Positions 1 to 64,000 of a stretch of 64,000 nt of DNA are shown here, piece by piece (positions within the stretch are counted from its first letter, which is position 1; each line of letters starts with the position of its first letter). The notes under the pieces were generated by a model. It did no database searches. It was not told where the DNA came from and worked only from the letters and a program-made list of their open reading frames with translations. This DNA is from Bryoerythrophyllum caledonicum. Lineage: Eukaryota > Streptophyta > Bryopsida > Pottiales > Pottiaceae. Made by a program: the position numbers and the translations under genes. The stretch spans positions 1,752,028 through 1,816,027 of the forward strand of contig OZ020519.1 of NCBI GenBank assembly GCA_963971425.1, written 5' to 3'.

Positions 1-640
1 TTTATCTGACAATCATCATTAGTTAAATGTTTTATCATTCTTCTTGAAATGGCCTTGTGGAGGTAGTTGTATGCCATCTACACCCCTTGAAGGGAGTGCC
101 ACCAACGGCACTCTCTTTAAAGAATGCTTATAGCTTTTTTGAGGCAGCCTTTCGTGCAAATAGTGCCAACAGCTAATTCTTTTGGAGGTGCAAGTGGCTT
201 GCACAAGGCATCCCATAGAGAGAGTGCCGCTGGCCGCACCTTCTTCTTTAGATGTTGATGGTTTTCTTGAGGCAGCTTCTAGAGGGAGTGCTGCCAGAGG
301 CTCACCCTTTTAGAGGTGCAAGTAGCTTGCTCAAGGCATCCCGTAAAGTAAGTGTTGTTGGCGGCACTCTCTTCTTCGGATGTTGATGGCGTCCTTGAGG
401 CAGTCTCTAGTGGGAGTGCTGCCAACACCTCACCCTTTTAGAGGTGCAAGTGGCTTGCTCAAGGCATCATGTAGCGTAAATGCCGCTGGCGGCACTTCTA
501 ATTTTAGAGATTGTGAGGTACCAAGTGGGGTAGTATGAAAAGGGGTGCCGCTAGTGGCGCCTCTATTGGAGTGACAAAGGGTTCCTCCCTCTAATCCCCT
601 TCAAGGGTGGTACCGTTGGCGGCACTTTTTTCTAGAGGAT
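1..640. repeat. 128-bp tandem repeat with GTGCCGCT-type palindromes
   Basis: The segment has no convincing coding region. A unit containing GAGGTGCAAGTGGCTTGC begins near 185, 313 and 441, giving a period of about 128 bp. Each unit also has a near-palindrome of the form GTGCCGCTGGCGGCAC (near 221, 480, 545 and 608, variants near 97 and 350). The same palindrome, in perfect form, recurs at 16361. Both sites lie in non-coding flanks or introns of the same split methyltransferase gene copy, so they may be parts of one intronic or transposon-derived repeat. The ORFs here are short and not conserved between units. Confidence 0.7.
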
Positions 641-725
641 CTTTTAGTAGCTCTCTAGTCTCTTGCACATGGTCTTCTAATGATTTTTGTGTCTCATTCC
701 TTAAATCTTTTTTGGAAATGTTCAG

Positions 726-2552
726 CAAGAGATTGGTGAAGCAGCAACGCATGCCAATAGAATGTTTATTGAGAAGTATCCAGAGAAGACAGTTTAGTGG
801 AACATGAAGGATTTGCACCATGAAGTGTTGGAAAAGGCAAAGAAGGTGAAAAAGGACTATGTCACTGAGGTGAAGAAGCAGCTGCCTCCTGCTGACCCGA
901 AGCACACGCCTCATTTTCTCAATCAGGTTAAAATCCATTATGAAAAGCGGGAAGATGACCGAGAGATGTTGCAAGAGAAGTTGTTCTACTTGGCAACATC
1001 CGCGATGTCCGCAGCGATGAATTTAAGTGGCTTGAGTGATGGAACATGAAGCCCTCTGTTCAAAAAGCTGTGAGATTTCCTGAGACCAAATTCAACGACC
1101 ACGACTTTCCCATTTGGCTAACTTGGGCTACTTGGTGGGCACAAGTGTGTTGATTTTGATACCTTTTCCTATTATCACATGTTTGATACTTTCATGTGTA
1201 TTAAAATTATGCATTATAAGTGATTTCAGATCTCTTCTGAAACAAGCAATCTTCTTTATGGAGCATTGGCTGAACTGAACAAGACTGCCAACTATCATCC
1301 GGTCGATGAAGATGCCATTCCAACTATTGTTGACTGGGTTGAGCAAACGCGCATTCAGCTTTGAGAGATTGCTTTCAACACTGAGTTGGCAACCAAGGGT
1401 GTCTCTAGGAACAACATTTCAGATGAGAAAAAGTTTTTGTCTGAGGCTGTCAAATTGTCAATCGAACTTTATACAGGTACTTCCATTACGTGTTGCTTCC
1501 TAGGATTAAAGTTTCAAAAATCCCCCCTTTCTTCGCAAACTACTTGGATCCTACTAGTGACAGCTGCATGTTCACTGAGGAGAATATGAAGGATTGGGAT
1601 AGGGAGCACTGGAAGAAATGTGGGTGGTACTTATATTGTCCAAAGAATAGACCTCCTTTATTTGACATTCCACTGTGGAATTCTATTCATCTTACTCTAG
1701 CAGGAACAGACTTGGTCGCGATTGTGACAGAACCCATGAAGAAGACTAGGGGGGCATGGAAAAAGGCAGCCAACGAAGATGCAAAGAAGAAGAAAGCCGT
1801 TGAGGAAGAGGTCTCGAGGAAGTTGAAGGAGGCCGAAGAAGAGGTGACGCGGAAGCTATAGGCGGCAAATGCGGCGGAGGCAACAGCATCACGCAAAGCG
1901 GCAGCCTTGGAAGCACAAATCGCGGCAAGAGACGCAGCACCAAGACGGCAACAAGTGCATGATGCTTTGCCCTTTGATGGCGCCGATGATCATGATGTTC
2001 AAGAGACATCCTTCTTTGCGGCACCCCTCGAGACTCAGCAACGTTTCTCCATCTCCCCCGCTATTCATATTCAGCTTATGGACTTGTTCAGTCCCATATC
2101 CATAGGTTTCAAAAGATTGAAGAGGAAGATGGCCATTGGAAAATCCACCAAACAGCCTGGCGTGGACTTGGTGTCCTCAACACTTATTGAGAACACGAGC
2201 CTCACAAAGATAATGGATGTTCTACCGCAAGTGCACCCGATTCTTGCAAACATGAACAAGTTTTGCATCGAGGTAAGACTACCTATGTTCAATAGTTGTT
2301 CTTTTGTTTGCATGGATGGTTTAATCCTTGATTACTACGTACCTGCAGATCCAACCTTCAACCACTACCCCGGAACATTTGGAGGCTTGCCCGCACAGTG
2401 GCTTCAATCTCATCATCGGAGACTTCCCTGATGGAATGCCGGTACCTTTAATCTCCATACAGCCTACTGTCGTTCCTATATGGAACAACTACAACAAGAA
2501 GGATGTTGAGTCTGTTTTCAAGTTTGGGCATGAATTTCTTCACCAAGGTTGC
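726..2552 (+). pseudogene. ParB-DNA methyltransferase copy 1, middle part (broken by a MULE insertion)
   Basis: Exon-by-exon homology to the minus-strand gene at 2902-8313 identifies this. Likely exons are 726-926 (starts QQEIGEAA, as QQEIALAA in the other copy), about 993-1130, 1230-1480, 1504-2272 and 2349-2552. The 1504 exon holds a WYL motif region (CGWYLYCP; GRGWYLDC in the other copy), then a Lys/Glu/Ala-rich coiled coil. The last exon holds the degenerate motif IV region of an N4/N6 DNA methylase (FNLIIGDFPDG) and the start of the next helix (FGHEFLHQGC). Coding stops exactly where the MULE terminal repeat begins at 2551, and the gene resumes near 15350. In-frame stops lie near 799, 1015-1020, 1362 and at 1859. 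Any ParB-encoding 5' exons would lie left of the window. It is a relic, not a working gene; the family assignment depends on the better preserved copy. Confidence 0.72.
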
Positions 2553-2901
2553 TAGCGCACGAGCCTATGAGCATGAGCCTATGAGCCTATGAGCCTGTGA
2601 GCTTACCATTTTTGTATCTCATAAAATGTGGAAGGACCTATGACCGTGGGTTTAAGAAATATCAATGGTGTTAAATAGTTAGGTCATTTTGGAAAAATTT
2701 AAAGCCTTTGCAAATGATGTAACTAATATTATATGCAATGAAAAGTGTAGTCTACTTTGAAGGAGATTCCCACCAAAAAATATAAATATCAATAACACTT
2801 CAACAAGGTATATAGCCATAAAACACACAAATCCAATTAAAATAAAATACCAATACATAATAGGCTAGGATCTAAGATTTTGGTGAATCTCAACGGCCCA
2901 G

Positions 2902-5900
2902 CTAGGATGATGTGGACTCATATGTAGAATCCTCAGCCATAGAAGAATCTAAAGACTCTCTACCCTTTGTTGCTGACCCATCCATAAATTGTGAAATATC
3001 TGGGTCATATTTCCTTCTTTGGAATTTTGGGTTGGAATAACCAAACTCCGCAAATGCAGATGACAACTGCTCGGCATAAGGTCGAAGATGATATGACTTC
3101 TCAGGGCTAAAGAGAAGGCCATGATTCTTCATCACTGTCTCTGCTAAAGTCAATCTTCCACAACTGCAAACGAGGGTGTTATAATGTTAGAGTTGTAAGA
3201 TAATATTAGCAGACAGTTAAATGAGAATAAAAGAATGTGTCCACGTACTTACTGAATCTAGCCTTCCGAGCAAACTTTTTGGGCACTACAATCATGGCAT
3301 CCGGATCTTGTGGCGCCACAACAGGAGGCGGTTGAGATGTCACCATTGGCAAATCAGGCTTCTTCATGGGCTTGAGGAGGGCCTCAAAAATTAGCTTGTC
3401 CTCCTCCAAAGCTACGATGTGGCGACCTGTGCCACGGCAAGCGGTAGTTGACGCACCTGAATAAAATCAAAATCCAAATAAATTGGTGAATATTCAATTG
3501 GTATAATAACTTTCCAATATACAACTATTAAATTGGATGTTCACCTGTAGATGATGTACAGTCAAAAACTAGATCTCCTTCCATGGTTGTAGCTTTGAGA
3601 AGGAGTTGGAAAAATCGAGGGTCCTTCTAGCAAGGCCCACGCCACGGTTTAGAACTATCCAGCCAAGTCACACTCTCTGGTAAAGTTAATCAACATGTCG
3701 TCTCGTCCTAGGTCCACACCTGCATTCTTGGTCGTTGTTGTGTGCTTGAAAGAGAATTTTGATGGCCCTAGCTCACCAAGATCCTTCACCATGAGACTGA
3801 TGCCAAACTTCTGTGTCTGTAGAGTTCCAAAATTTTATAATATAGTTTGGAAAATTAAAAATATAGAATTGAATGGAATGGAAGTAACATGAATTAGGGT
3901 CTATGAAATATTACCGTGGTAGAAGTGTCCACTGCAGAGGTCAAGTGAAGTCTGTTCATCCCCATCCACTCTTTCCTCCTCACCATATTGTATGTCTCAC
4001 ATAATCCAGCAATGTTGGCCTTCGATTCAGAGCAAAAAGAGTGGAAAATAATCATGCATCCATGGTCCTGGAGATGTCGTTCTGCGAACCCAAATGCGGA
4101 TTGAAGAGCCTCATACTCCTCATCTACATTCCACGAAGGAACTGCAGTAGCCGGAATAGACACCTCCGGCACAGGCAAGTTTTCTTGACAATCGAATAGG
4201 ACAAGGTCCACTCCAGGTCTCCGGTTTAGTACACCATTAAACATGCGAGACTTGCCTGCGGACATCTAGAAACCCAAAATGTCTTCAAATTTCAAATTAC
4301 TACCAATATGGGATTGCAATCAAACATCATGAGAAACGACTTATAACAAAAACAAAGAGATGCTAACCTTCTTCATGAACTCCATCACTTCAGTGTACAG
4401 TAGTGGGGTATCAGAGTCCAAATTATCCAAGAGTTCTTCAATGGAGATGTTGAGAATTAGGGCCTCTGTGTTGTTTAACTCTCATCATCCAAGATAATCG
4501 GAGCGGTTCCAAAAGTGATGACGTCTTCTGTCAACTGTGGCAGGGCCGCCTTCCTCTTCAATCCGCTTAGAGACCCACTTTGCATGTGAGAGCTCTGATC
4601 TAAAGAGGAGGGTGAAAGTCCACTAAGGTGGTATATTTATAGTGTCACAAATGGTTTTGGAAAGAGTCACAAACCTTCTTTTGCTACATAGTGCGAATGC
4701 GGAATTGATCTTGGAATTCTATTAATGGAATGTGATAAAAGCCTTGATTTAAAGTCTAGGAACCCCAAAAATGTTGAGTTTTGTCTTACGGTTTGGCCAA
4801 TATAGGTATATCTTTCATCAATATATACTTGTCACAAGTATATGACATTTGCCAAATATACCTATTTTGAGAGTTCTAGGAAGTTAAATACTTCAAAAGT
4901 TTTGGGACACATTCACGCCATAATGTGTTCATATATTATAATTGAAAATTCTAGATCGGAAACTTATTTTCACTTTTATTGCTAAGAAACGAGATATTTC
5001 TTCAAGGCTCCTAAAATAGGACTCAATGTTGATTTTTGCTTTGATTTCTTATCCAATCACATACATCATGCATAGATCCATCTTGAAACATATTTTTTTT
5101 TTAAAAACCTTATTTTTCCATTAAATTGGGCAAAATCAAGTTTTTTTGTCCAAAAATATATACTTTTGGGTATATTTTTTTTGCCCAAAAGTGAGTAACC
5201 CTAGCTGACTTCTACCCTAGAAGGTACTGGAATAGGAGCAACGCCGTCGGGCCTACTCATGCCTTTGCTCTTCCCCTTCCCCTTCTCTTCTTTCTCCTTC
5301 TCCTTAACTGCCAACTTTGCCAATCGCTCTTCCTCCTTCTTTTCCTTAATGCTCAAAATATCCTGGACTCGAGCTTTCTTCTTCTTATCATCAACATCCT
5401 TCTTGGCAATGGCCCTTTTCTTTTGTTTCTCAGAGAGGCCTGCAAACTCGTTCACATCCAAGTCAATAGCACCAAGACCTTCAAAAGACTTTTGAAGTTG
5501 TACCTCTGATGGATGAGTGAAGCTCATGTTGCAATCCAAGTACCACCCTCTTCCACTAAGATTAGCAGTTGTGAAAGTTCGTAACTGGGTGGGAGTGTAC
5601 ATACAATCCGTTGAACTACGGTCCAACCATGTGGAAAGAAAAGGAGGTAGGTCTCTCCTAGAAATTGCTTCAAGCTCATGCTTAAAGTACCTAGACAACA
5701 TCAATTAGAGTAATGAGGTGATGCAAATAAATTGTTTGATAATTTAAGTTTTAGAAATATCACAACTTAAACAAGAACTACAATTGATCAACAACCGTAT
5801 AGAAGTTTGTCAATTCCAAATATGTATTTGTTCCAAAGAAAAGAGTTGCAAAATGGGGGGAATAAAAGTAATAACATACCGAAATATGACTCTACGAACC

Positions 5901-8313
5901 ACCTGATGGGACCCCTCATAGTTTACAAAGGAGTCACCCTTCTTGAACACATTAGCTCCTTTGAAAACAGATCCAAAACCTTGATCCCAAATCTTCCTCC
6001 GCCATCCTTCCAAGTACTCCGGTAAGTCCTCCGGCTGCAAAGGGACATTCATGTTGATTGTCATACTATCTGTCTTAACCACTGAATCGAAGTACTCAAT
6101 TGCAGCATCTTCAATCTGTTCCAGGACAATAACAACTTTGTAAAATAATGAATGAACTGAGAACTTCTTAAAAATATGACATGTGATAAATAACTCATAG
6201 AAGAGATGAAGTTATGCACATACACTTGCATACCAAACACATTTGGTAAGAAATGGCCCAAGAATTGACTCCGCCACAGGTTTAGGAGGAAATCGCCTTG
6301 CTTCACGAGTTGGCATGGAAGAGTTCCACCATTGGAGAAACTTGATCTTGTGGTAGGGCGTGGTGTTGCAAGTAGCAACCATCTGGAGTTTCTCCAATGT
6401 CATCTCCGGAACCTCGTTCAAACTCCAATGTTTCTCTACCTATTCAAGTCCACCGACGTGAATTTAAGCAAATATGAAATCATATAAACAAACTAATTTA
6501 TGTCAACATAAAATGTTAAGAAATCAGAACTGACCTCCTTAAGAAAGCCAGGACTATGAGCAGGGTTGGCTATAGTAAGTAGTTTAATCATCTTCACATA
6601 CAACTTCGTAGACTTCTCATGAGCCCCAGCTTGCATGGCATTAGCAACCCCATGCTCGATTTTTTCGTGAGCTAAAGTCACCTCGTGGTACTTTCATACT
6701 GCAGCATTTGCTGCAAGTGCAATCTCTTGCTGCACAATACCAATGATATAAAATGAAACATGTAATCAAATTTAAGGAATCTCATATTCTAACAATATCC
6801 CTGAAGACATTCAATAATTTGGAAAGCTCACCCTGAAAACAAATGACGTGAAGACTTCAACTGGCATTGAATACCACGTCTTCCTTATAGATTGGACCGA
6901 ACAACGCTTCACCTCTGACGGTCTGAACAACTCTTGGAACCGCTCCAATGGCATAAGACCGTACTTTTGAACCTAGTAGAGTGTGTGAACCAAATTAGTC
7001 TTTACATGAGAGCCCCCTGTGCTTCTGCAAGTGAAAATATATTAATTCTAAGTCAATTATACAACAAATGAAATACATGAAATTCAATGTCATAAAAAAA
7101 ATTACGAAAAAGCCAAATATAACATTCACGGCTTTCTACTTACTTGTTTATGTCATGCATCACTTGCATGACCAATTCAATCCTCCCTTTTGTGTTGAGC
7201 AAAATGCAATCAACCGCAATGTGCCAAGCTGGGTCCGTGGAATGGAGCCTGGATATGTGCGTCATCCAGGCTTGAAGTCGATGATTGCCATCACAGACAA
7301 AGATCTTCAAATTCTTCAAGAACTTGAGTTCCTCTACAGAATTCACATACTTCTCAAAGTTGTCGTTTACCTTCTGCCAATAAGGACCCCATTGATCTAT
7401 CTCCTCTGTTGTGAACTCCATGCTCTCACCAGACTCATCAGTAGTAGACACGTAGAATACCGACGCTCCATCCCTGTATCCATGGACAAACTCTTGTTCT
7501 AGCTTGACAATGTCATATGATAGGGTAGGTCTCACCATTGGCATTGCCACAAGCCGGCAAAGGGGAATGCTCAGCCGGAATAGTTTCTCAGGTTTCAACC
7601 TTAGGCTTGAAATCGTGGCCACCGAATCCACCTTGTGAAGACGTCGGAGTTCATCCTCCAGAAGCTCCTTTTCTTCGTCTTCAATAACATCAACGTCCAT
7701 GAAATCTTCCGCGTTATCAATGCCAATCTCAGGCTGACTTGTATCATTAGTGGCAGGAGTCAATATAATGCTATCCACTTGTGATACGATACTAGGTGAA
7801 ACTTCTATCTGTACAAAAAATAAAATTATCCTTTAAGATTGATACCAAATACACTGCTGTGTATGAATCCACTATGCATATATTATGTAGATTTTACAAT
7901 GATTTTCACATGTCCTTCATATGTCATCAACTTTGGAATTTTTGCACTTTGAACTACAAGCATTGTTGCATGTGTCTGCTAAGTACGAAGCACTAAAAGA
8001 AGTCGAGGTGAACAAAAGTGAGGTATACTATGTATTGGAGTTTTCAGTGACTAAAGTGGCCTACTCCGCTTGAGGTACATAATGTCATTTAAAAAAACAC
8101 ATGTAGGGTCACAAGCATCTAGTAATGTACCAAGACATATCAATGCAACATCCATGCCAAAATCTGAAGTCAACTCAGAAGGTACCTCTGTATTGCTTGT
8201 CGTTGGACTTTTTCGCTCAGATGGGCCTGCCAGGTCTGCAATGGGGCATAACTCACTTGGCACGGTGGATGGAGATGCTTCACCACCATCATGTACTTGT
8301 GGCAAAATCTGAA
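2902..8313 (-). pseudogene. ParB/Srx-like domain fused to beta-class DNA N4/N6 methyltransferase (copy 2, decayed)
   Basis: About 12 exons can be traced: 8313-8050 (uncertain), 7808-7144, 6972-6836, 6732-6536, 6440-6224, 6117-5882, 5692-5217, 4599-4368, 4265-3915, 3812-3549, 3456-3253 and 3163-2902. Exon 2 encodes a ParB/sulfiredoxin-like domain with the signature LKIFVCDGNHRLQAW. A Lys/Glu-rich coiled coil follows near 5217-5500. The C-terminal half shows a permuted methylase order: motif IV region (VDLVLFDCQENLP), an AERHLQDHGCMIIFHSF strand, then motif I (LVFDCTSSTG) and GRHIVALEEDK (motifs II-III). ParB-methylase fusions are known from bacteria and phages. Motif IV lacks the usual DPPY/SPPY, so activity is doubtful. 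A TGA near 6703, a frameshift near 4478 and stops near 3640 break the frame. It lies wholly within the MULE, in divergent orientation to the transposase. Confidence 0.72.
4600..5217 (-). repeat. Dispersed ~620-bp repeat acting as an intron (copy 1)
   Basis: Read on the minus strand, this block starts at GGTAGAAGTCAGCTAGGGTT and ends at a pyrimidine-rich stretch followed by AG. It is the inverted, clearly related counterpart of 50594-51228. Here it lies between two coding parts of the methyltransferase gene, and its ends coincide with a GT donor and an AG acceptor. The sister gene copy at 1504-2272 is contiguous at the same place. Internal landmarks are a GGGCAAAA...TTTTGCCC inverted stretch and an ATACTTGTCACAAGTAT near-palindrome. 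It could be an introner-like element or a transposon that happens to be spliced. Confidence 0.65.
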
Positions 8314-8396
8314 GATCAAGAATGAAGTTTCTATGAGCGAAATAGCAAACGAGGCTTGTGTAGGACAACAACAAGGGCAAGACCTAAACACCATCT

Positions 8397-8830
8397 TGGA
8401 GTACCCTAGTGCCTCTCATCGGCATCAGTCGGAGCCGGCTGATGTTGGTGGATTACCTTTGAGTACTCTAGAAAACATCGACAAGAGGTGGGACACAGAA
8501 AATGATACCAAAGCTTGAAATACGAAGGACCCATTGTAGTTAGACTATCCAGGAGAAATTTAAAAAAATGAGGATCCGGAGATTGGACATTGAACGGACT
8601 TAACGGAGTGATGTCAGAGACCAAATCTCGGAGTCCCTTGGTTCCTCTCCCCGACATCAGTCGGAGCCGACTGATGTTGGTGGAGTACCTCTGGGTACTA
8701 AAAAAAATTTGACAAGAAGTGGAACCTAGAGAAGGAGACCAAGGCTCAGAGTACCCTAGTGCTCTTTTTCGGCATCAATCGGAGTCGACTGATGTCGGTG
8801 GGATATCTCGAAGTACTCCCAGTAACTTAT
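8397..8830. repeat. ~117-bp degenerate tandem repeat with a strong palindrome
   Basis: Three copies of an inverted repeat with arms CATCAGTCGG and CCGACTGATG around an AG centre begin at 8423, 8655 and 8773. Each is preceded by GGAGTACCCTAGTGCCTCT-like sequence and followed by GAGTACT-like sequence. The spacings (232 and 118) fit a unit of about 117 bp with one monomer lost or diverged. A fourth copy stands alone at 10038. The array lies in the non-coding centre of the MULE, between its two divergent genes, where promoters would be expected. A paired regulatory or protein-binding site is possible but unproven. Confidence 0.65.
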
Positions 8831-10376
8831 TGACTACAAAAGCTTAAGATCAAACCTTCGAAACCCAATACTGAAATGACCTCCTTAAACTCATTTTACA
8901 CTTCGCAATATAGAGTCGCTGATAATTCCTAGCCCGAAACAAAATCTTAGCTCGAACCGAATGCACTCGCGGCCTCAAACACATTTAAACCTAAACCCCT
9001 ACGCATGAAAGCTTACTTGCGATGGCTCTACGGTTGAAGGAAGTGAGGCACTCCAATTTTGACTTCGACCTCTTGAGTCGCCCTTAGTGCATCCACAACT
9101 ACGAGTCATTGTCTCCTCTCGTTCTTCTGGCTGATCGCTTCCCCTGGCAAATGTGAGTGACTTTGATGGTAATCGGACCGAAATCTAGTGCATTTCAGAT
9201 GCAAAAGGCCATCATGAGTGATGATCAAGAAATACAAGGATTGTGCAGCTTACCGGATTTCACGAAGCTAGCGAGGGCAGGCACAGTGCTACACCCGTAG
9301 GCGCGTTTAAGACCAAGAATCAACCCTAAACCCGATTCAAATATGAAGTACTAATGTTGAAGATTTATCATTCATCTGGTTGCTATTCTGAATCGTGATT
9401 TTTCCTCATCAGTTCATTTAATAGTAAAATATAGCATTTTTCCTTTAGAAAATTCACCCCAAAATTACTATATTTAGTAAATTTTTCTTCGCCCCTACAA
9501 TCTCCCCGGGGAGACGTCAAGACACGAAGGGAAAACATTTACCAAAACTAAGGAGGACCCGGGTCCACACGTCACAAGTAAAAATAAGAAGCCCACTTTC
9601 TACATGTCTAAAAAGAAAATAGTCTCCAACATAATATTGAAGTCCTTCTATACAAGTAATCTATGGCGTTCTATAATGCCATTCTTCAACGTTGAAACCT
9701 AGGTTATAACTTATACTAGTCTAATATAGCGTAGCTCACCGAGTTCATATTGAGGCACTCATGTTGAAAAATAAAAATAAAAATAAAAAAACATGATTGT
9801 AAACATTACTAGACTACTCTTTCCTGAATGTCACAAATCCTTAGTCTTCAATGAGCTCTTCTCTAATCCATTACCTGACACAAGCTAGTAGAAATTGTGC
9901 ATAAATCAAGCAAAATCGAGCTGTAATAAATCCAAAAACCCATAACAAGGGAATCATTGCCATGACCTGAGCTTCGTAGCGGGAGAAGAAGATAATAACA
10001 ATACCTGAAGTAGAAATACTTTGGGCACCTTCATTGGCATCAGTCGGAGCCGACTGATGTCGATGTAGGGACCGGAAGTACTCCCAAAATATCACCAAAT
10101 CTATACCAAGATCTTAGTGCTTCGACTAGTGGGTCGGAAGGAAAACGTTGATCACCTGCAACACTATTGCGTTCTTTGGAAGATCAAGAAGACATGTTGC
10201 ACCCTATTCATCTCAACGGTTGTGGCCACGATGTCCTGAATCCTAAACACCACTTTAGGCCCAAATCCAAAACACCAAATCACCCACAATACTAATTTCA
10301 GGCACCAAGGTACCTTGCAAAACGTAATGTAACAAGATATAAAACCATTACAGTATGGAATTGATGTACGCTTACC
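8831..10376. other. Non-coding centre of the MULE
   Basis: No ORF here has homology or good splice context. Visible items are a 14-bp palindrome TCTCCCCGGGGAGA near 9505, and the isolated CATCAGTCGG/CCGACTGATG palindrome at 10038. This stretch, with the array before it, separates the divergent transposase and methyltransferase genes and probably held their promoters. Confidence 0.4.
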
Positions 10377-10686
10377 TCTCTGCGCTTCTCCCTAGCTGAA
10401 TGAATTTCTCCACTATCTTCTTTCTGCAATATTTCCACTTCTTCCTCAATCCGCTCCAGTCCAACATCTGCTACTCCGGTGCCCATATCACCTTCAAAAT
10501 GTAAAACCTTTCGAAGGTCTCTTGTAGTTCCTTCCATTGTCTTGGATACCACCTTTTTATCCCTCATTCTCGCTCTTCTAAGATCCTTTGCAGAGGAAAA
10601 CAATAAAGTACGGTGTTTTTTTCTCTTTTTTCTATTTGTTTCTACAACCACATCAACACTCTGGTTCTCTAAGTGCATGAAGTCCC
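10377..10686 (-). CDS. Putative basic exon in the MULE centre, function unknown
   Basis: An open frame on the minus strand is bounded by an acceptor-like CTCTTTAG near 10687 and a donor-like GTAAGC near 10376. It encodes a charged peptide of about 100 residues with a nuclear-localisation-like RKKRKKH cluster and Glu/Arg-rich helical stretches. It could be an upstream exon of the ParB-methyltransferase gene, which runs on the same strand from 8313 down. No homology is recognised, and no start codon or linking transcript can be shown. Confidence 0.3.
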
Positions 10687-11139
10687 TAAAGAGTAGCAAT
10701 AGATGATATGAATAAGCTCAATGTGAACAACTTCAAGAAGACATATCTGGTCACAAGGATCAAAGGGGCGTATTTCTAATGATATATAGCATTCTCTTAC
10801 TCTCATTTCAAACCACATTGATTTAATACAAAGAGGCATTTACTTCCAATCCAAGTGCTTCAGTTCCTGCCAACTCCATGTGAAGGAGTTACACATGATC
10901 TAAAAAATCGGAAGCTAGACACCTAATATAGTGCAACCAACTCAGATGTTCATTACGTAATGCTTTAAAGTTTGGAACTTTCCTTATCTGGCTTGGCTTT
11001 CAAATATTCGGCCAGTACAAGCTGTCCATATTGCTATCACCGCCGTCCATGTTGTACGCATTTCTTTATATATGATAAAATTTTATAACAAATTCTAATC
11101 CCAGTTTTAATCAATAAAGATAATGATATTTTACAATTG

Positions 11140-14100
11140 ATGAATTCCGAATGATCAAATTTTCATCCACAAACAGCAAGGTGTGTTCCAGTATCATGTT
11201 GTTAAGGGATCCAAAATTCCAAATGCATCACCATCATTCTTCTATCAATGTTGCTCAAACCTTACTGTACTTCACAATTGTCTGTGGTGTAAGAACATGG
11301 CTTATGTCCGAGTTGATGGTCATGAGGTTCCGCTTCTCTTTCCTATTGTTGAGGGAGGTCGAGCCCGAGTGTCTAGTCACCTACTTCACGTCCGATTCAG
11401 AATTTTAGAGTCTTCAATCTATGTTGAAGAGGAGAGAAAGTCAGCATCCGGGGACTTGCTAGAATCCATCGTAGTTGACAAATCAATTGATGATTGTTGG
11501 TACCTATTCCCTGGAAACTATAGAGCATATGGACTTCCCCTACCACTTCTACATGAGTCCACTGAGATTCTTAGTCGTCATTCCGATACGTCAACTGTTA
11601 ACATGCGGTACACTACGCCACTAGTTTCACCAAGGTCTAGGATTGGATTTGATCCTTTGGTGTCACAACAGGCATTGTTGCGTCCGGTGAAGATTGAGAA
11701 ACTTGATCCAATAATTGAGTTGTCCAGTGGATCTGATAGTGAGTACCCTTTTGTGCCTCTACAAAAACTGTCATCATTAATTCCCACTACTTTGGATGAG
11801 ACCACGGACGCTTCAATTGGTTACTCAAAAGAGCCTTTGTTGTCCACCCCCACACATCTCCACAGGATTCCAGTTGATGAAGTGAGTATTCTTGATAGCT
11901 TGAAGAGACTAGCCACTATGCATCGTTCTAGAAACGAGTTGTCTACGATGGATGTCAACACTGTCACGCACCGTCGGGTACAATATCTGCCTCCAACTTA
12001 CAACGGCACTGTCATTTTTGAATTGCCACCATGTCGATCTACTTCATCTTCATCTGCAGCACGTAACTTGGAGGGAATGGATAAGCGATACGACGGACAC
12101 CCGTGGTGCAAGTTGGTGACAACTAACATCTACAATTCCGACCAGCTCAAGTTTTGTAAGTCATACTGCGCTGGTCACCTTGCTTACGTAAATCCAGATT
12201 GCAATTATGTGAAGGGTTTGTATAGAGATGCCGCTGCGAAGATAGAAGATCTGATTGCAGAACAAGTAGCCAAAACTCCAACTGCTACCAACTCCAACAT
12301 TGTTCTAAATGCAAGCAAGGACTTTTTGTCAAGCTATTTTTTTCACAATGGGGATGGAAAGAAGACCATGCTACAAAGTGAAGAACTCGAAGAAGTAATG
12401 GATCGTTTTCAGGTCTTGAGCAGTCCTAACATTAGGAACATGATATCTTCTTTTCGTTCAACCAGCCATGGCGGTGTCATTGACAACATCATGGCCATGA
12501 AGAGAGACTCAAAGTTTGAATTCATACATGATAGTGTATTTCCTGGACAAGGTAAAGAGAAGGTTTATTTATTCAAGATGTTGACTGAAGGACCAGGAAG
12601 TGGTGTAGACCTTGTGATGCGCATGCAAACTGGAGGGGACCTTCAAAATACATGGATGATGTTTGATCACGTAAAGCGTGTCAAGGACTGGACCACCATG
12701 GCGTGCCACGTATATGATCCAGAGTACAAGAAGGTCATGACTATTGCAACGTGTGATATGCAATCAGAAGATACAAAAATTCAAGTGCAATTTTGGAGAT
12801 CCGTGAATGCTGTCATGTTGCAATATGGATTGAATCACCCAAACTTCAAGGGATTTATGGCAGATAGTGCTATGGTAAACTGGAATGCTATTCGGATTGT
12901 TTATGGCACAGGGTTAGTAGAAGATAAGATGGAGAATCATGAGAGGACATGCTTGTTGCATTGGACCATGTCTCTTCAAAAGCACACTCAGAAATACATC
13001 AAGGGATTCTTCCAAGAACAACACACTAAGCTTTGCAAACAGTACAAAGATTCAAAGACTATGGAAGAGGCAGAGACACGTTATCTTGCAATTTGATCAT
13101 GGTGGTTATCATCCGGGGCTGCAAAAAAAGAAGCACTTCATCACCTAGATCATTGGTTGGCATTCTGGCATTTCAGGTATAGACAATGGGGCGACTTCAT
13201 GCAACTGGTAAGTCAACATCTAATTTTTCTATATTTTGTGTCACATCTTCTCCTACAATAAGTCTTTGTCATATAGTTGAAAAAGACGTGGACATAGTAT
13301 TCTATGAATATAGTTAGCATTTCAATGCAATGAAAAAATAAAAAATTGAAGGTGTTGATAAAATGGATTTGTAGGATTTGAACTTGGACAAATTGGCCGA
13401 CATGCCTTCTTGCAATTTATCGGAAACATTCACAACAAGTGGCTTCAGATGTCCGGAAATCGTGGAAACAATTTATTTGATGCCACTTCAGATGACATCA
13501 TCCGAGCTTTGATGCAAATGGAAAACTATAGAGCGTAGTTGAAGGGAAGCGCTTCTGGATCCGACCCTTCAAAAGCGGAGTTGAAACTAAGAGCAGCAAG
13601 GCAGAGTAGGGACCCGAAGAAGATGGCACAAGCACTAAATGCCTTACTTGGAGCTAAAGATATTGGATCTCATGTTCCACATTTGGAAGGAGAAGAGATC
13701 TTTGGAACTAGAAAAAGGAAGTTTGACGAACCGGTTGGCGATGCAGGAGACTAACATCGACCGGACAAAGTAAACTTCTCCCATCCTTGTGTTTATACTA
13801 GATCATCTAGGGCTAATGTAGACTCTCCAGAGAATACACGTAGAGACTCTGAGCCATTAACAGCCTCTCACGTGACAGTCGCTTTTGAAAGTGACTGTCA
13901 TACAACAAACTGGCATATAGCAAGGATTAGCCACAAGTCCAATGCTAGATGTGGAGCTCAGCAACGGAATTCCAATTTAAAGTGCATTGCTAGAATTGCC
14001 AAAGGGTCCAAGGGAACACCGGCCCCAACATATCGTGGTAGAAAATTGGACTACGGTAGTCGTCAAGAGGTCATGGCGGACTTTTGGTTTTGTTCATATG

Positions 14101-14762
14101 ATATCGAGCGGTGTGTAAAGGGAACAAAGAGAAAGTGGGTCATTGATTGGCCTGAAGTACCAGAAGTGTGGCCAGTTTTAGCCGGTACAAACCTTAATCG
14201 AGAGGAGACTTTGCTTCTACAACATGTAGGGTTCCGATTACAAGAGCGCTTGACGTTGTCACCACGTCGCCTATTCAATATGACCAATGTGTTTGAGGCA
14301 GTTGCATTTGATCAACCTCCACCAGCAAATCCAGATGTGTACCCAATAGTGAGGAACAACAAAATGATTCGTAGAATTGCAAGTGCCCCAACACCTGAAC
14401 AACGAAACAAGTGGGAGAGTGTTGCCAATGTTAAAGGAATGATATTGGGGGTGACAGTTCTTCCATTTCTGGGCTTAGGTGCAGTATTGACCCTTAAAAC
14501 TGGAACAGAGGCTAACAAAAATATCTACCGAATTACTCTTGGTATGTTTCCATCATGCACATGCCCAGATTTTGTCAACATGGTTGTTTCAGCGATTGGC
14601 GGTCATCAACAGTATGTAAACTGCAAGCACTTATATTATTTGTACATGTTCTTCTGCAAAATGGATGTTCAAGAAGACAAGTTTATTCATGCACCAAGTT
14701 ACAACTTCAATGAGCTGAAGCAATTGCTTGTTCGAGCAGGGATCATTACTATAGTTGATTAG
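11140..14762 (+). pseudogene. Mutator-like transposase with SWIM zinc finger (three in-frame stops)
   Basis: The first 640 codons stay open from about 11140 to 13093. They include a MULE-type catalytic region: VKDWTTMACHVYDPEYKKV, then KGFMADSAMVNWNAIRIVYG, then a CxxH element in RTCLLHW. The same frame continues past a TGA at 13094 (SWWLSSGAAKKEALHHLDHW), an intron runs from about 13201 to 13375, and the frame goes on past a TAG at 13537 and a TAA at 13752 to the end at 14762. The C-terminus holds a SWIM finger: CTCPDF, then NCKHLYYLYMFFCK. The stops fit single transitions (YRA*LKG faces WAWLKGG in the relative at 58.5-60.3 kb). There is no in-frame ATG at the 5' end, so an upstream exon is likely. 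It would cut and move the element; this copy cannot make full-length protein without readthrough. Confidence 0.85.
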
Positions 14763-15345
14763 AGTTAATTTCTTCCCAAAAATAAGTATTTATGTCATAT
14801 CCTATAATATAGTTCCATATTCAAACAAGGATCAGTGACATATTAGACAAGGCAATTTTATTCTTTTTTAATTATATTTTTGTCGTTATATAATATATTA
14901 TTGTTGTTTTAAGTGAAATACTTTGAACCATGTGGAATGGAGTATTTGAATGACCGTGGTTTATATGAGGTCGTATGTGTTTTGTGAAAAGTTTTCAATA
15001 ATCATTATATGTATGCTATTCGAAGTCAATAATTCCATAAAGCTTAGGGTCTGACATTACAATTACACTTTGAAAATTAAGTGTTGATGTATCTTCAAGT
15101 GCACTCTATTTTTGCTCAACAATATAATAATTAAGAATTCGAGGCTTCAAAAAAGGGAGCCACAGTCATAGGAGCTATTTATTATTTTTTGATCATAAGT
15201 ATCAATTTTTTCTATAAACAATTTTTTTTTTGCATTTTAATTGCAAAGTATCCATTTTTTTTTTAAAACTTCAGTTCAAGGCTCTAGGCTCACATGCTCC
15301 TTGCTCACAGCTCGCAAGCTCGTAGCTCTAGGCTCGCGCGCTAGC

Positions 15346-16166
15346 GTCGTTGATTTCTTCACTGTCAGGGTAGTATTCTGGCCTTTGCACTTGTACGTCC
15401 CAAGGTCCGAACCGATATTCTGAGCTACGCTGATGCGTTCGATTTCTACATGTTGTGGGAGTGGTGGGATATAAACGAGCTCCTATTGCATTCGAGTGTG
15501 GATCCAAAAATAAAGGTAAAGACTATCATCATTATCATCAATTTTTAGTTCCTACACATTCATCTCAACTTCTATACAGTCTTCTCACTTTCATCATTCA
15601 TTTTTTACAGTCCCGACGGTTTAGGTTTTAGTTATTCGTGCCCAAAGTAGTTCAGCCGGATGATTTCATCATTGCGCCAGATGAGACGCTCTCGGCATTG
15701 AACGTCGATGTCTCTGAGTCTGATGTTGTTTTCAATTACACCTCCTTAGAGTTGCACTCTATCAATGGGAACGTCCCATAGAGGGGTCCCCGCGAGAAAG
15801 ATACCGTCGTCCTTCAAATGCTCATTGTAGCTCTTACTAAGCCGGGCTCACTTGTCCTTGATGCATTTGCGTCTACAGGTAATACTTTTGATATGCTTTC
15901 ATTCATTAAATTTGCATCTACGATTTTAATCAATAAAAATTCTCTTCACTTCATTTTTGTCAGGAAATTATATTCACGCGTGCAAGGACATTGGGCGCCA
16001 CATTGTGGCTTTGGAGCACTTGACAATGACGTCTTTGAGGCCATGTTGAAGCCTCTTCGTGCAGTAACGCGTGATACTCTAATGCCTACTTTGTCTTTGT
16101 CCATTGGTCCCTGCCTTGCTCATGAGATCCAAATCCAACCAGTGGCGAAGCGCAATAGATTGAGTA
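15346..16166 (+). pseudogene. ParB-DNA methyltransferase copy 1, C-terminal part (continues 726-2552)
   Basis: This is the remainder of the gene interrupted at 2551. Likely exons are 15346-15513 (FLHCQGSILAFALVRPK, matching the post-motif-IV segment of copy 2), 15612-15878 and 15964-16166. The second exon ends with LTKPGSLVLDAFASTG, a motif X-I segment of the VLDPFAGSG type. The third opens with NYIHACKDIGRHIVALE, motifs II-III. A shift of frame near 16017 separates IVALEH from DNDVFEAMLKPLR. Stops occur near 15632 and 15779. The motif order (IV before I) marks a beta-class permuted N4/N6 methylase. The match of exon borders and motifs to the left-hand part shows that one gene was split. Confidence 0.75.
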
Positions 16167-16199
16167 CGTAAGCTCCTTCTGTCTTCCAATCAATTATCA

Positions 16200-16680
16200 T
16201 CTTTAATTTGGAAGTTTTCTCAAGGTCTGTACGTTATTATGTTCAAATTTGTAGCTGTACGTGTAGAATAATGTGGCCTCTAATGGCACCTTCTCACGTT
16301 TCCTATTTCAAGAGTTTTAATGTTGAGGCAGATGGCTTCCTAAGGACCTCCTTGAAGTCAGTGCCGCTAGCGGCACCTACTTCACGGGGCCCTTTTGGAC
16401 CTCATTGTTGTTTGGACCACAGTTATTGAACTTCAAGGGGGTCCTCTAAACCTCACGGCCACCTTTTACATACGCATGTCACTTACTTTCTAGAATACCT
16501 AGTTTATATCATTGTTTAGCAAAAATAACTTTGGTTTAAAGATTAAACAACTAACATCTATAATTTGGAGGAATTTTCAAGATCTGAACCTTTTAATGTT
16601 GATATACGACTCCAATAATAGTGTGGCCACTTCTAGTGCCTTCTGACTTTTTTGATTCTTACTTTGGTTGTGGCATTTGC
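16200..16680. repeat. Diverged repeats with a perfect 16-bp palindrome
   Basis: GTGCCGCTAGCGGCAC at 16361-16376 is a perfect palindrome of the type scattered through 1-640. Two related segments follow one another (AATGTGGCCTCTAATGGCAC near 16269; a similar GTGTGGCCACTTCTAGTGCC near 16620). The segment flanks the last recognised methyltransferase exon and has no supported coding sequence. Confidence 0.5.
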
Positions 16681-16681
16681 A

Positions 16682-16920
16682 GAATGATGGCCAACGTTTG
16701 TTCCCCCTCTAGGAACTACATTATGGCTCCATGGCATGCAGAAGAGGCCCTTAGGCAGGCAACTGCATCATCCCCGTGTTCTATAAGTAGAAAACGTTCA
16801 CTTGATTGGCGTGTTCTTCAATTCATAAACGATGAGGTTGACGTAGAGCTACATGTAATTTCTACGTTGAACGGAAACTCTGAGGACATGTCATGTTCAA
16901 CTAACATTTCTACAATCCAA
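16682..16920 (+). CDS. Possible exon, unknown product
   Basis: An open stretch lies between a good acceptor (TTTGCAG) and a donor-like GGTATTTG. It encodes about 79 residues including SPSRNYIMAPWHAEEALRQA and an acidic end. It could be a terminal exon of methyltransferase copy 1, which runs on the same strand, but I see no match to the C-terminal exons of copy 2. Nothing else supports it. Confidence 0.25.
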
Positions 16921-17551
16921 GGTATTTGCAAAATATTACAACCACTAATGTAGATATTTTGTTTGCTTTGTAAATACTCTCATTCAATACCCCTTTTTTC
17001 CCTTGTTCTTTGCTCTACTTGATTGTTGCCGTCGTTGTTGTAGTTGGGTTGCACAAGTTGTAGGGTTGTCAATTAAAGCCCTACCATTGGTAAATTAAAT
17101 ATGGTAACTATAATACCTAACCTAGTCAAAATAGAGTTGGGACTCCAACCTACACAACTTCGATTTCAAATCTCTGTCCTTACATATGTTTATACAATTA
17201 AATCCATAACAATTCATAAAAAATACATATAACAACTAAGTGCTAATGGAGATAATGACCTTTCATAATGGTGTCAAGAAATATATCTTATGCCAAACGA
17301 CAAATTGCAATTTATTGTAAGTCAAATAATTTGAAAGAATTTCAGCAAGGAAATGGAATGACAATTTATCTCTACTACCACCCGTTCTAAAATTAAGTAT
17401 AAAACATACTAAAATCTCAACATATTGAGTTGAGCTTTATCCATCCCTAATCATTCCTAAAGTTCCTCCACAAATAAAATGAGCCATGAAATATATGGTG
17501 CGTTCATCTAGAACAATACTCTAATATGTCACGGTATCAAGTCCAATTTAA

Positions 17552-18660
17552 CCCCTAAAGGACCAAGTATCAAAAATAGGCTTTTTACAAGTTCGGTCAG
17601 GTTTCTTTGGTGTCAATTTCCATTAATCTACTTTGAAAGTTTTACTGTAAAAGGACATTACTAAGACCTCAGTGGGAGATCATTTTTTTCCTAAATCCGA
17701 CATTTAATGAAAAAGATATATGGTTTCAAATTTTAAATGGGGCGAGCAGGCAGTTTGGGCACCTCAAAAAACTTTTTCTAGGACACTCTATTGAATGTGA
17801 GATTTTCGATACTAGCAAGTGATATTTTTTCCTTCATAATGTAAAAATAAAATATTGTATTTAGTGAAAAGTAGCAAGAAGTAGAAGAACTCCAGTTTCT
17901 AAAGGAGATTGGCGTGAATATAGTGTTTGTTCATTTTCTTCACTAAGCATATGGCCACGGGACATAGGCTAGTGTAATAGAACTATTCCCCCCTCCTGAG
18001 GATAAGTACTTTTCTAATCTAAGTGCTTCCCTACACTAATTGCCTTAGAGACAACTGACATGTCATCTCCCCTAAGGGCTTTGTGGGTCCCCATACAATG
18101 AGGCCTTGGGACCCCCCACCATAATTGGATGGACTATAGTGGTAGGCACCACGCCGGCAATAGGACTCGAACTCACAACCACCTCACCGGTGTACCATGA
18201 CCACTACCACTACACCAAGGCCGTGGTACCTTTGAAAAATAGCATATTAACCCAAGTCAAACATTTTAACACATTGTCACACATTGTCGGGCAAGGTACC
18301 AAAAAACCTTCTTCTTTTCCACATAAAAACTTTTTTTTCCCTAACATCATGCTCAACACGATGGTAATGGATTTATACCTTGTGCAGTGCAAATATTTGG
18401 CACCAAGTGAAGTCAAAGTTTGTTGATCCACTCAATGCAGGAAAAGAAATGAACCATTTGTTTTACTTTAAACATTATAATCTTTCAAGCCGTGCGGTCA
18501 AAGTTTATGAAATTTTGTGAGTATGTTACTTATTAAGTCGTATTTGAGATCTTTTGGTCAAAACTAGAAATGAAAGTTTTTTTTCCTTCTTAATTCATTG
18601 TATTAGAATTAAACAATTTTGAAGTGTTTTTGGAGTGAAACTATCACGGTACCTTAGGAA
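17552..18660. mobile_element. TTAA-flanked DNA element (copy 1 of 4)
   Basis: The left end is TTAA followed by CCCCTAAAGGACCAAG. The right end is CCTTAGGAA followed by TTAA (18661). The interior shares the landmarks of copies at 34030, 41276 and 44439, including TCCGTGCGGTCAAA-like sequence (AGCCGTGCGGTCAAAG near 18488) and GGTACCAAAAAACCTTCTT. It has no coding sequence and has been enlarged by a SINE insertion (17880-18232). TTAA targets and C-rich ends are typical of piggyBac-like transposons; Kolobok elements also use TTAA. Confidence 0.68.
17880..18232 (-). mobile_element. tRNA-derived SINE
   Basis: On the minus strand a polymerase III type promoter is visible: an A-box-like CTTGGTGTAGTGGTAG (from 18220 down) and a B box GTTCGAGTC (18172-18164), about 35 bp apart. 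About 260 bp of unrelated body follows, with no poly-A tail. Compared with the related TTAA element at 41276, the insertion lies between GTGAAAAGTAGCA (left) and TTGAAAAATAGCA (right), an imperfect target duplication of about 13 bp. The tRNA-like part does not fold as a complete tRNA, so it is not annotated as a tRNA gene. Confidence 0.65.
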
Positions 18661-18664
18661 TTAA

Positions 18665-20200
18665 ACTGTGCATCTTCACTTTTCCTTCCTCACAGGCCTC
18701 AACAGCCTCGCCTGTCAGCGCCCCCGTTGGCCCGCTTTACATGCTTATTTTGTTCACCTAGATTGAGTTTCCTCTTGTATTAATTTTTTCTCTTTGCCCT
18801 CTTGTATTTCCATGTTATTGTATTATAGCCGATAGCTGGTGGCAATGTTCGAGATAGTTGAATCCCTGGAATTGTGGACATGGTTTAGGATTTCAGAGTT
18901 TAGAAAGATAGTGCTGAGTTGTTTCCTTCTTCGGTTGCTTTCAATGAAGATAGCACCACCGCTCGTGGTGTTGTCCACGTCAACAAAAACCCCACAAGGA
19001 AGGTGCACCCGGTGGACGTGATGTGGATCAAGAAAACACTCTATGTTGGAGTGTCTGCCCACCCCCCCCCCCGACGCTTGATTTTCAACTTCCTAGGATA
19101 GTTGTCGGTCTTGTTTGTGTTCATTTTTAACGTTTAACTAATCTGCAAGGCTTTCTTATGTCCATGTGGCGTAATCAGTAAGGTTTTATTGGCCCACCTT
19201 AGTTGTGGTGTAAGGATCCTTCCATTTGTACTACATTGGTATGACCTAAAATGAATGTCTACCTCAAATTTAAAGACTCCCTACCTATAAGGATTGCATC
19301 TCCTTCCTTTTATTGCTAGTGTATAGGTTTACAACAATGTATTGGAGGAACATTACGTACTAGTTTTGTAGAAATGGCTCACTTTTGTGAAGATGAGATT
19401 GTCATCGTTGAAGATGTCTACATCCCATCAGGGTTGCTAGAGCAATTACTAGACAAAGTTGATAGGGAAGATGAGGATGATCAAGGTTGTACGGATGAAG
19501 CACTTCTGACAGGTATGGCCGATGCGGGAAATGCGGAGAGGCAAGACAATGTGGTGGTCGTTGTAGAGCCCAAGTGAGATTGTGAGGGAACAATTCTTCT
19601 CAAGAAGAGTACTGCATATAGCGTTCCTTCCAAACACCAAGATTCTTTCATTGACTGATCGATGAAATGATTCAAGTAGAGGAAGAAAGATCCGACATGC
19701 TTATACACGGCCCTATTCATTCCAAATCAGTGCACATGACGTGTAGATATAAGGGACCTCCCTTACTGCAGAGGCGTAGGGTCAAGGAAGCTTCACATCT
19801 TCTAAGAAACCTAGATCATATTTGAGTAAAAGCATGTTTAAATTCAAGGCTTCTTCGTCTGCTCTAGTGAAGTGTGGAATCAATTTCCTAGTTTTTAATA
19901 CTATGTAAGGCATAGATACGCCTTCTATTACAATATGTTGTGTATCCCTTACACAATCATAGGGTACCTATCATCTTTGTGACAATTCATTATTTGGACT
20001 ACAACCCATACTTTACAAGGAATTCCACGATATTAGGCCTAGGCTTATCCTCATACAATAGTTCAGACTTTCAATTGAAATGTTACTTTATGGAAAACTT
20101 TCACTTTTTTAACTTTTTGTTTACTTTCACTTTTTTACAACTTTTTGTTTACTTTCACTTTCACTTTAATGAAATTCTTTTCCAAAAAGGGTCCAAATTT
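18665..20200. other. Mostly non-coding; one weak acidic ORF
   Basis: The only ORF of note is 19374-19577 (+), 67 codons, very acidic (DREDEDDQG), with no recognised domain. A short frame near 18937-19101 encodes KVHPVDVMWIKKTLYVG-like sequence but has no context. A run of ten C lies near 19062. I see no RNA gene. Confidence 0.3.
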
Positions 20201-20203
20201 ATT

Positions 20204-20272
20204 GCTTTAGGCTCGCAAACGAAGGCTCACGGCTCATGGCTCATGGCTCACGGCTCAAGGCACGCAAAATAA
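20204..20272. repeat. Orphan MULE-like terminal array
   Basis: Five spaced copies of GGCTCAC/GGCTCAT/GGCTCAA occur in a row, followed by GGCACGC. Inverted, this has the same GAGCC-type subterminal pattern as the ends at 2551 and 15345. No partner end is found to its left in the window. It could be the right end of the older element that contained methyltransferase copy 1, its left end being outside the window. Confidence 0.4.
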
Positions 20273-20279
20273 CTTCGTC

Positions 20280-21425
20280 CCCAATGGAATATACTTCAAT
20301 GCTTTATAGAATTTAAAGAATAGAGATATCAAATCAGACAACTAAAGTGAATCTTCAACAAAATTCTGTAATCATGACTACAACACCTAGATCACCATTT
20401 TCATTACGTCAACCGATCATGGTTAGTAAATGAGTTACACTAGTTGGATGCACGTAATTCTTCTCTCTTTGTTTTCCCCTCCAAGTTCTTTGTAAGTCGG
20501 TGCACCTCCATCCACATTTGAACCAACAAACACCAATCCCGCTAAGGGAATCTGGCAACAGTTTGCAAAACAGTGTTGAATTTAAATCTAGAACAATTGA
20601 TACGAATTCCTCAGGTAGGCTGGACAACAGGCGTTGTACGTTGAGAAAACTAGTGAGTATCAACCTGGATTAAGCTCTTCAAATTTTAATAAACGCGTGC
20701 TTCACTTGAGTAAATCAGTACTTCCACAACGAGGTGATTGATTGAGTATTGACCCCACCGACGATGTTTGAAGGGATATTGATTGGTGGCAGATTCCTGG
20801 TTGTCATGGATTCCACGCCGGACAGGAGACATAATTGTTGGCTTAGTGAGAAGGCATCATTCCTTGTCTGGAGCAGCTGCCTCAGAACTAGGCTCAAGAT
20901 CATCAACTCACACCCTACTACCTCAACATGCACAAGCAAATAGGAACAAAGAAAACTCCAGGAGACTAAAACTACAAACGGGAGTACAGAAAGATATTAG
21001 TATTGTCAGTAGACCCTAATGATTGTATGCTTCATTATCAAGGTGGATGGATGATAGACACACCCTCAATGATGCGATACAAACGGTTATTAGAACCAAA
21101 GACAACATAGCAAACTCTGCAGGCATACACGTCAGTCATTTCTCAATGTATACAAAAACCAAGTCATGCTTGATAATGACAAAAGTTGGCCAATACTATG
21201 ATTACGTGACAACTCTAGTCTGCCATGCTCCCCAAATTTGGATTGATCATGGAGAATGCGAGCGCAGGTCGAATCCTCTATCTCCAGGCTCTTGTTCTCT
21301 TACAAAAGTTGCATCACTTTCTATCCAGTAGCTCAACTTTGAGCAAATAAAAAGAGCAAAAATGAAACTATCAAAGCACGTCTAAATACTAGACATCATA
21401 TCAAGAAGAACCAAAATTAGCATTT
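20280..21425. other. No supported gene
   Basis: Short frames on both strands overlap without homology or convincing splice sites. The minus-strand frame 20939-20715 could be a terminal exon of the gene that ends near 21429, but nothing links it. Confidence 0.3.
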
Positions 21426-21428
21426 CAA

Positions 21429-23887
21429 CTAAGGAGTAACCTTGTCCTTTTGGATTCTGATTGTTTTGGCAGAATCCTCCTGAATAGACACTAACAAATT
21501 CTTCTCCTCATCATAATCCTGCTCAAGCTCCGCCTCCTCGGCATTCGTACTCTCAACATCACAATCACGACCACTTACCTCTCCAGATTGTGCCTTGACA
21601 GGACTCTCCTCATCAAGGAAACCTTCTTTCACAAGGATCTCCTTAAGCAACAAAATCATGCCATCTATCAACTGAGAAACCTGCACAAGAAAGCAAAGCA
21701 ACAACCGTGCAAATATGGCCAGGACCACCGAGATTCAGCAAAATATATTTCATATTTTGTTAATCTTAATGCCACATTCTTTTTGATGCACACTTACCTT
21801 CTCCCGAAAGTCCAGGTGCAAATGTCAATGCAAATTGGCGTTACCATCAAAAGACATCCCTGATCAAATCATATGCGCTGGGAGTCTGAGTCATATCCAA
21901 TATTGTGTAGACTGTCGAAATGCACATCATGCCAGCCAATTAGTCAAAAAAATAGATATTTGATGTCTACACAAAACCTTGGTTCAAGCACCAAAATTGT
22001 GCGTTGGACATGGGTAGTTGTGCCCGCAATTTTTTGCATTCTTGTTGTGATCTCTCCAGCAAGGGCTCAAGTTCTAGCCGACCTCTTTCAAAATATATTT
22101 TAGGCGTATTCTTAATCTGCTTCGCCCTGCGCAATCCCCTTTCTAAGTTAGAATGACATCCATTTCAAATGAGGATGCACAAAAAAGTTTCAATTGGACA
22201 TTAACATCTTGTCAAGCAAAGGTTTGATAAATCAAACCTTGTCAAGCAAAGACTATCCAAACAAAAATTATTTGTGCATACCCATTCAAATAGACAACCA
22301 AAGTTTTGAATTAAGAAACTTTTATTAAGAAACTTTTGATAGAGCAACTTCAAAAGGCACTTCAAATATTCCCATCTTGTAACTTTATTCCTTCAACTCC
22401 GACATACCTTAAAAACATAGGGCTTTTGAAAAAAAGTTGAACCCCAACAAAAAGTTTTTCCAATATATGAAGAACTATGAAGCACCTCTTTAGCAAGAAA
22501 CATAGCAAGAAGCAAGGACTTCATAGTTCTTCATATATGCTTCATAGCATCTCTTTAGCAAGAAACATAAATATTGTACCAGATCTAGGTATAAAAGATA
22601 TTTGATGTTCTGGCAAGGAGAATAAAATGGGTTTTTTATTCTCTCCTTCCTTTGCAAGAAAAAGAATAAATTAGTCTTTATAAATCAAACTATAAAAATT
22701 TCAAAAAAAATAAAATAATTGATATCTAATATGTAGTGAATTAAAAGAAATTGGTTACCTTCTAACAACCAAACAACAAATCCAAATCCGTTATCGTCCT
22801 TGTCTTTATACACTCTCCTAGCGTAATTTTTTATCACTGATGCAGACGTGAACTCCAAATTTCCAATTCGAGCAGCTGAAGTGGGAATATTTAGATGTTG
22901 TCTTTTTTTCTTCCATGTGTTTTATCCAAGATGGTAAACATCTAGATAACACATCCTGCATTTCATTCGCATAAGACTCCCCAACTAAATTCATCTCTTC
23001 TTGTTCTCCATTACCATACCTACAAAATAGTTAATAGATACCAATTAATAACAAGTTATAAAACTGTAAAGACGATTTAATTACAAATTACAATGATAAA
23101 AGCATAATGATTTTTTATAAACATAATATGATTACTACATACCTTCCAAATGTCCCTTTCCGATCATTCCGCCATCCCAACATAATCATTCCCCGAGAAA
23201 TTTTATTTCCATTTCTTTCCAAGAGCCTTGCTTTCGATTTTAAGCAATTTAACTTCTCTTTCTCTGTAGAATCAAACAAGAGCATTCCTAAGACATTCCC
23301 TAAATTGCCTTTCTCAACAAACACGGAAGATCGCACAATCTCTTTGCAATTTGTATGGTTAGATACATTTTTTTCTTCTTTCCATAATTCATAATAATTA
23401 AATGACTAGGTATGGAGTTAGGTATCCTCATCATAAGTTCAGCAACTCCCCCTGAAGAAAAAAATCATCACATTAATCAATTTACGCATTTACATAAAAA
23501 CCTCAAAATATTCCAAAAATTCCAAAAAACTTTGAAGGCACAGATCTTTTAAAGGAAAATATTTTCTTTTGAAAGTCAAGCCAAACTTGCATTCTTCAAC
23601 TTTTTTTTTCTTTCATAGAAAATTCCAAATCGTCCTAGCCTTTGAACAACTTCGAAATTTTCAGGACCCACAAAATTTAATGAAAGCCTTCTATGTCTTT
23701 TCCCTTGAATATGAATTCCTTTTTGCAAGTTAATATTTTGCACTTCTTTCTTACAAGGAATACAAAGAAGTGACACGATGCCTGCAAACCATGCAAATAA
23801 GAAAATCAAACCTAATGAGGATGTAAAACATTTTTCATGATGTACATAAAGAAAATAACCTTCCATTTGAAAAGCATAATAAGGCAA
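21429..23887 (-). CDS. Unrecognised multi-exon gene
   Basis: Several minus-strand open stretches have matching splice borders. One near 23780-23590 contains GIVSLLCIPCKKEVQNINLQ and VVQRLGRFGIFYERKKK. One near 23455-23145 contains GVAELMMRIPNSIPSHLIIM and RGMIMLGWRNDRKGTFGRY before a GTATGT donor. One near 23020-22760 contains NYARRVYKDKDDNGFGFVVW. The last, 21686-21429, follows a TTGTGCAG acceptor and ends SAKTIRIQKDKVTP-stop after a long Glu-rich stretch. A shift of frame near 23350 and a stop near 22910 suggest decay. I do not recognise the family. The short exon pieces resemble other transposon-borne genes here, but no terminal repeats are seen. Exon limits are approximate. Confidence 0.35.
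22459..22568. repeat. Inverted plus direct repeat cluster
   Basis: ATATATGAAGAACTATGAAG and its inverse CTTCATAGTTCTTCATATAT form arms about 40 bp apart. Next to each arm stands a direct copy of CTCTTTAGCAAGAAACATA. It looks like a small local duplication with inversion or a MITE remnant. Confidence 0.5.
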
Positions 23888-24356
23888 TTATACCAATTAA
23901 TCATCTACAAAACATAAGCAATATAATCAACATACCTCAAGAGTCAGTAGGTTCGAAGCTGGGAGCAGGGACAAGTCTAGTGAGCGACACAAAAAAGAAC
24001 ACCCTAAGATCCGCGAGACAAATCCCAAACTAATCACAGTTATCTATGCCCATGAGTAAATAGCAGCCTCCTTCAAAGCAGCAAGTTCATTCACATGTCT
24101 CACACGAAATAGAAAAATAGGATTGTCGTAGTACGTGTTGGCAAGTATTCACATCTTAACACAAAGATACCCTTAAGGCAATCGTTACCACAGAGAGTCA
24201 CCGAGAACTACAACGACTAACAACAAGCCAAAAATCTATCCAATGTCAACTATACAATAGATACAATCAAAAGAAAGGAGGGAATAAAGGTTTAGATCAC
24301 AAAGCCTGGGTGTTAATTACACCAAGTACCCCTTTCTTCGTACGCGTGTTGTCTTC

Positions 24357-24450
24357 TCGTACGACCTACCTCGTACGACCTACCTCGTACGTCCTACCTC
24401 GTTCGTCCTACCTCGTACGTCCTACCTCGTACGTCCTACCTTGTACGGGT
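24357..24450. repeat. 14-bp minisatellite
   Basis: About six to seven tandem copies of CCTACCTCGTACGT with few changes (GACC or GTCC variants). No coding role is seen. Confidence 0.8.
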
Positions 24451-25900
24451 AGGAAGGACTTTTATTACTCAAACTTTATATTAGAGCTAGGGCTTATAGT
24501 TACACCTATGCACAATATGGACATCCAGAGTACATGCGTATCTGGTAGAGGTTTTTATCACCACGGACGATGATCCGAGGACTCATAGAGATTTTAGTGT
24601 TTGACACAAGTAACACAGACTCTTCCTCCCATTCTCTCCTTCTAACTCTACTCACTGACTTAGATGGTTATGGCGTCACTCAGATCCCCCCGAAGGAGGG
24701 GTTAGACCCGTGTTTCCGAGACTCTGAGTGGCGTAATGTAAGTGAACAAGGGGCCTACCCGCCCACTATCCGTCCTCCTCTCAGTCTCCCTCCACATCCG
24801 ATGCGGCTGGAGGTAGGGTGCTTCAGGGAATGATACGAGTCTTCACAACCCACACCAACCGATACGCCGGAAGGTCACTCAAGACTCACTATGACCCTTA
24901 CACATCCGTCATTCCCCCCTCGTCCTTCCCTAGACACGTATAATCTCACCTGTTATTCCCATCCACCCCAACTATTCTACTTGATGGAACAAGAAAACAA
25001 CTGTAACGGTTTAGAGTTAGAGTCACGCCCCTACTAACTATCCTCTCACCTCACCTATTATTCTCATCCACCCAGACTAATCTACTTGATGGAACAAGGA
25101 AACAATGATTAGACAATTAGTATAGACTTGAGGAGTGGACTACTTGAAATGGCACTCACAGTCATGTATGCAATCTGAGCTCTCCAACCTTCGAAGGTCT
25201 TCTCAGAGCGTAGGTTTAGAATTCAAACTGAAAGCAAATACACACATCAAGCAGTGTAGAGAGAGGCCACGAGGCTCCTCTCTTATACCGCGAAGGACTC
25301 ACACAAGAGTCCAAACTCAAACGATACCTTCTAACTAAAACGACGCATTAACTACTCTTGGGGGCGGTGGCTACCACCCACACGACGTGCACTGTCAGAA
25401 GGTAACTTATTACACAAAACCCAAGGCAAAACCAAGTCAAAACCAAAGTCAACCGGGGGCCAAATCTCAGAATGAACAGTGACCTACAAACCAAGGTCCT
25501 TACCCTACAAACGTAGGGTCCTACCTACCCTGAGCCAACTCCTCGAGTCTCTTCTTCTCCTCCTTTCTTCTACGCTTCTTGGAGCTTTGGTTCGTAGAAG
25601 GGGTGGGTGCGGCCGTAGCAAGTGTCATCAAGGGTGCCAAAGTGGCATCCGTGGGCTGAGTGGGAGTGGAAAACGGACGGGACACCATTTCTCTTGCAGA
25701 GAAAGTGGTGCCCGTTCCGGTGGAGGTAACTGGTAAGGAGACTGGAATTGGAGGAAACTCGGATCGAGCTAGAAGATTGATACCTGGTTCGGAGTCGTCG
25801 TAATATCCGGGCCGGATGTAAGAACCGGGAGGTGCTAGTGAGAAGAACTCTCACTGGTAGTCTTTCCTAGGGGAAAGACACTCGATGATGGGACCATAAC
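24451..25900. other. Non-coding with a ~100-bp direct duplication
   Basis: The phrase CATCCACCC ... TCTACTTGATGGAACAAG occurs twice (near 24960 and 25068), so about 100 bp was duplicated. The rest, downstream of the minus-strand gag-like relic, holds no supported gene. A paired LTR could not be found. Confidence 0.35.
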
Positions 25901-26002
25901 TGGTGCAGAACGAACGGGGTCGCCGCGGGGTGGCTGGTGATGACGGATCATGGGTGGAGGTTCTACCCCTGCATCTGAGCTCTCCTTCCAACCACTCTGT
26001 GT

Positions 26003-27479
26003 CTAGGTGGTGATTTCTGAAGGAGATGGTCTCGCAGGAACACTCGTAGGTCGTACGAGAGGAGTTGGACTGTCAAGGTCCACCACCACCTTCCCTTTGT
26101 TGTTGCCGGTGTCGCAATCTTCCGTGTCGGAGTCCGAATCTCCATCCTTGCTTGAGCTATCGGAGTCATCCACGAACTTGGGTAAGATGTGTGTGAGGTT
26201 GCTTACCAATAATCTCATGCTGGCATAAGCCTCCTCAACCTTCACGGTTTGCTCCATCATGAATGCGATCACCCTCTTGCTCGAAATGTGGTCATCCCTC
26301 TCCAACCTAGCATCGAACATCCGGGCCTTGAGTACAACATCTGCAGGTAGGTGCAAAGCATCCTCCACTCATTGTAATGCCTCCGCAGAGGCATTAGCTT
26401 GGAGAAGAGCCTCCTTTTGCCTCCAAGGCTCGACTCTTCATCTTGGACATCTCAAGGATGAGTCGGTGGACCTTCTGCTCCATACTACAAAGGTCACCCG
26501 CTCCTCCTATACTTTCCTTGATCGCCGCGACTAGTCCTTGGATGGATGGGTTGCCCACCAAGCTGCTCACATGTGCCAATGTCTTGTCCGTATCTTCTAC
26601 ATACACCCGAAGGGCCTCAATTAGCTCGGATGCTCGGCAGGTCTTGTCTCTGAGGTGTGTGGGTCCGATAACTGCTGCGCAGAGTGCGGCTCGGGTCCGA
26701 GTGGAAGGGGCTCCTCCTTCTCTCCTTCTCTGGCGCTTGGGGGGTGGGGGTACCTCTTCTATTGATGGGGAGGAAGTGCTTCCTCCTTCAGAGCCTGACT
26801 CGAACTCCGATTCGGTCCTTTGGAACTTCTTCATCATCAAATGAGTCCCGTACGCCGTTGTCTCCTCTGGCGTTGTTTCCTTGAAGTGATGGTAGAGGTG
26901 GATCAAGAAGGGGCAAAGAGGAGAACGCTTGGCATTGCTAACACTCTTTATCAACCGGAGTACTACGTCCTTCACGATGATGGCCCAATTCACCATCCTC
27001 TCCCCTAGATACGATCCGTACACGGTGTTGGCAAGGGTCACGGTGACTCGTGTAGGTTTTTCAGGGTGTAGAATAGGTACAAGGAATGCAAAGACACGTC
27101 GTGCTCGAGGGTCTATGCAATCCTTCAAACTGTAACCATTCTTGGAGTCCTTGGTACTGAATCGTCCTTTGGCATACTCCTCTTTCTTCAAACTAGTCCA
27201 TCTTGCACCTTGCCGAGGGAACTCGTACACCTTCTACCACTTCTCCATAGTCCACCAATTTGGGCAAGCCCGGATACTATCTCCTTCGGGTTCCGGCAAA
27301 GAGTCCTGCCTTAACTCCTGCACCGTGGACTCAATGCAAAAAATCCAGCAACGTTTGAGGAGGGAGAGGCATCCCATGCGGAGGAGATCCTCCTTGAGCT
27401 CAGTAAGCTCAAGAGGTTCCTTGGGGATGGTGGGAAAAATGGCTTTGATCGAGGCTAGTATCAGGTTGGAAGAGGCCAT
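26003..27479 (-). pseudogene. Decayed gag-like or plant-specific coiled-coil ORF
   Basis: One long minus-strand frame starts with ATG at 27479 (MASSNLILASIKAIFPTIPK) and is broken by a TAG at 27234 (between EKW and KVYEF), a one-base shift near 26410 and a TGA at about 26371. Joined, the product would be near 490 residues. It has a globular N-terminal half with LANTVYGSYLGERMVNWAII and CPFLIHLYHHF, then a Ser/Glu- and Pro-rich linker (SIEEVPPPPKRQRRRE), a helical region, and an acidic Asp/Ser tail (DDSDSSSKDGDSDSDTED). No nucleic-acid-binding knuckle, protease or polymerase follows. The layout resembles orphan gag-like or transposon-associated proteins common in plant repeats; the family is not certain. 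Confidence 0.45.
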
Positions 27480-27659
27480 GACCCCCCCCTATTTCCTCGT
27501 TCTACTTCCTTCCCTCTTGTTTGCAATTCTTGGGTACCGGCTGCTCCCTCGTGGACTGTCTTGGAGTACCAGCTCGTCTTCTCGGGTTCCCCAAGTTCTG
27601 TGCTCCGGTCTGGACCTCTCCGGTGCTGCAGCTGGTGTGATGGTGCCTCTAGGCGGGTA

Positions 27660-28970
27660 AGTAGTGGTGCCTCCGGCTCGGCTACTACAGTACCCCCCGG
27701 GCTGTAAGGAACAGGGCCTCCGAGCTTACCTCAACAGTGCCTCCGGGCTGTAAGAATGAGTGCCTCTGGGCTTACCTCGACAGCGCCTCCGGGCTTGTAC
27801 GTGAAGGTGCCTCCAGGCTGTAAGGATGAGTGCCTCCGGGCTTACACGTGAAGGTGCCTCCGGGCTTTGTACGCGAAGGTGCCTCCGGGCTGTAAGGATG
27901 AGTGCCTCCGGGCTTACACGTGAAGGTGCCTCCGGGCTTTGTACGCGAAGGTGCCTCCGGGCTGTAAGGATGAGTGCCTCCGGGAGTAAGGATGAGTGCC
28001 TCCGGGCCTACTTCGACAACGCCTCAAGGCTTGTACGTGAAGGTGCCTCCAGGTTTGTACGCGAAGGTGCCTCCGGGCAGTAAGCAACAGTGCCTCCGGG
28101 AGTAAGGATGAGTGCCTCCGGGCTTACCTCGACAGCGCCTCCGGGCTTGTACATGAAGGTGCCTCCGGGCTTATACGCGAAGGTACCTTCGGGCTGTAAG
28201 CAACAGTGCCTCCGGGAGTAAGGATGAGTGCCTCCGGGCTTACCTCGACAGTACTTCCGGGCTTGTACGTGAAGGTGCCTCCGGGCTTATACGCGAAGGT
28301 GCCTCCGGGCTTATACGCGAAGGTGCCTCCGGGCTTGTACGCGAAGGTGCCTCCGGGCTGTAAGGATGAGTGCCTCCGGGCTTATCTCGACAGCGCCTCC
28401 GAGCTTGTACGTGAAGGTGCCTCCGGGCTTGTACGCGAAGGTGCCTCCGGGCTGTAAGGATGAGTGCCTCCGGGCTTTTCTTGACAGCGCCTCCGGGCTT
28501 GTACGTGAAGGTGCCTCCGGGCTTGTACGTGAAGGTGCCTCCGGGCTTGTATGTGAAGGTGCCTCCGGGCTTGTACGCGATGGTGCCTCCGGGCTGTAAG
28601 GATGAGTGCCTCCGGGCTTACACGTGAAGGTGCCTCCGGGCTTGTACACGAAGGTACCTCCGGGCTTGTAAGGATGAGTGCCTCCGGGAGTAAGGATGAG
28701 TGCCTCCGGGCTTACCTCGACAGCGCCTCCAGGTTTGTACGTGAAGGTGCCTCCGGGCTGTAAGCAACAGTGCCTCCGGGAGTAAGGATGAGTGCCTCCG
28801 GGCTTACCTCGACAGCGCCTCCGGGTTTGTACGTGAAGGTGCCTCCGGGCTTGTACGCGAAGGTGCCTCCGGGCTTACACGTGAAGGTGCTTCCGGGCTG
28901 TAAGGATGAGTGCCCCCGGGAGTAAGGATGAGTGCCTCCGGGCTTACCTCGACAGCGCCTCCGAGCTTGT
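27660..28970. repeat. 1.3-kb minisatellite of 23/24-bp units
   Basis: More than 50 units share the core GCCTCCGGGCT. Three spacer types alternate: TGTAAGGATGAGT, TACCTCGACAGC and TGTACGCGAAGGT. This gives 23- and 24-bp units arranged in higher-order groups of roughly four. The 24-bp units read through as an eight-residue repeat (GASGLVRE on +, SPEAPSRT on -), but frames change wherever a 23-bp unit occurs, so no long protein is encoded. It lies just upstream of the minus-strand gag-like ORF. Confidence 0.85.
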
Positions 28971-29219
28971 AATCGTCCTCTCCCTACTTCTGCCTCAGCT
29001 CGTCTTCTCACTTGTTCTTGGCTCAGCTCGTCTTCTCTCTAATCAGTGGTGCTATAGAGGTCGGGTGGAGTCGGTTAAGTAGTTGACCGGAGCTCAAGGG
29101 GAAGATTCCGACGGGTTGCGGCTGTAGATTCCACGTTCCTTCCTTTTGTTCCAGCTTTTGCTCCGGGCTCGGCACATTCGATTCTCGCTTTACAACTTGC
29201 GTTTGTCTCTCACTCCTCG

Positions 29220-29340
29220 TCCAGATCAATCTTCAGGGCGTGGGGTTCGGGCTTGGGGTCCGGGCTTAGGCTCCGGCTTGGGCTCCGGGCTTGGGATGGC
29301 TCGGTCCTTGGCCGTATCCGGGCTTGGGCTGTACTAGCTC
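29220..29340. repeat. GC-rich degenerate GGGCTTGGGCTCC repeat
   Basis: About seven imperfect copies of a 12-15-bp GGGCTTGGGNTCCG phrase, G-rich on the plus strand. It has the same CCGGGCTT core as the array at 27660-28970 and may derive from it. Confidence 0.5.
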
Positions 29341-31010
29341 TCGGGACGCTGGTTTGAGATCCGAGCTTGGGCTGGTCCCAAGTCCATGCTTCGTGGTTTT
29401 AAGGTATCCTTACAGTCCCTTTTAATTTTGCACCCTAACCTATCGAATAAACTATACCAAAGTAGTATTAGCCTAAAACCTGAACTAATTAGTCTAGGAT
29501 TAGCATAATTAACCTCTTAACTAAAAAAAATAAAAATTTGTGGTACGACAAGGATCAAATTAAATTTGAAAGAAAATTCAAATCTGTGACACAGTCCAAA
29601 TACAGAGTCTTCCTATACACACCTTTCTCCGCAAATTTCAAAATTGATAATCCTTGCGCAAAACCAGATGGAATGACGTCAAGATGGAGTGACATTGCCT
29701 TTGTATTTTCTCCCCTAAACCAACAGATGTGAAAAAACAACAAAATAAAACAAAATAAAACCTTGGAACACCAATTTCCCACATCTCCCTTTGTTGCCTG
29801 CTTTAGCCATGTATATCACGAAGCCCACAGTTGAACGCACATCCGATCAACACGCATGCAGTGCCACCTAACGTCAGTTCTCTCCGCCGGCTTCCTCAAA
29901 ACCACCTACAACTATTGCAGCCTTCTTTAATAGATAAACACCAACTATAAGTGTTGTAGCCTTCAGCGGTCGCTGCTTGCAACACCTTTGACCACTCTCA
30001 TACTAATGGCTTCCTTAAAACCGGCAAGTCCGGTACTAGCTCTCCAGAATAGCGCAAAACTCACAATCATGCCTGACACAGTGTCAAAACCCAACATGAA
30101 TAATGACTTCTTCATGCTCTCCTCACAGCTTCATAGTCTTCACAATCACCTCTCTCACCATACAGCAACGACCATTCTACAATGCCATTTTTCTCATGTC
30201 TTCACCTGCGGTCAGTATCGATGTTGCGCCATCCACTGCCACTGCTAAATCGCTTCTACAGCCATAGAACATGCAGCCAAGATTCCAAAGCTTGCGCAAT
30301 CTGCTCACATTTCTCGTGCATCCTACTTCAGCAAAACCCTGATCTCTTCTCATGGCAGCACCTCCAAAATCCACTCCAAAATCACCTACAACTATTGCAG
30401 CCTTCTCTTGCAACAACCTCGACACGCAACACCCGTTCTCATCTTTTGCACAGTTAACGAGGTAGAACCTTGTCGCGAAGGGCGGACAAGAAACAGTGGG
30501 CCGTCTCTCTGCCCACCCGTCCTTCTGCCGACCAGGCCTCCCCAAAAGGCACGTCGGCCCAACCCCAGCCCACGAGGCTCCCACGGTTTGGCTCCCTAAT
30601 GGATAAGCGCAGCACACAGAGCGGCAAGCAACAATGGCGCGGAGGCGGCAAGCAAGCGGAGCAGGAGCATGCCAATGGCACAGCAACGACCAAGCAGAGT
30701 GCAACGAGGAGTGGAGCGGAGGGTGGAAGAGCACCGGCGGTGAACAGTCTTGAAGAACAAAGGCTCGAGGGCACGAAGAGCGAAAACACAACCTGAAACC
30801 CTAACCCTAGCCCACGCGGGCACGTGTGCACGACAGAACGATGGCCGTCTTTGTGGGACCCAAGTCCAGACCGCGAAAGGGCGGACTTCTATTCACAGCA
30901 AATGTCCTATTACTCATGTGCACCAAAAAACTAAAGTGGGCTGAAGTATCTGTTGTTCCATTTGATTGTACAAGTAGATAACCTTGAAACTAAGTGGAAC
31001 TGACACACAC
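29341..31010. other. No supported gene; GC-rich island 30.45-30.85 kb
   Basis: A phrase CCTACAACTATTGCAGCCTTCT-like occurs near 29908 and again near 30384, showing a local duplication. The GC-rich island yields overlapping open frames on both strands (up to 204 codons) with biased composition and no recognisable domain. I take them as chance. Confidence 0.35.
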
Positions 31011-31012
31011 TC

Positions 31013-32202
31013 ATGCATATTTCCTTGAGCACAAACAGTCTTGGAGGCACGTGCATAAAGTTCTACAAAGACAGCTCAAAGGATTGCAAGAAGACGAACA
31101 ATTGCCAGGACAAGAAGATGCTTAAGTCTTGTTGCCAGCACCAGCACAGGACAACGTCGAAGAGCACATCACGGAAACTCAGTACTGAACTTCCACAGAG
31201 GTCAAAGCCAACTTGTAAACTCTGCACCAGTTCTGGTAAGAAGAAAAAAGCAAGAAGTGAGAAGCTCCCCGACTCCATTCCTGTTGATGTGAACATGTTG
31301 TCTGATATCGATCTGGTCACTATAGTTCAATATGCGATGGGTTTGAGCCTCCAAGCACTACACCAATAATGTTCATTAGTGTTCGCAACACTATTTACGA
31401 ACTTAAATGCTAAATGTCAATTATCCTACTAATGTAACTACATTAAATGTCAATTTAAACACTAATTGCCAATTTTTGTAATTTTTTCCCTTGTTACATT
31501 TTAACATATTGACATTTAGTGTTGGTTATGTAACAATTCATTGCAAGTCACCCAAATCTTGCCACATGCCAAATGATGATTTCGGGGGCAATTTTTGTCC
31601 AATTTGAGATTTTTCTGTGCCTATCTGAACTGATTTGAAAAGACGCTTCCAATGGCACCTTACCCATCTTCAAATTCGTCTTAAATAAAAAGTTATAGCG
31701 AATATTTTTGGGCAGATTTCTTGAGTTTTGGTTGAAAGTTTGAGGAGGCATATCTTTATCAATTTCGCACCAATTCTATCGAGTTAGGTGACCATCTCAT
31801 GTGTTTTTTCAAGGAGATTCCATCGGTATATGGTACATCTTCAAATTCGCCGTGATGCAAAAGTTATGAGCAATTTTGTTGGGCTGATTTTTTTGACATT
31901 AAACACTAAATGTAAACAAATTGACATTTACTGAAAGTCAGGTCATAGGGGTAGTTACACTATTGTTGCCATAACACTAATGAACATTATCAGTGTAGTG
32001 CTAAGAGAAGTGAAACATTGGCTTTCAGATAGAGAAGAGGTACAGTAGAAGGTCCCAAAATTACGTGATAGCCAGGCGCTGAGCAACGTCGAAGTGGTAC
32101 ACAAAGTTGCCAAGTGGGCAATTCACACTAATCTTGTGCAGTGTTTGTCCCCATGTGATAGTGACGGTTTTGAACTAGAAAACTCGAAGTTAGTTGAATG
32201 AT
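31013..32202 (+). pseudogene. Small Lys/Cys-rich ORF interrupted by a CACTA MITE
   Basis: The frame from 31013 encodes about 113 residues with CxxC-like pairs (CCQHQH, CKLCTSSGKKKKARSEK), then an ordered end (SIPVDVNMLSDIDLVTIVQY). It is interrupted at 31356 by the MITE. After it, a frame from 32001 to 32202 (LREVKHWLSDREEVQ, a TAG, then KVPKLRDSQALSNVEVVHKV) looks like its continuation. The family is not recognised. The TAG and the insertion make it non-functional. Confidence 0.35.
31356..32000. mobile_element. CACTA-type MITE (645 bp)
   Basis: The left end is CACTACACCAATAATGTTCA; the inverted right end is CACTACACTGATAATGTTCA. Both continue TTAGTGTT, giving about 28 bp of terminal repeat with two changes. 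CACTA at both ends is the hallmark of the En/Spm superfamily. A 3-bp target duplication is not evident (AAG left, CTA right). There is no coding sequence. The interior holds further copies of ACATTTAGTGTT-like repeats near both ends. Confidence 0.85.
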
Positions 32203-32867
32203 TATGATAGGCCTATACTAGGGATAATTTGGTTTTGGAGCAGTGGCATACACCATAGCCTGTAGGATTATAAGTGTGTACTCTCTTCTAAATTCGGCAG
32301 TTATGTCTCCCCAATATTTCAGAGGTTACCTTGTTACCTGTTATTTAATTATTGTAGTAATTATTGTTATCAGTAGTAAAAATCAAAGAACTGTGTAGTA
32401 ATCATACTGAAGTGAAAAGTCTCCATGAAACATATGTTAACATTATTGATGTACAATTTACTTCCATAGTTTGACTATAAAAAAGATCTTTCAAAGGTCC
32501 AGTGACACTCACTCCAGGCAAAGCACCATTTCTAAAGCCACGTCTAAATAAAAATCAACGCTTTTGCTTGAGCTGGGGAGCCCTACCCTCTCTAGATGGG
32601 AACAGTAGGAAAGCAATGCCAAGAATGCGTTCCCAACACAGGGAATTTCCACCCTTGGGCGGTCTTGGAGTTGTTCTCAACATCGTGACCATAGAAGACT
32701 GCAACTACACCGTTCACTGAATATAGTGTAGGTAATGTGGATGAAAATTGAGGTGGACCACATCAATTTTGGTTATTATATAATACTAGTGGGGTACTCG
32801 TGTCCTCCGGACACAACATTTTTTTGTGTTGAGTCCCCACCTCCCCATCCCCTAGCCCTTTCCCTCC

Positions 32868-33003
32868 AATCCATCGTCCCCTCCGTCCTTGTCCCATGTC
32901 CCCTTGTCCCCTGTCCCCTTGTTCCCTGTCCCCTTGGCCCCCGTCCCCCGTCCCCCGTCCCCCGTCCCCCGTCCCCCGTCCCCCGTCCCTGTCCCTGTCC
33001 CGT
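32868..33003. repeat. CCCCCGT minisatellite
   Basis: A degenerate CCCCTGTCCCCTTGT stretch passes into about seven exact copies of the 7-mer CCCCCGT. The complementary strand has regularly spaced G runs of four to five, able in principle to form a G-quadruplex. Confidence 0.8.
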
Positions 33004-33264
33004 CCTTTTATCCAAAACCCTAACTTTTAGTGCCCATCGTCCCGACGGGGAGAGCGGAGTGTGGTGTGTTAAATTTACGTTTGTATGTTTTGTATTTTAA
33101 AACCTATAAGCTTGAATCGAATCTAATTGGAAAAGTACATATATTTTTGGAGTGCATGTAAACGTTACCCTAGCTTAAATCCACTTCAAAAATAAAGTAC
33201 TTTTGCTTTACATTTGCATTTTGATCAACCCTTTGTGCACATAAGTATCATTTGCCCAATATAA

Positions 33265-33460
33265 GAGGAGAAACCCCTTCACATCAAGAGGTCAAAATCA
33301 AGAGTCATTAGGTAACTACCTAATATAGGAGGAGAAAACCCTTCACATCAAGAGGTCAAAATCAAGAGTCATTAGGTTACTACCTAATATCAAGAGTCAA
33401 GAAGAGTGCATCACCGTGCCTCACCCTTCACATCAAGAGGTCAAAATCAAGAAAGAGAGT
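33265..33460. repeat. 64-bp tandem repeat
   Basis: CTTCACATCAAGAGGTCAAA occurs at 33277, 33341 and 33426. The first two units are 64 bp apart and nearly identical; the third is partial and shifted. Confidence 0.75.
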
Positions 33461-34029
33461 CAGGTGACGGGGAGTTAAAATTTATAACTTTTAACTTTAG
33501 CACCACTTTTTCATCCAAGCTTGACGCGTTCATCCATCGACATGTTCTTCATCCTATATTCTTTTATATATATAGATTAATCTGTTATTATTATATATGT
33601 TATTACTGTATACATTATTAATATTATAATATATGTTATTATGTTATTATAATTTTGGTTTTGAGTACAACTTGTAAAAACTCATCCACATCAATTCCAG
33701 TGTCTTTTATTTTGAAACAAGCCACACTATTTCTAATGGACATGATTTGATGTGGATGGAAAATTTAAGTGGACAACTTTAATTTGCATTTAATGAAATT
33801 ACTCTAGGAAATTTCAAATAGTCTAGTCTACACTATATTCAGGGAACGGTGTAGTTTATTTTCAAGTAATTTTGACACCACTTGTGCTCGATTTGGTGGT
33901 TTTACATCATAGTGTATCTTCCAGACAGCTTACATCTGGTTTGTGTTTATCAACCACTTCATCCTTCAACAATCCAACATGTATTCAAAACATGACGATT
34001 TGCAAATATCTGTTATATAATACAATTAA

Positions 34030-34832
34030 CCCCCAAAGGACATTTTCCCCTCAAAATCACTCCAAAACTGCAATTTTCAGTGCATTCAACACGAAATGAT
34101 ACAAAACGTTTTTTTCTAAAAATTGAACCGTAGGATCTTATACTAGAGTTGTATGAGAGTGTGTGGTGAAAATTTTGGTAAGTTTGACCGCACGGATTGA
34201 AAGACATTAACCTTTGAAGTGAGACATAAACTCTTCTTGAGGTCATACTAAACACCTTCAACAAACTTCGACCACCTTCTATGACAACTTTTTGCACTAC
34301 AGGCCGTGAATTTATTATGTTAACTTGAAAAGGATCATATTAGGCACATGTGCACCAAATTTTAGAAGAAGAAGAGGTGTAGAAGATGTGCTAAAAACCC
34401 CTGCAATGCAACTATGTGCTCAGAATGAACAATACACTTTATATTTTGCATATGTCACATCCTTCTCAAATTTTTGAAATTTACAAATTTGTATGGTAGA
34501 TGCAAAGATCTCAATCTCCTTTCCAAGACAATATTTTTTTTCTTTTAAATGGAAAAAAACTCAAATTTCTATTGAATTTAGAAGTTATTAAAGTTTAGTG
34601 ACAGTATTTGTGATATGTCACACTAAACTGCTGCACTATTTGTATATGTAAGTGAAAATAAGTTGTAACTTTTGAACCGTAAGTCGGAATTCTACGAAAT
34701 TTGTGTCTACTCAAAGCTAATCAAAAGTTGTTCATTCAATGAAAAATCTCTGAAAATAATGCCTAGAATTGAGAACGTGGTACTTTACCCAAACTCAAAA
34801 TGTCCCTTGAGGGGACTTTGGTCCTTTAGGGG
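34030..34832. mobile_element. TTAA-flanked DNA element (copy 2 of 4)
   Basis: TTAA (34026-34029) is followed by CCCCCAAAGGACATTTTCCC, and the inverted right end is CCCCTAAAGGACCAAAGTCC followed by TTAA (34833-34836). The interior has GACCGCACGGATTGAAAG near 34187, the inverse of the landmark in copies 1 and 3, so this copy lies in opposite orientation. It has no ORF of note. Confidence 0.78.
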
Positions 34833-35039
34833 TTAAGAGGTGTAATTTGAATTTGATCAATAAATAAAAGTTGTAGGTGTTGAATTCTAGAACACAATTG
34901 AATACAATACAAATACTATTGTATGTAATTATTAGTAGTATGATAACTTTGAAATTTGGTAATACATACAAAATTAACACTTTTCTCTTAAAATTAAGGA
35001 TGGTTTCTTGAAAGTATCAATCTTATAAGATAATTGGTG

Positions 35040-36240
35040 TGAATCAAATTTAGACTCAATATGTGAATCTGAGTTCTTTTTTATTTTTCTTGTTTTGTTT
35101 GTTTTTGTTATGTGTAAATTTATTGTAATCAATAGTAAGTTTGTAATTTGTTATAAATGATGTGAATTGTTTAAAGTATAAATTGTGAATTGTAATACTT
35201 GTGATAATATGTTCATAGATTGTAAATAGTATAGATTGTGTAAATTTATTCTAATGAACTATAAAATTATTGTACTAGATTGAAAATTTGTAAAGTGTAT
35301 AAATGATGTGAACCAAAAAAATAAAATTGGTTAGATTTGTAAATTAGAAACTGATATAAAGGATGTGAATCAACTTTTGCTTGATTAAATCATGTTCAAA
35401 TTGTACTGTACATTGAAATTCAAGTGTAAATTTCTAAATTGCCACAAATGACGTGAATCAAATTTCTTTTCTTGTGTTATGTTTGTATTGTGAATTGTAA
35501 ATTCTAATAATGTATTAAAATACTCAATGTATGACTATATTGAAACTAAATTAAATTTTATTAAACTCACACAACCATAGAAAAATAGTACACAATCCAA
35601 AAATGTTTAACTTCATTTTACCTTGCACTTGAATTAGCAAAGTGGTGCACAAGTTGCATTTCAAATTGAAAGCTGCAATTCACAATTTACAATTTATAAC
35701 AACTTCCAATTCACAATACAAACATAATATAAGAAAGAAATTTGATTTAAATCATTTGTAACAATTACAAATATATAATATACTACAATTTTCAATTGGC
35801 AATCATAACAAACAAAAAAAAAACATATCAAAATAATGAATCCATGATTCACATCATTAATGATATTTATTAAAATTTCATTACAGTACATTATACAATT
35901 TACAAATTATTGCAATATACAATTTACAAATTATTGCCATATACAATTTACAAATCTTCAGTTTATTACAATTTCCAGTTACACATAAACAAACAAATAA
36001 ATTTGATTCACAACATTAATGACCTTTTACAATGTAAAAATACAACAAAACCAAGAAAATTTCATTCCCATCATTTATTACAGTTTGCCGATTCTCAACT
36101 TATTTTAATAAATTTACACATTTAGTATAATTTACACATTTAATTTACATCATTTGTATTTGTATAGAAGTTTGCATTTTGTTACATTAATTTTTTGGAG
36201 TACAAAACCAAGAAAAAAAACAAATAAAAATATAAAAGAT
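35040..36240. repeat. AT-rich region with opposite-handed repeats
   Basis: The left half (35.04-35.56 kb) is dominated by TGTAAATTG/TTGTAAATT and ATGATGTGAAT phrases. The right half (35.67-36.15 kb) is dominated by their inverse CAATTTACA and ATTCACATCATT. Together they make a long imperfect inverted region with a centre near 35.6 kb. No exact long arm exists. It may be an old foldback element; low complexity alone could also account for it. Confidence 0.45.
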
Positions 36241-36479
36241 TAAACATTGCAAGAAGATTCACATTTAAAATTGTGTTGCTATAGACATACAAAATGGCTA
36301 TTATGGCAATACTTTAGATAAACCTAAAGAATTGGGTTCAAATTTATGATCCAATTAAATTCCTTATTGTTATTTTAAATTTGAGTATTTAAAATATATT
36401 ACAAAAATAATACATATATATTTAAAATTACAAAGTATTTTTAAAGATATCTATTTAAAAATAAATATCACTCTATCCC

Positions 36480-36947
36480 AAAAAAATTAATAACCCAAAA
36501 TAAATTGCGCACTACTTCTACCTCAACAAAGCATACTTAAATCACTCCACTCCCTCCTATTAAAATATTTGTCACCATCATAAGAACCTGATTTATGTCA
36601 CGCACTACTTTTACTTCAACAAAACATACTTAAACTACTTCACTCTATACCATTAAAATACATGTCACCATCTCAAGAAGCCAAAATATGCCACACACTG
36701 CTTCTACACAAATAAAGTATACTAAATCCACCTCACTCTCAATCACTCCAATCTCTTTTAATAATATACCCATCACCATCATAAGAACCCAAAATTTGTT
36801 GCGCACTACTTCAACATAAACGAAGCATATTTAATCCACTTCACTCTTTCTCATGAAAATACCCATCACCATTATATGAACCCAAAATATGTCATGCAAT
36901 ACTTCTCCCTCAACAAAGCGTACATTAACCACCTCACTTGCTTCCAC
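36480..36947. repeat. 93-bp satellite, block 1
   Basis: Monomers of about 93 bp have the phrases TTAAAATACCCGTCACCATC, AAAATATGTCACGCACTACT and CAACGAAGCATACTTAAACC. This left block is separated from the rest of the array by the TIR element starting at 36952. Confidence 0.85.
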
Positions 36948-37519
36948 TAAGAACACGCAATTAAGCAATTATGCACTTAGCCAAGTGCACTCGTTGCTGG
37001 TAGAAAGCCGCAAGTTATTTGCTCAAAACTTCAAAAAAATTAAAAAATTGGCAAGAGTTTAGTATGTTTTTTGTCACAAAATTTTGGTGTTTGTCGTGTC
37101 AAACATTGGCATCTTCATGTTCATATCAGAAATATATATATTACATTCACTACCTTTTTTTAGAAAATATATGATTTCTAATATAGTTTGCAAATCCTTC
37201 TACAAAATTATAATCATGTGCCCAAAGAGATTATAAATGTTTTTTGAGTTATTATAGGATTTTAGAGTATTGTACTACAAATACAATGTGTAAGAGATAC
37301 AAAAATATATATGCAATTTCCTAAGAAAGTGTGAGGTACCTCACTGTATTTTATAATGCAAAAACATACAGAATCAAGCAATTCCACACTATTGTTGAGA
37401 GATTTTAAAATCAAACATATCATATGGGCCACCCAAAATATAAATATATACCATCCACCGAACGATAGACACATCTTAAACTGCATTATACTAACGTACT
37501 TGCCACCTTAACTGCGTGC

Positions 37520-37580
37520 ATGCTCTACTATAGTATATAGCTCCAGGGCTCAAAGCTCATCTTCTAGCGCAACGACTCCC
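37520..37580. repeat. Orphan MULE-like end
   Basis: Inverted, the segment reads GCGCTAGAAGATGAGCTTTG followed by AGCCC, resembling the GCTAG...GAGC ends at 2551 and 15345. No partner is found. It is probably the remnant of an older insertion in the 6.3-kb element. Confidence 0.35.
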
Positions 37581-37649
37581 TCCACGTGTCCAATGGCGCT
37601 ACCTACCATAGCGGACAATTCATGATCCTACACTGGACGATCTTCCACA

Positions 37650-38240
37650 TTTTCGGCCATGGTACCAAAAAATCTTCTACATTTCCACATAAAACTTTGA
37701 GATCTTCATATGAATCGCTTTTGATTTTCCCCACGGCATTATGTGATGTAAACCTTCTTATTGACCATTTGGATTCTCAATTAAAACAATATTAAGTTCA
37801 CAAAAAATTATAATGTGAATTGAGAATTTTTGAACCTCCACTCATTGCACAATTTTTTTGAATATGCTACACTCCTTTTTACCTCTAAAAATTGGTGCAT
37901 AAGGAACTAATAGCATGCTTAGAATTATGGTAATTAATTGAGACCTTTTATAGTGCAAAAATTAGACACCAACTGAAGTCAAACTGTGCTGATCCAGTAA
38001 ACGTAGGGAAGAAAATGAGCCTTTTCTCTACTTCAAACATTATAATCTTTCAATCCGTGCGGTCAAACTATATGAAATTTTGTGATTGTGTAAATTAATA
38101 AGTCGTTATTGAGATCCTACGGTTAAAACTACAAAAAAACTTCATGTGTTCATCCAAGCTAATTGCACTAAAACAAGCATTTTTAACGAGTTTTAGTTGA
38201 GATATTCTCTACACCATTTATGAACTAAGGTACTTTGGGT
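37650..38240. mobile_element. Partial TTAA-family element
   Basis: It shares GGTACCAAAAAATCTTCTAC and CAATCCGTGCGGTCAAAC with the complete TTAA elements at 17552 and 41276, in the same order. Neither terminal CCCCTAAA is present, so it is a truncated or diverged copy. Confidence 0.55.
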
Positions 38241-38408
38241 ATCAATAGCGAGGGTATCACCACCAGGGTATGACTAGCTGGGTACCATCATCCGGTTATC
38301 AATTTAGGTGTTGGATCAAGGAATCAATTTAGGGTTTTGAATTAGGGTTTTTGTTTGAAGGGTTTCAATGACGGATATCAATCCGGTCATCTTTGGGTAG
38401 TCCTACGA

Positions 38409-39917
38409 GGGGTGTGCGCGCGCACACCCTTGGCAGTAGTTGTGAGGGAGGCTGTGAGTGTGAGAGCCTAGGGCTTGGAGGAGGGAAACCATAAAGGTGT
38501 GGGAGATAGGGGATTGTGAGGGCGGGCAGGAGAAGAATGGAGTGAGGGGAATGGAGGGAGTGTGAGAGAATTTGAAGGTGGGAGGGAGCTGAGGCGGCGT
38601 CCGAGGGTGAGAGGAGAATGTGAGTTCGGGGTGTAGTTCCCGATCCCGTACGAGCCATTGGCGTAGTACGTGATCGGGTGTGGCATGCGGTATGGCCCCA
38701 CGACCTTGCCCGTGATCTCCACCGTGTTGTTGGACGCCTCCTTGTAGAAGTCGTTCACGTTGTTGTTGCCCACCCTAAACCACAGGTCGCGGTAGTGCGA
38801 CGCCGTCTGCGCCCCCCCCCCGGTGAACTGCTTGTCAGGGAAGTCGACGAGGACGACAATCATGTCGACTTCGCCCCTGAGCGGCGCGTGCTTTGGAGAC
38901 GACTGGTCCAGGTGGAGCAAGCCATCGTTTAGCCCCGTTGTGCGCGGCTCCTTGAGGCGCAGCAAGTTGCGCAGGATGGGGAGCTCCTGCAACGCTCGGT
39001 CCCTGAGCTCGTCGAACTTGGTGATCATCTCCTTGAGGAGATCCGGATGCGGTGCTACGAAGCAGGCGTCTCCCATTCTGTGACGGACCCGACGTCTGGA
39101 TGCTGGTTGTGCAGCACTGCCACAAAGTGCTGTTTGATCATTTCTGCAATAACTTTCCGGCAGACGAAGTTTGTGCTCCAGCTGAACACGGTTGTTCAAC
39201 AGGCGGCGCAGCTCAGGTTGAACAGCTCCTGCTTGCGGAATAGTGTTGCACAACTTGCGACAACTTCTTACCGGTGTTGGAGGCGGAGATCGCACAAGAG
39301 AGGCGCAAGTCGCACAAAAGCTGCAGGTGCGCAGGGGAGCACAAAAGCTGCAACACAGGAAAGAGAACGCACCAAGGCTGCAGGCGAGCACAAAGGCTCT
39401 TGGCGACACAGCTTCTGCTGTAGGCGGCACAATTTCTGCTTCAAGCGACGCAACTCCGGCTCCGCATGCGTAGCTTCTGCTCCATCTCCTCCCGGCACAG
39501 CTCTTGTTTCCTTCTTGTCGGTGCAGCTTCTGCAAGCGGCGCAGCTCCGGCTGCAAACTTCCTCTTCTACAGCGAACTTGTTGCTCCTGTTTCCTTCGTG
39601 TAGGGAATTTGTGTAGCAAACCTCCCTAGGGCGCGCTCCAGCAGCGAACTTCGTGCTTCAAACTGCACACTTCGTGTTTACACTTCGTGCTTCGTGGTGC
39701 ACAACGAGATTTGTGAGCACACTCTCTCCTGCGTCGTGCTCCGACTGGGGAGCAGCTCTTCATGTTCTCGCGCAACGCATCCGCACCCTCGAAGTCTTCC
39801 TGCTCCGCGGGAAACTAAGGAAGTTCCTTGATTGGGTTTGTGGTTTATGGCCTGGATGTTTTCAACTATGCTGGATGGAGGAGCAACAGCAGTTGGGGGT
39901 GTGCGCGCGCACACCTC
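38409..39917. mobile_element. Pack-MULE-like element with captured peptidase M6 fragment
   Basis: The ends are GGGGTGTGCGCGCGCACACC and, inverted, GAGGTGTGCGCGCGCACACC, continuing with partial identity (about 35 bp of terminal repeat). The flanks are TAGTCCTACGA on the left and TAGTCTACGA on the right, a 10-11-bp target duplication with one gap, typical in length of Mutator elements. The interior is strikingly GC-rich compared with its AT-rich surroundings and contains host-gene-like coding sequence on the minus strand rather than a transposase. It sits inside the 6.3-kb TIR element. Confidence 0.75.
38618..39062 (-). pseudogene. Peptidase M6 (immune inhibitor A-like) N-terminal fragment
   Basis: On the minus strand VAPHPDLLKEMITKFDELR leads into MIVVLVDFPDKQFTGGGAQT, then VNDFYKEASNNTVEITGKVV and GPYRMPHPITYYANGSYGIG. 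This succession (VDFPDK, a DYYKE-like strand, tGeVVGpY, yYAngsYG) is the start of the M6 family metallopeptidase domain. The zinc-binding HExxH helix should follow but the sequence changes to low-complexity Pro/Ser-rich frames, so the catalytic part was not captured. The open frame continues upstream for 190 codons of Arg/Cys/Leu-rich biased sequence with no domain. It is a gene fragment carried by the Pack-MULE-like element. Confidence 0.72.
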
Positions 39918-39984
39918 TAGTCTACGATTACTCCATGAGGTGTCTTGCGAACTACACGAATACGTGGTGACTTGGGTTTCGGTT

Positions 39985-40152
39985 CCTGGTTGCGGCGGCT
40001 AGAGTTTGGATGCAACGGCTAGGGTTTGGTTGTAGCATCTAGGGTTTGGTTGCGGCGGCTAGGGTTTGGTTGTGGCGGCTAGGGTTTGGTTGTAGCGGCT
40101 AGGGTTTGGTTGCGGCGGCTAGGGATTGGTTGCGGCGGCTAGGGTTTCAGGT
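39985..40152. repeat. 20-bp minisatellite containing CTAGGGTTT
   Basis: About eight tandem copies of GGTTGCGGCGGCTAGGGTTT, with a few variants (GTAGCGG, GTGGCGG). The TAGGGTTT core matches the plant telomere repeat. Confidence 0.85.
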
Positions 40153-41275
40153 AGTGCGGTGATGTGCCATACTGAGGATTTAGTGCCATTCTACGAGCTA
40201 CTCTCTTGACTTGAGTTTTGTGTGGTTTTTGTGTTAGTATTTCAGTAGTATAAAAACTACACTCTCTAGTTGTTGACTGCTATCTTGTGTAAACATTAAA
40301 CTTTTGTTGATTTTGCAATTTTAAACATACTCAAGTTCATTCCCTCATTTGTGTGCTCCAATACTGGTACTGCTCACTATCCTAACTCTGACTAAACTTC
40401 AATCATCATGAACCTAATCCTGGAGTTCCCTCATATTCAGAATTGAAACAAATTCAGAAGCTTACCAAATTTGCAAAAATCTTCTAGTTGTGCAAATTTC
40501 CTCCAATCTACATAGTACACAAAGTTGACAATAATTAGTGAATGAAATAAAAATGCACATGGCCTTGACGTTTCGATTGCAAGAGTGCTCACCTTAGAAA
40601 CTGGGAAGAGAAATCACCTCTAGATTTGCATAGAAACCGTTTATCCATGTTGGAACCTTGTGCCTCAAGTTTACTAGTCAAAATTTGACTTTTGAACTTT
40701 GAACCTTTTGCTTTGTTTCTCCTTATGTTTAAACTTTTTACATATTATATTAAAATTTCGGGCTATATGTAATACGAACATACTTAGGAGTTTTTATCAC
40801 ATAGTTTACCATATAAATTTTATGCATGTGTTGCAGGTAAAGTGGGAAGGGTTGAAAAACATGTTCAACATCAACGACGGAATGGTGATTTAATATTGAA
40901 CGCCATCAAGCATCAGTGCGTGTACCGCTAACAATTGCAACATATCTTGAGGTAAACATTTATTCTTATATAAGTTTAAGATTGATTGTTGATTGATCTT
41001 CTATATTATATTGTTTGTAGAATAACCTTTATGTGGATGTACAAACCCTTTCTTTTATTAGCCATTGTAACAAGTTACAATGGTGTCAGTAATAGCAAGT
41101 AGACAACATGGTTCATTTTCTTCCCTAGGTTCAGTGGATTCCCTTCGTTTCAGTTCACTTGGATTCAAAAGATTGCATCACACATGATCTAGATTCATTA
41201 TCATCATGTCAAAAATGATATAAGTTCCATTTTACACCAATGTTTAGGGATGTAGAAGAGGTGTAGCATATTTAA

Positions 41276-42225
41276 CCCTAAAGGATCAAGTGTCAAAAAT
41301 GGGCTTTTAGAAAGTTTGGTCAGGTTCCTATGGTGTCAATTTCCAACATTTCTCTCATAAAATTTTACTATAGAAAGGCACTACCAAGACTTTAGTGGGA
41401 AAATCATTTTTACCTAAATTGGACATTTGATCAAATAGTTTTAAGGTTTTGAATTTCAAATGGGGAGAGCGGGCAGGTCGGGCACGTCCAAAAACTTTTG
41501 CTAGGACACTCTGTTGAATGTGAGATTTTTAGTACTTGCAAGTAGTATTATTTCCCTTGATGTTGTCAAAATAAGTTCTTGTCTTTAGTGAAAAATAGCA
41601 TACCAACCCAGGTCAAACATTTTCACACATTCTCAGTCAGTGTTGGCCCTTGGGCAAGGTACCAAAAAAACTTCTTGTTTTCCAATTAAAACCTATATAT
41701 CTTTTTATTTTTCACTTTTTATTTTTTCCACAACAATATGTGGTGTAAACCTTCTTATTGACCATTTGGATTAGCAATCTAAAACATATTTAGTTCACAA
41801 AAAATTACAGTGTGAATTAACAAATTCCAAACTTCCACTCCTTGCATAGTTGTTTTGAATATGGTACACCCGTTTTCTACCTCTAAAAATTGGTGTACAA
41901 GGAACCAAAATCATGCTTAACAAGATGGTTGTGGATTTAGACTTTGTGTAGTGCAAAAATTTGACACCAAGTGAAGTCTAAGTCTGCTGATCCACTGCAT
42001 GCAGGGAAGAAAATGAACCATATGCTTGACTTCAAACACTATAATCTTTCAATCCGTGCGGTCAAAGTTTATGAAATTTTGTTTATATATTACTTAATAA
42101 GTCTTAATTTTTTTCCTACGGTCAAAACTAGAAATAAAAGTTTTCGCTTCATTTTTTGTTCATTGCACTCGAATCCAACAATTTTGAAGTGTTTTTGGTG
42201 TAAGACTGTGATTGTACCTTTAGGG
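41276..42225. mobile_element. TTAA-flanked DNA element (copy 3 of 4)
   Basis: TTAA (41272-41275) is followed by CCCTAAAGGATCAAGTGTCA; the right end is GTACCTTTAGGG followed by TTAA (42226-42229). The interior has CAATCCGTGCGGTCAAAG and GGTACCAAAAAAACTTCTTG. It matches copy 1 closely except that the SINE of copy 1 is absent, which makes it a natural empty site for that SINE. Confidence 0.78.
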
Positions 42226-42408
42226 TTAAAGACTCCGTGCAAGGAGATCATGCTCTACAAATTCTTAATTTTTTCATTTTGAAGCTGTTTTATCAAAAGG
42301 TCCAATATCATCATCATATTTTGAACAGTAAATATGTGTTTAGAAACATATCTTTTATCAAATGAATGGTGCTTTGAAGGTTAACAATTAGTACATGTAT
42401 TTTGACTA

Positions 42409-42756
42409 ATGTGCAGCCATAATGTTCCTATTTTTCCAATAGTGATAATGGAGAGCCGCACGATTCAGACTCTTTCAATACGGCCACACATTCAAAGGGA
42501 TAATATGCATTCCAATAGCTCTGTAGGGGCCCGATTAGTACAAGCAGCACGTGCAAGGCAAATTCAACAGAGATCTGTTGGGATCATGACATCTGAATTA
42601 GAAAGGGTGGTAGAATTGCTTTCTGAGAGAGGAGATGTGGTGGGCTTAGCAACTAGGAGGCATGCATTCAAAAGTGGCATGGAATTGAATGGGTCGAAGT
42701 TGTTCCCATTCGAGGTGGCGGTGCGTATCAAATACACTATAGTAGTGTATGTGTAA
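42409..42756 (+). CDS. Possible residual exon, unknown product
   Basis: A frame follows an AATGTGCAG acceptor and encodes a helical, Arg/Gln-rich stretch (ARLVQAARARQIQQRS) and MTSELERVVELLSERGDVVG before a TAA. Composition and length are compatible with real coding, but there is no recognised domain. It lies inside the 6.3-kb TIR element near its right end, where an element-encoded gene would be expected. Confidence 0.3.
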   Translation: MCSHNVPIFPIVIMESRTIQTLSIRPHIQRDNMHSNSSVGARLVQAARARQIQQRSVGIMTSELERVVELLSERGDVVGLATRRHAFKSGMELNGSKLFPFEVAVRIKYTIVVYV

Positions 42757-43267
42757 GAGTAGTATATTCTAAGGGTGATGTAAGACGTTATGTCATTAAT
42801 ACCAAAGGTGTAAAGGTGTTTTTACTATTGGTGCTAAGTCCAATTGTAGAAGCATCTATATTTAGTTTCTTCCATTGTATGCATTATGTACTACGTAGCA
42901 TATCTTTTAAATCAACTGCCAACCCTTGCATAAAGTATATTTTTTTGTGATTACCCCTATTTGTATACTACAATCCTTCAAATCTATCTTTGAAATATTG
43001 TGAAACTATATTAATTACACATTTATCTAGTATTAATGAGGGGCCACCAAAAATTAGTTGAAAATGCCAAAAAATCGCTTCCAATATTAACAACCATGAT
43101 TGTACGTTATATTGTTGCAGAAGCTCAATCTTTTTCCTATGGAAAACATTTTTTTTCTTTGAATTTTTTTTTTTGCAATTTTGCTACTTTTGTTCGCAAT
43201 GGCCGCCGTTGTACCCAAGTGCACTTTTAAATGGCCAAGTGCATAATTGCTTAATTGCGTGTTTAAG

Positions 43268-44434
43268 ATACCCGTCACCATTATAAGCAACCAAATTATG
43301 TCACACACTACGTCAACCTCAACGATGCATACTTAAACGACCTCACTCTCCCCCATTAAAATACATGTCACCATCATAAGCACCCAAAATATGTCACGCA
43401 CTACTTCTACCTCATCAAAGCATTCTTAAACTACCTCTTGCTCTTACATTAAAATACCCCAAACCATGATAATTATCTAAAATATGTCACGCTCTACTTC
43501 TACATAAATAAGGCATACTGAATTTACCTAACATGCTTTCATTGAAATACCAGACACCATTATAAGAAGCCAAAATATGTCACGCACTACCTCTACTTCA
43601 ACGAAGCATACATAAACTATCTCACTCTCTGCCATTAAAATACCCGTCATCATCATAAGAAGCCAAAATAGGTCACGCACTACCTCTACCTCAACGAAGC
43701 ATACTTAAACCATCTCACTGTCTCTCATTAAAATACCCGTCATCATCATAAGAACCCAAAATAAGTCACGCACTACTTCTACCTCAACGAAGCATACTTA
43801 AACTACCTCACTCTCTCTTATTAAAATATTCCAAACCATGCTAACTATTTAAAATATGTCACAAATTACTTCTACATAAACAAAACATAGTGAATCACCT
43901 CTCTCTCCCATTAAAATACCGGTCACCATCACAAGAACCCTAAATATGTCACGCATTATTTGTACCTCAACAAAGCATACTTAAACGACCTCACTCTTTC
44001 CCATTTAAATACCCGTCACCATCATAAGAAGCCAAAATATGTCATATACTGCTTCTACCTTAACAAAGCATATTGAGTCCATTTCACTTTCTTCCATTAA
44101 AATACCCGTCACCATTATAAGAGCCCAAAATATGTCACGAACTACTTCTACCTCAACAAAGCATACTTAAACTACTTGACTCTCTTCCATTTAAATTCCC
44201 ATCACCATCATAAAAACCCGAAATATGTCACGCACTACTTCTACCTGAATTAAAAACACTTAAACACTCTCACCCTCTCCCTTTAAAATACCTCAAACTA
44301 TGTGAATTATCTAAAATTTGTCATGCACTACTTCTACATAAAGGAAGCACCTCATTCTCTTTGAATAAAATACTCGTCACCATCACATGAACCCAAAATA
44401 TGTCATGAAATACTTCTTCCTCAACAAAGCATAC
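43268..44434. repeat. 93-bp satellite, block 2
   Basis: It continues block 1 with about 12 monomers. Two monomer subtypes are seen: one with CACCATCATAAGAACCC, the other with CCAAACCATGATAATTATC, in irregular alternation. The block ends at the TTAA element. Confidence 0.88.
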
Positions 44435-44438
44435 TTAA

Positions 44439-45362
44439 CCCCTAAAATTCTTTGCGATTTTCTTGTCAAAAACACTTCAAAACTACATATTCTAGTAAAC
44501 GAGAAGGTAGGAGTAAAAAAAATCTTCCATCACTATTTTTAACCGTAAGATCTTAATTTAGAATATGACAAAAACAAGTGGTAATTTTCTCAAATTTTTT
44601 CACCATATGAATTAGAAGATTATAGTATTTGAAATGAAAAACATAGTCATTTTGGGACCATTCAAAACAGGATCAGCACACTATGTTTCCTCATGAAAAA
44701 ATATCTCTTGCATCTTTTCTTTTGAGGAGATTTTACCAAATCAAAATAGACCATATAAGCTATACTTTCCCCAAATTTCAAATGAAATAATAGTGTGTAG
44801 CATTCTCAAATTAGTATTGCAAGTAGAAGGGATTTAAAACTTGTTTATTTGCATTTTATTTTTTTGTAAATTGTGGATCTTGAAAATTCAAAATCCAAAC
44901 GGTGAAATCAAAGTTTCATACTCCTTTTCAAAGTACAAAAAATTCAAAGTACAAAAAAACAAAATCTCTATCTTTTATATGGCAAAGAAGAATTTTTTTT
45001 GGCACCTTGCCCGAAAAGGTGTGAGAACTTTGATTCTCTTTTAAAAAAAGACAAAAATTCCAAAAGTGGTTTTTTTTTCAAAATCACCGAATAGTATAAT
45101 ATTAGCTTCTTGTAAAAAAAAATCATAAATAATGGAGTGTTTTTGCTATGTTGCCCGAGGTGCCCGACGAGTAGGAATTTTTACTTTGGGCATCATATCT
45201 TTTTTTTCCAATGTCCAAATGATGAATAAATTAGATCCCCATGAAGCTCTAACATTACCACACCTTCAAAAAAAGTTTCAATAAAATATATCTAAAATTG
45301 ACATCATAGGAACCTGCCCAAATTCTCAAAAAACCCGTTTTGGGACAATTGTCTTTTAGGGG
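44439..45362. mobile_element. TTAA-flanked DNA element (copy 4 of 4) inside the satellite
   Basis: The satellite word GCATACTTAAACCACCTCAC is split at its TTAA: the left side reads GCATACTTAA followed by CCCCTAAAATTC, and the right side reads TCTTTTAGGGG followed by TTAAACCACC. Removing the element and one TTAA restores the monomer exactly, direct proof of a TTAA target duplication. The interior shares TTTTAACCGTAAGATCTTAA-type sequence with copy 2, in the same orientation. No coding sequence. Confidence 0.85.
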
Positions 45363-45366
45363 TTAA

Positions 45367-48325
45367 ACCACCTCACTTGCTCCCATTAAAATACCCGTCA
45401 CAATCATAAGCACCAAGAATATGTCACGGACTACTTCTACCTCAACGAAGCATACTTAAACTACCTCAATCTATCCCATAAAAATACCCCAAATCATGAT
45501 TATTATCCAAAATATGTCACGAACTACTTCTATATAAAGGAAGCTTCTTACCCACCCCCGCTCTCATTAAAATACCCGTCACCATCATAAAAAGCCAGAA
45601 TATGCCACGCACTACTTCTACTTCAACGAAACATATTTAAACTACCTCACTCTCTCTCATTAAAACTCCCCAATCCATGATAATAATCTAAAATTTGTCA
45701 CTAACTACTACTGCATAGACGAAATATACTTAAACCACCCCTTGCTTACTTTAAAATACCCGTCATCATTATAAGAAGCCAAAATATGCCACGCACTACT
45801 TCTACCTTCACGAAGCATACTTAACCCACCTCACTCTCTCCCATTAAAATACCTATGACCATCATTAGCACCAAAAATATGTCATGCACTACTTCTACCT
45901 CAATAAAACATACTTAAATTACCTCACTCTCTCTTATTGAAATACCACAAACTATGATAATTATCTAAAATATGTCACGAATTACTTCTACATAAACGAA
46001 GCATACTAAATCCACCTCACTCTCTCCCATTAAAATACTTGTCACCATCATAAAAAGCCAAAATATGTCACGCACTACTTCTATTTCAACGAGACATACT
46101 TAAACCACCTCACTCTCTCCCATTAAAATATCCCAAATCATGCTAATTATCTAAAATATGTCACAATGAACTTCTACATAAACGATGCATATTACTTAAA
46201 CCACCTCACTCTCTCCATTACAATACCCGTCACCATCATAAGCACCCAAAATATATCATGCACTACTTCTACATCAACGAAGCATACTGAAACCACCCTC
46301 AACATCTCCCATTAAAATATCCATCACCATTATAAGAACCCAAAATATGTCTGGCACTACTTCTACCTCAACAATTCATACTTAAACTACCTCACCCTCT
46401 CCCAGTAAAATACCCCAAACCATGATAATAATCTAAAATATGTCACACACTATTTCTATATAAAAGAAGCATACTTAAGCCATCCCAATCTCTTTCAATA
46501 GAATATTTGTTACCATCATAACAACCCAAAATATGTCACGCAGGACTCTGATCTCAACAAATTATACTAAAACGCCCTCACCCTCTCTCATTAAAAGACC
46601 CTAAACCATGATAATTATCTAAAATATGTCACAATGTACTTCCATATAAACAAAGCATACTTAAACCACCTCACTCGTGCTTATTAAAATACCCGTCATC
46701 ATCATAAGAACCCAAAATATGTCACATACTACTTCTACCTCAACAAAGCATACTTAACCCACCTCACTCTTTCTCATTGAAATACCCGTCACAATCATAA
46801 GCACCCAAAATATGTGACGAACTACTTTTATCTCAACAAAGCATACTTAAACACCCTCACCCACTCACATTAAAATACCCTGAACCGTGATAATTATCTA
46901 AAATATACCACCCAGTTCTTCTATATAAACGATGCAACCCTGAACCACCTTATCTTCTCTCATTAAAACACCCGTTACCATCATTAAAACCCAAAATATG
47001 TCACGCAGTACTTTGACCTCAATGAAGCATACTTAATTATCCTCACCCTCTTCCATAAAAATACCCTAAACCACGATAATTATCTAAAATATGTCACACA
47101 ATACTTCTACCTCAACAAAGCATACTTAAAAACCCGCACCCTTTACGATTAAAACACCCATCTCCATTATATGAACCTAAAATATGTCACGCACTAGTTC
47201 TACCTCAATAAAGCATACTTAAACCACCTTACTTTCTCCCATTAAATTACCCGTCTCCATCATTGGAACCCAAAATATGTCGCGCACTAATTCTACCTCA
47301 ACGATGCATACTTAAACCACTTCACTCTCCCCAATTAAATTACCCGTCACAATCATAAGATTTTAAAATATGTCATGCACTACTTCTACCTCAACGAAGC
47401 ATACTTAAACTATTCCATTCTCTCCTATTAATATACTCCAAACCATGATAATAATCTAAAATATGTCACGCCCTGTTTCCACATAAACGAAGCATACTTA
47501 AATTACTCCACTCTCTCCCATTAAAAAAACCCATCACCATCATAAGAACCCAAAATATGTCACGCACTACTTCTACCTCAACTCAACATACTTATACACC
47601 CTCACCCTCTCCTGTGAAAGTACCCTTAACCATGATAATTATCTAAAATATGTCATGCACTACTTCTACCTCAACTCAACATACTTATACACCCTCACCC
47701 TCTCCTGTGAAAGTACCCTTAACCATGATAATTATCTAAAATATGTCATGCACTACTTCTACCTCAACAAAGCAATCCTAAATCACCTCACTCTCATTCA
47801 CTAAAATACCCTGAAGCATGTTAATTATCTAAAATATTTAACGTACTACTTCTACCTCAACGAAGCATACTTAACCCACCTCACTTTCTCTCATTAATAT
47901 ACCCTAAACCATAATTATTATTTATAATATGTCAAGATTTACTTCTACCTCAACGAAGCATACTTAATCATCCTCACGCTCTCCCATTACAATATCCGTC
48001 ACCATCATAAGAACCCAAAATTTGTCACGCGCTACTTCTACCTCAACAAAGCATACTTAAACCACCCCACTCTCTCTTATTAGATTACCCGTCACCATCA
48101 CAAAAAGCCAAAATATGTCATGCACTACTTCTACCCTAACAAAGCACACTTAAACACCCTCACTTTCTCTCATTAAAATACCCTAAACCAGGATAGTTAT
48201 CTAAAATATGTCACGCACTACTTCTACTTCAACGAAGCATACTTAAACCACCTCACTCTCTCCCATTAAAATACCCGTCACCATCATTAGAACCCAAAAA
48301 ATGTCACACCCTCTCCTATTGCAAT
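45367..48325. repeat. 93-bp satellite, block 3
   Basis: About 32 monomers of about 93 bp (for example CATTAAAATA recurs at 46028 and 46121). Two neighbouring monomers around 47580-47765 are identical over more than 90 bp, a recent duplication. The array is followed by AAACCCTAAACCCTAAAA, a telomere-like stretch near 48332. Confidence 0.9.
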
Positions 48326-49931
48326 ACCCAAAAAAACCCTAAACCCTAAAATAGTAACTCACAATTTTTGTTGCAACAAAGTTATGCAATTTAGACTGAC
48401 CAATCATGCAAAAAACCCTAATTTTAAATCACAAAAACGTGTCAAAATACATAATTTGGTGGAAAAAAAACAAAAGAGAAGATTAAATATTACCGGATAG
48501 ACAATGATGGATGTTTTGCACGTGCAAATGATTCACCTCTTGCAATCTTGAGCATCTAAGGCGCCACTTCTGTTTGTGCAAGTTTGTGTGTGGGTCCTGT
48601 GCACATCCCGCGGTCAATGGGGGGGAGGAGAATCCACGAGAATAGATGGCGGGGAGCTGTGATGCTTGGAAAAGGGCTGCGATGCTAGGGAGGAAGGGGA
48701 GCTGCAGGTAGGGGTCGGAGTATGTCCGGGTACGGGTTCCCAGGAAGGCGGATATGGGACATAGTACAGGGGGATGGCGGCTGCGCATGGGGTTGGAAAA
48801 GTCGGGCTGCTGACGCTACGGGGATGAGGGACCCCATGGCTCGTTGGCTCCTTTTGTTGGGAGAGTCTCCAAGGAGGGGGTCAGTTTGCCCTCGGCCTTG
48901 ATGGCAGAGCTGGCAACCCGGCTACCCGGCTAGCCATTCACCCGGTGCAACCAAAAACTGGACGCTGCCTATCAGAGTGTTCCTGAAAGTCTGAGTTTTA
49001 AAGGGTGGCTACCTTGTGTCAACCACAAAGACCCGGTGCAACATCCTTAAAGGACCTTGTGTCTTTCTCTATTCATTAAAGCAGGGTGAGATTTAAATAC
49101 GGCAATATTTGCAGGGTGAAAGTTCTTACCCTCCATATTTTATGGGCCACGCGCATGGAACAAGCTAATGTAATCAAATTAGTAATTTGGAGTCACCAAT
49201 GCCACCCTGCATCTTTGTTTGGACGGTGACTGTGCCTAGATGATTAACCGTGTTGCATGTTCGTTGGCTGATAAAGGACCATAATTTATAGAATAAACCC
49301 CAAAGTTAACCAAACCACCATGTTTCTTAAAAACAAGTGGGCTTTCAGGTGTACAACCAAAATTAGCGTTTTGGGGTGACAATTAAGGTTTAAACCCTGA
49401 GTACTTTCAGGAAAACTCCATTGTGTCAGCTCCACCCTTGCAACTCTAGCCTGGCATGGAGCGGGTTGGCGTCCAGGGGTGGAGATGTTCTAAACATTTG
49501 ACGCACACGGAGCACTTGGTGCAATTTTAGAAGCAGTTGGTACATTTTAAGAGCAAGCTGCAGCTGGAAACCCGTTGCTAAGCCCGCTCACTACAGTGAA
49601 TCTGAGTTCGAGGTGTCAGGGCCCAGTTTTAGGCCTAACACCGCGAAGAGCGGCCCTTCTCCGCGCGTGCCTTTTCGCCTCCATACGCCCTTCTTTCCAC
49701 AATAACGGCCACTTCCGCCCAAATCTTTTACGCGCTGCCCGTATCTCATGTCGGCATGCTCGCCAAAAGCCCCTTCTTCCCCCGACACGTGTACTCCAGG
49801 GGAGACCCGTCCTTCTCGGCGCCTGCCGGCGCGAAGTGTCATCCACATTGTTTGAGTTTGGCGCCGTCTTTGGCACGATCCATTGTGCCGTGTAGTACAC
49901 TGCCGGAAGGGGAGTGCTTGTCTCTGCGTGA
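48326..49931. other. No supported gene; telomere-like start, GC-rich end
   Basis: Telomere-like CCCTAAACCCTAAAA stands near 48334. The minus-strand frame 48788-48483 is Pro/Ser/Leu-rich with a donor-like GGTAATATT at its end, but no partner exon is seen. Frames at 49575-49960 overlap on both strands without homology. Confidence 0.3.
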
Positions 49932-50212
49932 ATGGAGTTCCTCGATCTCAATCTCCCCATACAGGACAGGCCGAATGGGAATTCTGGCGAGACGGCGCCA
50001 CCAACCGTTGCCGATAACGGGGCAGTAGGGAAGAAATGGAGGAGTCAAGGGAGAAAGAACCGGCTGGCGTGCGTGAGAAGGTGGTGGAGGACCTTGATGC
50101 CACGTTTCGGGAAGGCCCGCATGCAGACTACCTGAAGAAGCACGGTGACAAGGTTCTTCGGATGCGCGATTCGAAGAAGAAGCAGTCCAAGCTTATCGCC
50201 TACATTCCCTGA
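49932..50212 (+). pseudogene. Small ORF with EAR-like N-terminus, frameshifted
   Basis: It starts MEFLDLNLPIQDRPNGNS. LDLNLP matches the plant EAR repression motif (DLNxxP/LxLxL). After a shift of frame near 50034 the reading continues as EKEPAGVREKVVEDLDATFR and ends LKKHGDKVLRMRDSKKKQSK before a stop at about 50212. Helical, charged; no domain recognised. It may be the first exon of the decayed gene to its right. Confidence 0.35.
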
Positions 50213-50593
50213 GATATAAGGAGGCAGCTACTCGGTTTAGGCGACGTATTGGCATTCATCATCACCATCAACGTGGAACCCTAAACCACCCAAGGCAAAG
50301 TTTTGTGTGGCGGCACGATTTCCCTCACTTTCGAACTGTTTTTTTTGCCGTCTAGCGACATATCCAGGAAGTCCAAGCTCTGCGTTAGCGATCGCTACTT
50401 CAATACCTTAAAATCGCCGACTGAACTTTTCGGTAAGTTCCCTGCCCTTCTTCCTTTTTATTTCCAAGTGGGGCGTCGGAAAGTAAGATGTGTGAAGATG
50501 TAGGAAATTTTGCACAGCGCCCAGGTTTAGGGTTTGAGGGTTTTAGGGTTCCCAATAATCGTTGCAGGCGATAAGGTTTCATGTTCAGCAATG

Positions 50594-51228
50594 GGTAGAA
50601 GTCAGCTAGGGTTACTCACTTTTGGGCAAAAAAAATATACCCAAAAGTATATTTTTTTGGCCAAAAAAATTTAATTTTGCCCAATTTAATGGAAAAAAAA
50701 GGTTTTTCTTCAGAAAAAATTATGTTTCAAGATGGATCTATGCATGATGTATTTGATTGGATAAAAAATCAAAGAAAAAATCAACATTCAGTCCTATTTT
50801 AGGAGCCTTGAAGAAATATCTCGTTTTTTAGCAATAAAAGTGAAAATAAGTTTCCAATCTAGAATTTTCAATTATAATATATGAACACATTAGGGCATGA
50901 ATGTGTCCCAAAAGTTTTGGAGTGTTTAACTTCCTAGAACTCTCAAAATAAGTATATTTGGCAAATGTCATATACTTGTGACAGGTATATACTAATGAAA
51001 GATATACCTATATTAGCCAAATCGTAAATCAAAACTCAACATTTTTGAGGTTCCTAGACTTTAAATCAAGGCAGTTATCACATTCCATCAATAGAATTCC
51101 AAGATCAATCCCACATTTGCACTATGCAGCAAAAGAAGGTTCGTGGCTCTTTCCAAAACCATTTGTGACACTAAAAATATACCACCTTAGTGGACTTTCA
51201 CCCCAATGTCCTCCCTCGCAGGTCCGTA
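50594..51228 (+). repeat. Dispersed ~620-bp repeat, intron-like (copy 2)
   Basis: It starts GGTAGAAGTCAGCTAGGGTT exactly as the copy at 4600-5217 (opposite orientation) and stays alignable to TTAGTGGACTTTCACCC near 51205; a pyrimidine stretch and GCAG follow. As in copy 1, its borders read as donor GTAGAAG and acceptor AG. A short exon-like stretch (acceptor TTGCAG near 50567) precedes it, and the frame of the next gene opens just after it. Confidence 0.65.
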
Positions 51229-52680
51229 AAAATGCCAAAGCGTTCGGGGTGTTTCTGCAAGGCACTATTTGATGAGATCCCGGTGGAGAATAGAAAAGGG
51301 ATTCCACCCACCTACAACAAGGAAATGGGGAGGATCGAGCAGTTATTTGTCATTGAGAAGGACCACATTTGGCGCGATAGCTGGAAGGTGATGGAGTCAA
51401 GGGGCTCATCCCCGAGCTGCATGGATCGGACTTGCCCATCGTACCGGCTGGACAAACCGGCTCCAAGCAGATACTGTGCATACATTGCAACACGGCACAC
51501 CAGAAGCACAGGTTTAACCTCCACCGCAACCATGCATTGTGCGAAGGGAAGGGGAAGGTGGCCGTGAAGATGCCGTCGTATCCTAATTTGGGCGTCAGGG
51601 ATGTGGCAAACTTGTGGCACGACTTTGGGATTGCGCCTCGGTGGAAGAAGCCATTTCGGTTTTCGCCACCATAGAGCCGATAGCCACAAAGAGGAGGCCT
51701 TGGAAGGCTGCCGATAATGAGGAGGAATTGATCAATCGAGTCCCAATTAAGCGCGGCAAGAGGGTGGCACATGCGGTAGTGGAGGGCCGTCCACAGTAGC
51801 GTACTGCGTTGGCTTCTCGGAAAAGACCTCCACCTCCTAAAGTGGAGTCCAGTGACGATACTTCTTCGTCAGCAGAGTCGGGAGGAGATCACAACACAGA
51901 TCACGAGGCTGATAACGTAGGCACTCTGGCTGTTTTCGTAGAGAAGGACGGTCTTCGGTCCGGAGATGATGCCTCCAGGAATTCCGGTGCCGAGAACCCG
52001 ATATTGAGGGTCCGGAAGACCGCACTCGCGCCGGCGTTCAAGAGTGATTCCTCCATCGTCCTCCGGAAGACCAAGCCTGCGAAGCAGGCTGTATCGAAGA
52101 AGGTGGCAAAAGCTGAAGAGGCGACGAAGAAGGCAAAAGTTGAAGAGTCCACGAAGAAGACAAAAGCATCTTGGCCCTCAGCAATGGCAAAAAGGCTTAC
52201 GGGAATTTCTGTGGAAGAGACCGCTATGGCGAGAAGGCCTTGATCCCTGCCGGCTTTATAGTGGTTGAGAGAGACGAGTATTGCCGAGAGACCCTCCGAC
52301 TCTGATATTGGCCCGCCAAATACCTCGCGCGAATGCCCTTGACCTCGGCCCAGATGGAATTTCGACAGCCGCTGACATAGGCCACGATACTTCAGGCAGG
52401 CTCTAATGAAGGTGCGAATCCCGATAAGCGTCTTATTCTGATACGGCAGGTGCAAGAGGACACTGAGCGCCTTTTCCCGCTTCAAGTTCGGCTCTCTCCT
52501 GAAAGGAAGGTACCGATAACGCCGCTGTACCTACTCCTCAAGCATGGTCTTCTCGATAGGGACATGATGGACATTTTAGGGACCGAAGATGAGCTGTTGA
52601 AAACCGTCTTGTGTATGGTGGAGTCTAGAGGCCACCAAGGTAGGTTCTACCAGGCTCTCGGTGCTTGCATTTGAGAAGGG
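51229..52680 (+). pseudogene. Decayed gene with Cys/His cluster and Lys/Ala-rich region
   Basis: Reading from 51229, PKRSGCFCKALFDEIPVENR leads to DHIWRDSWKVM. After a frame change, CIHCNTAHQKHRFNLHRNHA with a following Cys forms a zinc-finger-like Cys/His cluster. WHDFGIAPRWKKPFRF follows; after further changes an acidic then Lys/Ala-rich stretch (KQAVSKKVAKAEEATKKAKV) appears, and a C-terminal part ALIPAGFIVVERDEYCRETL broken by TGA and TAG near 52289 and 52379 before LLLKHGLLDRDMMDILGTED. At least three frame changes and two stops show that it is dead. Family not recognised; the dispersed intron-like repeat precedes it. Confidence 0.4.
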
Positions 52681-52718
52681 GTCGGCTTCGTCGATAACCT
52701 GGTTTTGTAACTTTGCAG

Positions 52719-55665
52719 GGACGTCAGTAAATTTGATCTGTCGGGAGCCATACCAATGGAATTCAACGAGCTACCAAAGCTCACCACCTTGTACGGGCCA
52801 TTCAATATACCTTGTGAGTCTATTCCGACAACTTGCATCATAATCTGATCCCATACATGCGCTTGGGATGTGCAGAATTCTTTCGGGCAATAATTTCGAG
52901 GGCCTTCTCACGGACTTGAGTTTATTGAAGAATTTACGATTACTGGAAGTATAGTTATCAAACAACAATTTCCTATTCATGCCACGAAGATTAGTACCTG
53001 TTATTATTCAGCAGTAGGCACTCGCTTTGACTAAATCTCTTCTTCCATGAACTCAGGCACCTGCAAGACAACAACTTAATCGGGCCACTGCCTGCTTGGC
53101 TAGGGCAGCTACCACTTCTGAAAGAACTGTGAGTACCACAAATTTGCATGACTCATAGCCCATAAGTGGAGAGATGATAGGCAACCATTCCAAGGAAGGA
53201 CAAGAGTTTTGTCTCCGTAATCAAGACCTGATTTGAATAAGGATGCCCTTCTCCTGTAACCCTTGACAAGAGCATTGCTATCATTTCAATGTGTAAACAA
53301 CCCCTGTGCATGGGTTTACATGTACTTTCTCATAACCAGGGGCTGCTTGCTCATGACCTAGTTCGGATATATTTGTTTTTATGGAAATCATTCTTGTAAA
53401 TATGCTAAGGTAAGGGTCTCTTGAACCGACCCTGTTTCTTAAACCGTCCTCTAACTCAGAGTACCTACAGTGTACATTTCAAGAGGGGGACGGTTTAAGA
53501 AACAGGGTCGGTTCAAGAGACCCTTACCTTACATCCAGTATAAACTAACGGAACTGGTGTCCTCTACCTTATTGGTGTGCAGGTACTGTATGTGCATGAC
53601 AATAATTTTGACGGCAGCATCCCTTCAAGCCTTCTGAGCAAAAACGGGTTAGACTCTAGGTGAGCTCATCTCCAACTCCTCCTAAATGTCCACTGCTACA
53701 TTTCACTAAACCTCAAACGAATCACTTAATATTTCTAAGAAGGGGTTCAACTGAACCGAATGACAAAAATAACTCGTGTGACTGTTTCTATAAGAAGTTT
53801 CTCTTTTTATCTGTAGAAGTTTGAAGAGCCACTTCTATCTTAACTCAGGCTTGGGGTTCAAGGTTAAGGGTTTAGGGTTTAGAGTCGGCTTATCGTGGTA
53901 ATCTACGTTTATTGAAAGTCATGACTCTCGTTCTCTTATGTGCAGGTACCAACCCGGGAATCCTCTCTTGATAGCTGGACCTGTACCAGACAAAAAGTTC
54001 AACATCTGGGTCATTGTCGGTCCCATTCTGGGAGTTGGCTTGATAGGAATACTTGTTGCAGCAGCCCTCATCTACTACTGCTGCGTGTACAAAAGACGTC
54101 GCTCTAAACTTCCAGTCCCACCGGCTCCTTCTGCTGTGGAGCTGGGAGATTCTAGAACTCCCAATGTTGGAGGCGCAAGGAGCTTCTCGGCGGCCGCCAT
54201 CGCTGCTGCAACGGAGAACTTCAAGAGAGTGATTGGCAAGGGCGGGTTCGGGCCTGTGTACTATGGAAAGCTCCGGAGTGGTGAACAAGTGGCGGTTAAG
54301 GTGTTGGACCATAGTGCAAGTATTCAGGGAGCGGCCCAGTTCTTCAACGAGGTATGGAATGGGTTTGGGATCGTGCAAATCGTAGCCAATTTCGATGGTT
54401 TATCCAAAAGTCCGTCAAGCAAATGTCAGAAATGCTATGGTGGACTCGTCGTAGGTTGATGTTCTATCCAAAGTCCATCACCGGAACCTGGTCTCCTTGT
54501 TGGGCTTTTGCAACGAAGGCAAGGATCGCATGCTGGTGTACGAGTACCTGCCCCAAGGCTCCTTACGTGACAGATTAGACGGTACAACCATGATTCCCCA
54601 TAGTTGCAAAAAACCAGAGTTTCATAATATTAGGGTTTCAGTTGTTTCATCAAATTATGACACCTGTTTCATCAGGGTACCTGAGCACGGCTTCAATCAG
54701 AGGTTTGTTACAGAGGAAGTACACAATCTGGACAAGCCAACCAGGACTTATGAATTGTGTTAGATTCACATCTGTTCCTTTGAGGTCATGTCTCATCATT
54801 TCCCAGTGTTGCATTACGTCTTACAAACTGTGCATCAATCTCTCTGCAGCGTCATCGCGCCTGGGAGTGCTGGATTTCAAGGCACGCCTCAACATCGCCC
54901 TGAACGCAGCGCAAGGTATGTAATATCGAAGTGCATTCATATGTGCGTGTCATTAGTGGGTGTCATGGCTTGGTGAAATGACACTATTAAGGTGGAGAAG
55001 AGGACTCCACAAAGGAACAGACAGAGCCTCAACCTCTCTTTTTCAGACTATCATCCTATTCAAGGACGAGGGTGATGAGTTGTTAGTGTGGTAATGAATC
55101 ATCATTGTGACACCTGCTAGCCAACCATAGTTGCAGTAAAACTCGCTTCATTTGCTTCTAGAGTTGTTTCATTTGGTCTTCTTGCATTCACCTTCCTGAT
55201 TGACTTGTCCAAATTGTGTATTAGCACCTGTACTTTCACCTCATCACATCTCTAGTGCTCAAGTACCCGAATGAAATGTTAAGCATAATTTCTTGAAACA
55301 TATTTCATTGAACACTAGTAGATGTCATGAGCAGTAGCACCTGCAAATGAGCTCATGGATGGTATTTGATGCAGGGTTGGACTACCTACACACAGGGTGC
55401 AGCCCAGGCATCGTGCACCGCGATGTGAAGAGCACCAACATCTTGCTGATGGCCACCAAGGAGGCCGCCAAATTGGGCGACTTCGGATTGTCGCCCTTGG
55501 CGCCTGGGGACGTCAACGACGGGTCCTTGGCGATCGTCCAATGGCTCGCGCGGCTACATAGATCCGGAGTATGTAAATTCGCACTTCCTAACCACCAAGA
55601 GCGACGTCTACAGCTTTGGCGTGGTGCTCCTGAAGCTCCTCACGGGGCGCCCCGCGCTACTGTCA
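52719..55665 (+). pseudogene. LRR receptor-like kinase fragment, frameshifted and truncated
   Basis: Exons: 52719-52790 and 53057-53128 are 72-nt LRR exons (24 residues each, e.g. DNNLIGPLPAWLGQLPLL); 52876-52948 is one base too long; about 53583-53658; 53946-54351 (TM segment WVIVGPILGVGLIGILVAAA, then P-loop GKGGFGPVYYG and Lys in VAVKVL); 54455-54581 ([24 protein letters not shown]); 54850-54915; 55375-about 55665 ([34 protein letters not shown]). An extra T near 55541 shifts the frame between SLAIVQ and [10 protein letters not shown]. The ectodomain upstream and the last kinase subdomains are missing. The layout fits the malectin/LRR-I class of plant plasma-membrane receptor kinases. Most motifs remain intact, so loss is fairly recent or partly a sequencing error. 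Confidence 0.82.
53406..53531. mobile_element. Foldback MITE with 44-bp arms in an RLK intron
   Basis: Arms at 53406-53449 and 53488-53531 are perfect inverted repeats (each begins TAAGGTAAGGGTCTCTTGAA when read inward) with a 38-nt loop. A TA stands at both ends, as for Tc1/mariner-type insertions. It lies in an intron of the receptor kinase fragment. The long perfect stem could also make a small-RNA precursor. Confidence 0.8.
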
Positions 55666-56519
55666 TATATCATTATTTTCAATTACTTGTGCACTAAGTT
55701 TATGATTTGTTGTAGTTCAAGGACGCTATCTTGTGAGCATTGAGCGGTGAGCATAAAAAAATGTGAAAATAGAAGAAAAAATGTTGTTTTTACAAAACCT
55801 GTAAAATTGAGGGCAAATTCAATAGAACTGCAAATTTTGGAGACATATTTAGAGAAAATTACTAAATTAAAAAAGTATCCTATAACCGTAGTCACTTGTG
55901 CCATAAGATTTTTCTTTTTTGGAGCCTTCTTCTCTTGCCGTGGTTGGGTTATAATCTACATTTAATTTTTAATTTTTTTGAAACGTCTACACTTGTAGGG
56001 GGGCATATCTAGATACAAAGGAGATTTTTTATCTGTAAATGACAACGTGGGTGCTAGGATACTGTACGAAGTGGTCACTTTCAAACACTATTTGCCAAAT
56101 TAATTAATTTTATATCCTAGTAATTTGGTCACAATAGGTATCAATCGACATCTCCTAGGCATTACATGGGTATCACCTATGTATTACACCAAGAATGCTA
56201 GAATGTGAGCAGTGAGCAGTGAGCAGTGAGTAGTAAGCAATCTATTTTTTTCAGTTGGGCACCCTATAACCACAGATTTGGGGTGATTTACAAGAAACAA
56301 TTTTACATTGTGACCTATTTCTGTGGCATGAAAAAATATCAAAATGGGAGAAAGTTGGATTAAAAAACCCCGAAATAAACTATTTGGAGGATATTTGGAT
56401 GAATGTAGATAGATGAATGTAGATGAATGATTGCTCAGCTTATAGTTTAAAAAAATATAGCAACTTCTAAAATATTAGTACAAAAAAGAAAAAAAAAAAA
56501 AAAAAAACCAACTAAGGGG

Positions 56520-56790
56520 CTCCTCGGTACCGAGGAGGGCCCTGAGGGCAAACCCAAAAAAAACAAAAAAACAAAAAAAAAACAAAAAAACCAATCGAAG
56601 GGCTCTTCGGTACCGAGGAGGATCATGAGGGCGAAACCAAAAAAAAATTTAAATTTTTTTTTAAAAAATAGCCAAAGGGCTCCTCGGTACCGATGAGTGC
56701 TCTGAGGGCGAAACCAAAAAAAAAAAAAAAAAAAAAAAAACTCCTGAGGGGCTCCTCGGTACCGAGGAGTGCCCTGAGGGCGAAACCAAG
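56520..56790. repeat. GGTACC palindrome array
   Basis: Four copies of CTCCTCGGTACCGAGGAG (18-bp palindrome; copies at 56520, 56603, 56680 and 56752, two with one change) lie 72-83 bp apart. Each is followed by CCTGAGGGC(A/G)AAACC and a poly-A run. Diverged relatives continue to the right near 57003, 57115, 57461 and 57642. Confidence 0.8.
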
Positions 56791-57230
56791 GGAAACCAAA
56801 AAAAGAATACAAAAAAAAAATTAAAAATTAAAAATTATTGCCCATTAAGAAAAATTCTCCTTACGGGGTTATTCAAATTGCCCATTTGGCACTTCAAACT
56901 TCTCCGTATATTTGAATACAAAAATTCTTGCTTTCACTACAATGTTACCTAGTTTTACAATTCTTGCTTCCACTACAATTTGAGTGAGGGGAAAAATGGC
57001 ACCTTGGTATCAAAGTGCCCATTTGGCACCTTAAAACTTTTATGAAATTTTGAACACTAAATTTCTTGCTTCCACTATAACTTTACATAGTTTGAGTGAG
57101 GGGGAAAATGGCATCTCGGTACCGAAGTGCTCATTTGGGACTCCAAAATTTTAGGTAATTTTGAACACTAAAATTCTTGCTTCCACTATAATCTTCATCG
57201 CAGTGGAGCATTAAGCCAACGCAAAGCGAG

Positions 57231-57353
57231 GGTGAATTGCAAACACTTGTATTATGTATAGAGATTCTTGTGCAAGGCAAACCTGGAAGACGACAAGTAA
57301 ATACATGCACCAAGTCTTAGTTTCAATGAAGTACAGCTCCTACTTCGCAATAG
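57231..57353 (+). pseudogene. SWIM-finger remnant of a MULE transposase
   Basis: VNCKHLYYVYR matches VNCKHLYYLYM of the transposase at 11.1-14.8 kb. After a shift of frame come CKANLEDDK, a stop, then IHAPSLSFNEVQLLLRNS, matching the C-terminus of the same protein. It is a short broken remnant in the nested 2.0-kb element. Confidence 0.7.
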
Positions 57354-58504
57354 TAATCTCTAAGTTTTTCTTGTTTTGGTCATAGTAGTTATGGCAAGTT
57401 ATTGCCTCATTTATAGTTTAACTTTGAAAACTACACAAAACTTTGGAGGGCCAAAATGGCTCCTTGGTACCGAGGAACCCTTTTGGGCTTCACAAAAAAC
57501 TTGTGAAGTTCAACGATTTTCACTTGTAGAAATAGTAGAATTTGTTGAGGAATTTTTTTTGAAACATGTTTTACCCGTTGTTGGGAACGGGAAAAAAAAT
57601 CAAATAAATTAAACAAAAAAATAAAATTAAAATGGGCCTAGTAGGCTCTTTGGCACAGAAGAACCTCTTTTGACTTCTTTAAAATCTTGTAGTTCAGTGA
57701 TTCATCTTCACTCTTGAAAGGTATTTTTTTTATGCGGCATGAATTATGAAGCACTGTAAACTAACATAATTTTTGTTTCCCATTAAATTTCATGTAGCTC
57801 ATAGAGAAATTTTTGTAAAACTAGATGAGATTTTGAATGGATGCCCTAAATTTCATTCATCCATAAACTCTGTCCATCCATGAAATATATCATCCAAACT
57901 TATTCATCCATTTAATGATGAGAAATAGCCAACTCCATATTAAAGTTTGGTTAGATTTGTCCCTAAAATTCAACATTTATTTTTATGTGAAGCAATTTCA
58001 TAGCCCATTTGTAAGTGAAAAATCACAGAAGGCATTTGTAAACCACGGTAATAGGTTGCAAAATTTTACTTTTAAAGAAAATTCCAAATATCATTTGTAG
58101 AAAATTTCTATAATTAGAATATTAATGTCCATTTTTATCCTCCCTCCTCAGTGCTCATTGCTCACTGCTCACCGCTCACCGCTCACTGCTCACATCCTAG
58201 TGTCGTTGTGTATTACACAAGTATCACATTGGCATTACATGCATGTCACCTAGAAAAATCTCTCAAAATTTCAAAAAAAATAGATAGTCTTATTTTGAAT
58301 TAAATATGTACAAAGCTAATCAATGTGTAGGATAGTGTATGTGGAGTATAACAATTTACTACTCAGAACAATATCACTAGATATATTAATTAAATTAATG
58401 ACTATTAATGACCATAGTCATGAAAACCAATATTAATTCAACATGAGCTCTACGACGCTACATATGAGCAATCTAAAAACATAGATATTTCTTAGAGCTA
58501 CAAC

Positions 58505-60270
58505 TACATTGCCTTTCTCACACTTGTTTGGCAATGTTGGCAAGCTCTAGAATGCGCATGACTTCGTTGAAGGTGTTGCTTGGAGCATGCATGAATAAGT
58601 CCTCCTTGTAGTCCATCTTACTTAGGTAATGTAAGATGTAATACACATGCTTGCAATACTTCCATTGCCCCTTCTTCCTCAACGTCGCCGATGCCATCTT
58701 TTGGAAATCAAAGCATTAACACGACAGGAGGTCTGTGAAGGTGATACAATATTAGAATTTATCTTTCCCTGTGTCAAGAGCGATAACGCATCAAAATCTT
58801 GAGTATGGTATGGCATAGAAGTTGGTTACGTATCAATTATTCATAAGAGCAGCGCGTGACCACTTGTTGCGGTGCTCAATCAAGTGAACTTTGGTTGTTC
58901 TACAAATCTGGTAGCCGTTCCGGAAGGTGTGGTAAGATTTTGAATTCACTAGAATGGAGAAGTGCAATTGTGTGAGAGGCATGTTCATAAATACTTGAAA
59001 TTGCCTTCGCGGTGAAAGAGTTCTACGTTGTTGCAACTAGAAACTTGCTTCCTCCAATGCTAATACCTCCTGCACTCATAAATTAGTGTTAAGCTTCACA
59101 AGCCATGTCATTGGAAGTGATGGTTAATCCACCACAAACGTTGACCCCTTCACACAATGACCCATTATCATCTACTCAATACCAGAACTCGACAGAAACA
59201 TATTGTGGTGATCTAAAATCCTTCTTCTTACCAACATGACTAAGGTAGAAGCACCCAATTCCGATCAACAATCCAATTTTTGATTAGTAGAGTATGCATG
59301 GAATGGTGCATGAAAATGGTGCATGAAGCAACCCAAAACCGATAACTGAAGACTCTGGTCATTATTGGCATTGGGTCATGAAGTGTGCAATTTTGGGTTG
59401 CTCCACCTCAATTGAGCTCTCATTTGTGGCCTTGCCTCAAAAGTTGAACAAGGCCAATCAGCATTGGGTACCTCCATGAGTTGGTTATCCATGGCATGTC
59501 TTCTCTCTTTTTACTCACTCTCACTTATTGGCATTGGGCAATGGAGGGCACCAAATCTCACCTACTCTACACTTTCATTATGGGCTCGAGTGGTTTTTGG
59601 GCTTCTAAATTCTATATCATTTGCAAAGCTTTGTGATTGAATTTGAAAGAATATTTGTTGAGTTTCATTCCTAATTCCGCACCTTTCTACATAAATGCTT
59701 TTGACATACAACGTCATTTGGGTTCCCAACTGGCTTAAGTGATCGGAATTGGGTGCCTATACCTTACCACGCCCAACTCTCGCGTCGCATTTCTCACCAG
59801 TCCAAGTTTGCAAAGCTTGGCATTTTCATGCCGACTTCTTTGAGAGGCGGGCAATGTGCCACTTTGATGGATCAATGTTTGTTTTCAACATTGATGTTGT
59901 GTGTCGGACTCCAAAGTCATGCCCTCTAAGGGCCTTCTCAATGGGCGCCCAAGTCACTTTTGTGTCGTCTATTGGAATAGAGCCTAACAGCCTCAACAAT
60001 GAGTTTAGGGTCACCAAAACGTTGTGCGGATTGGAATTGGAGTGTATCTTTGTCCAAACTTTTTCCCGACATGCCACCCTTCAACCATGCCCAATACCAA
60101 GTGATCTGCTTCACAGCACAAATGAGGTCGTCCACGGTAGCCGCGTATAAACACAACATTTATGTTTCTGGATTGTTGGAGCCAATGGTTGTGAACTGTT
60201 TTGGCAAGATTGCTAGATGGTATGTTGACTCTCTCGTCAAATGTGAGATCTTGAGAAGACACAACAGTTG
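58505..60270 (-). pseudogene. MULE transposase C-terminal half (remnant)
   Basis: On the minus strand several islands follow the order of the transposase at 11.1-14.8 kb: TVHNHWLQQSRN (HNKWLQMSGN there), LYAATVDDL, WAWLKGGMSGKSLDKDTLQ, KWHIARLSKKS, QRRTLSPRRQFQ (ERLTLSPRRLFN), EHRNKWSRAA (EQRNKWESVA) and the SWIM end KYCKHVYYILHYLSKMDYKE with FMHAPSNTFNEVMRILELAN. Stops and shifts separate them. The catalytic N-terminal half is missing between 60270 and the right end at 60926, so the element was internally deleted. Confidence 0.72.
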
Positions 60271-60926
60271 TCATTCAAATTTTCAGATAACTCTTATAGT
60301 GTCAATTGGAATGTAATACATGGAATTTAAAAAGACTTCATTTGTGACTTGTTTAATATGTCATTGCAGCTAGACCAATAGACCCAACCAAAGATTTAGG
60401 TTTATATGACTATAGAAGCATTGCATGCAAGGAGAAAATAGACAGCTAGATGCCTAACCAGGGAATGCAGATGACAACAACAAATGGAGGTCTACTACAA
60501 GCAAGTGGAAAGAGTGTTCATGACAATAGCAACCTGAATGGCCCTGATATGCCTATGAAAGCTTCTATTTAAGTTGACATAAAAGTCTAGATTTAGTTAA
60601 ATATTCTCATTTCTTGATGTCAAGCAACCTTTACACAAGGAACTATACTCTAAATTGAGCTAGTTTTTTCTTACTCTTTCAAAAGATTTCCAATCAAATA
60701 AGCAACAATCTTTATTTCTGCACTTGGCATAGTCCATATTTAGTTAAATATGACACTTATATTGTTTAATTTGGATTATTTTTACATGTTTTTTCTTTTC
60801 ATATGCCAAACTAGCCTAAATATAATCCATGGCCATATGCATCCCTTTCAAATTTTGAAAAAAATGTTGATAAAAAAATGAGAAATTCAATGCTTGTCGA
60901 TCACCGCTCACCGCTCACAAGATAGC

Positions 60927-62263
60927 ATTCATGTGTTGTAGTTTAAAGAAGTGTATCAAGTGATTGGCTTCACTCATGTGTTTTATTTTCATATAATAAT
61001 GAACCAATTCAATATAGTTTTAAGATTAACTTTATGATATTTTTAAATAAAATGTGCCTATTTAACTACAAGAAGATTTGACAAAGTTTTCCAATTTTAA
61101 AAACCACCTTGTTTCTTTGTGAACTTTTTTGTATCTAAGAAAAATAAGACCCTAAAACAGATTGGCATCTATAGTACAATTCAATTTCTCCATTTCAACA
61201 TTCTTTTTGTATTTTTACCTTACAGTACCAAATCCAATCTCTTCAAAAATATTGTAGAACCAAAAAAAATTATATTTATCAATAATGTTTTGCTTGAATC
61301 ACTTCAGATCAAATCTTAGTAAACTTTCCAAAATATAAAACATAAAATTCAAATTGTATCGAAGGACAAATTTTATTTTTGTCAATTGAATATTCAATGT
61401 TTCAAGGACGACAACCCCGCTATGGACTAAGAAATGTATTCAAGGTAACTAAGAAAATGGTCAAGTCAAAGGTCAATATTGATTCAATATTGATCCAAGG
61501 TTAATGATGTTAAATATATTTCTCACGAAGTCATAACATAGAATTAAATGAATCTTTGTACATTACTTTCACACAAATCCAAATAACTTTTAATTTATCG
61601 TAACAAAAGCACCCCTTCTAAATTCCATCACATCATAACAAAGAACAAAAAAAAAAAGAATATTGTATCCAACATCAAAATCACATAGATATCAAAGTCT
61701 CTCATTCCAATATTAAACCCTTTAGTGCTAAGCATGACAAACGAGAGCTAAGAGATTCTTTGAGCGTGATAGATCATGCAGAACATCATGTACACAACAC
61801 TGCGACACTAATTCACCGAAATCATTGTAGTTTGCTAAAGCCTGCATCAATTCTTGCAGCAATGGTCTCATTAGAATCATCCTAACCTACGCTACGTCTG
61901 TCGTGAAGAATGTTTTGGCACTAGTTTCCTCTATTGACTGCAACGGTGCATTTTCACCCCAAGAGACCACGTTTGGGCCTTTCAGGCACTAGAGGGTTAA
62001 ATCAACATAGACCACCAGCCAAGGGACAGAAATTTAGGGTGAGCTGTGGAGGACTTGTCGAAGTGACTAGCGACAGGACGATAGAGAAGTTGTCTGTCGC
62101 TAGTGTCGCTAGTGTCCGTCTGTCGCTAGTGTTGCAGCTGGTCCTCCACTTTTGTGTCTTGTGAAGGACACGCTCCAGTTCGCGAGCTTTGTCTCCGAAT
62201 ATTGATACTTCTCGCCTCCGGATTGCATTTCTCACTCTGGCTTCCACAACTTATGTACCTAAT
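60927..62263. other. No supported gene
   Basis: AT-rich to 61.7 kb with only short chance frames. A tandem GTCGCTAGTGTC repeat stands near 62094-62130. This is intergenic space upstream of the DEG10-like gene and would hold its promoter. Confidence 0.35.
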
Positions 62264-62311
62264 GAGTTAGGGTTTAGGGTTTAGGGCTAGGGTTTAGGGT
62301 TTAAGGAGCTT
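62264..62311. promoter_or_regulatory. Telo-box cluster upstream of DEG10-like gene
   Basis: Five copies of TTTAGGG-type sequence (GTTTAGGGTTTAGGGC and neighbours) end about 115 bp before the start codon. Telo-boxes (AAACCCTAA) near transcription starts are common in plant genes for translation and organelle functions. Similar stretches in this gene's introns mean it may also be simple repeat drift. Confidence 0.4.
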
Positions 62312-62425
62312 CACCCGAGCGATGAGCTTTCTCTGCGCCTACAATATCCACGAAAGAATCACATAGGCCCGGTCTTCGAGTCCACGATCGCCCGCGATGG
62401 AGTAGGAGGCGATCCTCTGACCACA

Positions 62426-64000
62426 ATGTACAACAAGATGAGAGCAGCGTCGTTGCTGCGAAGCGTGTACGGATCCCGGCGTCTCTTGAGCACCGGTCGC
62501 GTCGCGGCGAGAGGAGAGACAGGTGCGTACGGGAGGAGCGTTGTTCCGGCGTCTTTTCTCTTTCAGGGGAGAGTATTTGTGGTGGAGAGAGGGGGCTTGG
62601 GCGAGGGGCGATGTTTTACGACCAATGTCGCGCACCCGCCGGTGGAGAGGGGGCGCGCGCAGGACCCGTACTTGGCGACGGAGATCGCCTTGGACGCTGT
62701 GGTGAAGATCTTTGCGGTGTCGAGTGGTCCGAATTACTTCTTGCCGTGGCAGAACAAGGCGCAGCGCGAGGCCACTGGATCTGGTGAGGAAACGCGCGCC
62801 TCCCTTTCTTGCTAGGGTTTAGGCGCGTACCTCTCGTTTAATGAGGTTTTTATTGGGGTTTAGGCGCATACTTCTTGTTCAACGAGATGTTCGCTCTGGT
62901 CATGTTTTTTTGGTTAGGGTTTAGGTTGCAGGGCGTACACTTCACGTTTGACGAGGTTTCCGCTCTCGTTATATTTTGTGCACAAGAGAACCGGCACGTC
63001 ACTTCGTCTGTCGATTCGGGTGATTTTTGAATGTAGTTGAGATGTGAGACGACAATGTGGGCGTAGGGTCTTAGGCTAACACTTCACATTTGACAAGATT
63101 TTCCCTCAGTTCACATTTTTTCATAAGAGAACCATGTTGGGGTTTAGTGTTTAGGCGTTTTCTTCACATGTGACAACGGTTCTCACTCTGGTCACATTTT
63201 GCGTCATAAGAAAGCCATTTCAGGGCTAAGGTTTAGGGTTTAGGTTTTATTTAGGGTTCCAGGTTTTACGGTATTGAATTTCGAGCTGGTTTCAGAAGAG
63301 AGGCACGTCTGTTTGTACATCAATTCACCTTGCAAGGTCTGTTTTTGACTTAAGATACGAGATGGCAACCAATGTGGTGCAGGGTTCGTGATCTCCGGGC
63401 GCCGGATCCTAACCAACGCGCATGTGGTGGCCGACCAGACGCACATGATGGTGCGCAAGCACGGGTCGCCCATCAAGTACCACGCCCACATCGATGCCGT
63501 GGGCCACGAGTGCGACCTGGCGCTCCTGCGAGTGCATGACGACGAGTTTTGGGAGGGCATGCTGGAGCTTGAGCTCGGGGATATCCCCTTTCTCCAGGAG
63601 TCCGTAGCCGTTGTTGGCTACCCTCAAGGTGCGGAACTTAGGGTTTAAGGGTTTAGGAGATCGGATCAAGTTGGTGTAAAACCTACTGCTGTGAAACCAA
63701 TCATTCAGTGCTGTTTTTTGTTCTACCATCGAACAGTAAATCAGAGAGCTCATTCAAGTTCTAGGGTTTGGGACCAGGTTTAGGGTTTTAGGGAGCTTAC
63801 TCAAGTTGGTGTTCTGTTGACTGAACCATAAACCCTGCACCTGGGAAACCATCAATTAGGGTTCCCTTGTGTTTTTCAACCAAACAATATGTCAAGTTCA
63901 ACCTCTGAGCTTATTTATGTTCGTGTTTTTTGGCTTTTCCAGGAGGCGACAACATCTCAGTGACGGGAGGCGTTGTCTCAAGAGTAGAGCCCACACGCTA
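62426..64000 (+). CDS. DEG10: DEG10-like mitochondrial serine protease (5' part)
   Basis: Exon 1 (62426-62783) starts [20 protein letters not shown], an Arg/Ser-rich presequence typical of mitochondrial import, and ends with [20 protein letters not shown]. Exon 2 (63383-63628) encodes the first trypsin-fold barrel: [20 protein letters not shown] with the catalytic His, [11 protein letters not shown] with the catalytic Asp, and [19 protein letters not shown]. Exon 3 (from 63943) continues [19 protein letters not shown] and runs off the window; the Ser (GNSGGP), second barrel and PDZ domain lie beyond. Splice sites are canonical GT-AG and phases join without a break. The FLPWQNK and [17 protein letters not shown] features fit plant DEG10 (DEG9 is the nearest alternative). 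The protease would act in organelle protein quality control. The coding sequence is GC-rich; the introns carry TTTAGGG-type repeats. Confidence 0.9.

Follow-up and report, generated by a model that had tools for sequence, protein, structure and literature searches.

The Ectocarpus transposon Sola1-1_Ec32 carries a ParB-methyltransferase accessory gene, and green and red algal counterparts are cited in the available part of the same account (PMC12477816). Its ~1100-aa protein combines ParB-like and N4/N6 methyltransferase domains, is carried by a large DNA transposon and is encoded on the strand opposite the transposase. In the Mutator-type VANDAL transposons of plants, the anti-silencing accessory protein VANC recognises short motifs that recur in the element's introns and upstream regions; it binds them and causes loss of methylation there (PMC5735166, PMC6446971, both as partly available). 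Dinoflagellate and charophyte retrotransposons also encode DNA methyltransferases, although these are cytosine (C5) enzymes carried by retrotransposons and ParB is not mentioned in the part of the report available (PMC5890265).

The window analysed here is a stretch of 64,000 bp of Bryoerythrophyllum caledonicum DNA with a G+C content of 41%. It contains an element that shares with Sola1-1_Ec32 the domain pair, the large DNA transposon and the strand arrangement. As far as published descriptions allow the two to be compared, the carriers and hosts differ, Sola-1 in an alga and a Mutator-type element here; for the red and green algal genes the available part names no carrier. The Mutator-type carrier, the land-plant host and the dyads are absent from the available part of the algal account, which does not mention dyad sites, whereas candidate dyads are present here (PMC12477816). 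The algal precedents mean that the idea of a transposon-borne ParB-methyltransferase is not new. No ParB-methyltransferase was named for a land plant or a Mutator element in the titles and opening abstract lines listed, which came mostly from outside subscription journals. By analogy, VANC is the nearest tested counterpart of the mechanism proposed below. Set side by side by description, VANC is called a divergent protein, whereas the present protein would pair a ParB fold with a methyltransferase, and VANDAL elements are described, in the parts available, as non-TIR, whereas the window element has short inverted repeats (PMC5735166, PMC6446971).

One insertion with two divergent genes

The first-pass annotation had claimed matching ends around two genes. 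The ends were borne out, as the pattern GCTAGCGCNCGAGCC occurs exactly at 2551-2565 (+) and 15331-15345 (-) and nowhere else in the window. An exact 10-bp target-site duplication, ATTTCTTCAC, stands 7 bp outside both GCTAGCGCNCGAGCC ends, and the element was therefore delimited as 2544-15352 (12,809 bp), with true termini 7 bp farther out than claimed; this delimitation draws on the duplication, the terminal inverted repeats and the restored exon of the interrupted gene. The 10-mer occurs twice in the window, both times flanking the transposon, and a score as good was reached by 8 of 20000 random site pairs. The terminal inverted repeats are short, with 20 of the 24 outermost bases matching between the ends, and they run on into GAGC-rich subterminal repeats. 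The ends and their flanks are as follows.

798..2543, + strand: interrupted ParB-methyltransferase gene, left part; its 5' part lies outside the window
2534..2543, 10 bp: left copy of the target-site duplication ATTTCTTCAC
2544..2605: left end, inverted repeat CAAGGTTGCTAGCGCACGAGCCTA with tandem GAGCCTAT repeats
15281..15352: right end, with subterminal repeats rich in GAGC next to the inverted repeat
15353..15362, 10 bp: right copy of the target-site duplication ATTTCTTCAC
15363..16168, + strand: interrupted ParB-methyltransferase gene, right part, with LVLDAFASTG; PF01555 match at E 0.0026, below cut-off

Deleting the element together with one 10-bp duplication joined the flanks into a single open exon in frame 0. 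Against a profile built from the Ceratodon protein and that of the element, the flanking pieces lay collinear, those on the left falling at profile positions 489-543, 554-589, 656-794 and 901-949 and those on the right at 946-999, 1063-1097 and 1094-1113. Four of the seven pieces matched at E <= 0.0027 and three weakly (0.028, 0.029 and 0.83). Both ends therefore derive from one insertion, which lies inside a distant paralog of the element's own cargo gene. The possibility that the ends at 2551 and 15345 belong to different elements was put to the test, and the duplication, the restored frame and the collinear flanks all spoke for a single element. The interrupted gene is also damaged, by one stop and one frameshift.

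This single 12.8-kb insertion holds both genes inside the same ends, with the following features.

11297..14759, + strand: transposase gene with a DDE-like core and a C-terminal SWIM-like CxC..CxH; broken
2905..10678, - strand: ParB-methyltransferase gene, 12 exons (or 13, with each side of the 607-bp repeat taken as an exon)
8309..10375, - strand: intron 1 of the ParB-methyltransferase gene, containing four dyad repeats
7146..7808, - strand: ParB exon without a stop, with the DGNHR motif
5204..5689, - strand: exon interrupted by the 607-bp repeat; its tail is charged and coiled-coil-like
4610..5217: dispersed, MITE-like repeat of ~607 bp inserted in the methyltransferase gene; a second copy at 50593-51203 is 93% identical
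3915..4265, - strand: methyltransferase exon, catalytic half, motif IV = DCQE
3248..3816, - strand: methyltransferase exons, SAM-binding half, with VFDCTSSTG and GRHIVALEED; one frameshift and one stop

The gene structure given earlier agreed closely with these models. The transposase (11297-14759, +) and the ParB-methyltransferase gene (10678-2905, -) are divergent, the ~12 exons were counted as 12 when both sides of the 607-bp repeat were taken as one exon, and the distance of ~350 bp from the cargo stop codon to the transposon's left end was measured as 358 bp. What had to be corrected is that the element is nested in another ParB-methyltransferase gene and that both of its genes are broken. 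In the cargo gene, GT and AG lie at most 3 bases from the modelled borders in 11 of 11 introns. In the joined model, in-frame stops fall at three residues, 380, 438 and 1051. The gene further has two frameshifts, one at 3673/3674 and the other in the interval from 4481 to 4469, and the inserted 607-bp repeat, which separates the coiled-coil-like part from the methyltransferase part. The transposase has three in-frame stops (13094, 13536 and 13752), one frameshift and a gap of 75 residues relative to its relatives. The lesion loads are comparable, six in the 1234 codons of the ParB-methyltransferase model versus five in the 1098 codons of the transposase model. Similar decay would be expected of co-resident genes that were both still working at the time of insertion, which is an argument and not proof. 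The copy of the 607-bp repeat at 50593-51203 has GGGT-type ends by eye and resembles a small non-autonomous transposon.

A joined transposase query, which read through the stop at 13752-13754 with no X to mark it, recovered 51 relatives from 7871 candidates, with identities of 45-75% across 28-47% of the query length. The Pfam MULE domain PF10551 did not match this transposase family. Transposase_mut matched one of 32 relatives (E 0.034), and SWIM PF04434 gave E 0.17 and 12 bits versus a cut-off of 19.6, with the CxC..CxH readable. Conserved D, D and CxxH residues were recognised by eye, a pattern that we take to fit a Mutator-type transposase. MULE target-site duplications range from 9 to 11 bp, and the exact 10-bp duplication of the element lies in this range. 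On the basis of the duplication, the short inverted repeats, the D, D, CxxH pattern and the C-terminal CxC..CxH, the element fits the Mutator type, with MULE identity unproven. The proposed MULE/SWIM transposase thus stands by its anatomy but not by Pfam recognition as a MULE.

Dyad repeats at the ParB-methyltransferase and transposase loci

Bacterial ParB, Noc and KorB bind palindromic sites. Intron 1 of the cargo gene contains four copies of a ~80-nt repeat around the dyad CATCAGTCGG-AG-CCGACTGATG, which was found nowhere else in the window and in none of 100 shuffles.

8423..8444: dyad CATCAGTCGG-AG-CCGACTGATG, 1 mismatch
8655..8676: the same dyad, exact
8773..8794: the same dyad, 2 mismatches
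10038..10059: the same dyad, exact
95..626: the interrupted gene's own dyad AGTGCCGCTAGCGGCACT, six copies with <=4 mismatches, partly in 128-bp tandem units

A seventh copy of the AGTGCCGCTAGCGGCACT dyad lies at 16360-16377, and the repeats at both places are palindromic, AGTGCCGCTAGCGGCAC(C/T). Judging by collinearity, 95-626 is probably an intron just before the first in-window piece of the interrupted gene.

The window was scanned for repeated palindromes, whatever their sequence, with 8-bp arms, a spacer of <=4, >=4 G+C per arm and families of >=3 copies. The scan returned exactly three families, each in a ParB-methyltransferase or transposase locus. Besides the intron 1 dyad these are GTGCCGCTAGCGGCAC, which flanks the element on either side within the interrupted gene, and TCCTCGGTACCGAGGA, which surrounds a transposase relic at 56.5-57.5 kb. 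They have six and five copies respectively, or seven and six when matching is relaxed. The identical three families remained with 6-bp arms. A family arose in 0 of 20 simulated sequences with 8-bp arms, in 3 of 20 with 7-bp arms and in 1 of 20 with 6-bp arms; a separate simulation run gave 0 of 5.

These counts argue against the dyads being commonplace short repeats that have nothing to do with the ParB protein, but that explanation still comes close to an even chance. The scan settings were chosen with the motifs already known from repeat lists, and other settings yield more repeated palindromes: dropping the G+C rule adds three A+T-rich families, and 7-bp arms add two, one in the minisatellite at 27.8-28.9 kb and another inside the interrupted gene. 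Furthermore, the ParB-methyltransferase and transposase loci, outlined afterwards, cover 32% of the window, so that three of three families would fall in them by chance about 1 time in 30; moreover, one of the three loci is nested in another. At the third locus, 56.5-57.5 kb, a ParB-methyltransferase was not found by profile comparison.

At this third locus an 18-bp palindrome, CTCCTCGGTACCGAGGAG, occurs six times with 0-4 mismatches (56520-57477), around a SWIM-like transposase exon relic (57178-57348). The minisatellite array, at 27639-28971, has embedded CGAAGGTACCTTCG palindromes.

The ParB and methyltransferase domains

Fold comparison models the N-terminal domain of the cargo protein as a ParB N-domain, alike in fold to bacterial ParB, Noc and KorB but only 11-16% identical to them among the matches listed. 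The ParB exon family comprises 551 clusters, mostly unnamed exons. Its DGxHR-type motif is typical of the ParB/sulfiredoxin superfamily and is well conserved (D in 120, G in 121, H in 122 and R in 119 of 122 sequences). The ParB domain gave no Pfam match above cut-off. Among 88 ParB exons searched against Pfam, DUF1015 was matched, and KMP11 (4) and Phage_tube_C (3) were matched weakly (best E 0.0035 to 0.0047). Since unrelated families also match weakly, the DUF1015 matches prove nothing alone and the fold comparison carries the assignment. Together with the motif, it upholds the ParB/Srx-like domain proposed from the first reading.

A search with a long query against 7223 candidates returned a single protein at E <= 0.001, Ceratodon purpureus M758_1G295400 (P0001, 1147 aa). 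The cargo protein is identical to it at 292 of 942 positions (31%), with both domains covered. This relative passes the PF01555 (N6_N4_Mtase) cut-off, with 30.4 bits versus 26.7, and through it the predicted N4/N6-type methylase was substantiated. Within the window, PF01555 matched the interrupted gene's piece only (E 0.0026, 18.2 bits, below cut-off) and not the two element exons tried. Weaker support came from DNA methyltransferases in PHROGs (best E 5.6e-6) and type II methyltransferases in PADLOC (best E 1.1e-6). Adenine-specific methyltransferases in NCBIfam matched far under their cut-offs, and DpnA was matched weakly in the PDB (E 0.053).

In the METHYLTRANSFERASE domain motif IV precedes motif I, which is the order of the beta class. 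The SAM-binding half is kept in all three sequences (RGP, K, STG, AC, GRH and E-x-D). The catalytic motif of beta-class N4/N6 enzymes is (D/N/S)PP(Y/F/W), from which all three depart: Ceratodon has DTPF, the interrupted gene DFPD and the element DCQE. With motif IV reading DCQE, methylation by the element copy is doubtful, and methylation by either window copy appears unlikely from the sequences.

As a tentative alternative, the protein may regulate by binding DNA and have no methyltransferase catalysis; the dyads would be its sites, and it would act by binding or clamping, as VANC does by binding, instead of by methylation. The degenerate motif IV in both window copies and its alteration in Ceratodon, with the SAM-binding half kept, would agree with this, as would the ParB fold. 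However, both window copies are broken, so the motif may have decayed, and the Ceratodon motif retains D-x-P-F.

No bacterial donor was found in the phage, plasmid, viral-contig and prokaryote-genome searches. The ParB exon query found nothing in phages. The Ceratodon query matched 2 phage and 12 plasmid records over at most residues 990-1130, around the SAM-binding half. In viral contigs and prokaryote genomes short patterns were matched in places, with a relative confirmed in none.

Role of the cargo gene

The first-pass observation was confirmed as a whole, and its interpretation holds in part, for one transposon, a ParB fold and an N4/N6-type methylase. From a single element, its interrupted paralog, a named protein and a large exon family, we consider it fairly probable that this is a Mutator-type transposon, with one element known, in which a ParB-methyltransferase regularly serves as an accessory protein that would bind the dyads and mark or shield the element. 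Before the genes decayed, the ParB-like domain may have bound dyad sites inside the element, namely the four of intron 1, while the methyltransferase-like domain fused to it may have marked the DNA of the element or shielded it. Such marking could have helped the element to escape host silencing or set its activity. That the ParB-methyltransferase family is conserved and abundant suggests that selection acting on the transposon maintained the gene, as opposed to a single capture. Counted against the accessory role are the degeneracy of motif IV in both window copies (it is partly kept in Ceratodon), a second transposase relic (57.2-60.3 kb) without a ParB-methyltransferase nearby, the failure of the Pfam MULE domain to match the transposase family, and the fact that the dyads were noticed before the counting scan was designed. 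By eye, the 51 transposase relatives and the 120 ParB matches listed of 551 had no contig in common, which is neutral on linkage.

A one-off, Pack-MULE-style capture of a host ParB-methyltransferase gene without a part in transposition is unlikely. MULE gene capture is well known (PMC6446971, as partly available), and a non-identical copy, whose in-window part has no transposon assignment, lies at the insertion site. However, the gene is near complete, intron-bearing and divergent to the transposase, its lesions per length about equal those of the transposase, its ParB exon family numbers 551 clusters, and the same kind of gene is reported in algal transposons in the available part of PMC12477816. 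It is very improbable that the ParB-methyltransferase gene was itself the mobile unit and came to be nested in the transposon by chance, as the gene comes within ~360 bp of the transposon end, as a resident gene would, and no second set of ends was noticed around 2905-10678 among the direct-repeat families listed (20/40), even though the gene family is abundant, a second copy surrounds the element and the 607-bp repeat is an example of nesting at this place.

Bacterial ParB binds CTP and forms a sliding clamp. The accessory-protein reading could be extended, at low probability, to a eukaryotic self-marking system resembling parS-ParB. The ParB domain would load as a nucleotide-dependent clamp on element-specific intron dyads, the clamp would spread along the element and bring with it a methyltransferase domain to mark the DNA there, and every lineage would co-evolve its own dyad. 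If ParB-methyltransferases recur in moss Mutator-type elements, as in algal transposons, a bacterial-like DNA-marking protein would be in use by unrelated eukaryotic transposon superfamilies. The candidate dyads make binding by such proteins concretely and cheaply testable, and transformable mosses would bring the anti-silencing question within experimental reach.

Elsewhere in the window, 58533-60289 (-) is a second relic of a related transposase, with no ParB-methyltransferase detected nearby. An open frame at 38468-39622 (-) has a weak peptidase M6 match (E 0.0061, below cut-off), and a protein-kinase fragment lies at 53902-54456 (+) (PF07714, E 0.00016, 21.5 bits versus a cut-off of 23.1). 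Among the matches listed in the self-comparison, ~93-bp tandem repeats occupy 36486-48312, in blocks at 36.5-37.0, 43.3-44.4 and 45.4-48.3 kb.
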